Assembly: GCF_036669915.1 (NCBI RefSeq)
Contig: NC_089325.1
Span: forward strand, 10,933,231 to 10,997,230
DNA from: Pocillopora verrucosa
Lineage: Eukaryota; Cnidaria; Anthozoa; Scleractinia; Pocilloporidae
Reading direction: 5' to 3'
Length of the DNA stretch: 64,000 nucleotides
In this document: in pieces, positions 1 through 64,000 of the stretch
Layout: the number at the start of each line of letters is the position of its first letter
Numbering within the stretch: the stretch's first letter is position 1
Notes under the pieces: model-generated
The model's input: only the letters and a program-made list of their open reading frames with translations
Told to the model about the DNA's origin: nothing
The model's database searches: none
Translations under genes and position numbers: made by a program

Positions 1-522
1 GAATGTGTTTGTGAGCACTATACCATGTACTTACATGGAAATGGTCAAATACACTAAGTATTCTTCAGTGACTTAATATATTTGTGTTGTTTGGGCGGTT
101 ACAGTGCCAAATATCTCTCTATCCTTCGTCAGACTTGCACGTACTCATCACAAGGTTTCGAAAAGGTACCATTCTGTCAATTTGATTGTATTGAAAATTT
201 ACTCAGTCTTTAGAACGCTCAGAATTTTATTTCCTAGTAAAATTTCTATTGATGCGTGTTTATCTCGTATTCCCCTCGACACTGCAATATGCTCTAACAA
301 CCGCCATGTTTTCTCCCGGCGATCACATGGAACAAGAGCGGCTTCCTGATTGATTATATCATGGTTGAGCTACCTTAAATGCCTCCAAAATACTGCTCTC
401 TGATTGGGTAGGGTCCACATAAAATATTTCTTCTCCTGAAAGGTGAGTGGCCAAAGGGCACGTAAAGATATATCGAAGACATGACCTTGATTAACACTAA
501 GAGCGATTCCACCGATCGAGTT
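1..522 (+). promoter_or_regulatory. Orphan copy (P0) of the sulfotransferase promoter/5' block
   Basis: This block matches the regions immediately upstream of the first exons of gene A (6,059-6,590) and gene B (18,125-18,660), beginning with the same gtgttTGTGAGCACTATACC stretch. It keeps the CCAAT-type ATTGG element near 400-410. Unlike the other copies it is not followed by an ATG exon: similarity stops at about 522 and the sequence passes straight into the block that lies downstream of gene A. I infer a promoter left behind after loss of its gene. The block may start before the window. Confidence 0.7.
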
Positions 523-1310
523 AACTCAGCTTTGAGACAAAGAATCGTGTCGCAGATAGAAGAAACTATTTTTAACATCTAATCTCTACAGTAAATTAAA
601 ACAATTTCTTTCATTGGTCTACAAAAAAACTCGTGCCCCTCCCTTAACCAATCAGATGCAAAACTGAAACCAAACGAGTCTTGCGTTTTCCCGCGTCTTA
701 GTTTGTTTGTGGCGGCTCCTTGTGATATGATCTTTAACATGATGGTTTTTTTTTTCCTTTTTTCTTTGGTCTTTTTCATAAGTTTGGTGTTCAAATTATA
801 CCCTTTAAATTGGAGAAATTAAAAAAATTCATCAAAGGGGAAAAAAGACATGGCTAAAAGCCCGTTACTTGAAGATGCAAATTATAACCTTGAAAGCAAC
901 GACTCGAAAAACGTTTCGAGTCAATGTCGTGAAAAACTACGCAATTTTTCCTCAAATTATACGTAAAATTGTTCCATTCGCTCAACACTTCCTACCTATC
1001 AAGTTTTTTTCAAGTGTGGCTTTAAAAACCTTTGTTTTCAGCTACCTCAAATTGTGCCGTGAACCGATGAAATGATGCGCGTGATTAGTGCCAGTACAGG
1101 CTTAAATGAGGTAAGTTTGGCCCACCATATCTTTTAAATATGCACGGTGACCTATCTTTTAAATTGTATTTTCCGAAACAAACGTTGGTAGGAAACATTT
1201 AAGAAGAGCTTAAACAAATTGCTTTTTCTGAGGAATCACCTTGAGGCTAGCTTTTTTTTGCTACGCTAGAGTTCATTTTGAAGTAGTCGAATGGAATCAA
1301 ATTCTCTATT
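523..1310 (+). repeat. Duplicated 3'-flank block (B0) of the tandem unit
   Basis: It matches 10,650-11,570, which follows gene A, through both unique stretches and A/T runs. Near 617-675 it holds a motif CCAATCAGATGCAAAACTGA that also occurs at about 10,795, about 36,060 and, inverted, near 58,250, so part of the block is a dispersed repeat. The short ORFs here are not shared in frame between copies and I do not treat them as genes. Confidence 0.65.
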
Positions 1311-1439
1311 GTTGAAGTTACTTGATGAGCAACGGATTCATGTTGAAAAGAGCTTTGAATGTCCTTTTGTGCCAATGTGAAATAATTTATGGATTAAATG
1401 AGGAGTTTGGATCAACCATCGAGGTTTACTCTTAAGTTG

Positions 1440-1766
1440 CTAAGGCTAACGGTTCCTCACGTGATCGTGGAAAATATCTCTCCCCTTGTCTTGGACGTAT
1501 AGCGGTCCCGCCATCTGATTGGTTCATTCGCCATTTATATGCTCAGATCCCCTCTGAGTGGTTTGGTTCCGGTGAAGTATCGCACTTTGCTGATCAAAGG
1601 TTCTGATCACCGGTGTGTGTTGCTGATTAACACGAAACACACGAACTCACAATTACCATTTACGAATCTTCCCTCCCGCGGCGTCAGCTTAAGTGTGCGT
1701 TAATATCAACTGGGAAGACCCCTTCCATCGAAACAAAGAGAGGTTGCAAGAATATCGAGTTAAGTG
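1440..1766 (+). promoter_or_regulatory. Upstream region of the M-type first exon, unit 0
   Basis: Matches 12,633-12,845 plus 15,272-15,349 in the next unit, with an ATTGG (CCAAT) box at about 1,518-1,525 (CTGATTGGTTC). It ends directly at the ATG of the M0 exon. Conservation in both units and position before a preserved coding exon suggest promoter or 5' UTR sequence. Transcription start is not visible. Confidence 0.5.
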
Positions 1767-1905
1767 ATGAGTTTTCCAATAAGGGCTATCGTAAAACTCA
1801 GAAGAATCCTTTTGATAGGGTTGGTAATTGCTGGTGCATTCTATGCAGTGATGTTGATGCCAAAAATGCTGCGGCTATTAAGAAAACTGAACCAGGAGGA
1901 TATCG
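1767..1905 (+). CDS. M-type first exon: signal-anchor N-terminus, putative alternative exon 1 of sulfotransferase gene A
   Basis: A 139-nt open exon from ATG to a GT donor (GATATCG|gtaagg) encodes about 46 residues starting MSFPIRAIVKL, with a hydrophobic segment around residues 14-30 (ILLIGLVIAGAFYAVML), as expected of a type II Golgi anchor. It ends in phase 1, the same phase as the P-type first exons at 6,664 and 18,732, so joining to exon 2 at 8,012 would stay in frame. The next unit holds a copy (15,350-15,485) differing by a net 3-nt indel that keeps the frame, which points to selection on the protein. The motif AGAFY-x-V is shared with the P-type exons, so the two exon types look homologous. 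Splicing to exon 2 is inferred, not seen. An alternative is a separate small gene or a decaying exon. Confidence 0.55.
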
Positions 1906-2276
1906 GTAAGGAAATAATTTTTAGTAGAATTGCTTCTACCTTAATAGTACCGCTTGACACTGGAAAACACCTACAGCACCACGCGAGTTTATTGGTCAAG
2001 AGTGCAATAGAGGTTATAGAGTGCAATACGGAGAAGTTGCCATGAAAACACCGGGGAAGCGCCAAATTTGAACACCAAATTATAAAAAATGGCTGACAGC
2101 CGTTTTGCTTTGTCTTCAAGAACTTCACGCTTGATTTACCTGTCACAACATTACATTTTTGATTGGTTCAAATAAAACATGTGAGCATTTTGGAACCCAT
2201 TGAAGTGTTTTTTGTAGTACGTAAGGCGTGCAGAGTAGCGCGATGGAGTAATTTTGTCGAGAATATAATAAATAAA

Positions 2277-2364
2277 AAATCGTATGAACCTGCTCGTGCA
2301 TTTCGCGATTTATGGTCACTCGTGCCCATAAATCACGAAATGCACGAGCAGGTTCATACGATTT
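2277..2364. repeat. Long perfect-type hairpin (39-nt arms)
   Basis: Arms 2,277-2,315 and 2,326-2,364 are reverse complements with one mismatch, separated by a 10-nt loop. The corresponding part of the next unit (about 15,640-15,700) lacks it, so it arrived or was lost after duplication. It looks like a small foldback element. Confidence 0.8.
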
Positions 2365-2384
2365 CCTATACTTACTAAGTGCGC

Positions 2385-2510
2385 CAGGCGACAATTATAT
2401 TACAAAATGCGACAGGTATAACAAGGTCCGACAGCACTGTATTGTGCAATGCCTATTACAAAGTGCGATGAACGAAAAAGTAGACAAAAGCGAAGGGAAC
2501 GTTTGTTGAT
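2385..2510 (+). repeat. Degenerate short tandem repeat of TTACAAAGTGCGACA type
   Basis: Several diverged copies of a unit close to ATTACAAAGTGCGACAGGT follow one another at roughly 20-30 bp spacing. A longer, related cluster is at 15,700-15,840 in the next unit. No coding role is apparent. Confidence 0.55.
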
Positions 2511-2674
2511 CGCTAAGTGTGATTTTAACGACTTTTGTGTGAAGCTCAAAGCTAATTGTCTTTAAGATAAATACCAAATTAAAGGCAAAAGGACCGCTTT
2601 AACAACCATGATGGATGTCTTCAATTGCTATTTAGGGGAGCTCAAAATTTTATAACTGTCTCTTAGTGAGATGG

Positions 2675-2952
2675 TACCAACGGAGTTAGAACAATGCGGC
2701 TAATCTCAACTTTAATGAATAAATCGTTAATTTCCACTAAATTTGTAAATACAGCCGGACCGTCTCAAAAACTATTTCCCAAAAAAACTATTATTATTGT
2801 GAGGCTTAGTTTTTACCAACGGAGTTGGAACAATGTGGCTAATCTCAACCTTAATGAATAAATCCTTAATTTCCACTAAATTTGTAAATACAGCCGGACC
2901 GTCTCAAAAACTATTAACTAAAAAAACTATTATTATTGTGAGGCTTAGTTTT
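2675..2952 (+). repeat. Tandem duplication, 139-bp period, two copies
   Basis: The segment starting TACCAACGGAGTT at 2,675 is repeated from 2,814 with only a few substitutions; both copies end in a GAGGCTTAGTTTT run. The 63-aa ORF lying over it is not supported as a gene. Confidence 0.85.
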
Positions 2953-3657
2953 ATTCAGCTTAGTAAACATCACATATTGATGTATTTTCAGTTGCGAATT
3001 AAACTCTTGATAAGTAACAAGTGATATATATTCTTGTGATATAAATTGCAGTATTTTTCATAGATTTCCAGTCCTGATAAAAGTCATAAGAGCAAACGTG
3101 TAAAATAACGATATTTTTTTACGCGTGTTCGCGCCACTCTGTCAGGTTAATCAGTGAATTAATGACAAATCATTCAACATCCTCAATCTAAGGTTGTTTG
3201 TCGAAATTTTTCTCGAATTATGGCCGCTAACAATACTGAAAGTTTGTATAGCTTACAGACACTGACGTTCAAAATTTCCTAGAAGCGGAAAAAACCAAAA
3301 TACGAAAAGTTACTTGGCTTTGGTTAGAATATTTCTCGTGGCTGAGCTAAAATCAGCAACCGGAAGATTTGGCACCGGTCGACTTTGGCCGTGTATTTGA
3401 GCAAATTTCTTCTGAGGTACGGAAAAGTCTATAACTAAGAATTTGTGAATTATAAGTTACGCCCATTTTTTTTTTGTAATGATTCAACGCATTTTTTCAT
3501 CTTGAGCCTTGTTGCCTTCGCACTTTACGACTTTTTTTGGCGGATTGTGAATCCTTATTCGTTTCATGTCTTAATAAAGTCGGCTTTCCTTTTCTTTTCA
3601 GCAAAGGCCTATTGTGTACATAATAAACAAAATAATAGTGATTGGTTGCTTGTAGTT

Positions 3658-3760
3658 ATGAAATTTCTCTCCTCGTGTTTAACTCAATATCTCACTCATT
3701 TGTTGTGCTCACCTGTGAGATGTCGAGTTAAATACGAGAAGAGAAATCCCATATCGATGC
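3658..3760. repeat. Dispersed hairpin repeat (AAATTTCTCTCCTCGTGTTT type)
   Basis: About 35-nt imperfect inverted arms (3,660-3,696 and 3,713-3,749) enclose a short loop. A second copy lies at the equivalent place in unit 1 (16,481-16,600). The structure suits a non-autonomous DNA element older than the unit duplication. Confidence 0.7.
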
Positions 3761-4714
3761 GCGCCCGTGTATCATTCTCTGTTTCCTTAGACCAAAAAAA
3801 ATTGTGACAAATGAAGCGAATAGACACAACAAAACGGAAGAAACATAATGTGTACATCTAAGAAGGCAGAACTTATTCTTTGAGAGAGACCTGAGAAGCT
3901 TTCTGCCATTTCGCTGCCATTTTTCACAAATTTATCTGGTTTCTCCGACTGGGTAGTATTTTTAAGCAAAGACGTCGGTTACTACTTAAAGCCGATAAAT
4001 AACTTATTAATCCTCTCTTTTCACTCTCTTAAATTACTTCGGTTGACAGTGAAGAAATGTAAAATGGTTTCCGTGTTTTCATAGCCTGATGTAAACACGC
4101 GGGAGGTTGGGAGAACACGAGATAAGCGTAGGAAACCACGACGCGAAGCGGAGTGGTTTCCAGCTTATATTTGAATTCTCTCAGACAATTTGTTCGTAGT
4201 GAGAGTGTACTACAAATACGCTCTCGATGGGTCTTTCCGAGTCCGTTCAATGTGGACATTTGTACCGTTAACTGGACAGCAGAAACTAAGGGAATTCAAC
4301 GAGAAAAAGCCGCATTAAATCCCCTTGTGTCTAGTTGAAGTGTCTCCTTCGAATTTAGTTTTTATAGAGGAAATACCAGATTTAAGATTTAAAGGTGCAC
4401 ATGCGCTTTTTCATCTTACGCGCTCTCTAATTGACAGGTGTCAGATTGTGACAGATACTTGTAAAAATAATGTTTCAAAGTTCGTTTGGAAGCCTTTTAA
4501 ATCACCTTTATCCTTACGCAAATGAAAATTTTTCGGTGAAGCCTCTCTTTAATTTGCATTACCTCTATTTTAACTACCTATACCTTAAATTACTCGTTTA
4601 ATATTTGTTCAGTTTATGAAAGATCTTGCCGTAATTACAGCCCTAAATCATTCGGGTAATTTTGAAAAGAATTTTGTTGAGTTTAAAAACATATTTAAAA
4701 TGTTATTCACCAGC

Positions 4715-4795
4715 CAAGGTCGATCTGTAAAGGGAAAAACTTTGCCCTCTTTCAAGACCTCGGGCAAAGTTTTTCCCAATACGGACCTACCGGCT
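4715..4795. repeat. Hairpin/MITE-like element unique to unit 0
   Basis: A perfect 16-nt inverted repeat, GGGAAAAACTTTGCCC at 4,732-4,747 and its complement at 4,762-4,777, lies in the part of the spacer that unit 1 lacks. It probably belongs to a small foldback element; its outer limits are uncertain. Confidence 0.65.
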
Positions 4796-6058
4796 GGCGA
4801 ACAACATGTGTGTTTTAACGAATTGTGCCGTATTTTGACGAGCCCGTATGACGAGTCAAAATACAAACAACAATTTAAAATACTCAGCGATACTACACAG
4901 CAAAACGTCTAATAAGATATGTATTATCCAACTGCTTTTTTTCTGCTATATATTTCTGCCCATTTCTCATAAGCGGGGAAAAGCAAAGCGGATAAAGAAG
5001 CGTAGCGCGCGCAGCTGACTGGTTAAACAGGCATTTTTACAGTACAAAATAACAAAGTTACCAAATAAACGTACAATATTGCAAGTAATGTGTACCCTTT
5101 TCGTGCGATATTTGTTCTCTAGTAAGTGCAGTACACGTAGGTACACGACAGCGCTGTTGAGGAATGGCTTCCGTATCATGAGTCCGGAAATGACTGACTG
5201 GCACAAGAACCAAAATTCCTCCAACAGTAGCTTTCTTTTAAAAGGTAAATCAGTTCTGGTTGTTGATCGTGGATAAATGGTACGATAACGAAGTGTTCAC
5301 TTATCAAATAATCGCGGGACTGCAAGTGATCCTGGAATTGTAAGTGATCCCTAAGGCTGGGCCGCTACTTTTGCAACTTTTTGCATGGTCAGATCGCCAT
5401 CGTAATTCTTTTCTTAATTCCGGTAACTTTCGTGATATCTCTCGATTTTCCAGTCTTGTGGGTCTGCATTAGCTGGAACTTTCTACAGATAGATTCTTTG
5501 TAAAATGAATAACAGATGAGTATGAAAAGTCACGACAGCAGTGCGTTAGATACTAACCGCTGATTGACCGCAAAAAATGCAATGCCACAAAATGTTTGCG
5601 CAAGGAGGAAAAAGTTTTGTTTGCCGATCGTGGATAAATGTCATCATGATGAAGTGTAGAGTTCCACAAATGACCCGGAATCGCAAGTGATATGGATCGA
5701 TAGATAGGATATGGATCGATAGATAAGAATGGATCGCTACTGTCATAATTCCTTACATGGCCATCTCATCTTTTAAGTTGCGTCACTCGGTAAGCAAAGT
5801 GACCCCCACCACAATATTATCCAATATGATCCCATGCCATTCGCCAAACAGTTTACAACAAGAACCAATATCCAGGTATGATCTCTATATTAAATATGCC
5901 AAGGTGACGGTCGAATTAAATTTCTAAAATAATTGACATGTGGTTTGCTAATTTGTGCCGCTTTCTTCGGGTTGTGTTCACCATTCGCGCTCTCGAAAGC
6001 GACGGTAGCACTTGTGCAATTGTTGAAGAGACCGCGATGTTGCATAAGTAGTTGAAAA

Positions 6059-6663
6059 ATGAATATGTTTGTGAGCCCTATACCATGTACTTACATGGGA
6101 ATGGTCAGATACACTAAGTATTCTTCAGTGACTTAATACATTTGTATTGTTTGGGCGGTTTCAGTGCCAAATATCTTGCTATCCTTCGACAGACTTGCAC
6201 GTACTCATCACAAAGTCTCGAAAAGGTGCCTGGCCATTCTGTCAATTTGATTGTACTGAAAATTTACTGAGTCTTTAGAGCATTCAGAAATTTGATTTCC
6301 TGGTGAAATTTCTATTGATGCGTGTTTTATCTCGTTTTCCCTTCGAAACTGCTATGTGCCTTAACAACCGCCATGTTTTCTCCCGGCGATCACATGGAAC
6401 AAGTGCGGCTTCCTGACTGGTTTATATAATGATTGGGCTACCTGAAATGCCTCCAAAATACTGCTCTCTGATTGGGTAGGACCCACATAAGCCATTTCTT
6501 CCCCTGAAACGTGAGTGAGCCAGAGAGCACTTAAAGATATATCGAAGGCATGACCTTGATCAATACTAAGTGCCATTCCACCGATAGAGTTGTGCGTTGA
6601 TTGAGAAGGAACCTTTCTTATTAAATCAAAGACAGGTTGCAGAAGTACGTACATAATTCCAAA
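6059..6663 (+). promoter_or_regulatory. Promoter/5' block (P1) of sulfotransferase gene A
   Basis: Homologous blocks precede gene B and, more diverged, gene C (25,560-26,103), always ending at the ATG exon. Two inverted CCAAT boxes (ATTGG at about 6,432 and 6,469) lie 195-235 bp before the ATG and recur at similar spacing in genes B and C. Conservation across three paralogues whose other flanks have diverged supports a regulatory or 5' UTR role. No TATA box is clear. Confidence 0.55.
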
Positions 6664-9600
6664 ATGCGTTGTTCGTTAAGGAACTTCGCAAAACTTACAT
6701 TCGTCATTCTGATGGTGCATGTCCTTGCAGGGGCATTTTATTCAGTAATTTTTGAAACAAATCGAAGTGTTAACGGTAAGTTACCATAACATTTGTTTCT
6801 GTTTAACTCGCACCACACCCAGTGGTCTTGTCCACTGCCGACCTGACGAACCGACAATGCCTCCCAACGAAACGAAAAATGAATCAGTACTTTCGCCCAT
6901 TTTTTTGACTAAATCAAACTCAGTGCCTAAAGTGACAACCATCCATAGTAAAGAACTTTCTCGTTATTCAACGCTATCAAGATATTTATCTCGCTTTCAA
7001 TTCTCCGCTAATTTGTTTGATTGCACTTGTATTGTTTTGACACTATGTAGTAAGCCTGAAACACTCGACTTTCACAGACGGGCTTTAAAGCCATTTCAGG
7101 GACACTTGTAAAAAATGGCCCCGTATTCTATTAACTCTTTGCCCTGTTTTCTATTACCGATAGAGTGAAAGCTCTCTCTCCGATAAGCGAAAGCGTAGAG
7201 AAATTTATTCATATTTCAAACGCCTGGCAATCTTGTTTCTCGACCATACTTTTCGTGTGCTTGGAACTGCAATCGCTCTGAAAAACTGCTCGCTCAAGAT
7301 CCCAAATTTTTAAGGCTTGTGGGTGCGAGCAGATGAAAATGTGAACCATTTCTTAAAACACTTTTTCGACTGAGGTGCTTGCTTAGACTGCTGCACGACT
7401 GAATATTGGTTGCATTCTCAGCGCACATCGTAAATATATATTTTGACCAATTACGATTTTATGCTTCTGTCTTGGTTAGGGTTATTAGTTGATCTCGTTA
7501 AAACAGTGTTATTGTCCCTTTTAATATTTAGATGGCGAGTCAGTCATTTCATGTATATGTTAGAAAGTTAAACGTCTTCGTTAGCGTTTTTTGTTGTCAC
7601 AATATTAAAGCAAACGTTGAGTTGTCGTTGTTGATGTTGTTTTTGTTTGAACTGAAATTCCATCACTTTTTATTTTTTGAGCTGCGCGTTTGAAACTACC
7701 GAGACAGCAAATTAAAACTGTAATTTCCTTTTAACTGCATAGACAAAACTCCATCATCAACAAAATAACGCTTCTTAAATTAAATTTGAAATCTAGAGTA
7801 GACATGCAAGAGGAAGATACGGTTGAAGTACGACTTTGCTCTGACGTACGTCAAAACAACCCCTAGCTTAACGTTAACGCGACTGTTTAATAATTCGTTA
7901 TAATTTCGATCATTTATTTTTTTTTTTGAGGTGATAGTAGAACGGTTGCATATTGCAAACTCCCTTTATCAACACCTAGATTTCTAATAAATTTCAATTG
8001 AATTTTAACAGATTCCCAGAATATCAAACAGATGAAAAGAGAGGCACTGGTAAGTAGTTAATTGAAATTCAGCGAGTGGGGGTAAATTTTCTACTCGTCA
8101 AAATTCTTGCTATGAGGATGAATCTGGTCCCATTCTCGATCAAAACATGTCATTTTTACACCCGAAGCAGACCTGCTGGTCTATAAAATCCATATCTATT
8201 TTCAAACCTTTGGTTTTGGAATTCATTACGCTCTCCCGCAGAATATCATTACTTTGAAAAAAAAAAATTGTGATTTTTAAAGTTATCAATTGTACTTAAA
8301 ACAATATAATCTTAAAGGAGTGCTAACTTTCGGATTTATGTCTCTCAGTATTTTCACACAAATCGAATGCGACCAATTTTCAACTTTTCGGTTTCATTTG
8401 AGCTCATTTTCAATCCAAAGTAACTCTATAAACCTGTTTTACTGAAGTACAACAATTCAAAAACCCCTTGCCGAGAGAAAAGACTGTTCTGGAATAAAAT
8501 GTTTTTCCTTACTGAAATAAAACTATACTTAACCTCGCTGAAATCCTGCAATCATTAAAAAACATGTCCAAGACAAAAATAGACAAAGGAAAAAGTGAAC
8601 GAAACTTATCCTAATGGCTTAGGATTAGAGACAAGGGTCATTCCCCGAGAGAAGGGAAAGGCCATTTTCTGCACGACTTACCTTTTTCACACTGGGCTCA
8701 TGTCTTGAAGAGCAGTTTTGTCGAAAACATAATTAAAAATTTGTTCCAAACAGAGAGTCTTTCCTAGTAGTACACAGAACGCAAGTCACACATAAATCTA
8801 CGGTTACCTTGCTCAGATGGCCAACGACTGACTTTCCTTTTGCTGGTTGGGAAAGCCTCCAACCGCAATTTCGTTAAAGAAGGAGGTTTAAAATCCTTAG
8901 GGGAAACTAGGGTTTTTTTTTATTACTCGCCCTTCGTGTTCTTGAAACTGCAATCGTTCTGCAAAAACTGCCCGCTCAAGATCCCAAATTATAGAGACTT
9001 GCGGGTACGAGCAGATGAAAATGTCAACCATTTCTTACCACACTTACAACCAATTCTCTAGCTACGTGGAGTGGCAAATGGAACGATATATTCTCTCTTT
9101 GTTTTAGTTAGTGGTATTTAAATGTTAAACTGTAAAAATTATTTCTAAAGCTTAGTAACATTTTAACCAAAACTTACTATAGTGTCAGTTGAATATACCA
9201 AAAAAATTGGCCAGAAAGTTTGGATTTACATTACATGTAAGTAATAATGGTGCAGTGGCTGCATATCACGCGCGACTCCCGCAGCGTGGGTGCCGAATTT
9301 GAGAATTGTTCGTATTCACCTTAAAAAATAGTTCGAAAGAATAATTTTGGTTCCTTCCTTCTCAGTCTCTCTCTATGGAATCAAAAATATGACCATGTTT
9401 ATACGTTCTCTTGGTGTCTTTAGGTATCATACAGTTATCCCTGACACATAATTTTGTTCCCGAAGCAAGTCGCACAAATGTGATGATTGCAGTGACAAAT
9501 TGGGACACAAAGACTTGTTTTGAAAGCAGTACTCACGAATCGATTCGTGACGAAGCCCTGGTTCGGCGATTTAGCGCCTTAAATGTTCCAGCCTTGTTAA

Positions 9601-10470
9601 GAATGTTTATCAACTTAAATCATTTTTAATTTCGCTTTTTTTCAGATCAGACTTTTAGAGGAAAGATATCGGCCTTGGAATTCTTCTGCTTGTACCAAGC
9701 AAGGTAGAAGAAAACCTATTCAATATATCGTCAAACATCACCTTATCGTGTCCGAGCGTTACAAAACACTCTTCTGTTTCGTTCCTAAAGTAGCATGTAG
9801 CAACTGGAAACGAATTTTTCACGTTTTAGATGGACATTTCAACTCGTCGGAAGATATCTCCCACGAAACTTCGCATGATTCAGGAAAGTTACGCTTTTTG
9901 AGACATTATTCAAACGCTACAGTAGTAAATCACATGTTAAAAACATACAAAAAGATTGCATTTGTTCGCGAACCTATGGAGCGATTTCTGTCAGCCTACC
10001 GGAGTAAATTTGCACCCGTTGATCCCCCTAGAAGGGGATTTTACTACAGCACCGGCCTAAACATCATCAAAAGGATGCGGAAGAACTCTACAGGGTTAAC
10101 TCCACATTATCCCACATTTAAGGAATTCGCAAATTTCGCGATTACTACGCCTGTTAGCTCTCATGATGAACACTGGGATCGTCAGCATAATTTATGCGCT
10201 CCGTGTGATATAAATTATGACTTCGTTGGCTTTTATGATAATATCAAAGCAGATGCTGACCTCGCTCTTATGTTGATGGGAGCTGATGAAGAGGTTACAT
10301 TTCCAAATATCGAAGCTGCACCTGAAGGACAAGGATCACAAACGAAGATGAAGACTTTCTATTCAGGAATATCACAAGAAGAATTTACACGACTGCAGAA
10401 TATCTACGCAAAAGACTATGACATTTTTGGATTCAAAAAGCCCAGTTATCAAGAAATAGTGAATCCCTGA
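6664..10470 (+). CDS. Carbohydrate sulfotransferase, HNK-1 family (gene A), 3 exons, 324 aa
   Basis: Exons are 6,664-6,775, 8,012-8,049 and 9,646-10,470; all introns are GT-AG and the frame closes at 975 nt. Exon 1 encodes a short cytosolic tail (MRCSLRNFAKL) and a signal anchor ending in AGAFYSVIF, so a type II Golgi membrane protein is expected. Exon 3 has the two PAPS-binding signatures of the Sulfotransfer_2/CHST8-14 group: VPKVACSNWKR (about residues 96-106, 5'-phosphosulfate loop) and FVREPMERFLSAYRSKF (156-172, 3'-phosphate loop), then DEHW and the C-x-x-C pair near 234-237. N-glycosylation sequons occur at about N116, N140 and N197. The family moves sulfate from PAPS to a sugar hydroxyl on glycoproteins or glycosaminoglycans; the acceptor cannot be read from the sequence. 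Length is close to human CHST10/11. The M0 exon at 1,767 may serve as an alternative exon 1. Which CHST is the ortholog is undecided. Confidence 0.9.
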
Positions 10471-10526
10471 ATTTCTTCAGCAAGAAGGAAAAGGGGAGGC
10501 AAACCACAGCATGAAAAAGGATTGCT

Positions 10527-10571
10527 GTTTAAAATGGCGTACAGCTGTCACAGCTGTACGCCATTTTAAAC
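10527..10571. repeat. 45-bp perfect palindrome just 3' of gene A
   Basis: Arms of 22 nt (10,527-10,548 and 10,550-10,571) are exact reverse complements around a single C. Gene B retains only a variant of the left arm at the same distance past its stop codon, and beyond this point the A and B flanks no longer match. It therefore sits at or near a duplication breakpoint. Confidence 0.85.
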
Positions 10572-10649
10572 AATGTTTGTTAACATTGCCAGACACTAAA
10601 ATTTTAACCAACACAAACTTGATAGGAATTTGATGAAACCGGTAAGCTC

Positions 10650-10866
10650 ACTCACCTTTGAGACAAAAAATCACGTCGCAGATAGAAGTAACTAATTTTA
10701 ACATCTCATTTCTAATTGCGATTTCAGAAAATTAGAGCAGTTGTCTCCAATTTGATTCTTCGTTGGTTTAAAAAAACTCGCCACTCTCTCAACCAATCAG
10801 ATGCAAAACTGAAACCAAAGAGTCTTCGTCAATGACGTTTTCCCGCGGCTCCTTATAATAATAATT

Positions 10867-10897
<31 letters not shown>

Positions 10898-11570
10898 TAA
10901 TAATAATAATTACTTTATCTAACGAGGGTTACACAAAGCAGTAAATATACTAAAGAACCAGTGACCCTCCTTGTGATATGGTCTTTAGCATAGTAGTTTC
11001 GTTTTTCTTTGGTCTTTTTCATAAGTTTTGTGTGCAAATTATACCCTTCAAATTTGAGAAATAAAAAAAAATCCATCGAAGGGGAAAAAGATATAGCTAA
11101 AAGCGTGCAGGGAGCCCGTTACTTGAGGATGCAAATTATAACCCTGAAAGCAACGATTCGAGGAATGTTTTGAGTCGATGTCGCTAAAAACCGCGTGATT
11201 GTTTCACAAATTATATATCAAATTGTTCCATACGCTCGAGACTTTCTACCTATCAAGTTTTTTTCAAGTGTGGCTTTAGAAAGGTTGTTTCCAGCTACCT
11301 CAAATTGTACCGCGAACAGATGAAAGGATTCGCCTGATTAGCGCCAGTACGGGCTTAAGTGCGGTAAGCTTGGCCCCCATATCTTTTAAATATGCTTGGT
11401 GACCTATTTTTTAAATTGTATTTTACGAAACAAACGTTGGTAGGAAACATTTAAGGAGAGTTTAACAAAATTGGTGGTTAACTTTTTTTTTCTTAGCAAT
11501 CACCATAAGGCGGCTGGTGTTTTTTTTTGGCGACATTTGAGTTCATTTTGAAGTAGTCGAATGGAATCAA
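10650..11570 (+). repeat. Duplicated 3'-flank block (B1) of the tandem unit
   Basis: Second copy of the 523-1,310 block. It includes an (AAT)n microsatellite at about 10,856-10,910 that the other copy lacks. No reading frame is conserved between the two copies. Confidence 0.65.
10856..10910 (+). repeat. (AAT)n microsatellite
   Basis: About 17 AAT triplets with a few interruptions, present in unit 1 only. Confidence 0.9.
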
Positions 11571-12632
11571 GAAAGAAATGTTTATTATTTTTATTAAAAT
11601 CACAACTAGCAGCTAGTAATTGAATTACTTGCACAATGTACGTAATTTATAATAATTTGAAAAGCATATATTACGAAAGATATAAATCGTATAATAATAA
11701 ATTCTAAACATAAACAATTAAAAAAATTAATAACAATAACCCTACTTAGATTTACATTTGCTCTTTTGCTGTATAATGCATTATGAAGGAATTTCGAACC
11801 TTTTGATTTTGATACCGGGCATAGCAAACATTCGCTTATTCCTTAGGTTGTACTGAGAGGCGTCATTGCGCGCAGGTAGCAGGTCAGCTAGTTTATGCTT
11901 GCCATTACTCTCTTTGACCTGATTGAGTAGACTTACGCATAACTCTTCTCGCCTACAAAGAGTGTTTTCAGATTTGCATCTTCTGGCGGTTTTCTATACG
12001 ATGCCTCTGGATATGAATGGAATGATCCCTAAAACTCGCCTCTGAACCCTCTCTATTTAATCAGACAAGTAGACTGGTTAGCTAGAATGGAAAGCTTGAG
12101 GGGCATTTTCTAAGACAGAACGAATACATGCGCAGTAGAAGTGAATTGTAGATGTGCAGTCAATGCCAGCGCGCTTAAGTTGCTTGGCAAATAGATTCGC
12201 TGAGACGCTTTCACAGTAATATTATCTACGTGGTAATGCAACTTTAGGTCACCCTTTATTGCAACGCACAGTACTTTTGCTGATTTAATGGTTTCAAAGG
12301 AATTGCCATTGGCCTCAATTACTGTGACCTCGTTTGGTTTCCTTCGAAAGTTTATGCGGAGTTCCTTGCACTTCCACGAGTTCAGTTTGAATTTATGATC
12401 ATTTTTTGATCATGTCAGCTTGAATTAATGATCAATTTTTTGATCATGTCCTTCAATTTGAAGGACAAGATCCACTGTGTCTTGTATCTTTGTTGCACTG
12501 GACTTGGGAACAATTTCTGAAACCGTGGTATCGTGGGCAAATTTCCACATACCAGAAAGGGGGTTGCTCGAGATAGCGAGGTCATTAATCATGACCAAAA
12601 AGAGCCAAGGGCCGATGCGGGTACTAACTACA
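11571..12632 (-). mobile_element. Decayed non-LTR retrotransposon fragment (reverse transcriptase C-terminal half)
   Basis: Read on the minus strand from about 12,620 downward, the translation gives IGPWLFLVMINDL, then WKFAHDTTVSE, then SWKCKELRINFRRKP, and after a frameshift LSD-x-IERVQRRVLGIIP, HKLADLLPAR and YNLRNKR. These are the palm and thumb region plus C-terminal tail of LINE-type reverse transcriptases. The [YF]-x-D-D active site (12,530-12,544) reads F-A-H-D, so one catalytic aspartate is lost, and stops and frameshifts interrupt the frame. The 5' part of the element is missing. Its edges coincide with the point where units 0 and 1 stop matching (1,302 and 1,447 in unit 0). Confidence 0.85.
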
Positions 12633-12845
12633 GGGCTAACGGTTCCTCATGTGATCGTGAAAAATATCTCTCCCTTTACCTTGGACGTATAGCGTTCCCG
12701 CCTTCTGATTGGTTCATTCGACATTTATACGGCCAAATCCTCTCCAAATGGTTTGGGTCTGGTGAAGCCGTTCTGATCACCTGTGCGTGTTGTTGATTAA
12801 CACCAAACACACGAACTCACGAATACCGTTTACGAATCTTCACTC
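12633..12845 (+). promoter_or_regulatory. Upstream region of the M-type exon, unit 1 (displaced copy)
   Basis: Matches 1,447-1,665 of unit 0, including the CCAAT box (CTGATTGGTTC). In unit 1 the match breaks off at about 12,845 and resumes at 15,272, so 2.4 kb now separates this block from the M1 exon. Confidence 0.5.
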
Positions 12846-13486
12846 CCCCAACTTAACCCTTTGCCACCTGTATGTAACGTGTGCCTATCCAAAAGTTAAA
12901 AATTTTGGAGAAACGAGAAAAGCAAACACAATGCGCAGTTAATTTTTATAAATCTTCTTTTCCTAAACACAAGCTCCGGTGAACGAAGACCATTTAAATG
13001 AAAAAAGCCATAGATGCACACTAACTTTTTACTCTAAAGAGCATAACTTTCAAAAGAACGAAAATATCACAGAAAGACAGAAAAAAAAACCTAATTTATC
13101 TGACCTCACACAGATATTTTGTGGTCTATTGGTCCGCAATGCGTGCTTGTGTGGGATTTCAGTCAAAAAACCGTTGATGCGGTATGGATTAGCTTTACAG
13201 TGAATTAAATACATTTGGTCATGTTATAATGATAAATGTCGAGTAAAGATTCCGTAGATTCCCAAGGTGCAGACGAGAAAAGCTTATGGGAGAAGCATGT
13301 TTTGACTTCTAGTTTTGAGGAAATTAGGGGTGCTTAAATAATCATATGCAGAATAATCCGGTTGGGATGACTGGTGAATAATGGTAACAGTTTTTCTAAA
13401 ATCAGCAAACCAGCCGAACGAGATGTTTTCGGCTAATGAGAGACTGGAAACTGGAAAATTCGGCAAATGGTAAGGAAATTTCCGCT

Positions 13487-13686
13487 ATTCCGTTCGGAAC
13501 TGAAAAAGAGGACTACCTCAGGAGGAAGCCTACAATTTCTGAATGAATTTTCCGGAAAAGGTGCTTGCGATTTAGCAAAAAATCCGGAGATTCAGGTTGA
13601 AAGTCAAATGGAACGGACACTTTTGTGGAAAATCCGTTCGGAAATTGTAGAATACCTCTCACGGTAGTCCTTTTTTTCCGTTCGGA
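13487..13686. mobile_element. Foldback/MITE element with long imperfect inverted arms
   Basis: The left arm (13,487 to about 13,575, with CCGTTCGGAACTG, AGGACTACCT and CTACAATTTC) is matched in inverse order by the right arm (about 13,600-13,686). Each arm is roughly 85 nt. Overlapping ORFs on opposite strands are a by-product of this symmetry. Confidence 0.8.
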
Positions 13687-14351
13687 TACATCTAAACAAA
13701 AATTGACAGTTTTACTCTGTGAAAGCTCACAATAAAATGTAAGTTGAAGGGTTGTAAAACTTACTGAGTAAAATATTCTCAAACTTAACTCGTTTTGTGA
13801 GAGAGTAACAAAAACTTATATTTATTTCAAAGTGTTTACGCCTACTTCACTCAACTTTTCTTTTTTTTTTTATTATTATTATTATAGTGGTTAACAATTG
13901 CCTACATAGCCTTGCTGCGAAATGCAACATTGGTGACAACTATTGCAAAATTAGGTGAAAACTAACGTTAACCTGATCATGGTATTATTGTGGCAAAACA
14001 AAATGATATCGGCAAAATGGTATTCGCAATTATCACAAAATTTACGGTAACAGTTAGCTTTGTTGAGTAAAACTGTTGGCTACAGTTGAAGTTTTTTAAC
14101 GATGATGGGAGGTCATTTAGGTAAAGGTAACATTGGTAATTACATTGGTGAGAGTAACCGAAAAAAAACACTTAACCTCGTTCCTAGGGTCCTCTCTCTT
14201 CCTTGTGGAACCAGAGACCACTTGACGGACTCTTTGCTCTCGCACACAAATAGATAAATAAATAAATGAATAAATAAATAAATATCGCAGGCCCTGACAA
14301 AGTGTGGGGAAATCTCACATAATGAAATACATCGGTGCTACGCTTACTGTT

Positions 14352-14456
14352 GTCTCCTTCGCAGCCGTTGTTTGGTCTCGTTACACAACGCCCTTTATTT
14401 CCCGTTTGAGACAGAGCGCGTGCGTGACGAGACCAAATAACGATTGCGAAGGAGAC
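14352..14456. repeat. Inverted repeat, 33-nt arms
   Basis: Arms 14,352-14,384 and 14,424-14,456 (GTCTCCTTCGCA ... TGGTCTCGT type) are complementary with about four mismatches around a 39-nt loop. Probably a short non-autonomous DNA element. Confidence 0.8.
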
Positions 14457-15271
14457 TACGCTTACTACCGTTCCTCTAACAGAGAGAAAATCAAAATTGT
14501 TCGTCTATAGTTAGTTACCTCAAAAATATAATTCCGTATAATTTTACAACTAAAAGCAAACTGAAACTCTGTTGTACCTTTAATAGACCATAACGAAAGA
14601 TATACTGCGATCTCGAATAAGTGAAGATACATTGACCAAGAGAAAAGGATAAGGTTTTAAAGAGGGCTCCTGATTTGTTGTGCCCATCTGGATTTTGCCC
14701 TCAGTGTATAAAATACGAGATAAAAATGCAAGTTGTTTTTTTTTTTACAAGGAACACCCAATTGGTTTAAGTCCAAGGTAGCTAAAAGCAAATTTTATTC
14801 GTAGAAAAAGTCAAAACTCAGGAGAACTGCGTGGAAAATTCAGTATCAGTAGCATTTAGTTCCATGTGAATGTTTTTCAGTGGGGTTGGACAATGCGGTT
14901 AGAATACGTGATGAAATGCAGGTTCTCTAGAAGGAAATGACACGTGATGAAACAATACCCAAACGCTGTGATTGGTGCAAGTTATCCAAATGCTCTGATA
15001 TATTGGTGCAAGATACATACCCGAACGCGGAAATCTGATTGGTGCGAGCAACATACCACTCCATAAGCTAAAAAATAACATGATAACATTGAGTTACTTT
15101 TTTATAGAAAAAATAACAAAAAATCGTTAAATTTTTCGCACGTGTGCAAACAAATATGTAGATCGAATTTCAGAGAGGTATGCGAATTTTCAATGTGTGA
15201 AGAGATATCATGTTACATGGAATTTGCCATATTTGCATATTCAATTTTTTCGCGGTTTGGGTATCAATGTG

Positions 15272-15349
15272 TTAAGTGTGCGTTAATATCAACTGTGAAG
15301 ACCCCTACCATCGAAACAAAGAGAGGTTGCAAGGATATCAAATCACGCG
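15272..15349 (+). promoter_or_regulatory. 5' leader of the M1 exon
   Basis: The 78 bases before the M1 ATG match 1,690-1,766 of unit 0, including ATCGAAACAAAGAGAGGTTG. Probably 5' UTR retained with the exon. Confidence 0.45.
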
Positions 15350-15485
15350 ATGAGTTTTCCAGTTAGGGCTATCGTAAAACTCAAGAGAATCCTCTTTATG
15401 GGTTTGGTAATTGCTGGTGCATTCTATGCAGTGATGTTGATGCCGAAAATGCTAAAAGTCGGAAAATTGAACCAGGAAGATATCG
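15350..15485 (+). CDS. M-type first exon, unit 1: putative alternative exon 1 of sulfotransferase gene B
   Basis: Starts MSFPVRAIVKLKRI and runs through the same hydrophobic anchor as the unit 0 copy to a donor at GATATCG|gtaag, ending in phase 1 (136 nt). Against unit 0 the stem differs (MLKVGKLNQ for MLRLLRKLNQ) by a net loss of one codon, leaving the frame intact. It would splice in frame to exon 2 at 20,199. The promoter-like block normally adjacent is 2.4 kb upstream, so activity could differ from the unit 0 exon. Confidence 0.5.
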
Positions 15486-16480
15486 GTAAGAAAGTAGTTT
15501 TTAAAAGAGTTGCTTTTTCCTTAATAGTACCGCCGGCTTGACACTGGAAAACACCCATAGCATTGCGGTATTTTATTGACAATTGCAATCTAACGTTCTC
15601 CATCAAAGTCATTCATAAAACTGAAACAACGTAACACAACAACCGTCAGGGAATTTATGCAATTTTGCTACTCATTCGCTTCATAAATTGGCTTACCAAG
15701 TGTGATGGTCTGTTATTACAAAGTGCGACAGCTTTTTTACTACAAAGTAGGACAAGTGTTATTTCAAAGTGCGCCAGGTATTAAAAAGTGTGACAGTATT
15801 TTCTTGTGCGACCTATATTACAAAGCGCGATGGACGAAAGCTAAGGGCGGGAAACTGCGGAGTTTTTCACGGATTTCCAGCCATACTAACTAAAAGCCAA
15901 ACGTGTAAAATAGCAAACGTGTAAAATTACGATAGTTTCAGTTTTACGTGTGTTCACGCCACACCGTTAGGTTGATGAACAAATGGCAAAGTGTTCAACA
16001 TCCTCAATAATCCAAGAATTTTTGTCGAAATTTTTCTCGAGTTATGACTACTAACAATACTGAAAATTTTGTATCGCCTACAGACACTGACGTTCAAAGT
16101 TCCCTAGAAGCGGAAAATACTAAAATACGATAAGAACAACCAAAAATTACTTGGCTTTTCTCGCGGCTGGGCTGAAATCAGCAGCCGGAAGATTTGGCAC
16201 CGGTCGATTTTGGCCGTGTATTTGAGCAGATTTCCTCTGAGATATGGGAAAAGTTGATGACTAAGAATTTCGTAAATTAAAAGATACGCCCATCTTTTGT
16301 TTTTGTAATAATTCAACGCATTTTTTCATCTTGAGCCTTGTCGCCTTCGCACTTTACAACGTTTTTTCACGGATTGTGAATCCTTGTTCTTTTCAGGTCT
16401 TAATTAAGTCGACTTTTCTTGTTAGTAAAGGCCCATTGTGTTTACATAGTAAACAAAATAATACTTGGTAGCTTGTAGTT

Positions 16481-16600
16481 ATGATATTTCTCTTCTCGTG
16501 TCCAACTCGATAACTCACTCGTTTGCGGTGCTCATCTGTGAGATATCGAGTGAAATACGAGTAGAGAAATTCCATATTTATGGGCGCCCGTGTATTATTC
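16481..16600. repeat. Dispersed hairpin repeat, second copy
   Basis: Same family and position within the unit as 3,658-3,760; arms contain ATTTCTCTTCTCGTG and its complement. Confidence 0.7.
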
Positions 16601-17558
16601 TGTATTTCTTTGAATTAAAAAAAAAAGCTTGTGACAAATGGAGTGAATAAACACAACAAAACGGAAGAAACATAATTTTTACATCCAAGGAGGCAGAACT
16701 TATTCTTTAAGAGAGACCTGAGAAGCTTCACAAATTTTCAAACAGTATCTATATGCATGACTGCACTCACGCCGTTTGTCAGCCATAAGCTATTTCTTTC
16801 ATCATCTTTGCTTAAATACATAGGGCTGGTCAAAATACGGCACAACTCGTGAAAATACTCAGCGATACTACACACTAAAACGTCTACTAAGATATTTATT
16901 ACCCTAGTGCTTTTTTGTTCAGCCAAGTCTTTCTGTTCATTTCTCATAACGCGGGAAAAGCAAAGCAGATAGAGCAGCGTAGTGCGCGCAGCCGACTAGT
17001 TAAACAGGTATTTTTTTCAGTACAAAATAACCAACGGTCCAGATAACCGTACAATATCGCAGGATATTCGTACTCTATTCGCGCGTTATTCGTACTCTAC
17101 GAAGTGCAGTTGGATGATAATACGTAGGTACACAACTGCGCTTGATTTAAAGAATCAAGCGCGCTGCTGACGAATGGCTTCCGTAAATGATCGTGAGTTA
17201 GGAAATGACTGACTGGCATAAGAACCAAACTTCCTCCAGCAGTAGCCTTCTTAAGTTAAATCAGTTCTGGTTGTGTTGATTGTGGATAAATGTGACCATA
17301 ATGAAGTGTACACTTCGCAAATAATCGCGGGACTGCAAGTCAGTCCTGGAATCGTAAGCGATCCCCGAGTTAGACCATTACTTTCGTAACTTTTTTCATG
17401 GCCAGATCGCCCATCGTAATTTTCTTCTTAATTCCGGCAACTTTCGTGATTTCTCTCGATTTTCCAGTCTTGTGGGTCAGCATCAGCTGGAAATTTCCAC
17501 GGCTGAAAGATTCTTTGTTAAATGAACAACAAATGAGTATAAAGAGCCGGTTTCGTGG

Positions 17559-17707
17559 GCCGGTGTCCCAGCGGTCCAAATCCGGTCCAAATCCGCTAGC
17601 GGATATGGACTCCTCGGTCCAAATCCGCTAGGGGGGGGGGGGGGGAGGGTCTAAATCTGTGAAGGGGATCCATATCCGCGGGGGTCCAAATCCGCTGTGA
17701 CACCGGC
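17559..17707. mobile_element. Small element with GCCGGTGTC terminal inverted repeats
   Basis: Termini GCCGGTGTCCCAGCGG (17,559-17,574) and the near-complement CCGCTGTGACACCGGC (17,692-17,707) enclose several direct and inverted copies of GGTCCAAATCCGCT and a poly-G run at about 17,630-17,645. Unit 0 has no counterpart near 5,480-5,520, so this is a unit 1 insertion. Confidence 0.75.
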
Positions 17708-18124
17708 ATTAGCCGAAACGTCCCACGTTTGAAGATTCTCTATTAACTGAAGGAAAAACGCATGAGCATGAAAAGTCACGAAAGAAGCGCTTTAGATAAT
17801 TGTCACTGATTGTACACAAACATACCATGCCACAAAATGTACGCACAATCATATACATTTATTTTTTATAATTCGTTAATTTTCATAATACTTTAAGTGA
17901 CCCAACTTCAATATTATCCTATGTAATCCCATGCCATTCGCCAAACATTTTACAAGACAAGGTGGCAAGGTGTATGTCGAGTTAAGATTTTAAAAAAATT
18001 TTTCATGTGGCTCCTTAATTTTTGCGGCTTTCTTCGCGTTGTGTTCACCATTCGCGCTCTCGAAAGCGACCGTAGCACTTGTGCAATTGTTGAAGAGACC
18101 GCGATGTTGCATAAGTAATTGAAA

Positions 18125-18731
18125 AATGAATGTGTTTGTGAGCACTATACCATGTACTTACATGGAAATGGTCAAATACACTAAGTATTCTTCAGTGACT
18201 TAATATATTTGTATTGTTTGGGCGGTTTCAGTGCCAAATATTTCGCTATCTTTCAACAGACTTTACACGTACTCCTCAGAAGGTCTCGAAAGGTGCCCGG
18301 TCATTCTGTAAATTTGACTATATTGAAAATTTACTCAGTGTTTAGAACATTCAGAATTTTATTTCCTGGTGAAATTTCTCTTGATGCGTTTTTGTCACGT
18401 ATTCCCCTCGAAACTGCAATGTGCCCTAACAACCGCCATGTTTCCTCCCGGCGATCACATGAGCGAACAAGAGCGGCTTCCTGATTGGTTATATCATGAT
18501 TGAGCTACCTTAAAGGCTTTCGACATACTGCTCTCTGATAGGGTAGGGCCCACATAAGCCATTTCCTCCACTGAAACGTGAGTGAGATAGAGAGCACTTA
18601 TAGATATATCGAAGGCATGACCCTTAATCAATACCAAGTGTGATTCCGCCGATAGAGTTGTGCGTAGATTGCGAAGGAATCTTTCTTATTGAATCAAAAA
18701 AAGGTTGCAGAAGTACGTACGTAATTCCAAA
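18125..18731 (+). promoter_or_regulatory. Promoter/5' block (P2) of sulfotransferase gene B
   Basis: Third copy of the P block, matching 1-522 and 6,059-6,663, with CTGATTGGTTATATCA (CCAAT box) about 245 bp before the ATG. Confidence 0.55.
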
Positions 18732-21700
18732 ATGCGTTGTTCGTTTTGGAACGTGGCAAAAGTTACATTCGTCATTCTGACGGTGCATGTCCTTGCAGGG
18801 GCATTTTATTCAGTAATTTATGAAACAAATCGAAGTACTAACGGTAAGTAATCATGACATTTGTTTGTGTTCAACTCGTAACTTGACGTTTCGAGCGTTA
18901 GCCCCTTCGCCATCGCTCTGACGAAGGGCAAACGCTCGAAACGTCAACGTCAACGTCAACTCGGTTGATACTACTAAAATTACCACATAACAAATATTGG
19001 GAGAATGAATCCATTTATATGACTTGAATCTGTATGCGAAACTGTAAAAGACGACACAAGGTTAAGCGATGTTTTTCTGAAGTGGCACGCCGACCTGACG
19101 AACCGACAATGCCTCCCAACGAAACCAAAAAATGAATTAATACTTTCGCCAGTTTTTCAGACTGAGTCAAACTCAGTGCCTAAGGTGACAACCATCCATA
19201 ATAAACAACTTTCTCGTTATTCAACGCTACCAAAATATTGGTCTCGCTTTTAACTCCTCGCTAATTTGACTGATTGTGTTGTGACGTTATGCATTAAACC
19301 TGAAACACTCGACTTTCACAGACGGGCTTTAGAGCCATTTCAGGAACACTTGTAAAAAAAAAGCTATCTCCAATAAGCGAAAGCGTAGAGAAATTTATTC
19401 ATATTTCAAACGCTTGCCAATCTTGTTGCTCGACCATACTTTTCGTGTTCTTGGAACTGCAATCGCTCTGCAAAAACTGCCCGCTGAAGATCCCAGATTT
19501 TAAAGGCTTGCGGGTACGAGTAGATGAAAATATCAACCATTTCTTAAAACACTTTTTCGACTGAAATGTTTGCTCGGACAGCGCTGCATAACTGAATATT
19601 GGTTGTATTCGCTGCGCACGTTGTAAAAATATATTTTGAACAATTACGAATTTGTGCTTCTGTCTGAGTTAGGGTTACTAGGTTATCTTATTAAAACAGT
19701 GTTAGTGTCCCTTTTAATATTTATGTGGCGAATCAGTCGCTAAATATATATATCTTAGAAAGTGAAACGTCCTTGTTAGCGTTTTTTTTTTGTTGTCACA
19801 ATATTAAACGTAGAATTGTCGTTGTTAATGTTGTTCTCATTTGAACTGAAATTCCATCACCTTGTATTTCCTGAGCTGCACGTTTGAAACTTCTGAGACA
19901 AAAATTTACAACTTTAATTCCCCTTTAACTGCATAAGCGAAACTCCATCATCAACAAAATAACGCGTTCTTTATTAAATTTGAAATCTAGAACAGACATG
20001 CAAGAGGAAGATACGGTTGAAGTACGACTTTGCTGTGACGGACGTCAAATCAACCCCTTAACGTTGAACACTACCGCTTAATAATTCGTTATAATTTCGA
20101 TCATCTGTATTTTTTTGAGATAGAAGAACGGTTGCATCTTGTAAACTTCCTTTATCAACATTCAGATTTCTAATAAATTTTAATTGAATTTTTAACAGAT
20201 TCCCAGAATATTAAACAGATGAAGAGAGAGGCACTGGTAAGTAATCAGTTGAAAATTCAGCGAGTGACTGTAATTCTTACCAGGAGGGTGTGTCTGATCC
20301 CATTCTCGACCAAAACATGTTATTTTCACACCCGCAGCAGACCTGCAGGTCTGTAAAATGCATTTCCATTTTGACACCTTACTTCTGTAGGTTGCAATTT
20401 GGGTTTGGAATTCATTACGTTCTCCCGTAGAATATCATTACTTTGAAAAAATTAAATAGTGAATTTGAAGTTATCAATTGTACTCAAAACAATATAATCC
20501 TAAAATAGTGCTAACTTTCGGATTTATGTCTCTCAGTATTTTCACACAAATCGAATGCGGCTAATTTTCAACTATTGGGTTTAATTTGCGCTCATTTTCA
20601 ATCCAGAGTGCCTCTATAAACCTGTTTTACTGTAGTACAACAACTCAAAAGCCCTTTGCTGAGAAAAAAGACTTTTCTGGAAAAAAATGCTTCTCCTCAC
20701 TGAAATAAAACTGTACTTAACCTCACTGAAATCCTGCAATCATTAGAACACATGCCCAAGATAAAAATAGACAAAGGAAAAAGTGAACGAAACGTATCAT
20801 TAACAGATTAATGGCTTAGGATTAGAGACAAAGGTCATTCCCCGAGAGAAGAGAAAGGCCATTTTCCGCACGACTTACCTTGGGCTCATGTCTTGAAGAG
20901 TAGTTTTGTCGAAAACATAATTAAAAATTTATTCCACACAGAGAGTCTATCCCAGTAGTACACAGAACGAAAGTCACACATACATCTACGGTCACCTTGC
21001 TCAGATGACCAACGACTGACTTTCCTTTTGCTGGTTGATAAAGCATGCAATCAACCACAATTTCGTTAATGAGGTTTAACATCCTTAGGGGAAATGAGGG
21101 TTCTATTATTACACGCCCTTAACTGAATTTTCAAGGTTTTTCTTTTGTACGTTTTTCTTTGTATGTCTTCTTTTTTCAAAGAAGATCTATTTTCAACGAA
21201 CTCTCCAGCTACGGGGAGTGGCAAATGGAACAATATATTCTCTCTTTGTTTTAGTTAGTGGTATTTTAATGTTAAATTGTAAAAACCATTTTTAAAGCTT
21301 ATTACCATTTTAACCAAAACCTACAATAGTGTCAGGTGAATATGCCCAAAAAAAAATTGGCCAGAATGTTTGGATTTACATTACGTGTAAGTAATAATGA
21401 TTCAGCAACTGTATATCACGCGTTACTCACGCATCGTGGGAGCCGAATTTGAGAATTGTTTGTATTCACCTTGACAAACAGTTCGAAAGAATAATTTTGG
21501 TTCCTTCCTTCTCTCTCTATGGTTTTCATTTGGAGTCAAAAACGTGAACATGTTTATACGTTCTCTTGGTGTCCCTAGGAATCATACAGTTATCCCAGAC
21601 ACATAATTTTGTCCCTGAAACAGGTCGCACAAATGCAATAATCGTAGCAACAAAATAGGACACAAAGACTTGTTTTGTAAGCAGTAAACACGAATCGATT

Positions 21701-22624
21701 CGTGACGAAGCCCTGGTTCGGCGATTTAGCGCCTTAAATGTTCCAGCCTTGTTGAGAATGTTTATCACCTTAAATCATTTTTAATTTCCCTTTTTTCAGA
21801 TCAGACTTTTAGAGGAAAGATATCGGCCTTGGAATTCTTCTGCTTGTACCAAGCAAGGTAGAAGAAAACCTATTCAATATGTCGTCAAACATCACCTTAT
21901 CGTGTCCGAGCGTTACAAAACACTCTTCTGTTTCGTTCCTAAAGTAGCATGTAGCAACTGGAAACGAATTTTTCACGTTTTAGAAGAACATTTCAACTCG
22001 TCGGAAGATATCACCCACGAAACTTCGCATGATTCAGGAAAGTTACGCTTTTTGAGACATTATTCAAACGCTACAGTAGTAGATCACATGTTAAAAACAT
22101 ACAAAAAGATTGCATTTGTTCGCGAACCTATGGAGCGATTTCTGTCGGCCTACCGGAGTAAATTTGCGCCTGTTGTTCCCCCTAGGAAGGGATATTATTA
22201 CAGCATCGGCCTAGACATCATCAGAAGGATGCGGAAGAACTCTACGGGGTTAACACCACATTATCCTACATTTAAGGAATTCGCAAATTACGCGATTACT
22301 ACACCTTTTAGTTCTCATGATGAACACTGGGATCGTCAGCATAATTTATGCGCTCCGTGTGATATAAATTACGACTTCGTTGGCATCTATGATAATATCA
22401 AAGCAGATGCTGACCTCGCTCTTATGTTGATGGGAGCTGATGAAGAGGTTACATTCCCAAATGTCGAAGCTGCACCCGAAGGACAAGGATCACAAACGAA
22501 GATGAAGACTTTCTATTCAGGAATATCACAAGAAGAATTCACACGACTGCAGAATATATACGCAAAAGACTATGAAATTTTTGGATTCAAAAAGCCCAGT
22601 TATCAAGAAATAGTGAATCCCTGA
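18732..22624 (+). CDS. Carbohydrate sulfotransferase, HNK-1 family (gene B), 3 exons, 324 aa
   Basis: Exons 18,732-18,843, 20,199-20,236 and 21,800-22,624, with the same phases and length as gene A (975 nt). The anchor begins MRCSFWNVAKV and ends AGAFYSVIY. Both PAPS-binding motifs, DEHW and the CAPC motif are intact. By my reading about 15 of the last 240 residues differ from gene A, several clustered where A has VDPPRRGFYYSTGLN and B has VVPPRKGYYYSIGLD, just after the 3'-phosphate loop. That cluster could affect acceptor choice. A hairpin element in intron 1 (18,871-18,970) is absent from gene A. The M1 exon at 15,350 may be an alternative exon 1. Confidence 0.9.
18871..18970. mobile_element. 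Hairpin element (TTGACGTTTCGAGCGTTAGC type) in intron 1 of gene B
   Basis: Arms 18,883-18,909 and 18,922-18,947 are near-perfect complements; ACGTCA is then repeated three times, ending at CAACTCGGTTGATA. The same intron in gene A lacks it. A related end (CAACTCAGTTGATA) closes the element at 24,325-24,490. Confidence 0.75.
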
Positions 22625-25559
22625 ATTTCTTCAGCAAGAAGGAAAAGGGGAGGCAAACCACAGCACGAAAAAGGATTGCTGTTTAAAATGGCATAGAGCT
22701 GTGACAGCGGCAAATTTTTGGAGCTATGCTCACCTCCTAAATTATTAAAATCTATGGAGTACAACTGTGAAACATGTATAAAATCATTTGTTTTCGTAGC
22801 GTGCAAGGGTGTTACTTTTTTGAAGGAGAACTTGGCAATGTCTTAAGGTTGCTTTTTTAAGAGTCTGCTCAGAAAATAAGAACTCGTAGGTTCTGTCAGT
22901 AATCTAATCATTAACTCGAACTTCCTGATCGCAGGACCCAGTTACTGTAGACGGTTCCAACCACTGAATGATTTAAACTCAATGATGTGGAATTGCTTTG
23001 AATGCAAGATGACGTGGACGATTTTCTTTTCGAGAACCGTTGATAAAACTTTTTACTCGAAGTTTCAAAACACCATCAGGATACAGCATTGTAAGCAGAA
23101 ATGCATATTATGAAATATGGCGTAGGTTATAAGCAGAATAAAAAAAATTCTCAAATGTCTTTTTTAAAAAACAATTAACATTAAGATGGATCTGTAATAA
23201 ATATAGGAAATGAGCTGCCAGTTGGAGTTAGCAAGGTATGTATCACAGACCTGCTAACGATGGCTGAAAGTTGTTCACAACATAAGATGGCCTTGGCTAG
23301 ATGAGTTGAGAGTTTCAACGCAGATGAAAAACCATTTTTCAAAACTACTCTTTATTATTGTATGTAACGCTTAAAATAACAGCAAGGAAGTATATTTCCT
23401 CAAGTATATTCATGGGAGAAGCTCTAATTTTTTATAACCTCCAATCTTTTGAGAAAAGGGCTTCTTTGGGAGTCAATATGCACTGACAGTGACCATGAAA
23501 GCCTAAAATCAATCTCAACTCCTTGGCAAGAGGTATATCTAGAGTCGATCAGGGTAATGGGGCCTAAGTTAAAACAAGGCAGGGGCACAGGTCAAATAAA
23601 AGTGGGTTTCTCAGTATCATTGCCTCAGTTTTTAATAGGTGGTTAGATGGTTTTGGTGCCCAAGGATAGGATTTGCTTTACTGTTTTGTTCGATATTAAC
23701 CACACTTGGACCAGAGCAGTAAACCGTAGTGTTGTTTGCCGACATAAATAAATATCCAGATTGTTGTGGTTTGGAGCACATTGACAGATGGTCGGTAAAA
23801 CCTGGACCCAACAAGCGAGCTTTAAGAGACACCATAGTGCACATAGTCTGTGGTAGACTTGCAATTATTGACCTTAGTAAACTGGTGTCTACTTCAATAA
23901 TAGCTCATGGGCCAGTCATGGAGATATCCTGATGTACCGGGATGTAATTTGTATGATATTAAGCGGTGAAGGACAGTGTAGAAAGTTTGTTTGAAAATCT
24001 ATAAAGACTGTTCTAGCTGTAACACTATTATGAACTGTTATCTTCCTCCATTTAATCACTGAAATCAGCGTTCCTTCAGTTGATAGTCCCTCAGCAAATC
24101 GCTATTGTTTACAGCTCATTGTATCACTGTTCAGATGGCTGTCAATTATGGTGCACATCTGAATTTCAAGGGGCTTACTAGGTATACTTAAAAATGAAAT
24201 GTGCCATAATTTGATACACAAAAATTACCTTTGGTAATCTTATAAGGATTGGGAAAGCTTCACCGAGAAAAACTGTTATGTAAAACACTTAAAATGCTCA
24301 CTTAGGATAATCCTGCAATAGGGTAATTCAGTGTTATCAACTGAGTTGAAAACGTAAATTGAAAGCGTTAGCCCTTCCGGCATCTATCGCTATGTAAGGG
24401 CTAACGCTAGAAACTAGAAAGCTAGTCAGCCTTGAAACTCTTTACGGTGGCCAACTCTTACGCTTTCAACTCAGTTGATAGCACTAAATTATCGAGTTGT
24501 ACTCTCCCAACGACGAAGCATCACAGTTTCTTTGGAAACTTACCCCCTTGAACCTGCAATATCTTGGCTGCTTGAAGAGATCCCATCAGGACTGGAAGCT
24601 TTATCGATTGTCAACGGTGGATGTTGAGGAATTGTAGGATGCATTTCAGTTTCGTTCCGTTCCCATAAAGGATAAGCAGTTAGGAATCGGAGTCTCTGAC
24701 AATCACAACATTCTTACGAGTTCTACAAATTTTACCTAGTATTTGTTGAAATTTGTCAAATACAGAAACGTTAGGACAGTCAACACAGCTGTCAACATAG
24801 CCGTAAACACAGCCGATAAGTCTTTGAAAGCGAGTTTCAATTCCATCAAATAGCTCCAATTGACATCTTAATTGTCATTTGCGGATAAACGTGTGAAATC
24901 CAGCTTGGTTTTGGAGTCAATGGCGGTTCTTCCATTGCTTTGCGTGTCGTGTCTTTTCTAAGGAACTAGTTTTCATTAACCTTTACATCATCGCCATATA
25001 TTTCATGCCAAAATACGTTAAGGACACGGTTAGGACATCAGAGTTAGTGCAGAACAGTTTCACTACGGCGAGATTCTTGCGAAAACCTCGTGGGTTTTTA
25101 TGACCGATAGCCATTCTTTACTTTCAGAAGTCTCTTTCCGTAAGAGGTTTAAAAAAACAAAGACGAATCAGGTCAGTGTTAGGACCTATATCACCACACA
25201 AATGCAAATATTCATAGCAAAAGGTTGCTTGGGGGCCCATGAATAATTTATTCTCAACCTTTTGCGGAATTATCACGCAAATCCAACGAGGTGGATCATG
25301 CTCGAAAAAAAGGCCGTTACTTTGGTTGTAATACCCAATGGTCCGAAAAGAGTTAGATTTTTTTCTTCAATATGGCACGAATTTGATTTGCTGCTAATAC
25401 AATTTTGGTTTAAATATGCCAGGATGAGCAAGGAAAAGCCACAAAACGACGAGAGTTTCAGAAAGCTGAAGATCTTGCTACCTCACGCTATGTTGAACAT
25501 TCATTGTACTCGTAAACACCAAACCATGTCCACTTTGCATTCTCCTTTGTTTTGTTTCA
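22625..25559. other. Intergenic region between genes B and C, no gene supported
   Basis: The first 150 bases resemble the 3' flank of gene C (33,081-33,230), suggesting ancestral 3' UTR sequence. A minus-strand ORF of 70 codons (23,632-23,844) reads SGYLFMSANNTTVYCSG, faintly WD40-like, but has no start context or partner exon. A MITE lies at 24,325-24,490. Confidence 0.5.
24325..24490. mobile_element. MITE with 33-bp terminal inverted repeats
   Basis: Ends 24,325-24,357 and 24,458-24,490 are inverted copies with three mismatches, containing TATCAACTGAGTTGAAA. The interior has a further AAGCGTTAGCCCTT hairpin, so the structure is nested. No coding capacity. Confidence 0.85.
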
Positions 25560-26103
25560 TTTTTGTTGTTCACTCAATTTCATTGCCAATATAACAAATA
25601 TCTCGCTATCGTTTCAGAGACGTCACACTCCCTCTTCTCCAGCTTTTGTAACGGCTCGTGGCCACATTTTCTATACAACTTCAAACAGGATTTACTCAAC
25701 TTTTTAAGTTCCTTAGAATTTCTATGCTGGTATAAAGTTTATCTACGCGTGTTGCGTTCCGGAAATGCGTCGATATTGTTTCAAACAGCAATGTTTCCTA
25801 ACAACAACCTCGTTTCCTCCCGTCGAGAGCGGTCACGTGGAAAAAAAAGCGGCTTACTGATTGGTTATATCAGGTGTATCTTTGTCTCATCATACTAGTA
25901 CTGCTCTGATTGGGCAGGGCCCAAACGAAGTTTTTTCTTCTGAATAGTGAGTGATGCCAAAAGCACGCAAGGGGTTTTAAAGACGCAAAAGCCTTGACCA
26001 ATATCAAGTGCAATTCTGCTGATAGTGCTGTGCGTAAGTCGAGAAGGCATCTTTCCTCATAAAATCAAACGAAAGGTTACAATAGTATTTACTTACTTCA
26101 AAG
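25560..26103 (+). promoter_or_regulatory. Promoter/5' block (P3) of sulfotransferase gene C
   Basis: A diverged copy of the P block: CAATATAACAAATATCTCGC, TTTCCTCCCGTCGAGAG and CTGATTGGTTATATCAGG align with genes A and B. Two ATTGG boxes lie about 190-245 bp before the ATG. Retention of these elements amid wider divergence supports function. Confidence 0.5.
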
Positions 26104-29100
26104 ATGCGTTGTACGCTCAGGAACTTGGCAAAACTCACAGTCGTCATTTTGACGGTGCATATCCTCGTAGTCGCTCTTTACTCTGTTCTGCTTCAGCCAA
26201 AACAACAGCAATTACACCGAGCAAACCTGACTATTGGCGGTAAGTATATATAACGTTTGATTTATGTTTTCTTCGTAAACAGACCATCGTACAACTGTAG
26301 AGGTATAAAACATTTTAAATTGCTTAACTGAATGAGTTCGTTAAAATGCAACCATCTAACAAATCGGGAAAGTGATTCCACCGATTTTTGTGACCTTAAA
26401 AGCTGGCAGCGAAACTTGAGAACAATTTCATAGGTGATAAAGTGGCTCTGGGGCTCGACCGGCAGTCCCAGCTAATGCCGAGCGGACGAACCGATGGCCT
26501 AAACGATACACAAACTAAATATGTAAAAATTTTTCCCAGGTTTTGAGCACTTCGTTAAACTCAGTGCGAAGGCGAAGAACCATCTTAAATTTATACCTTT
26601 TTCTTTACTTAAGCATTATCAGGATATTTGTCTTTTTTGCAAACACTTAGCTAAAGGAGAAGCCTGTTTGGAGTTATATTGACACGAAACCTTTGTAAAA
26701 CGATCGCGTGAGATGCGAACAACAATCCCATAATGCATCGCGTTCTCTGATCGAGCGAAATCGTAGCTATCATATCACGCGAGAAATACGGGGGAGAGTC
26801 AATTTCACGAGGGGAAGACAATCGATGGTGCTTCCAATAAATTCAGTACTTTCGCTGATATGTCGAAGTGGTGCTGGTTGAATCTGTGCGGTTATGAGAA
26901 CTTTTGTTGCCAACAGTAGTCGAGAAGCTCTATATAATAATATATAGCGTGTCTTCGCCACTTCGCCGCCCAATCTTGAATGGATGGAACTCGATGTGGT
27001 AAGTAATTTGAACTTTTGTGTAATGATTGAGTTTGTCAACATCCTTTATTTATGACCTCGTAATAAATACATAGTTTTAAGCTCGAAGGTTTCAGCCATC
27101 ACCGCTCTATCGTCTTAAGACGATTTTTTGCGTCTTTTGTAGACACTGAGCACTAATATTAATACTAGTATACCTAGTTTCAACTCATATTGAAGAGTAC
27201 ACTTTGTGCAGAGTATCTCCAAAAAAGAGGATAACATACAAGAAATGCGATAAAAAACATGAATGCGTAAATTGAACAAGCTGTAGTTCTCAACTCCTTA
27301 GCCAATATATGTTCCTCGGTCTGAGTGCAGAGAAGTTGAGCGTGCTTTTCGTAGGAAGTAGCATGTACACGTGGTGACTACAAATTTTTTGCATCTGTAA
27401 GTCCATAAATACTAGTTCTTCGTGAGAGCAATACTGTTATGTTGGAAGGTGTGGTCTCTTTAAAGGACTTAAAAATTTACGTCAACATTTCGAGTAGTCT
27501 TCTCTCCCTCTCTCTCTCTATCGAGCTGACAAGGCCTCGATTACTCAGCAGTATCTCCTATGTGCTGTAAAATTCACAAAACGTAGCCTCGTGGTGCACT
27601 CTTCCTACTGTCTATCTTTGACAATGTAATTTTTATCCAAAACAGGCGAAAAAAGCTGGTATGTAGGTTCTTTCAGTGGTTCCATGCACTGTTTTTTAGT
27701 TTGAAGAATTTTGTTGTGAAATCGTTTTAAAACAGAGTTGTAATGTTGATTCGAATATTCTTTGCCTGTCTCAGAAGAACTCAAACCCTCGATAGAAAGG
27801 CCGTCACAATTTTTTAAACCTCTTCCATACAAGGAACACATGCATGTGCCAATTTGAAAAATTTTCAAAAGCTTTTGTGACTTCATACATTTAATTTACA
27901 ACTGATACGGAATATAACGGAACAACAACAAGTGTTAGGTCATCACGCAAAGTCTGTGCAGCTATGCGACTACGAACGTTTATTTGAATTAGCTAGAGAA
28001 AGGATAATCCATATTTTTCACAGAATATTTTCATGTTATAAACATTTTATTAATATACACACAAGTGTATAGTATCTAATTTGTTCAACTGTACTTATTT
28101 GCTACAGGCTAGGTACGTTGTGTTCTCGAGCATAACGGCTGCTTTTATAAACTGTAATAATTTTTTACGTGCAGTGTGTGTGGGAGAATTTTTTCTGTTG
28201 GAAAGATTTGTATCAACCCCATGACAAAAAGCCAAAGGATAGGGAAGATTGTTTTGTTTTGTTTTTATGTTCAAACCATACTTATGAAATATCTATACCA
28301 AAGTGATTCTTTGTACAAAGACAAAGGTCAACGCATGTCCATTGATCTCCAGCAATATATTTTTTTAAATGATATTATATGTTTTGACACAGAAAGTAAA
28401 ACCTAACTGACATGGTCCTCCCTGCTTGAACAATCTAAATTTGTAAGTGTTTGATAGACAATGATTTCTTAATTTGGTGCCCCTGCACTGCCTTTGCATG
28501 GCAGTGGCAACAGAAGGCTCTTATCCAGCCTTCTTTCAAAGCATTATCAGGACCAATTTTCCTTCCCATCTATTTCTTGGACTGTACACAGCCTGGTTGT
28601 TCAAATTTGGGTCAAGATAACCCAGGGTTAGCGTAAAATCTGATTTAAGAGCTGAAAGTTTAAAACTGAGAATATTAAGTATAATACATTTTGTCTAAAG
28701 TTTGATCAATGAATGCTCTTAAAAAATAGAGAAAATTGTCTTTTGAAGGCTTTTGGATAAAGGAATAAAGAAACATTTATTGAAATTTAACCTTGGGTAG
28801 AGCTAATCAGCCTTGCAACATTTGAACCCTGGATATTCCTTTCTAAACCTAGTTGCTCTGCTCTTGTTTGTTGCACTTCTTCCAGGGCTCTTCCTTTTGA
28901 TTTGGACTAATTTTTTTGGTTTTGTTGTGACATCTGTTTAGGTGGTCTTTGTTTTGTAATGCTGTGTTCAACTAATTAGCAGGACTTCATGAATCTGAAT
29001 TGATTAGCATGCATTTAAGATTTTCTAACTTAAACTAGTTCAGCAGTTTTCTAGAAGGGTAAGGTATTGACTCATTGTGCCCATCAAGGTTTCCACCCCA

Positions 29101-32100
29101 CAGAAACTTTTTAATTTCACAATTAATCCACTCCAGTTATACAACAAATTTTTCTTGACCTATTTTTCATTTGTGTGACCTTTACTACTTGCACAACCCT
29201 TGTCTACTCTTTACACAGTTTAGAACATAGTGTAAGAATTTTTTGGTGCTTGGTCAGTGTCAAGTCTGGTTGATGCCTCAATGATTTCTAATGTAGATGA
29301 CTTTTAAGAACTTTCTGTAAAAATTTCCTGCTAGCCTCTTGCCCATTTTCTGATATTTCTCTTTATAGCCCAAATGTTAAAAAGTTTTTTATGCATTTTA
29401 CTTTAGTTGGAGAACTGGTTGTGTGCCTTCACCAAGTATGTCCATCCAAAGCCATGCCAAGTCTCTCTTTCCACTACAGTCAGAAGCTTTGAAAGAGCAC
29501 CTCTCTGCATGGTTTGGACAGTGTAAAAACTTGACAAAGAATATCAATAATTCCTGAGTGGTATGCATATAGTTGTTTGTTCCTGCTCCTTTGAAAGTGT
29601 ATTTGCTGCTGCACCATGATGCTCTTTGTAATGGAATCAGGCCTAATGTTTAATAATCTTTGATGCCACCATATACTCAATATAATTCAAAAAAGTGTAA
29701 AGAGTGTAAGGTCAGTAGTTCCAAAATGAAATCAATTTGTAAGTATGTTGTAAGCGATGCTTGAATCAGAAAAAAATGATGAAAAGAAAACTTGCTTTGA
29801 AGGTTTTGCTGTGGACTGTTGCGGTGTTCATATTATCACATATACTATTGCAATAAGCCCTTTGAAGATGTCCATGTTTTCTTTGTTCTTTGTGAGGAGT
29901 TTATTGTATAATTGAATAAAATACACAACATTTCACTGAGTGGGTTTTTTGTTCCCTAAGGGTTGCAGTTTTGCTAAAGAGAACTTTGACCTTGTCATAC
30001 CTTCAGCCCAGTTTTTAGACTGGGTTTGGTATTATGATATATATATATATATGCAAATTTTTACAATATTTATTATATATATAATAATATTTATTCTATT
30101 TAATTTTCTTATAAAAAAAAATGGCACTTTTTGACAAGAAAACAAAAGATATATATATATATATCTAATACATTTTTTTTATTTGCAATGAAACCTGGTG
30201 TATATATTTATATATATAATTTTTAATTGAATAGAAAAGGAGAAATTACATCATTGCACAACAGGACTGTTTCAAAAGGGCCTACTGGTCCTCTCTCATC
30301 AGGTGCATGGAACACTGACCAACTATAAAGGATTCCCTTTATAGGCTGGTCGTTCAAGCATGTATTATCAAGTACTTTCTTGCATGTTCGCACACAGTCG
30401 TAAGTACGTTCATTTTGTTAACAGTGACCATTCCCGGTTTGCATTTGATTAAGAATTTTCCATTGTGCGCAGGCTGCATCTCTTTGTCACCTTTGATTAC
30501 AGTCTGGCACAAGCCATTATTTTCCAGGTCATGGCAAATTTCGTTTTGGTGTCCTTTAGGGACCAGTTGTGTTTGCGTTCTTTTTGTTCTCATTTCAAAA
30601 TGAAGCTGTGTGGTTGCAGAATCTTGCCGCCACTTTGAATAATTATACTCAATCAACAACTATAAGTATGGGTAATAACATGATTTTGAGTCCAATTTAG
30701 TGTTCACAAGCACAAATAAATTTTTCAAAGACAACAAATTTTGCACGAGCCCATAGTCTTTGAAAAATTTACATGTAATGTACAATATGTACAATAATGT
30801 ACATGAAAAAAAATCACAGAAAGTCAAGACAGAGGTAATTTTGAAAGCGTGCTCGCGCTATTTGTAATTTACACTCGTGTCACAACTTTGCACTCGTGTT
30901 GCATGCGAATGCACTCGTTTCCAGCCAATCAGAAGCGCGTAATTTTTTCATGTACATTTATGTCATAGTTGTTAACTCAAATGAAGTCGGCTTTCTAGGA
31001 AATTGTCTCAATCCAGGACTGACTTGGTGTAATTTTTCACAGCTGATCAGCAAATTTTATTACAACTGAACGATGGATCACATCAGAAAGGAAATGATTG
31101 TGATACTTGCACTACCCCATTGCGACTTCAAGACCCCACCACCAGCGGTGAAAATGGTATTAGAAGTTGTAAATCATAAAGATAAAACAATTACATACGC
31201 AATAACAATAATAATATTTCTGTTAATCATATTTGTAAAAATTATAAGCTATGGGTTTGTTACGGTGGCCCACAGATGTCACGGCAAAAGAAATAACCTC
31301 GCGGCAAAAGGAAGAACCTCACGGCAAAAGAAATAACAATGTCCTCACGGCATAAAAGAGAGCGCGGGAGCTGGGAGGTTTTTTCTTTAGCCGTTGGGTT
31401 TTTTCTTTTTGCCGTGGGCCTTTTCCTTTTTTCGTGAGTCTTTTTCTTTTTGCCGTGAGGTTCTTCCTTTTGCTGCGGGGTTATTTTCTTTTGCCGAGAC
31501 AATTTTTAGGCCACCTTAGTTTGTCCTCAGACACAGCAATGAACACTTTCATGAACACTTAGTAAGAATCAGTTGTATTTTAATGAGATTATTGTAGAAC
31601 AGTACCAACCGGAGAACGCTCTTTATCAACAATTATATTTATGGTAAAACTTCAATTTTATCCAACAGTTTCCCAGAATATTGAACAGATGAAGAGAGAG
31701 GCACAGGTAAGTAATCACTTGAGTGAGTGAGCATGTTTTTCGTTCTCGCCGGAATTCTTGGTAAGGAGTGTACCTGACCCTATTTTCCGCGAAAACACGC
31801 TTTTTTCCGCAACCGTTTCAGACCTGCTAATCTGAAAATCCATACCCGTTTTCAGACCTAACCTCTGAAAGTTGTATGCACTTTGTGTTTTGAATCCAAT
31901 TCGAGAAGTGCTTGCATTCACCTTAAAAAAAAAGGAAGCAGCTCGAAAGGATGATTTTAGTTTCCTCTTCTCTTGTTATTCATTTGGAGTCGAATGCCTA
32001 TGCGCCTTCTTGGTTCCTTAAAAAATAAATTGTGCGAAAATATTTGCCCCTGACACATAATTTTGTCCCCGAAACAAGTCTTACAAATCAAAATGATTGC

Positions 32101-33080
32101 AGAAACAAAATGAGACATAAAGACTTGTTCTATACGCTGTTAGTTAACAAGAATCGGTTCGTGAAGCCCTTTTTCAGCGATTTTGTCAACTTTAGTGTTC
32201 CAGCGTAAGTTAACCACCTTAAATTAATTTTCTTCTCTTTTTTTTTTGATTTCAGAACGATCTTGTCATGAAAAAATATCGGCCTTGGAATTCGACTGCT
32301 TGTATCAAGCAAGGCAGAGGAAAACCAATTCAATATGTCGTCAAGCATCACCTTATCGTGTCCGAGCGTTACAAAACACTCTTCTGTTTCGTTCCTAAAG
32401 TAGCATGTAGCAACTGGAAACGAATTTTTCACGTTTTAGGTGGACATTTCAACTCAACGGAAGATATCTCGCACGACACCTCGCACGAATCAGGAAAGTT
32501 ACGCTTTTTGAGACATTATTCAGATGCTATAAAAGTAAATAACATGTTGAAAACATACAAAAAGATTGCATTTGTTCGCGAACCTATGGAGCGATTTCTG
32601 TCGGCCTACCGGAGTAAATTTGCACCCGTTGATCCCCCTAGAAGGGGATTTTACTACAACATCGGCCTGAACATCATCAAGAGGATGCGGAAGAATTCTA
32701 CAGGGTTAACTCCAGATTATCCCACATTTAAGGAATTCGCAAATTTCGCGATTTCTACGCCTGTTAGCTCTCATGATGAACACTGGGATCGTCAGCATAA
32801 TTTATGCGCTCCGTGTGATATGAATTATGACTTTGTCGGTACATATGATAATATCAAAGCAGATGCTGACGCCGCTATTATGTTGATGGGAGCTGATAAA
32901 GAGGTTACATTCCCAAATGTCGAAGCTGCACCCGAAGGACAAGGATCACAAACGAAGATGAAGACTTTCTATTCGCAAATATCGCAGGAAGAATTCACAC
33001 GACTGCAGAATATATACGCGAAAGACTATGAAATTTTTGGATTCAAAAAGCTCAGTTATCAAGAAATAGTGAGTTCTTGA
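26104..33080 (+). CDS. Carbohydrate sulfotransferase, HNK-1 family (gene C), 3 exons, 332 aa
   Basis: Exons 26,104-26,239, 31,669-31,706 and 32,256-33,080; total 999 nt in frame. Exon 1 starts MRCTLRNLAKLTVVILTVHI, with a longer stem (QPKQQQLHRANLTIGG) that adds an N-glycosylation sequon. Exon 2 (VSQNIEQMKREAQ) and exon 3 have the same phases as A and B. The PAPS loops (VPKVACSNWKR, FVREPMERFLSAYRSKF), DEHW and CAPC are intact. Intron 1 is 5.4 kb against 1.2-1.4 kb in A and B. Exon 1, the exon 3 start (NDLVMKKYRPW) and the introns are clearly diverged, yet parts of exon 3 are nearly identical to A or B at silent sites, which suggests gene conversion. Sulfated acceptor unknown. Confidence 0.9.
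30035..30220. repeat. (TA)n-rich low-complexity tract in intron 1 of gene C
   Basis: Several ATATAT runs and their neighbours form potential hairpins. Adjacent sequence (about 30,240-30,350) looks like the end of an unidentified repeat. Confidence 0.6.
30796..30958. mobile_element. MITE-like element with AATGTACATGAAAAAA ends
   Basis: The 16-nt left end AATGTACATGAAAAAA (30,796-30,811) is matched inverted at 30,943-30,958. The interior repeats CACTCGTGT and holds CCAATCAGAAGCG. No coding capacity. It lies in intron 1 of gene C. Confidence 0.7.
31262..31516. mobile_element. Element with GGTGGCC ends and inverted CACGGCAAAAG arrays
   Basis: The left part repeats CACGGCAAAAGAAATAACC at about 20-25 bp spacing; the right part repeats the complement (TTTTTGCCGTGAGG), and both ends carry GGTGGCC in opposite orientation. 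A related, more decayed element starts at 41,460. The Lys-rich ORF across it is a translation of the repeat. Confidence 0.8.
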
Positions 33081-34676
33081 ACTGCTTCAGCAAGAAGGAA
33101 AATGGGGGCACCGCAGGAAAAGATAACTTGACATTAATTAACATGGTGAAAAACTGTGAAAAGCGCACAGTCTCTAAGTTATGTCTACCTCTTAGATTTG
33201 ATGGGATTATAAAATTTGTTAACTGCTGAGTTGACAAGCCATTTATTATTCTAGATTTGATGATGTTGTCTACAGCCAGATTTGTTACGATAAATAGTAG
33301 AGAGTGGAAATTTTTCATACAACATTTTCTCTATTTATGAATGTTTGTAAATTTACATTTGTAAATTTACTAATACCACAAGAGTATCACTTTGTCTTCA
33401 CTTTTACGCTGCACGTACAACAAAAGCGCATTAAATATACTTGTTTCGTACAGGAAAAAGGGGGGAAGGGGGGGGGGGGGAGTTTATTGAGCTATGACGA
33501 AATGGATACTTGTCCGGCCAAAAATGAGTTATGTCCAAGTAAAATTATGTTTGACCACACAACTAGACAGACGCGCCCAATTTCTTCTACCATAAACTTC
33601 TTATGGTGTTAGTTTTAGGAATTGATATTTACATGATTCTTTATGCAGCACAATTGCTCAGGTGATTACAGATGCCCACGCTCTGATTGGTCAAAAATTA
33701 CCCCATATCTTGCCATAATCACTCCCTGCGAGGTGATAATCATAATGAAGCCCTGATTTTCAAATGGCCGTCCTGTGAGTTAAAAGAAGCAAATCAAACG
33801 AAAGAAAGAGCAGTTTCTCTGATAATCACCCGAACAGTTATGCTAAGAAAGAAAATAATCCCCTCAGGCTAATATTATGGATTGACACCCACGAATTTTT
33901 GTATCGGGGACTATTTGACAACACTCGCTCGGCCTTAAGCGAATAATTGTTAAATGAATATTTGTCTCCATGTCGCCATCCTCTGCTTAATGTTTTACTG
34001 ATACATTATGGGAGGAAAATAGCTGTCAGTGGTTAATCATGCTTGACTCTATTTACTTGTTTCATGCATTTAAGTTCAACGATGCGACTTACAGACAATT
34101 TTCTTCTTCCTTTTCACAGATATGGTGGCTTTTCTTTCTTTAATTCAATGCCTTAATAATACTCTTTTACATCGTATAGATAATAAAAACGTTCGTAAAC
34201 GATAGGGCTTTTTTCATATTTAGTCCTCCTCAAACATATTTTCTTTTCAGTTTAAAAATCTGTTTCTATCATCTTCCAAGATGGTAAAAATTTATGACTG
34301 CAGTTGTACAAAAAATTTGACATGGGGCGTTACGGATATCAGGACAAATGCGAATGCGAAAACGTACCAATGAAGCTTCTTTTCAACTACTGAATAACAG
34401 GGATACGTAAAAGAGGAAATCAAACACTTCCTGATCGCAAATGTAATACGAACGTGTCGATAACACGTGACTGCGGTGTACTTCACGCCAAATCAACGCT
34501 GGTGCAAGTTCACTGTTTTAGTGTTGCTGGAAAATCTCGTGCTCTTGAGCAGTCCACATCAAAATGATCATTACGTAACGGGCGTATGGTGGTATTTTCT
34601 TCGTAATTTTCCAACAATTTACCTCATTAGTCTTAAGTACCAGAGTATTTTTCAACTCAATACTCAAAAGTATTTT
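33081..34676. other. Intergenic region between gene C and the pleckstrin-like gene
   Basis: Convergent 3' ends face each other here. There is a G-run at about 33,462-33,481 and AT-rich DNA. ORFs of up to 102 codons have no recognisable features. No gene supported. Confidence 0.5.
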
Positions 34677-37600
34677 TTACTCCATACTCCAAGAGTTCTT
34701 GCAGACGGTTTGAAGAGTTTGTACCCATTCCATTCTGTCTTCCTCGGACGCTGCTCGGAAAATGTATTTGATTCCTTTCCTTGTTCGTAAAAGAAATGTA
34801 TACTGGGCTGTCTGTTTTCTTCTCCCTGGGATAAATAAAATGAGAATATTCTCATTTACTTGAGTCACCAGAGTAGATGGGACGGCCTTGCTAGAAAACC
34901 ATCTTGTAAGAACAGCTACGATTTTTCTGACAGACCGACTTAAACAAGCGACAAACGGATCATCTGACAGACCAACTGCGGAGCAAATGACGAGCGGAAA
35001 GACTGATAGCCTGACTGACAGACAGTTTGCCAGCCCAACTAAAAGACAAACCGACGGACGGACAAACCCATCAATAAAATTGAGCAATAAGCAGGAAAAC
35101 AGACTTATAGACACTGACTGATAAACTAACCAACAGACGTACCAACTGGTGAAGCAAATGACAAATGAAAGACCGATAGACAGACTGACAGACCAAATAA
35201 CAGAGCAACTGCCAGACATTAGCACTCACTGGCAAACCGAACGACACACTGACCCACCGACAGGCTGTCGGACTGACAGATCGACAGACAGATCGACTGA
35301 CAGAACGGACAGACTACAGACAGAGGGCTCCAGTGGACATCCGCGTATAATCAAATGCCTCAATTAGTTTCTTCTCCTGATTTTTGAGTGTTCACTCTCA
35401 CTCGCAAAATATATCTAACATCTGCCTTATCGTCTTGCAATACAATCGCTCATTTTTTCCATCGTTTCCTGGAAGGCACGAAGTGCTCAAAAGTTATAAT
35501 AACATAGCGCAAAAATCGCGTTATTTTACTTATCTTTCGCGAGAAGAACACGACGCTTTTTTACAAACTCAACACATCTAAAGCACAACCCCCCCCCCCC
35601 CCCCCACACTTCACCTCTACCCTCCCCCTCACCCTGAGTACGTATGTCAAAATTCAGTTAGAGATGTTACCATTTTCACTGTCGGTTCCGGAAAATTCTT
35701 CGTCGTTTTTAAGAGTCTTTACTTCAATGTCCTGCAACTTGATGCGTCCAACTGGCGCGGATGCCTAGGGGAAAAATCAACAATTTAACTGCGTAATTGA
35801 AAAGGGACTTCAGAATACAAAGAAAAGATGGTAAATGGACAGATACATCCAAGCTAAAGTTTTACCTTGGAAGGCCGACAGTAAAATAAGATAGTTGGCT
35901 CTGTACAAAGGATAAACTTTCTTGTTTTCCAGTTGTGTCGCACATGGCCCTGTGGGTTATATTTAGAGCATTATCAATTGCGCGTCAAAACTAATGCATG
36001 ATTGCATCGGCTCTGTTTCACAACGCTCCCTGATTGGTCAAGAAAATTCGCGTCACTCTCTCTGCCAATCAGATGCAAAACTTCAAGTAGCTTCAGACGG
36101 CCGATGAAAACAAAAACGTCATTTAGGACCCTTTCCCGCTAAGCTTTATCTGATTTAACAAGAAATCGCGAAATTATTTACCAGTAAAATTTTCAGTCAC
36201 CTCAAACCGCAAAAATTCAACAGTCAGAGAAAAAAAATCGCCAGTCTGCAAAGTAAAACTCTTATCAAATTTAAAGCTACACGTTGGTTGAAAGAGCTGC
36301 CCTAAAAAGGGTAGATAGAGTCCGCATTCGTGCCAAGTTGCCCATCCAGCCAGTACTTAATCCCCCCCCCCCCCCGCATTTCATCAGGCTTTCCCCAACA
36401 ATAATATAATAATATTCAAAAAAGATGTACCATTGATTCTAAACTGTGTAGTACCAAAAAAATGTTCTACTTTGGTGCAAACAAACACTTAAAAAGTCTC
36501 GTTTCATTTCCAAGTAACCTTAGGAGAAGATTATTGATATCAGTATGGACCTTTTTCTGTAGGAAGCCTTGCTTGACAATATTTCCTTTGATAGCTCCAC
36601 ACTGGGAGGGAAAGAAAAAGGAACAGTGATGAATGGTTGTAATGGTTTACCAACTAATTATAAAACAACACGATAACAACAAAGTCAAAACATACCTGAT
36701 CTCGTGGAATTTCATCGTCAGAATCACTAGAGTCATCCGACCATTCTAACTCTAAACCTTCATTGGCACTGAATCTCAGAGCAGACTGAAAAATACAAGG
36801 TGACCACAAGTCTGGACTGAGAAGGCCATAACTGTTGATGCTTACCCCTGATTTTTGAGGCACTACGCAGCTACTATTACATGTTGCCACTATCCCCACC
36901 TCCCACCTAGATTGGTTGCCAGTCCATTGTACACTAAATGTGGGAGGTCGCTCTACCCCACTCCCCCCCCCCCTTCCCGAACATTTCGTCAATTTCCCAG
37001 GCAGTTCACTGTTGTTAGTGTGTACTCTTGAGGTGAGCAGGGAGGAGGGGGGTGTGAGAGGGGCTCTGCAAAAGTTTTATGTCTTGCCCAACAATGTAAC
37101 ACAATAACCCTATCAGGGATTAAGCCTGGATCATAAGATTCAAGTTTCCGCATCCTAACCACACAGCCACTGTTATCTTCCATGGAAAAGGCAAGAAATG
37201 AAGGGAACCTTCCAGGTGAGAGTAACGTAAGACGAGTTTACATACATGTACCCTGAGGTACTAGATACCGCTTTCAGTGAGACACTAGTACTATAACTCT
37301 AACTCAACAGAAGGGACAGCTTATATAACAACTTCAATGCTTTCACCCTTAAAACCCAAAGGGCAACCAGCATCTAATTTTTTCTCACACTTATACTGCT
37401 GAATCTTTCATTAAGACCATGAGAGTAAAAAAAAATGATTGCCATCCTAAGAAGTTTTGAATTTTTAAGAAACTCTCCATGTCAGTACCAAAGGAAATTT
37501 GTAGAGAGGAGTGTGGGAAATATGGATACTGATGAGAAGGGTTTAATGAATCACCTGTCTCTTCTGAAATGCAAATTACATAGTTACACTTTACATGAAT

Positions 37601-40600
37601 AGTGCCAACCATTGAAATTATCTTCTAATCAAAATTACTTTAATTCAAGAGCATGAGGCATGTTACTTACAAATCTGTAAAGAGCATCTGAACTATCCAG
37701 AAATGTGTCACAGTTTTCAAATTGTGTTTTTCTTCTAAATGATGTTTTACTTGTTATTCCAACTGGCTGGAGATGGGCATCCTCCAACAGCACAGATGCT
37801 AAGGCAATACCACTTTCACGACTTGACACAAAGGACCATTTAAGAAGCCAGTCAACCATTTGAATCCCTGTATTGTAAACAGCATGTGGTTCTCAAATGC
37901 TCATTTAAGTACTCTGACTGAACAATTCACTGCTTGACTACTCAGCACAATACTTTTGTTTAGATTAGACACTTTACTTACCCATTATTCTTTATTCATC
38001 ATGTCAAAAATTGAGATGTGCAACATTGATGACAAAATATGATGGCAAAACTAAAGTGTTTCATGATTTAAAGTTGAGTTTGCCAATGAATTAACCTTTT
38101 AACTAAGATCTGTTTGTTAATTCCCCTCTTTAGCTCCTTCACATTGCTTTGGAAATAAGTTGTGAGAATTTGGTGTTACATAAATATAAAAACTTCTACT
38201 CTACAAATTTGCATATTCTCATCACTTATTTTCTAGATAATGTATAGATGTTATTGGGAGAATGTACATTTTAATCACTTCTGTAAGTTTAAGGCAAATA
38301 GTAATGGTAAATTTGAACTCATTTTCAGGATTCTCACCAGTAAAGCAGATTTTGTAAGTTTTATTTTCCTTGTGGCACAAATGATTGTTGAGAGGTATTC
38401 CTGCATCTGCATCTTGCATTGCTTCCACCATGTCCCTAAATTTGTTAATGTTGTAATTGTATTCAGTGTCTGGTATCAGTTTATAGATGAAGATATCATA
38501 TATTATAAACGAATTGACTGAGGAACATAACAGCTAGCCTAGTTATCCCATACTAGCCTGATAAGCAGCCAAAATTTCCATCAAAACCAAAAATATAGAA
38601 TAAAAAATTACTTCTGTGATCTGATTTAAACCTTATTTGTGTTGGAGTGAATTGTACAGCTGTCCTTGGGTAAGGACTTCTTGGAACCTCCTCGGTATCA
38701 GTGTGCTGTAAAAACATAAGATCAAATATCATTTTATTAACCCTTTAACTCCTAGGAGTGACCAAGACAGGATTTCTCCTTACAATATCCAGCAGATGAG
38801 TGATGCAAATGAAGAAAAATATCAATTGGGGATTATAAATTGACCCAATACCAAATTCTCCAAACTATCATAAGAACTGTATAGCAGACAGTAAGGAGAA
38901 TTACCAATGAGATCTTGGGAGTGAAAGAGTTTAAGAGGCCCCTGACTCATTAACTCACTTATCCTACCAGTTTTTATTTCTGTTGAGATACAACAACCTG
39001 ATTCTTTGAGCAATCATAAAGATAAACACAGGTCAAAGGTAGGTATTTTAAAGAAATGATCCTTGCAGGCACAGAAAGCTGTGATAATAAAGAATTGCAG
39101 AAAAGAAGTACAAAAAAGTCACGACAAAAAAAAAAACATCAAATCTTGTAATTAAAACTGGGTAATGGGTACCTACATGGTGACTACAACACTGTGGCTT
39201 GCAGCAGTTATCAAAAAGACCACCATGTGATGATGATATGTCAACATTATTTCTCTCAAGCTCAGCAATACCTTATATTTAATATCTAATCCTCTGACTG
39301 CATTTGCGATTGCTGTGGTCCACTGTTCACGTTCCTCTTCATTTGCTGCCTGAAGTAAGTACTCTCTATTCTCTTTGGTTGTTATCCTAAACACTCCCTG
39401 AAACACACAACATATTATTGAATTTATCCAACCCCAGAGACATTTTTGTCAATCACTCGTTTGATTATGTGCCAATTATTTCTAAGCTCCAAGATTCCAC
39501 ATATGGGCAACCCATGGAAATTTAACTACCATCCATGTCTGGGGTTGGGAATTTGAACCTTGCTTGGCTAGGGTGGGGAATTTGAAACTTGCTTGGCTGG
39601 GGTGGGGAATTTGAAACTTGCTTGGCTGGGGTGGGGAATTTGAACAGAACTGTGGAGTCTTCCCAGCAGAGTGGGAGTGTTGTATCTTTAAATATGGAGT
39701 TTTTTCAGGTAAATAGTTTAATTTCACAAACTAACAGATCAGGAGAAATGGTCTACAAGATTTAGGTCTTATAGCTTGGTTGATGTGTACAAAGTCACAA
39801 TCACTGATTTTGCCTTTCACAAAAAAATTGGATGGGGTATTTGAACACAATTTTTGCCCTGAGGGATGGGAATTTGAACAAACTTATCTTCAAATGCTGT
39901 GGGATTTCCTAAGGGTAGGTTGAAGCTTAAAATTTATTGATGCATTACAGACCCAATTGGAGTCTATTCAGTCCTATTGCCATTAATAATTGCATATTAA
40001 AAGATTAAACATCATGGTGAAATACCAAAGATATCTTTAATGACACTACCTCCTTTTTGGTGTACTCTGTGCAAGGCGAGACTAAAAAGCAGCCTCTCAG
40101 TGGAATCTCTCCAGCATTATACATTATCTAAATAAAAAAAAACATAAAATAAAATTAGTTAGGGGATAAGTAAAAATAAATTTAACTCTGAGAGATGCAT
40201 AATTCTGGGGGCCTCCTGCAAATGCACCATTAAGACCCATGTTTTAACTGAGCCCCCCACACACCCCCCCCTCCCTCTAATATGTCCCCAACTCTTCCCC
40301 ATTACCTTCTACCGACAGGACTGGACACACTGGAAATTGATTCAGAAGGAGTAAATGGGAAAAGTGTAGCATGGTTGCACAGCATCATACTCCATTATGC
40401 ATAGAGTTCTTAGATACATTAAACAATGTTGAGAATAGTAGATCATCTTTAAGACTAGGTAAAGTTAGAATAAAATAAAATTAGATTAACGGCTCGATTG
40501 TCTTGTATACCCTTCGCCTAACAGAGAGAAATGAATGCTGTATAGAAAGTCCCATTTGCAGACAATGATAGTGTTAATGCTGTTTGCCATTATTACCAAC

Positions 40601-41213
40601 AAAGAAATCTCAAGAAAAGTTTTGCAATCAGCTTTAACAACTAATTATGTTCATCATGATCGACAGACTTCAATTACAACATCACTAAAGATAACCTGAT
40701 TTTTTTTCTTGAAGTACACCAACATTTCTTCATGCAAAACAAACCATCTTGTCTTCCAATTGTGACGAACATGTCCCTTGAAAAAGAACAAAAGATATGA
40801 TAATACATGTCGTTAAAGACGACAGTCTCAACTGAGTAAACACAAAACAAGCTTTGCAAACCCAACATGGGGTGCGAATTAACGAACATTTCAAACTGTG
40901 AGCAACAGTGCAAAAACCACGCATCGATTACACTTTTGAAATACTATCTATGGTCCTTGAATTTAGATTCAAAATAAGAAAATATACGATCTTTTTATAC
41001 GTCTCTTTTAAAGTTCTTCCGGTGCTGCGGAAAAAATTTCTGCGGCTAGAAATATCTTATTGCGTTAACTGACATCCCGATCAAAGTTATTTTCTTGTTT
41101 CTTTGTTTAGTCTTTTTTTTTGTAAGCAGCGTTTGATATGATTTATTTGGTAGCATGCGTACCTTTTTCACAAGAAAACCCTCCTTCAATTTCCTTGGTT
41201 CCTTGCAATCCAT
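34677..41213 (-). CDS. Pleckstrin-like protein (PH-DEP-PH), 12 exons, 390 aa
   Basis: Exons from the 5' end are 41,163-41,213, 40,696-40,776, 40,050-40,127, 39,272-39,397, 38,632-38,705, 38,338-38,435, 37,671-37,867, 36,696-36,785, 36,551-36,601, 35,866-35,949, 35,671-35,764 and 34,677-34,825. All borders are GT-AG and the sum, 1,173 nt, is exactly in frame. PH1 spans about residues 8-107 (KEGFLVKK, GHVRHNWKTRWFVL, invariant W96 in REQWTTAI). A DEP domain lies at about 138-235 (YKICFTG, MVDWLLKW, SGIALASVLLEDAHLQPVG). An acidic linker (SDDSSDSDDE) leads to PH2 at about 268-385 (VKQGFLQKK, GHVRHNWKTRKFIL, W375). The order matches vertebrate PLEK/PLEK2 (about 350 aa), which bind phosphoinositides and link signalling to membrane and actin changes. 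The PKC-target serine region of PLEK is not clearly conserved. Both PH domains share GHVRHNWKTR, where vertebrate PLEK copies differ more. It is one-to-two with PLEK/PLEK2, so I give no symbol. Confidence 0.92.
34915..35335. repeat. Degenerate GACA/GACC minisatellite in the last intron of the pleckstrin-like gene
   Basis: Copies of ACAGACCGAC and variants repeat on a 4-bp register over about 400 bp. Reading frames here on both strands, including the long N-terminal extension of the terminal-exon frame, are repeat translations. Confidence 0.8.
35588..35607. repeat. Poly-C tract
   Basis: About 18 consecutive C in an intron; similar runs are at about 36,361-36,376 and 36,965-36,974. Confidence 0.85.
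36010..36090 (+). repeat. Dispersed repeat copy (CCAATCAGATGCAAAACT)
   Basis: Shares CCAATCAGATGCAAAACT and the preceding TTCGCG-x-CACTCTCT context with the B blocks at about 617-675 and 10,765-10,830. An inverted copy is near 58,235-58,310. Confidence 0.6.
36885..37190 (-). mobile_element. tRNA-derived SINE in an intron of the pleckstrin-like gene
   Basis: On the minus strand a tRNA-like head carries an A box (GTGTGGTTAGGATGC, about 37,152-37,166) and a degenerate B box (GGCTTAATCC, about 37,121), followed by GTTATTGTGTTACATTGTTG and a tail with C- and G-rich stretches. Head-plus-tail organisation fits a SINE. Boundaries are approximate. Confidence 0.6.
39535..39655. repeat. 29-bp minisatellite, about 3.5 copies
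   Basis: The unit GGGGTGGGGAATTTGAAACTTGCTTGGCT repeats with few changes in the intron between exons 3 and 4 of the pleckstrin-like gene. Solitary related pieces (GATGGGAATTTGAACA) occur near 39,865. Confidence 0.85.
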
Positions 41214-41787
41214 GTTAGGTTTCCGCCGCGTTCAACCCCATAGCGTCGCAATAATGTCTACAATTATTTCCGAGTAGACACTGATCTTCGGAAGATGTCG
41301 TGACGAGCGTGATACTCGCGACGATCAGAATGAGGTCATTCACCTCCGACCACAGTAGCAGCTTTCTCCCTAGCACTGACCACATCAACTGAGAAAACGC
41401 TGAAACTGAAACCTCCGTTCAGACCTCCCTCTTGAGTTACGTGAAATTTGAGGAGTACGGTGGCCCACAACTGTCACGCCAATATCAAATTTGAAACGAC
41501 AACTATCAAATTACTTATTGCAAAAACCAAACAACCACGGTAAAAACAAAACCAATTACGACAATTCAAAATTCACCACGGCAATAGCAAATCGGTCACA
41601 ACAAAAACAAATTCATCATGGCAAAAACTACAGTGGCCATGTAGCGAGTCACAAAACGTGACAGGCGCGTAAAATCTGCATGAACTCTTGAAGTTCTGTA
41701 ACCTGCTTTGTGACCAGGCTTCCAACATGGCGGACAAAAGTAATAGAAAGTAAGCCACGCTTTCCGTGGCTGTAAAAGTCTCTTACG
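41214..41787. promoter_or_regulatory. Shared head-to-head promoter interval, pleckstrin-like / INTS13
   Basis: Only 574 bp separates the two divergent start codons, so the genes probably share a bidirectional promoter. The part near the pleckstrin-like ATG is CpG-containing (GCGTCGCAATA, GTCGTGACGAGCG). Nearly 200 bp in the middle is a repeat remnant (41,459-41,655). Confidence 0.55.
41459..41655. mobile_element. Decayed GGTGGCC/CACGGCAA element in the shared promoter
   Basis: Starts TACGGTGGCCCACA like the element at 31,261 and continues with loosely repeated CACGGCAATAGCAAAT and CATGGCAAAAACTA units at 20-25 bp spacing. The inverted right half is not evident, so this copy may be partial. 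Confidence 0.65.
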
Positions 41788-44700
41788 ATGGCTAGCGATA
41801 AAGCAAAAGCTCCTATGAAGAGAACTGTGATTGTGTTAGATCACAGTTCCAAATTTCTGACGTTGTCTAAGCAGCATATTGACTTTGATGGTGGAGGGAA
41901 AAAAAGCAAGAGCAAAGGTTCCAGCTCGACGTCTTCACCTGTTTTCAAGAGCTCTTGGACATGCAGTATCGAAGCGGCAGTCGAGTACTGTAGAATTGTG
42001 TACGATATATTCCCAAATGAGTATCTGGTAAGTCTGGTCACATTTTGTATTTCGTGCTGTATTGATTTGTGTGTAAATAATTTTCCTCGTCTCGTAATTC
42101 ACGCTAGATAGGTTGGAAAACAAGTCTTTCCTTTTTGGAAAGATATCCGTATAACCCCACACTATTCTTAAGCAGAACCGTAGCCCCAAATGTAATCCTT
42201 TGTTTTTTCGCCATTGTTTTCCAGATCCAATAACTGTATGCATAATGAAGTATGGGGCTGTGTGGGAATCTTGCCCTTTTTTTTTTAAAGTATTATCCAG
42301 TCGCAGTTGTTTTGAGCGGCGAGAAGATATGTACTGGTGAGGAGGGGAAGATGAAGGGTGGGGCTAAGAAGGGGTAGAGGTACTGAATTTTTTAACGCTC
42401 TCCGTAAGAAATAAGAGCTAAAATCTTACTGTAGAAAACCCAGTCTGCAGAGTGTGGGGGAACTCGACGAGATCTTGTACATGCAAAGGCAATTTTGCCT
42501 GATGAAATGTAGAGTAAGAAAGAAAAGGACTTTAAATTAAAAGCAAAAAAACAACAAGAAGAAATTGGTCTTTTTCGATAATATTTTGCATTCTTTTCTA
42601 AGGTCAAGGTAGTTGTTTCTGATGATGATGCCCATGTGATGAACTCTTGGTCTCATGAACAGCAGTGTGTTCCACAGGTAAGGATGTCATCAAATTACAT
42701 TTATAAGCTCAGTACACTTGTATCTGAGGTTCAAAATCTTGTTGGCAAATAGACCCTGTCACTGACCGGATAGACTGTACAGATTTTTATCAGCTTAAAC
42801 CAGAAATAACACTAAAAACTGGGGCTTATTCTTGTTCTGTAGGTAGACTCAAACCTGTATTTAGCAGTCAACACACAAATTTACTGTGGGTGACTGCTTT
42901 ATACAGGTTTGACTTTAATTCATTCTAATTCCCTTATGTTTTTCTGGACATAGGCCATTGACAATTTCCCTTCTCCACCTCTTCCTGTCCTGGGCTTGCC
43001 TTTCAAGTGTGGTCCAGGTGTGGCTGCAATTCTTCATCTCAGCCTGAACATCTTGCTGCTAGGTATTGTTTTGGGCATCCTCTTTTCTGTTTGCCTGAGG
43101 GATTCCATTTCAAGGGTTACCTAGTAACACTGTCAGTATTTTTCCTCAAGGAGTGCCCAATCCATTTCCTCTTCCTCCAAATGACTTTTATTTGAACAGA
43201 TACCTGACCTGATCTTTCCCTTAGCTCCTTGTTAGTTAATTGCTATACAATTCATTGTTCTTAATGGTATTTGATAGCTATTAAAGTCTTTTGCTGGCCT
43301 TGGATCCCCTAAGGAAGATAATGGAGAAAACTGTTCCATGATATATGGACTAACATCAGCTGTCCAATGTCTCTATGAACCACCGCCTCAAAACTCCAAA
43401 ACGCATCAAACAACTTCTTCTGTTGATACAGGAAGGATTATTTGCATCACAAACTTGAAAAAGTCAGTCCTGTTTTGTTATGTCCTAAAAGTGAACTTGT
43501 GTCATAATGTTCAGCTCTCCAAAATTAGCTTTCTTTAATTTGTTAGCATCAATTTTATTTCAGTGGCTTTGATGTTATTTTTAAATGTAATAATTTGGTT
43601 ACTAGACTTAACCAATAGTATTCGCAAAAAGAAGAATTGTTTTTAAATTAAGTACATGTATCCATTTTATTTTCCTTGTGTTCACCGTTACATCCAAACT
43701 TTGTTATGCATATTCTTCAATCTGTTCATTTTACATCTCTTATTGTACTGTCAAGTAGAAATTGTTTAACAACTGAACACTTCTTAAGTTGATTATTTCT
43801 TTTTACTCTAATAACTTTATCTACTGTAAGGAGAAATTACTGATGCTAGTCACTCTTGGGGGTTAAAAGGTTAACCCTTTGACTCCCAAGATCCAAATAT
43901 CAATTCTCTACACTGTTGGTCAAACATTTCTAATCATTTTAGTTCTGAGAATTTGATGTTTAATTACAAAGTATCCTCGCATTGAAAATTTTTGTTTTTC
44001 TCCACACCTTTCTGCTTGACAAGATATTCATTCTTGATGAAAAGATTGGTTGCTCCATTCAAGTTGTTTTATGTATTGTGCAGGTGTATTGGAAGATGGA
44101 TCCTCCAGGATCAGCGAGTTAAAATTGTGTTACCATTTCTTTTAGTGAAGGCCATGTCCATGCTCTTGTAGCATGTGCTACGGATATACTAGAACAACAG
44201 AACAGTGAAGTGGGTTCAAGTGACAGGTAAGAAATTTAAAGAAATTTCTCCTGAGGTCATTTTTCTTGTGTGTGTTTTGCTTGTTTGTTTTTTTTTATTG
44301 ACTTCATTCTTTGTTTCTTTTTTACTTACAATATTTTGTAAGAAAAGTAAAGACTAAAAAACTTAATCTTATTAATAACATTACATTTTCTTGGAACAAA
44401 ACACATACACTACTGACGTTACTTACAATTAGGCTTAGATAATAACTGGAATAAATTAGTTAAGTTAACTTGACTTCATTCTTTAGACATGTATAAATTC
44501 TCTCTTTTATTCTTATTAAATGTCATTAAACAAGAGATGTTCTAGGATTTTTTATTAATGATGTTTATATCAGTGGGAATTTATCCTAGTTTTGATTTGT
44601 GATTTCTGGCACTTTTTTGTATTCTCCATACTAAAAGAGAAAAAAGTGACTTCCATCTGGCCCTTTGAACCAATACAAACCATTCTTGTTATACATGTAA

Positions 44701-47700
44701 GGCATTTAATGGTAGACCTGTTTGTTGGTACAGAGATAGTTTGGAGTGATAGCAATTTTTGTGCAAAAAATCACCTTTTTAGTGTCCAACCAATCAAGAA
44801 TGTAGACCTCATTTTTATTCATGTCCCTTTGAGTGGAGACAGTGGAAAGTTTACAGAAAAAGCACCAAAGGTATGAACTTGATAGGATTACTGAAGACAT
44901 GAGATTTAACCTTCTCATTTCTGCGATCATAAAGCTTAATTCTCCAAGCACATGGCCCTATTATTTACTATTGGCTAGTATTGAGAATTTGGTGTTCTAC
45001 ACCGCATGATAATTTCATTATCATGTGGTGGTTCATTGGTCTGCCTTAGAAGAACCTTTATGAACCTGACCGGATCCAAGCATTTAAGCCTTGTAGAGAG
45101 GGAATGCTCGTAATATGGTAAATAAATAAATAAATAAATAAATAAATGTACAGTACCAAAGGTGATAATTTGTGCACCAAAATTAGTCTGACTCAATAAA
45201 AAAAAAAGGTCACTGTGCTCATTCAATAGCTAATGACCACTGTGCCTCTTTACTTGGTGAATTGATTGAAAAATAATACAGGACATGTCCTTGAGATGTG
45301 CACAGGCTCATTGGCCTGATTATGTGATTTTTGTGTGCAGTACAAGGTGTGCAGTGCAATACTGAGGAATCACCTGAAAGGAAAAATTAGTTTGGGGTTG
45401 ATTTGATGTGGTATTTTTTCTTGGCCAAAATACCCCATAGATACCTTCAAAATTTATAAATAGCTTCTTTGTACATTACATTCAAAATCCCATTTGGAAA
45501 TTGAGGACAACAGAAAATTATTTTAAATACAATGTCAGTCATAAGTTAAGCTGTGATAAAGATGAAAATATTGTGCACTTTTCCAGGGATCATCTTTGCT
45601 GTCAATAACCATCAGCTCCCACAAAGCATCTCAGCTGGTTAGTAAACTCAGCATCATGGCACAAAAGCACTTTCATCTGAAGTCTACAACAGTCACAGGG
45701 ATACCAATGAAAGTAGGATATATTTTTTTTAGTGGTGGACACCATCCTCTAATATTCTGTTTCTTTTGAGTTCAAAAAGAAATTTTTGGTTTTTGGTGAT
45801 GCCCAGATGTGCAGCAAGGGTTTATTACAACTGTAGACTGAAGGGATTTTTTTGCCAATGAATTTTTTGTTTGTCAGGAAGAGCAGCACTCTGGAAGCTC
45901 AGCTAACTATGATGTGGAAATTGTCCATTCCTCTCAAGTGCATATGGAGCAGGCTGTTGCAAGTAAGATTGCCAGATTGCCTCCATACCACAACCATGTT
46001 TGATGTTTGCCAGTATGCAATTTTAAGTTTTTCCCAGTGTTTGACTGGCAAGCTAGCATGTCTTTCCCAAAATTACATGCTGTACATTACAGACTAATTA
46101 TTTACATGATTTTATGAAATTATTATAGACGTGTTTTGTGGTGATGAAACTGCACCAGGGAAAAAGGAAAGTCCTGGAACATCTAAGGATACTGTTCATC
46201 TGAAGTGGTGCACACCCAAGACAACATCTGCACCAGGTATGTACCCACTTCCTGCCATGTCCATTCCCAATTGCCTGCCCTGCCCATTCCCCACCTCCTG
46301 TCCTGTCCATGCTACACCTCCTCTGCCTGACTGAAGATATGTGTAGTGGTTCAATTTTTTTCCTTAGTTTAAAACTTTTTAAACAACTATCATTTTTGTT
46401 TGCCTTTGTCTTTTGCTCGTTGTCATTTCCTGACATAAAGGAAGGTGAAAAAATCAAATTTGTTTCATAGATTTAAAACCAATAAAGGTTATTCCACCAC
46501 AACATCTGAATTTGATACTCAAAGAAAGGAATCCCTTAAAAGTGCATATCTGATTTCGATTTTCAAGCAGTCCTCCACAGAGAAATCATTCCTTTTCCTT
46601 TTTTTGGTGTGTGGCTGTATTTACTGTTATTTTTTACCAGACTTTTTTTCTGTTGTTTCAGAGCTTCAAGCTTGTATTGGTTGTTATAGGATCACACCAG
46701 TAGAGGTAATGTTGAATTTTACATCATGGTAAATGATCTGAAAGTTTTTAAAATTTATTTTATATTCATCAAAACATTTAAATTGTGTGGTTAAACTTAT
46801 ATTTTCACTGAATATTTATAAACACTGATGTGAGTTAGTTGAACATTGCATTTTCTCTCTGTGCAGGTCAACAGTAGACCTACAGCATGCCTCATTTCTT
46901 TCCTGCTACAAGGTAAACTTAAAAAAAAATAACACATGAAAGAAAAAATTTCATGTTTTAGTACCTCTCCACACAAAACTTTTATTAATTCAGAAATATA
47001 TAATATTATTATGCCTTTGTTTTTCTAAAGAATGCAGACAGTGAGGCAGAGATTTGTTTTAAGGCCAAAAGCAGTGATAGAATTTTCAGAAAGACTTTTC
47101 CCTTTCTGAACAAAAAAAGAACAAACAGGGCCCAAAAAACAAGAAAAATTAGTTCACCTTGATTCTTTTTCCTTGGTCCTTAGCCTTTTGATTGGCCTGT
47201 TGGTCTTATTTGTTATTTCCTGACAGGTCGACAAGTTATGTTAGAGCAGCCTAAGAAGTCTGGTGGAAAACTGGTGTCCCATATTCTGGCAAGTCATGGA
47301 GGTATCAAGGAGCTTTTGCATTAGTTACCTCATCAGCTGGTTTTGGGGGAGTGGGGGGGGGAGAGAGACAGGTATCAATCGCTAGGTGTTTTTCAAGTTA
47401 GCAGAGACAAGTGAGAAAGCAACACAAAGGGCAGATCAACAGAAAAAAATGTCATTTGTTCTGCAGGCTTTTACCTTACATGCTTCTGTTAACCCCTTTT
47501 TATACCTCATATCAATATGCATATTCTCCATACAACTCCTAATACATTTCCTATAGTCCTGATAAGGAGAATTTGTTTGACAATCAGAAGCTTCTTTAGT
47601 TCACGATCATGCTCCTTATTCTCATGACTTTAATGTATGATTCATCAAGGATGCTGTAAGGAGAAATTGGATCCACGTCACTTTTAGGAGTTAAACCTTT

Positions 47701-48210
47701 ACACCCCAACATCATTATGCATATTCTCCATACTGTTCTGTATACATTTCCTAAGATGCTGACAAGGAGAATTTGTTTAACAATCAAGAGCTTCTTCAGT
47801 TGTTAATCATTTCCTTTATTCTCCTGACCCTAATGTGTGATTCAGGGGTGATATTTTAAGGAGAAATTGGATGCTGGTCACTCTTTGGATTCAAAGAGTT
47901 AAAAGGGTCAAAGGTTGAATTCATTAGCAGCAGCCCCATTCAAATTCTTATACTCTTGTTCTTTCAGGTGATATTTTTATACATTGCTTAGCGACGTACC
48001 GTACCCCAATGGAAGATCCCCCATCCATTAGTGAAGGGTGTGGCGGCCGAGTAACAGACTACAGAATCAACGTGAGTCTGATTAAATTTAAGATATAAAT
48101 AAATAAATATAAATACGTTTTCAAAAACGTTGGAATTTGAAAATATACATAATACATTTATACCATTTGTGCGAGGAAATTGGAATTGAAATTGGAACGT
48201 TTTTGAAAAC

Positions 48211-48241
<31 letters not shown>

Positions 48242-51200
48242 AGAAAAGTTGAAAAAGCTTCGAGTTATCGGGAGTGAAAACAAAGGATCGGATGTGGGGG
48301 AAAAACGGTGTTTAGCGTTTTTTCTATTCATACAGGCTGTATTTAAATCAAATTTATTGATAAAGAAGTCAGTACACGGAGTAAATGCATGGTGGAAATC
48401 AAGGAGAAAAATATTTTGGTTCGAGTTAGCGCGAGGTTCGAGTTATCGGGATTCGACAGTAGTATACATGGGCTCATTGGTCAAGTTTGTGAAAAGTGTT
48501 TCATTTTAAAAGTTGTTCGTCAAATATGTGTTTTTTTTTTTAAGGATTTTGGTGAATTCATGAAGGCGAACAGACTTGCGCCTTGTTCATGGAACAAAAA
48601 GAAAGGAAAGTCGCCCCTAGATAAAGGTATTCAAGTTTTACAAATGAAGTCAACTGCCATTTTGCGGAAACCGTGGATAACCTACATGTGTTAGTCATGG
48701 AAGTAGCTCTGTATAACAACTTTAAATGGGAAAATATTCTGTAGGTCTGGCAAGACTGGAGCGCTGTACAAGATACTGGCCCATGGTGATCGGTGAAACA
48801 CTGCTTTGTAACATGATGCAGGTATGGAAGTATTGACAATGTAGTCAACTATTGAGAGTTTTTTGCTAAAATGTAACAGAGACACCTCTTCAAAACGTGA
48901 AAGGGCCATCTCCGTTGTGAATATTTAAAAGTATTCATATATTTTTTTCTGCAGTGGAAGTTAATTCTGTTCATATGTTGCACATTCAAACAGCTTTTAG
49001 AACCTCTACCAACACTTATGGCGAAGGAGACTGTTACAGAAAATGATGTACTTGAATGCAAAAGAGTAAGAACATGGATTTCATTACATTTATTTCTTAC
49101 TGGTGAAAAGTAAATAAATAGATAGATAAAAAACGCCTGCACATCAGAGCTAGGATAAGTTTCAGAATTGACTTTCCACGGTTGATTAGAGTTAGTTTGT
49201 TCCAGGCGTTTAGTTAGTAAAACGGAGTTAAAACAGGAGTAGAGTTAAAGGTTTTTTGACTTGTATTGGAGTGTCTCTTGTGAAGTTTTTTCACACTGAA
49301 AGCGAAACTAAATGAAAGGCGCCAAGCTGGATGAAAGATTTACGCTGACTATGCTTAAACAACTGTTTTTGTTTTGGATATATAGGTTATCTACAGAGTT
49401 CAAGCCATGGAAAGTAGGAATGATCCGCTACCAGTGTCTATGACTGGAATCAGAGGAAAAGGACCGAAAAGGTAACTTATACAATACCAACCAATAAGAA
49501 CTGTGATGAACAACGCTTATAACCAATCAAAATTAAGAAAGATACGAGAGATGTCGACCGCGGAAAAAAACTAAGCGGTTTTCATGGGCGGTATGTTATG
49601 TAACCTCTTGCAAACGTGGGGAAAATACAAATTAACCAATCAGAACAATGATGAACAGTGCAATGAACCAATCAGTACTAGGAAAGATACAATTGGTGTC
49701 GGGCCCAGGAAGAATGAAACGATTGTAACGGAATGAAATCTCAATCACATCTGGTAAGCGTAGGAAAATACGTAATAGCAAATCACATCTGTGATTGACG
49801 ATACGATAAACCAATCGGAAGACAAAAAGTTACAACTGGTGTGAAGCGCAGATATATACAGATTGCGTTAAGGGCGAGAAGTTCCATTTCCTTTGGTAGG
49901 CGCGGGAAATTATGTTACTAGCGCATGAAAATGTGAACCATAGATTTTATTCCGGGTACATATTATTGCTTTGGGTAATTACGTAAACTTTTCGCAAGCA
50001 GATTATATGACTGATGTCTTTTGTTTGTTTGTTTGTTTTTACCAGAGAGGAACAGTATCGGCAGATTTGGGCTGAATTGGAGACTTACCTAGAAGCTGCC
50101 AGTAGAACATCCAAAATGCATGAAAAGGTGACGACAACAGTTCTTCTTTAAAACGGCATGGATCTATTAAACCATTTACTTGATTATCGACGCCAATTTT
50201 TTTTTACGCAGAGTAGTGGATACAAAGGCGAAAAGTTTGGCGACTCCCGTAAAAAGCACGTTTTCACGCTTAAGTCTTGTTGCCTAACGACATCTCTCAC
50301 AAGAACTTAGAGATTTAATTAGTCGAATCCCACTAGTTTCAACCCTTGACCATGTGAATACTTGACTGTTTATGAAGCTCTGATTTCTTCGAAATTGCGC
50401 GTCCAAAATATATATCTTGTTTAGCGAAGTAATTCCAAGTCGTATCTTGTATTTTTTTCTCGAAGGTGTTGGAATGCCTACGTGGCACCAGTCCGTCAAG
50501 TAGTACCACAGACAGCCCAAGGAGAGAGACACCTACAGATGAACTTGAAAGTGGGTATATCGCTCACCCATCTCGCCTCGTGGTTCATTCTTTCCCTTTC
50601 TACTTGCATTTTACTTGCAAAATATGCACGACACAAAAGCAATTTGAGTGTCTATCGAGAAAAAAACCTATTATCGGTAGACTTAGTCTCCATGCTGTTC
50701 TCTTTACAATTCCTGAGGTGCTTCCAAGGAGATTTTCTTCAACAATCAAGAGCCTCTTTAGTTGGTGATCATTTCTTTTATTCATAATGTGTGATATTGT
50801 AGAGAGGAATTAGACTCAAGTTACTCCAAGGGATTAAAGGGTAAAACGAAACGTAAAATCTTTTTGCTTGAGGTTCGTTACAGTAAAAAATTAAATTTAA
50901 ATGCACGAAAATGTAACTGCCTTCCCTGCCTGCCCTCGGAAGACAACTTGGAATGGTTTCACCCTATTGCTTCCGCAGGCGTTAATCTTTTCTCTCTCTT
51001 CTACAGAAAATAATCATTCCAAACTTTCAGAAGTTTCGCTCTCTTGGCAGGAGATTGACAGGTCAGTTTATAAAGTATATAGCAGCTGTAGTGTTTATCT
51101 CTTTAATTATTACTCTCAAAAAGAATCGCGTTCAATTTATTCTTTCTCAAGGTTGTAACAGGTTTTTTCCCCCTGAATTTGTAACCTCTCCTTACTTTGC

Positions 51201-51798
51201 GCACTTGTTTCGTTAGTTTGCTGGCAGTGACAAAACCAGGTGGGGAGACTTCAACGCGGCGGAGCGTCCTCAACTCGTCCTCGTGTAACGATAGAAAATA
51301 AAGGAGGTAATCTCATGATAAATTTTGCTTTTAAATAATCTCTTTCAGATACCAAAGTATGACGGAGCGCGAGAAGACTGATTTCAATCGCGGAGATACA
51401 AACAATGAACACTTCTTCAAAAGAAGTATTGCGTCAGCGGTTACGGAGCAGACGCACAAGAGATTGCGTACCGATAATCAACATGGAATGAATAAACAGA
51501 CGGGTAGAGGTGAGAAAAGCCATGTGATGAGGCTCAATTTTGGTGTTAGAAAAAATGTTTACGCGTAGATGATTTCCTTATACCGTGTATTGTCAGTGAG
51601 GCAAAAGGACACTGATTCATGTTGACGGTTGATTCGTTTCTTCCAGGCCCAGGAAGTTCTCTTCTCTCGATGTGGAACAGTAAAATGAACGCAATAGCAG
51701 CCTCGCGGCACGAGGAATTTGCTGGCAGGCTTCAGTCGACAGGGAACAAAGCCGAGCTTTACTCCAATCCTATGGACAGCGGAAGTAACAGCAGGTAG
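41788..51798 (+). CDS. INTS13: Integrator complex subunit 13 (Asunder homologue), 21 exons, 702 aa
   Basis: Exons: 41,788-42,027; 42,603-42,677; 43,278-43,462; 44,146-44,226; 44,783-44,870; 45,587-45,712; 45,878-45,962; 46,129-46,236; 46,662-46,705; 46,867-46,912; 47,227-47,301; 47,968-48,071; 48,545-48,626; 48,745-48,821; 48,994-49,065; 49,386-49,471; 50,046-50,127; 50,466-50,550; 51,007-51,061; 51,349-51,509; 51,647-51,798. The sum is 2,109 nt, in frame. Family landmarks in order: SLWTCS-like SSWTCSIEA and EYCRIVYDIFP (exon 1), VVSDDDAHVMNSW, GRIICITN, TGIPMKEEQH across an exon joint, LKWCTP, YRITPVEVNSRP, MLEQPKKSGGKLVSHILASHGGD, EDPPSISEGCGGRVTDYRI, DFGEFMKANRLAP, RYWPMVI, NDPLPVSMTGIRGKGPKR, EEQYRQIWAELE and near the C-terminus SLLSMWNSK and EEFAGRLQSTGNKAELY. 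INTS13 pairs with INTS14 and INTS10 in the Integrator module acting on snRNA 3' ends and paused transcription; Drosophila Asunder regulates dynein localisation in spermatocytes. Human length is 706 aa. The stop may be bypassed by splicing (see findings). Confidence 0.95.
42849..42912. repeat. Hairpin, 22-nt arms, INTS13 intron 2
   Basis: TCAAACCTGTATTTAGCAGTCA (42,849-42,870) is matched inverted at 42,891-42,912 with two mismatches. It directly adjoins the LINE fragment that follows. Confidence 0.75.
42929..43195 (-). mobile_element. 3' end of a non-LTR retrotransposon ORF in INTS13 intron 2
   Basis: On the minus strand the frame reads AEMKNCSHTWTTLERQAQDR then KRWRREIVNGLCPE, the typical C-terminal tail of LINE-type reverse transcriptase ORFs; another frame upstream reads WNPSGKQKRGCPKQYL. 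A frameshift and a stop separate them, so the copy is dead. Confidence 0.75.
47484..47903. repeat. Two tandem copies of a ~210-bp dispersed repeat, INTS13 intron 11
   Basis: Each copy runs from a TTAACCCC/CTTTACACCCC start through GCATATTCTCCATAC, AAGGAGAATTTGTTT and AAGGAGAAATTGGAT to a TTAAA end. Partial or further copies lie at about 43,850-43,960, 50,715-50,843 and 54,228-54,440, and a relative at about 38,735-38,950. Ends in TTAACCCTTT orientation suggest a non-autonomous transposon. Confidence 0.75.
48218..48240. repeat. (TA)n microsatellite, INTS13 intron 12
   Basis: About 12 TA dinucleotides, flanked upstream by an inverted GTTTTCAAAAACGTT / AACGTTTTTGAAAAC pair (about 48,117 and 48,196), so a larger foldback may be present. 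Confidence 0.75.
49490..49870. repeat. CCAAT-bearing tandem repeat, ~145-bp period, INTS13 intron 16
   Basis: AACCAATCA occurs at 49,521, 49,666 and 49,809 with similar flanks (GATGAACA before, AAGAAAGATAC or GGAAAGATAC after). About 2.5 diverged copies. Confidence 0.65.
50715..50843. repeat. Partial copy of the ~210-bp dispersed repeat, INTS13 intron 18
   Basis: Shares CAAGGAGATTTT, AACAATCAAGAGCC and TGGTGATCATTTC with the copies at 47,484-47,903. Confidence 0.65.
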
Positions 51799-51850
51799 GG
51801 CTTGTACGCGTGTAACTAAGCAAATTCTAAATCTTCCCTTCCGCCTTCCT

Positions 51851-51916
51851 AGAAGGATTCGAACCCTAAGGTAGCTCCGATTCCGTGGTCGAATGCTTTA
51901 TCAACTGAGGTGCACA
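51851..51916 (-). mobile_element. tRNA-like SINE head
   Basis: On the minus strand CCTCAGTTGATAAAGCATTC resembles a tRNA A box with D loop, and GGGTTCGAATCC is a good B box at the usual spacing of about 35 nt. Acceptor-stem pairing and CCA context are not convincing, so this is a tRNA-derived element and not a working tRNA gene. Confidence 0.65.
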
Positions 51917-52340
51917 GAACTCTTTGGCGAGCCGGCAATAAAGTACTACCAGCAAAACTAAAACCAATATCGAACAGGTTATTTGTGATTTCCTGCTATT
52001 TGAGTTCTCGTTTTTTAGCTGTAGTGGAGTCCAGGGTGAGGGAAGCAGGCCCCTCTTGGACCCGTTGGTTTGTTTACTACTTGTGTGACAGAGAAAATCT
52101 TGCAGAAACAGGATCGCATGATACTACAAAGTATTAAATATTTAGAATTTAATTTTCTTGAAATATTTCTTAGTTTGCTTAGGTCATGGTGCAAAAAAGA
52201 TCATATGATCTTTAAATCAAAGTTTTGAAGCGGGAGGCCCCCCCCATAATAACTTATGTTCTGCTTGTTCGAGACATAATCGAAACCCGCACTTAATAGT
52301 TGAATGTTGTTGTTGTTGTTTTGTTGCGTTAATCTTTCAG

Positions 52341-52374
52341 TGGCAGAGGCACACCCGTGGAAGAATGGCTGTAG
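52341..52374 (+). CDS. INTS13: Possible alternative terminal exon of INTS13
   Basis: Follows a CTTTCAG acceptor. If spliced from a donor at 51,795 (AGCAG|gtaggg) it would replace the stop codon and add SGRGTPVEEWL before TAG, giving 712 aa. The phase matches exactly. There is no transcript evidence; a chance match is possible for so short an exon. Confidence 0.3.
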
Positions 52375-54227
52375 ATTGAGATGTCGTAGTGCATAAAGTG
52401 AGGCGTGAGGTGTAAGGTTGGAAAAAATTATCTGCATGTACTTCACCTCACGCTTGAAAGAAAAGAACCCCCACGAGTTGACACGCGAGGTCTCAATGTT
52501 GCCAGGAAACGACTTACCACAGCCGCTGGCCGAGTAGAGCTCCGAAGGGTTAAAGAACGTTTTGAAATCAACCACGGCCAAAGGCTTTCAATGAAAATTT
52601 TTACTAGTAAATGGAATTTCTTTACGACACTGTTGTCGTCATTGCCTCCTCTGTTGTAGTGCAAAATTACTATGCAAGGTGCACCTAGAATTTCGTCATC
52701 GGTTTAATGTAAATAGAAGCTGATAACTTTTACGAGTTTATGCTACTTTTCTAAGTTGTGTCATTTCAGGAAATGTTTTCCAGCATCAGCATTGATACAT
52801 TCCTTGCTTGTTTTGTAAGAACAAATGACCTTGAAGTGTTTACCAGCTTGTTTACTGACGTTTGGAAGCGCTGGATTTGTCAAAGACTTGTGCGAGCGGA
52901 AAGGCCATTCCTCGGCTATGACTACGAGCGGACCATCTTTCCCGTGTTCGTGCTCGAAACGGACTAAATGCACACCTCTGTAACTCTGTATTGGAGTAGC
53001 TTTTCCGTAAAGAATTGTAGACTTGATGCGAGAATCCCTCCAAGACTCTTTGTCCTTCCTCCAAGTTGAGGATTTCCTTTCCGCGAGATCTTTGCAGGAA
53101 GTCAGATGTTTCTGCGACATTAGTTCGCGTTAAAACGAATATTCAGTAGAAATGGCGTTAATTATAATTTCTGTAGCTGTGATAATTCTCCACTGAAACT
53201 CAGCAATAAACTTTACTAATTGAGATAAAGCAGCGAGTGAATCTCCAAATTTTTCAGCAGATTACATCGGAGGAAAACCCAGACAGCGCAGTATTGTCTC
53301 CGGCGGGTTTCTTTTCACTGTGAATTAAGATAACATCTACTGAAAACGCAACCTTTGCCTTCGCTTTTGATGACAGTTTCCAAGGAAACAAACCCCATAA
53401 GACTCCCGTCGGCAAGTGATTTGACAGCAGCTCAGCAGGTGGCGAATTCTCGTGTTTGGACTCATATTTATCTACTTGCGTAGGCGGTTGGATTTGTAAT
53501 TTGCATGCATATCAAAGAGTCCTCAGTTTGCAGAATCATTGTCTTAATGAAGAGATGGAAATATCTCATAAGCGATCTCCTGATCTGCCCTTTACTTTAC
53601 TTAACCCATAACGGCTGTTTGACTGGTTTATTGGGATATATTCCGACTTCTAAACCGAAAAAAAACCGATCACTTTTCCCTCGGAAAATTTATTTTGATC
53701 ACACGCATTTTTGTTTTAGTGACGCCAATATTCCCTTTCCTTTTTTCCAAGAAGAAAGGGTAGTTTGATAAAGCAGATATTTCAAACTGCTTCATAGCTA
53801 TTAGTACGAAGAATTTCACGGCCGCTGGTGGTGATACAAACTCGTCTGCGATACGATGATTGCTCTAATGAAGACGAGGTTAGTTGTGGCTTTCCACGGT
53901 ACTATCATTTTCGTGCTTAGCCGTTAGTCTGACAAACTTGAATTGTGTATTGACCTGGTTTCATTTTCCTATGTTTCTCAGAGCCGTGATGTCTAAAACA
54001 AAGTCGAAAACTGTGTTACAATGGTCGTACCTTGTTGCTAAGGTAACGAACCCAAAACATTCAATTTGATCCAAGTGTGAAACGATTTTTCTAATTAAAT
54101 TGCTATATCACAAAGTATCCTATGAAGTACATTGTGTCGGGCCGGTAGTAACAGCGGAGATTCGGATAATATTATTACAGGCGTGCTTCGTTGATATTCC
54201 AATGTGGAGTTTGAAACATTCAATGGA

Positions 54228-54440
54228 AATTAAACTTCTACACCCTAACATCAGTATGTATTTTCTCCATAATGTTCTCTATAGATTTCATTTGGTACCG
54301 ACAACGAGAATTTGTTTGAAAATCAAGAGCTTCTTTTGTTGGTGATCATTTCCTTTATTCTCGTGACCTCGATGTTTGCCTTAGGGGTGATACTGATAGG
54401 GGAAAATAGTTATTAATCACACTTACGGGTCAAAGGGTTT
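54228..54440. repeat. Copy of the ~210-bp dispersed repeat
   Basis: Near full-length relative of the INTS13 intron 11 copies, with TTTTCTCCATAATGTTC, GAGAATTTGTTTGAAAATC and GGTGATCATTTCCTTTATTC. Confidence 0.7.
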
Positions 54441-56681
54441 AGGAGAGGAAAACGATATTGCAAGGAACGGCGATTTGCCGAAGACCAATGAATTCTGGTT
54501 GAGACGTTTCGGTTTTTTCTTTCTTTCTTTTTTTCGACAGTAAAGGAAGGTTAATGTACTGGAAGCTCTTTTAATCCTTGCATCCACTTCGTGTAATACT
54601 CTGGCGGTTAATCAAAACCATGTTTTTCCATCTGTTTCGTTTTCCCACCGGCTGAGTGTGCGGGAAAAAAATTGTAGAATTTGAAGCCGCGCCGCAAAAC
54701 TAAAATTTCTCCCCAAAAAAAACTAAAAGAAACAAACCAAAAAAAAAAAAAGATAAAATGGGCTCATTCGTACGAGAACGCATTAAAAAAGACAAACTAT
54801 CGATAAGGGTTCCACTCAGGACAAGGGTACACTTTCTGTAAAAAACTTCATGACCAGAACTACACAGTTTTTTTCAGGAATGAGACACTTCATTAGTTAC
54901 AACAAATCGCTTGTCTGCGCCAATACATAAATTATTCATCATATTTTTGGTTAGGAAACTCCGCGTGCTATCATGTATGTCACAAATCGGTTCCTAAACA
55001 GCAGCGTAGTATTGTTTACTTTAAAGTAAATTAAATAAACTTCAACGAAAATGTTCGTTGTGTCCAGAGTAAACAAATCGAGGGATTTTAATGTCACTCG
55101 ACCACATCCGGGGTACGTCGCCTGTCGTCATTTTCAAACAGTGGAGAGCAAAGGTGACACACGCAGAATCGTTATTGATTGTGTTGCTATAGTGCGTTTA
55201 TCTCGTCAGCTTTGCTTGGCACGATCAGTGAGGATTTTTTCCTTCGCCGTTGTTGCATTTGGGAAGTAACTCTTTAGTTGCCCAGGTGAGTGAAACCTAT
55301 TGGAAAGTAAACGGACTCGACGGATTATGCAAGCATAGCTTAGCTGTGCGAAAGTGAGTCTGGTTCCCGAAATTTAAATTTTAAGCTTTAACACGTCGAA
55401 GTCGACGGTGTTCACCTTCGCTATATTTTTTCGAGCATAACATATTTTCTGAAACGTAGTTCTTACATAGATATTCAAAACCTTTAGGCAGTTTTCGCGG
55501 TTTTTCCCGACAGACAGCGAAGTACCTTCATTGATACAGAAATTCTCTATTTCTTCTGAGGTTAAAATTGCTGTTTGTAAGTGATAGGAATCGGGTCGAA
55601 ACAACAGTTCCTTTCGTTTTGAAAGGAAGTCGACGAAATGGGGAAGCAATGGATCAGAGCATGGCTTTTTACGTGGTAATATTTATGTATTGAAGTACCT
55701 TCTTCGTTTTGGTTAAAAAGATTTATTCGAGCGCTGTTAACATGAAATGACTTGGCATAATTTCCGTTGCAATCATCTACAGCTCATCAACTTTACGGCA
55801 GATGACAGATTAACGACAAGGATTTATTTTTAACATTAACATGTGACCTGAAAATCCAAATTTCCGAATTTGACACCACATTTCCTTACGTGTAAAAAAG
55901 AATTTACATTTTGGTGAAATAATTACAGTAAAGGCCTTTCGTTGTTTTGTCTTTTTAATCCCTAAGTTTATTTTTGCTAGTAATTGCCACTCTTTGTGTA
56001 CTCACGGCTTTAAGTTATTCCTTTTCAATTTGACAGTGATTTGCTTGGATAAACATGACGAATATTTTTCTGTCAATCTTACAGTATTGTATCCTTGAAG
56101 TTAAAACGTATTCGTGATCTCTGAATAATTTTTGGGTTTATTTAGTGATTCCGAAAAACCGAACAGGCTGTCGCATTTTAAAACGTAATTTTCTTGAACC
56201 AGCCTGAGCTCAAGGATTAGAAAAACAGATTGACTGATGTATTTTTTGAAAAGATATTTTTGTCCTGTTTGACTCGCTTTTTTCTGTTAGGAAGCAGACA
56301 AACTCTTTGAAAATCAATTATAAAATATTGTATCAATTTCGATCATGTGTTCCCATGGCGATGAGAGAGGAGTATATTTAAACGATGAATCAATTAAATT
56401 TTAAGGGGTCAAGCCAGGCTTATGTGATTCTAGAGAAAAGAAAAAATAATTCAATAAATATAAGTGCATATCACGATTGTCATGCACCTCTTTTGTGTGT
56501 GATGCCTGGAGTGTCATGAAGTTTTTCTCTATTTTTTACACAGAAACGAAGTTGTGTCTGTGGAATGACCCACTTGGCTCCCTGTTTTGCACTTAAAACT
56601 AACAGCAACCCTTTGTCTTGTCGTCACGGAACGATTACGTAGAGGAATATTTGGACGCCAACGAATTGCGCAATAAAGCTG

Positions 56682-57302
56682 ATGCGTAACTTTCCAAACA
56701 CTGGCACAACAACTCTACCACGCATCTCGCAAATCGACTGTTTACCTCAGAATCGCTTGAATCCGGACGAGTTTGAACAGAAACGAAGAGCAGATAAGGT
56801 AGGAGAACACGAAACTCACATCATGGCTCAAACAGCGGCCTTGAAAGAACAGAGCTTTGGCCGCCGTGGTAAACGGACGAATTATACGTCGGGGATCTTG
56901 CCTCCCATTTCGCAGATTTCCATGGGGGGAAGACAACTCCCGGCGGAAGCGAGTGCAAAGGAAGAAGGCTTGAAGCTTCCTCCGATTTCCCAAGTGGCTT
57001 GTCTCGGGGGCTATCTCGATGAAAAACAGCTTGTGATGAAACAGTCAAAGTCTAGAATCAGAGACAGCGATTCTGAGTTTGTAAGACTGTCTAAAGCTGG
57101 TGGTCAGAAAAACCTCCTGTGCTACACAGAGGCAGATTCTTCGCCGCGCGAGGACGCAACGAACGCGAACACATTTCCACGCTCCACTCGTTACCATCCC
57201 GGGTTCACTTCAGAGGCAGACCCAAGATGGCGCCCATCTCATTGGTCGGACTTTTCGCGACAGAAGCAAGCGAGAAGTGATCATAAATTGATATGGAGGT
57301 AG
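56682..57302 (+). CDS. C7orf57-like protein 1 (unknown function), 206 aa
   Basis: A single uninterrupted frame from the first ATG. The sequence shows three [L]P-x-ISQ-[IV] repeats: LPRISQI (12-18), LPPISQI (73-79) and LPPISQV (99-105), then DSDSEFVRLSKAGGQKNLLCY (128-148) and a Ser/Arg-rich C-terminus. The last motif closely matches the neighbour's TDSKYVKLAKTGGRKNLLCY and resembles the D-S-x-Y-V-K-L-A-K-x-G-G core of vertebrate C7orf57 (DUF5524), whose function is not known to me. No signal peptide or membrane segment; basic and probably disordered, so intracellular. Upstream non-coding exons may exist. The ORF ends in a GAGGTAGAT context that could also act as a donor, so a longer product is possible. 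Confidence 0.7.
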   Translation: MRNFPNTGTTTLPRISQIDCLPQNRLNPDEFEQKRRADKVGEHETHIMAQTAALKEQSFGRRGKRTNYTSGILPPISQISMGGRQLPAEASAKEEGLKLPPISQVACLGGYLDEKQLVMKQSKSRIRDSDSEFVRLSKAGGQKNLLCYTEADSSPREDATNANTFPRSTRYHPGFTSEADPRWRPSHWSDFSRQKQARSDHKLIWR

Positions 57303-59399
57303 ATTGGCGTGATGGCTGAGCCATTCACGGACAAAGGCTGAAAAGATATTGCTTATTCATGGGTTAAGCTTATTTTAAAATGTACAGAGTATAAAGTGCG
57401 AACCGGGTATGATACGTAGTAAATGGTAACATGTTAGGGGAATAGCTGTCATTTTTCTGATTTGTAGCCGAATGGACACATTTAATCTAGAAAAGGTAAT
57501 TGATGAACTCCCTTGCTTTAAAAGCTGTTGAAAGTTATAAAAATAGCTGAATTTATCGTTCTTGTGTAAATAGGAGATTATAAAGCAAACTGTCCCAGTC
57601 GTTTACCAAACGAAATTAAACGCTCATTTTATGCGTCAACCTTGAGTACTCCTTTGCTTTTACATTTTTTTTTCTAGTTCTCTTATCCTGTCTGTGTTTC
57701 TTTTTTCTCAATTTACAGTATATTGTTTTCTTTCAAACGAATCAACTAGCTTATTTAAAACATGAGAAAGTGAAACAACGCCAGGGTATTTCGGTAACTT
57801 GCTTCGTTTTACTGTTAATCCACAGAATGACAGAGTGTTGTAAAGACTCAGTGAGATCAGTACATAAACGGGATTTAATTAACTCAGGATTAAAAGGTTA
57901 CAGGATTCACATATTTTCGTGAGAAAGCATACATTTGTTGATCTCCTGTTGACAAAAGATTATTCTCATTATATAAACCGCAACCAATTTCTCAGTGAGT
58001 TCACTTACTTTTGGAAATGCCATCGAATTTCTTCATTTCTTAATGAGTGCGTGAAGGATAACGAAATGGATAGAGTTAAAGTGAATTAAATTATTGGTAG
58101 AGCCCATCTCCATCGAGTTCGTTGAAAGCTAAGCCAGATTGATCTTAGCAGCCAATCAGAGCATAGGTGAATACCACCAAGGAGCTATTGAGATTTCAGG
58201 CGAGCAAGGAGCCTGCGTACAGCGCGGGAAAACGCGACTGAGCAAGGTTCCCTGGTTTCAGTTTTGCGTCCGATTGCTGAAGCAAGGAGGAGCGAGTTTT
58301 TTAGATCAGTAACAGGAAGGAAATGAAACAATATCAGCGAATATGCGATCCCAGATTATATTTGACACTCAATGCTGGAAATTGCTTTATGAGTTCGTTG
58401 GTTATTTTAGCGTGGTTTACGCTCAGAGGATTAGTTATAGTAGTCCAAGTCGGTGTGTAATCATACGAGTGATTTACACTTACACATCCAAGACACGTAC
58501 ACTGTTTTATAAGTGCTAAAACACAACATCGTTCGAGAATTTTATCGCAGTTTTGATTAGCCTCATTTATTGGCTCAGATCGTGATCTCTGATCAACAAA
58601 TTAGCGCACCAATTACTTTTTATGCATGTTATCGATCTAATTCCACACCAGTTTTTCGTACGAGGCTGCAAGCTGCTAAACTGCGTCATAATTCAATAAT
58701 GAACACTGACGCCAGTAATTGAAGAACACGACCTCGCGCCGCAGAACTCTGATAAAATTCATTAAGGAAACAACGACAAATGATGAGCCAAAGCTAGGCT
58801 TCAAACGAGTAAGTTCCGTTAAATTTATTATCTCTCGTTAAAACGACTCCAAACTACGATAAGAACATTTTGTTTTCGACTCGTGCGCTTTGTTTGTAAC
58901 TACTGAGAGCATGCTTCCAAAACTTTGTTATACCTAATCATCAAAGTGTGTTTCTTATGTGTTGATTTTATCTGTTTATCTCTCACTTTTAAATCAAGTG
59001 CTAATGAGTAGCGAAGATGGATTTTTTCTGTTTGTTTTCGCCCTAATTTGAATCGTACTCGTTTTCGTTTAACATCCATCCGTCCGCGCAAGAATATAGT
59101 TTTGACTACAGCTGCAAGTTTCAAGCTACTAAACTCTCTCGTGAAAGAATTGTTTATAAAAGTTTTCGACATACTACAATTGCGGTGGACAATTCCCTTT
59201 CTCATTAGCTAGTAGAGAGATAAACAATACTTATTAAAAATCCTTTGATGTAATTTTTTTGTTCAAATGTTTAAAATTGTGAAAAAGCTTTCAACTTGAC
59301 GCACCATCGAGGATTAATTTTCATTCTGTTAGTGAATCACTTTCGTTCAGATTGTATGGAAAGACTCGTGAAGTATAGCCTGGAGGCTTTTTAAGTAAT
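57303..59399. other. Intergenic region between the two C7orf57-like genes
   Basis: No gene seen. An inverted copy of the dispersed CCAATCAGATGCAAAACT-type repeat lies near 58,235-58,310. A 101-codon minus-strand ORF (58,900-59,205) shows only Lys/Arg-rich low complexity and is not called. Confidence 0.5.
58235..58310 (-). repeat. Dispersed repeat copy, inverted
   Basis: CGCGGGAAAACGCG, GGTTTCAGTTTTGCGTC and GGAGCGAGTTTTTTAGATC read in reverse complement as the motif order of the B blocks at 617-690 and 10,765-10,845. Confidence 0.6.
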
Positions 59400-60182
59400 A
59401 TGGCCAAGCCCTTTTACAAGCCTTTGGACAGGCCAGAGAGGGAAGAAATTTGGTACTGTTATTACGTTCCTCGTCAAAAGCCAGACTCAAAACCAATTCA
59501 GCGTGTTCCTATTTCACAAGTGCCGGACCTGACTAACGAGACAACCAGGCTAGTTACTGAAAACAAATATCGAAATGTGGGCAGAGTTTTGGAAACTGAT
59601 TCAAAGTACGTGAAGTTAGCCAAAACTGGCGGGCGAAAGAACCTGTTATGTTATAAAGAAAACGAACGCGAAAACAGCGGGCCTAAAAGATACGAAGTAG
59701 CCGCGTGGTATTACCACGATAGTGACATGGACAAAGAAAATGAACTCAGTGAAGAGGAGAGGCATAACAGATACAACGTTACGTATGGGAAACGGTGTTA
59801 TAAGATTTCTCAACTTGAAAAACCCATTGTATATCAGCGTCCGGATTATATGACGCATTTGGAATCAGAGGAGTTGATCATGTCGCTGGGCGCATCACAT
59901 CGCATTCCAGATCGCCCGATCTTCGGCTTCGACAGGTTGTCGTTTTGGAAGCGAGACGAAGAGGAAAAATCGAACAAGCTGCCTCCTTTGGTGGTAAACG
60001 AGAATGCGAGGGAAAAATCTGCGCAGCTGGGCTCTCCCAAAAAGTTTGTACCAACGAAGAAGAAGGTGAAGTTGCCAAAGTCCTCTAAGAAATCTCAGCT
60101 GTCCAACAATAGAAAATTGTTCAGTTCAGGTTATGCTACAGAATGGCATGAAAAGTGGTACGTGAAGGCCTTAAAGAAATGA
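59400..60182 (+). CDS. C7orf57-like protein 2 (unknown function), 260 aa
   Basis: Uninterrupted frame from the ATG in AATATGGCC. Residues 36-44 read VPISQVPDL and 65-86 carry ETDSKYVKLAKTGGRKNLLC, the core shared with the gene 2.1 kb upstream; a further ISQL occurs near 139. Then come an aromatic stretch (VAAWYYHDSD), a YQRPDYMTHLE segment and a Lys-rich tail (TKKKVKLPKSSKK) that could be a nuclear or microtubule-type basic region. No signal peptide or membrane segment. Closest known relative by motif is C7orf57; this copy keeps the canonical Y-V-K-L-A-K-x-G-G, while copy 1 has F-V-R-L-S-K-x-G-G. Tandem duplication of an intron-less coding region is the simplest origin. Confidence 0.75.
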   Translation: MAKPFYKPLDRPEREEIWYCYYVPRQKPDSKPIQRVPISQVPDLTNETTRLVTENKYRNVGRVLETDSKYVKLAKTGGRKNLLCYKENERENSGPKRYEVAAWYYHDSDMDKENELSEEERHNRYNVTYGKRCYKISQLEKPIVYQRPDYMTHLESEELIMSLGASHRIPDRPIFGFDRLSFWKRDEEEKSNKLPPLVVNENAREKSAQLGSPKKFVPTKKKVKLPKSSKKSQLSNNRKLFSSGYATEWHEKWYVKALKK

Positions 60183-61196
60183 TTATTCGACCGCTAAGAC
60201 TGGGGCTACGGAACAAACAGACAAAGTCAAGGTTTTGTTATCTAGCGAGTGACCATTGCAAAACTAGTTAATGAACAGTCAGAGAATTCCAGCGAAGATT
60301 CATTCAGAATATTAACCGGAAAGTTAAGTTCTGAGAAAAAAGTTTCGAAAATTTGACTTAAATAAGAAACTTCGTCCCATCACTTTACAAATTTGTAGAC
60401 TTTTGTGAAAGCAGGTCTCTCGCGTTTAGTGTGGGGTACTTTGTGTTAATTTAATTTCATATCGGGTTTTATATGTTGTATAAATAGTCCATTGTAAAAA
60501 GTTTTTGTCGAGCTTAAGAAAAATGTTTAGCTTACATGTACCAGTTCAAGATAAGCAAATATTCCATCAATAAGATTTAAAAAAATATGAACGTCATGCA
60601 AAAATCTTAAAAGCCCTGTCTATCAAATGTTACGAGTTTATTTAAATTTCTCTTGAGTTTTAGACATTTCCTTGTGGGATAACATTATTTTAACTAGCAT
60701 GGTATTGTGCAGTTGTACCTAAAAGAACCGAGAAACTGGCAAAACGATCACCAGGAGCGAACAAAATAGAACCTCTTTGTCAATATGATAGGTTGTTTCT
60801 CTAAAGCCACCTAAACACAAACAAGAAGGAACGAGAGCGTGCAAAAAATTTTTGATGTTATTGAACATTATCAGGTACAATTGTTTATCGTCGATGCCTC
60901 CTGTCGCATTCCAATGATATAAGATCATACAAGTAACTCTGACTCGCAGTGCGCCTTTTATTTCAAATGTGTGGCGCAATAATAAAGGCACCGGTCGAGA
61001 ACGCGAGATATTTGTCCTTTGCCATTAATTAAACCGAGGAAAAATCGGCGACTCATCGACTACATTCCAGACCATCCGAGAATTCCGACCGCACTCGATG
61101 TGGCCTCGACGTACGTGACACGGTGTAATTAGAAAAACAAGTAAACGTGTTTAGAACAATTTTACGAGTCTTGTCACGAGCGTGGGGCGAAGGAAA

Positions 61197-61278
61197 AAAT
61201 TGTTAGTTCCCATTGAGAGTCGAACCTTAAACCCTCAGATTCCGCGCTTAATTTCAGCTACCACTGAACAAAAGCTGC
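61197..61278 (-). mobile_element. tRNA-like element (SINE head or decayed tRNA)
   Basis: On the minus strand TTGTTCAGTGGTAGCTG looks like a tRNA D-arm/A box and AAGGTTCGACTCT like a B box, with GCGGAATCTGAGGG between. Stems are imperfect, so a functional tRNA is unlikely. Confidence 0.5.
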
Positions 61279-62750
61279 AGTGAGACAGAACTTAAGTTGG
61301 TCCATGAGACATGACCGTTTCATTTGAAGTAAACATGTTTTTTTTAGTGTTTTCACGTGACAAGCTTGAAATTCTTTTGATATTATATGTACACCTTGAA
61401 TAGATAAGGCCTTGGCCTTTTCAAAGTAGTAAGAATGTTTATTGCTGAGATCAGTGACCTAGAGAACGAGGCCAATGAACTATATCACAATCACTATTTT
61501 CCACTTTACCTGAGCGATCGAGCACTTTTAAATGTCGAAGCCGAATCGATAACTTTTCCGTTAACTTCACTTCAATCATTAGACCAGAAAAAAATTTGCA
61601 TTTATCGCAACATTCTCAAACTTCGGACGACAATTAAAAAAAACATGTTTCAACAGTTGAACCTTCCTCAACTGCACTCGGTTACCATAAATATTACCTC
61701 GAACTCACGAACTTCAAGCTATTTCCTTTGAAGAGTATTTTTTTTACAAACTCGCCTTTTTCTCTCAATAAAATTTCTCATGTCCCTTAGAAGGTCTACT
61801 ATTGTAGGCGTTACGGTGTGATATGGCCACAAAATGAAAACACTAGTACTGTTACTCCTACTCTTGAAATTTGCGTTAATCAGAATTAACTTGTTTGCAT
61901 GCGGGTTGGTAATTTGTAGTCGTAGGTAGTAGGAACTTAGTTGCTAGGTAGTCCTCATAATACTTTCCCTCTAAACATGTCGCATTTTTACGTAGTAAAC
62001 TCGGTTTGCCCGTAATACTAATATTGATTTCACAATTTCTATCTTCTGATATTGAACCACATTTGTCTTCGTTTGCGTCCGAAATGACTCTTTCGGGCGC
62101 GGTCGACATAACTCGCCTACAGTAAGACAATTGTATCCGCCTTTTACTTGACTGTGTTCATCACAAAAAGCAAGTTATATTGGCCCTTTCTCAATAATGA
62201 TACCAACAGTTCTGTGCCTTTTTCACACGTTTATTCAATGATTCCTTTTCTAATCTTCCCTAAGTGACGAGTGGACTCTAGAAGCAAATTATTGTTTCTT
62301 AGTAACATCTTGTTGCACAAATATCCCGAGAATTCTACAAAAACGACAGGCAAAAATAGTCTATCAATGGAAAGCGCTAATATATGAACCTCATGTTGTT
62401 TCCAGAGGTATCCGAAACCTGCAATGGTTAGAGAGACAAGATCAATTTTTCAAACCACTAGTATCAATAACATTTTTCGGTTCCTTTCTAGTTTCGCCAG
62501 AGAATATCATGTGAAACCGACCTTCAATCTCAAAAGTTCGTTCCACGATCGATCACTATATCACAATATAAACATGAATTTAACGAAAAACTTATCGAGT
62601 CGAGACTTTTTAAGTCTTTTAATAAACCTTGAAAAATATCGGAAAAGGATGAAACAAGTCCTACGTAGCAGCTGAGTTTTCATTCATGTCTCCATTCTGT
62701 TTAACTTGCATCCTCGCGTGATCTCTGGCCGCGGGGTCAGTTCAGTCTTC

Positions 62751-62826
62751 AGTAAAATTCAATATTTAACTTGGCGACGACTTCGCCGAGTAAAATTCAA
62801 TATTTAACTTGGCGACGACTTCGCCA
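62751..62826. repeat. 38-bp tandem duplication
   Basis: AGTAAAATTCAATATTTAAC and the following 18 bases are repeated from 62,789 with one difference at the unit end. Each copy contains CTTGGCGACGACTTCGCC, a small palindromic core. Confidence 0.9.
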
Positions 62827-64000
62827 AGAGTAGTAATGATATTGTTATGTGATACATGTTTATATCGCACCAATTTGCTTGATCTCTCGAAAATCGATTA
62901 GTTCAAATGCATTATATGAATGACTTTCAAAGCAATTAAGCCTCACAACGGCACCTGCGATATGAATCTTGTGGAAGTATTGAAATAGTGGAAATCATGA
63001 GCGGAGATTACTTTCCAACTTCGTGCTAACATTACGCATAAGTTGTTTCCTTTCAAGGCGTCGCAGTATGAAAACTTGTCACTGGCACTGAATCAATTCA
63101 CGCCCAACAGATATTGAACTCAAAGTTAGGTTGGAGTAAATCTCAGTTATATATAATCATTTGACGCAGGAAATAAAAAAGGTTTCTATGTACACGAAAC
63201 TCGAATACAGTATAGAAACTGGATCAAAAGAATGAGCCGTAGTTATGAATCTCGAGTCCCTGACCCGACCTAAGTTTCGACGAACATAAAAAAAATCAGT
63301 TTTAGGTCTAATCGTTCACATATAAGTTTCGGCGACATAAACATGGACGTCAAATTCTCTAAATTAACCGCGACTTTTCCTTTCAAATAAGCGTTTAAGC
63401 CTTACATTGCCTCGTAACTGAAGTGTTTCAAATAAAAGCAGTCGATTTAAAATATACAGTACAGTAATTTTAGTTTCGTCTCAGCTACAAATTCGAATAA
63501 ATATCTAATCATGTTTGATTGAACAAGCCTTAATGAATCAACAACATAATGAAGCGTAAAACCTGATCAGATTTCAGCTGGAGAAAGAAGGAAGTAATTT
63601 GTGACGTATTTAAATTCAAACTTTCTGTTTAGATACATCTTAATCAAGTTCGTAACTTTTTTTAAGGTTTTGATTCAGCCCTGTTCCTTCCCGGGTGTGT
63701 CCCAAACATTGGACAGCGACAAATTTCTGTAAATAGCAATTCTTTCTTTAAGTTTTATTAGAACAAATACAAGTTAGAACGTACCTTCCAGCTGTATTCT
63801 AGTGTTTACTTTCAAAGCAATTACGTCGAAATGATCTCAGACCATTTCACGCAAAGAAAAGAAACAACGTAAATTGAAGTGGTTTTATTAATTACAATAT
63901 TCGATTATTTGTCTCTTTTTGCGTTTTCACACGTACGCACAAGATCAACAAAGACCAAAACATTATATCAGTATCTAAACAAGGCTATGTGTTCCCGAAA

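What the first reader, a model, noticed from the sequence alone, without database searches (positions are those of the whole stretch)
1767..20236. Each sulfotransferase unit has two homologous, phase-compatible first exons encoding different Golgi anchors
Seen: M-type exons (1,767-1,905; 15,350-15,485) and P-type exons (6,664-6,775; 18,732-18,843) all start with ATG, encode a basic tail plus a hydrophobic anchor with the shared AGAFY-x-V core, and end in phase 1 at a gtaag donor. The common exon 2 (8,012; 20,199) begins so that either donor gives an in-frame join. The two M exons differ by a net single-codon indel, keeping the frame. Known: the anchor and stem of type II glyco-sulfotransferases influence Golgi sub-localisation and partner choice. 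Inferred: alternative promoters produce two enzyme forms with the same catalytic domain in different sub-compartments or cell types. I know of no described case in this family built by first-exon duplication within a tandem array.
Basis: partly seen in the sequence, partly recalled or inferred. Interest (0 to 1): 0.75.

Follow-up and report, generated by a model that had tools for sequence, protein, structure and literature searches.

The report
Coral sulfotransferase with swappable membrane anchors
A reef coral carries a row of four closely similar genes for a sugar-sulfating enzyme, preceded by eight alternative starting exons of two related types, so the same enzyme could be made with different membrane anchors; the layout is clear in the DNA, but no RNA evidence was available here to show that both types are used.

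Summary
The window is Pocillopora verrucosa, contig C14. All four stated exons exist, start with ATG, encode tail plus anchor, end in phase 1 at a GTAAG donor and join in frame to exon 2. M and P are homologous, 5'UTR included. "Each unit has two" is wrong: the array has four catalytic units and eight intact first exons. Unit 0, upstream of the window, has M only; unit 1 three M plus one P; unit 2 one M plus one P; unit 3 (26,104-33,080) P only. Genome-wide searches found no other M or P exon except a broken M relic 75 kb upstream. Two M copies lie in modules that stop short of the P exon, so this is a first-exon array, not broken whole genes. M exons show modest constraint. No RNA evidence was available; the one annotated protein seen is the P form ("isoform X1"), and no database representative carries an M start. 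Most likely: alternative promoters choosing between anchors; a new variant of a known kind (UGT1/GCNT2-style first-exon clusters, B4GALNT2-style N-terminal swapping).

The parts
1767..1905 (+). Mc: M-type first exon of unit 1, third of three (Ma and Mb lie upstream of the window at C14:10925011-10925149 and 10930299-10930437); ATG, tail, anchor, phase-1 donor CG|GTAAGG
6664..6775 (+). P1: P-type first exon of unit 1, donor CG|GTAAGT
   Evidence: P1+E2+E3 translates letter for letter to the NCBI-named P. verrucosa protein P0001
8012..8049 (+). Exon 2 (stem, 38 nt, phase 1 to phase 0) of unit 1
9646..10470 (+). Exon 3 (catalytic, Sulfotransfer_2, with stop codon) of unit 1
15350..15485 (+). M2: M-type first exon of unit 2; one codon shorter; about 78 bp of 5' flank shared with other M exons before an insertion
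18732..18843 (+). P2: P-type first exon of unit 2
20199..20236 (+). Exon 2 of unit 2
21800..22624 (+). Exon 3 (catalytic) of unit 2
26104..26239 (+).
31669..31706 (+). Exon 2 of unit 3
32256..33080 (+). Exon 3 (catalytic) of unit 3
1..522 (+). P-type upstream region without a P exon (end of the Mb module, which begins upstream of the window); homologous to about 6061-6591; joined at about 523 to the M upstream region
524..1766 (+). M-type upstream region and 5'UTR; part of it (about 773-1243) is a dispersed repeat
5909..6663 (+). P-type upstream region and 5'UTR; bases 5909-6591 gave 4 genome matches, all in this array

Best explanation
This is a tandem array of four genes for a CHST11/14-like (Sulfotransfer_2) type II membrane sulfotransferase in Pocillopora verrucosa. 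Each gene has a common stem exon and a single catalytic exon, preceded by one to four alternative first exons of two homologous kinds. P is probably the older kind; M arose from a first-exon duplication and then multiplied within the array. Each first exon brings its own 5'UTR, and probably its own promoter, and supplies the cytoplasmic tail, the membrane anchor and the first stem residues. Whichever promoter fires is spliced in phase 1 to exon 2, so the same catalytic domain is made with an M or a P anchor. Shown: exon structure, phase, in-frame joins, M/P homology, restriction to this array in the genome searches, the module layout. Inferred: that M donors are spliced to exon 2 in vivo (about 0.75), separate promoters, Golgi residence, and any difference in location, partner or cell type.
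For: All 8 of 8 first exons give ORFs of 324-333 aa with their own unit's exons 2 and 3. Unit 0 has an intact catalytic ORF but no P exon by nhmmer or tblastn; its only anchor-exon candidate in about 14 kb is M0, and only with the donor rule relaxed. Unit 3 has only P. So each kind appears to suffice alone. The Ma and Mb modules repeat, in blocks, M-upstream + M + intron + P-upstream and break about 183 and 72 bp before the P ATG position, with no convincing exon 2 or 3 relic between the M exons: what was duplicated is the first exon. M changes over the five genomic copies: 16 synonymous, 19 nonsynonymous, 0 stops; neutral P for that many synonymous 0.002-0.017 at ts weights 1-3, 0.019-0.031 at weights 3-5, which fit the observed 23 ts: 12 tv better. 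Pairwise dN/dS 0.18-0.50 in 10 of 10 pairs. No frame-breaking indel in the five M coding parts; flank rates predict about 2.4 for four of them (pairwise values summed on a star tree by me; chance of none about 0.09). The M read-through ORF found 39 public ORFs (source label 'ena'): 37 of 39 have Gly at the codon spanning the donor, and exact exon matches to M0, Ma, Mb and Mc occur on other, shorter contigs. Exon 2 is 38 nt, so skipping it breaks the frame; 13 of 14 AGs before P are out of frame for M. The name 'isoform X1' on the P1 protein implies at least one further isoform of that gene; which one is not known.
Against: No RNA evidence. No cluster representative carries an M start: 35 candidates, none at E <= 10. 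The Mc form would be 92.6% identical to P0001 and could be hidden in its 90% cluster; the M0 form (83% to P0001, 87% to P0002) could not, and is absent. This is weakened because no listed protein clearly comes from unit 0 with any start; the P3 form is also not a representative, but it could hide behind P0002 or P0003 (94-97%), so it is no clean control. The annotated isoform X1 is the P form, shorter than an M form would be. M0 has a non-consensus donor (GTAGGG), Mb has Arg inside its anchor, M2's upstream region is cut by insertions. One ORF cluster (P0124, 13 members), one of the two exact Mc matches, has Asp at the donor codon, so the GT is lost; one (P0150) has a scrambled tail. Nucleotide identity of the M exon barely exceeds that of its flanks. 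Unit 1's trio alone does not reject neutrality (P 0.08-0.16, up to 0.20).
Confidence: 0.7

Rival explanations
1. The M exons are duplicated but unused or decaying first exons; P is the only working start in units 1-3, and unit 0 is dying or uses an unrecognised start.
For: Only the P form is seen in the database; M lies 4.7-16 kb from exon 2, P 1.2-5.4 kb; M0 donor GTAGGG, Arg in the Mb anchor, M2 upstream cut by insertions; a truncated frameshifted M relic at about C14:10830928 shows that M exons do decay; the P0124 ORF lacks the donor GT.
Against: 5 of 5 M exons of the array keep ATG, frame and a GT donor; synonymous excess across the five; unit 0's catalytic exon is intact and no other anchor exon was found for it; exact M0, Ma, Mb and Mc exons recur in public ORFs.
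Confidence: 0.2
2. Ma, Mb, Mc and M2 are the front ends of former complete genes whose stem and catalytic exons were deleted; what looks like choice is leftover from whole-gene duplication.
For: The array did grow by duplication, and a stray M relic exists.
Against: Between Ma, Mb and Mc the DNA aligns in blocks with the M-to-P-upstream interval of unit 1 (with some stretches replaced or missing), and no exon 3 match lies there; the only exon 2 match there is a weak one (E 1.9, window 901-939).
Confidence: 0.06
3. Assembly artefact: haplotypes or repeats laid out as tandem copies.
For: Tandem repeats are hard to assemble; only one assembly was examined.
Against: M copies differ by 4-15% in coding sequence; exact M0, Ma, Mb and Mc exons are found in ORFs of other contigs.
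Confidence: 0.04

Closest known systems
Variable-first-exon clusters UGT1, GCNT2, UGT2A, protocadherin (PMC1885805; passages seen)
   Same: Tandem array of similar first exons in the same reading frame with shared downstream exons; birth-and-death duplication (UGT1, GCNT2). GCNT2 variable exons each carry a transmembrane segment near the N terminus.
   Different: The UGT1 variable exon is large and carries the aglycone-recognition domain (passage); that the GCNT2 exon carries most of the catalytic domain is recalled. Here the first exon holds only tail, anchor and a few stem residues, and the catalytic domain is common. The paper calls the UGT1, GCNT2 and UGT2A organisation vertebrate-specific; this is a coral, and the whole cluster is also repeated as units.
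B4GALNT2 alternative first exons 1L/1S (PMC9290495, passages seen; PMC9959560, start of abstract in the listing)
   Same: Golgi enzyme; alternative first exons change the N-terminal region while the catalytic domain is common; the long form also goes to post-Golgi vesicles.
   Different: By the listed abstract both forms share the same transmembrane and luminal domains, so the tail changes; here the anchor changes too, and the first exons are homologous tandem duplicates.
ST3GAL5 (GM3 synthase) N-terminal isoforms (recalled; not read)
   Same: Alternative 5' exons or starts give different cytoplasmic tails.
   Different: Recalled only; as far as I recall not a tandem first-exon array.
Drosophila pipe (recalled; searches returned no paper)
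   Same: Sulfotransferase locus with arrayed alternative exons.
   Different: As recalled, the reverse design: common N-terminal exons and alternative catalytic exons.
Vertebrate CHST8/9/14 and CHST11 (PF03567)
   Same: Same Pfam family; invariant motif blocks with CHST14-, CHST8- and CHST9-named proteins. NCBI names the P1 protein CHST11-like.
   Different: No first-exon array known to me in this family; one search found one paper, on steroid sulfation by its abstract, none.

Membership tests
Sulfotransfer_2 (PF03567) carbohydrate sulfotransferases | Pfam domain above cut-off | tested here: met
   M-form of unit 1: 175.1 bits, cut-off 22, profile 1-252 of 252; catalytic exons of all four units over the cut-off
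Sulfotransfer_2 (PF03567) carbohydrate sulfotransferases | PAPS-binding blocks (5'-PSB and 3'-PB; names recalled) intact | tested here: met
   VPK..CSNWKR and FVREPMER..SA invariant among P0001 and six relatives; tested on unit 1 only, the other units read by eye
Sulfotransfer_2 (PF03567) carbohydrate sulfotransferases | Type II topology, Golgi residence | tested here: inconclusive
   Short tail with net positive charge and one 18-residue hydrophobic stretch in 8 of 8 first exons; location not testable
Sulfotransfer_2 (PF03567) carbohydrate sulfotransferases | Sulfotransferase activity and acceptor sugar | not testable with these tools
   needs an enzyme assay; no PDB chain at E <= 0.001 by sequence
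Variable-first-exon gene cluster (UGT1/GCNT2 type) | Tandem array of similar first exons with the same phase upstream of common exons | tested here: met
   Unit 1: Ma, Mb, Mc, P1; unit 2: M2, P2. Units 0 and 3 have one first exon each and do not meet it on their own
Variable-first-exon gene cluster (UGT1/GCNT2 type) | A distinct promoter before each first exon | tested here: inconclusive
   Separate upstream regions and 5'UTRs per type; no start-site data; M2's upstream region is interrupted
Variable-first-exon gene cluster (UGT1/GCNT2 type) | Each variable exon is spliced to the constant exons | not testable with these tools
   Only P1-E2-E3 matches a named protein; no RNA reads held
Alternative-first-exon Golgi enzyme isoforms (B4GALNT2 type) | Isoforms differ at the N terminus and in location | not testable with these tools
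   Predicted N termini differ; isoforms and location unknown

The most novel reading that the evidence does not exclude
An invertebrate variable-first-exon cluster in which promoter choice among up to four first exons swaps only the membrane anchor and tail of a Golgi sulfotransferase, all M and P exons being used, in different cells or Golgi compartments, and selected to multiply because anchor choice changes which glycans are sulfated.
Probability: 0.3. Interest if true: 0.7.

Novelty: new variant of a known kind. Interest (0 to 1): 0.5.

Why it matters
How tail and anchor sequences sort Golgi enzymes is a long-standing question. Here nature has made a comparison series: nearly the same catalytic domain, two homologous anchors of different sequence, and sister genes that kept only one or the other. 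If both are expressed, anchor-swap experiments are ready-made. It also adds a first-exon array outside vertebrates, built by duplications whose breakpoints can be read.

Tried and rejected
Tried without result: M-bearing proteins in the cluster database by region (35 candidates, none at E <= 10); relatives of P0001 in viral contigs (none); Rfam at gathering threshold over window 1-34,000 (none); PDB by sequence (none). Paper searches, by listing: CHST with alternative first exon (1 paper, on steroid sulfation), CHST11 with alternative promoter, sulfotransferase with multiple or alternative first exons or promoters (10 papers, none reporting such a case as far as title and abstract start show), coral sulfotransferase expansion (5 papers, none on a coral array by title and abstract start), Pocillopora with carbohydrate sulfotransferase (1 paper), pipe. 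PMC10236652 has no occurrence of 'sulfotransferase' in its main text. Not done: junction counting, start-site mapping, structure prediction.

Considered and rejected: broken whole genes (no exon 3 match and only one weak exon 2 match between the M exons); assembly artefact (copies too diverged, copy-specific exons in ORFs of other contigs). M-to-P splicing: of 14 AGs in the 60 bp before the three P start codons, 1 (6,630, P1) would join in frame and read through the P start; 13 are out of frame, 10 of them with a stop within the exon. I did not score splice strength. The constraint result counts each derived state once and assumes independence; gene conversion between copies was not modelled. 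P exons show no such constraint: three copies 11 synonymous to 31 nonsynonymous (neutral P 0.48-0.73); P1/P2 0 to 9 (0.5 to 8.5 by the Nei-Gojobori method), chance of none 0.05-0.09.

Full report
WHAT AND WHERE. The genome search places the window at C14:10,933,231-10,997,230 of a 353-Mb genome. The protein P0001, named by NCBI 'carbohydrate sulfotransferase 11-like isoform X1 [Pocillopora verrucosa]', lies on a contig of 22,355,786 bases, the length of C14, and is letter for letter the translation of P1 + exon 2 + exon 3 of unit 1. Negative window positions below lie upstream of the window (C14 position minus 10,933,230).

THE OBSERVATION. Exon 2 is 38 nt in all four units and runs from phase 1 to phase 0, so skipping it breaks the frame. 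But 'each unit has two' fails. PF03567 catalytic exons of the array lie at C14:10,921,260 (unit 0), 10,942,966 (unit 1), 10,955,120 (unit 2) and 10,965,576 (unit 3), among 24 matches in the genome, some of them fragments. DNA search with the M exon and its 5'UTR gives 6 places, all on C14: five full copies and one truncated relic 75 kb upstream of M0. The P exon gives 2 places by DNA and 3 by protein; M gives 5 by protein. All eight make full-length ORFs with their own unit's exons 2 and 3. nhmmer finds no P exon in unit 0 and no M exon in unit 3.

MORE THAN CHANCE. A scan for ATG, hydrophobic stretch and phase-1 GTRAG donor in 51.7 kb upstream of the four exon 2s returned 7 candidates: Ma, Mb, Mc, P1, M2, P2, P3. 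M0 fails the strict donor (GTAGGG) and is the only candidate of unit 0 when the donor is relaxed. Background: 1 strict hit in 132 kb on the plus strand, 0 on the minus strand, 1 in 59 kb of the array's minus strand; with the relaxed donor 4 and 0 in the 132 kb. The scan's rules were set after the exons were known. M and P are homologous in DNA, including about 60 bp of 5'UTR.

HOW IT GREW. The Ma module (-9,363 to -3,683) aligns in blocks to unit 1 from M-upstream (664) through the M exon and intron to P-upstream (6,480), then meets the next M-upstream; the Mb module, which lacks a stretch matching about 4,895-5,909, ends at the match to 6,591. Mc's own intron has stretches not shared with the others (about 2,000-2,370 and 4,050-4,440). 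The breaks lie about 183 and 72 bp before the P ATG. Between these M exons no exon 3 match and only one weak exon 2 match (E 1.9) were found. So an M-bearing module was duplicated at the front of unit 1 without a P exon. The P exons resemble the N terminus of an Oculina relative (P0007; equalled by 3 of 3000 shuffles for P3, 54 for P1, 116 for P2), the M exons do not (678, 1358 and 2625 of 3000 for M0, Mc, M2), which suggests that P is the older type; this rests on one outgroup protein. In the tree of catalytic exons unit 3 falls with P0002 and P0003 and apart from units 0-2, with support of 84/85 and 90/83, short of the tool's starred level.

CONSTRAINT. Pairwise M dN/dS is 0.18-0.50 over 10 pairs. 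Over five copies there are 16 synonymous and 19 nonsynonymous changes and no stop; neutral P for so many synonymous changes is 0.002-0.017 at ts weights 1-3 and 0.019-0.031 at weights 3-5. The Ma/Mb/Mc trio alone is not significant (0.08-0.20). No frame-breaking indel lies in the coding part of the five M exons, against 0.87-1.35 expected per pair from the flanks of Ma, Mb, Mc, M2. Nucleotide identity over the M exon is close to that of the flanks. Catalytic exons have dN/dS 0.28-0.45 over 6 pairs. P exons are not distinguishable from neutral.

OTHER SOURCES. The M read-through ORF as query found 39 of 40 candidates at E <= 1, all labelled 'ena'; organism not stated. 31 of 39 carry the M start; 37 of 39 have Gly at the codon over the donor (26 followed by Lys, 11 by Arg, the latter as in M0), one has Asp (P0124; GT lost) and one Ser (P0139). 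Exact exon matches: M0 3, Ma 1, Mb 1, Mc 2, of which one is P0124; M2 has none, but P0149 shares its missing codon. The exon part is somewhat more conserved than the read-through part (0.860 against 0.773 mean pairwise identity in 32 of 40 rows, the query included). The hits were chosen by similarity to an M exon, so their shared core is no independent evidence.

WHAT SPEAKS AGAINST USE OF M. No cluster representative has an M start. The Mc form could hide in P0001's cluster (92.6% identical); the M0 form could not (83% to P0001, 87% to P0002) and is absent from the best 120 of 156 hits. But no listed protein clearly comes from unit 0 with any start, so the absence may reflect missing annotation. 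The P3 form is no clean control, since it could sit behind P0002 or P0003 (94-97%). M0's donor is off consensus, Mb has an Arg in the anchor, and M2 keeps only about 78 bp of shared upstream DNA before an insertion that holds a dispersed repeat.

READING. Most likely alternative promoters choose between anchors (0.7 overall). The array resembles the UGT1/GCNT2 clusters in layout (PMC1885805, passages) and B4GALNT2 in effect (PMC9290495, passages), but here only tail, anchor and the start of the stem vary and the first exons are tandem duplicates. A study of Clytia and coral larvae mentions one carbohydrate sulfotransferase-like protein among glycan enzymes of cells that share markers with mucous cells (PMC12225738, one passage); whether it comes from this array is unknown. 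Golgi location and different functions are inference.

Noticed in passing
window 2277-2364: Inverted repeat in the intron after the Mc exon; exact arms of 29 nt at 2277-2305 and 2336-2364.
   Followed up: no
window 2675-2952: Tandem duplication of 139 nt, 95% identical, in the same intron.
   Followed up: no
window 773-1243: Part of the M upstream region is a dispersed repeat: 35 of 43 listed matches lie outside the array and its relic, at 71-78% identity; 40 of 654 candidates were scored.
   Followed up: partly
window 12857-15271: Insertion ending 78 bp before the M2 start codon; holds a dispersed repeat with matches on at least 11 contigs (40 of 689 candidates scored).
   Followed up: partly
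window 6664-6775 and 18732-18843: P1 and P2 differ by 9 nonsynonymous and no synonymous changes, although P is the annotated form; chance of none 0.05-0.09.
   Followed up: partly
window 34677-35225 (-): Open frame with a partial PH domain match (PF00169, 26.5 bits).
   Followed up: no
window 56643-57302 and 59379-60182 (+): Open frames matching DUF5524 (PF17662; 28.8 bits, below the cut-off, and 64.8 bits).
   Followed up: no
L015, C14:10830851-10831010: Truncated, frameshifted M exon relic about 75 kb upstream of M0.
   Followed up: partly
P0124 and P0150 (public ORFs): P0124 has an Mc-identical exon with the donor GT lost; P0150 reads about 11 tail residues in what looks like another frame, then returns.
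   Followed up: partly
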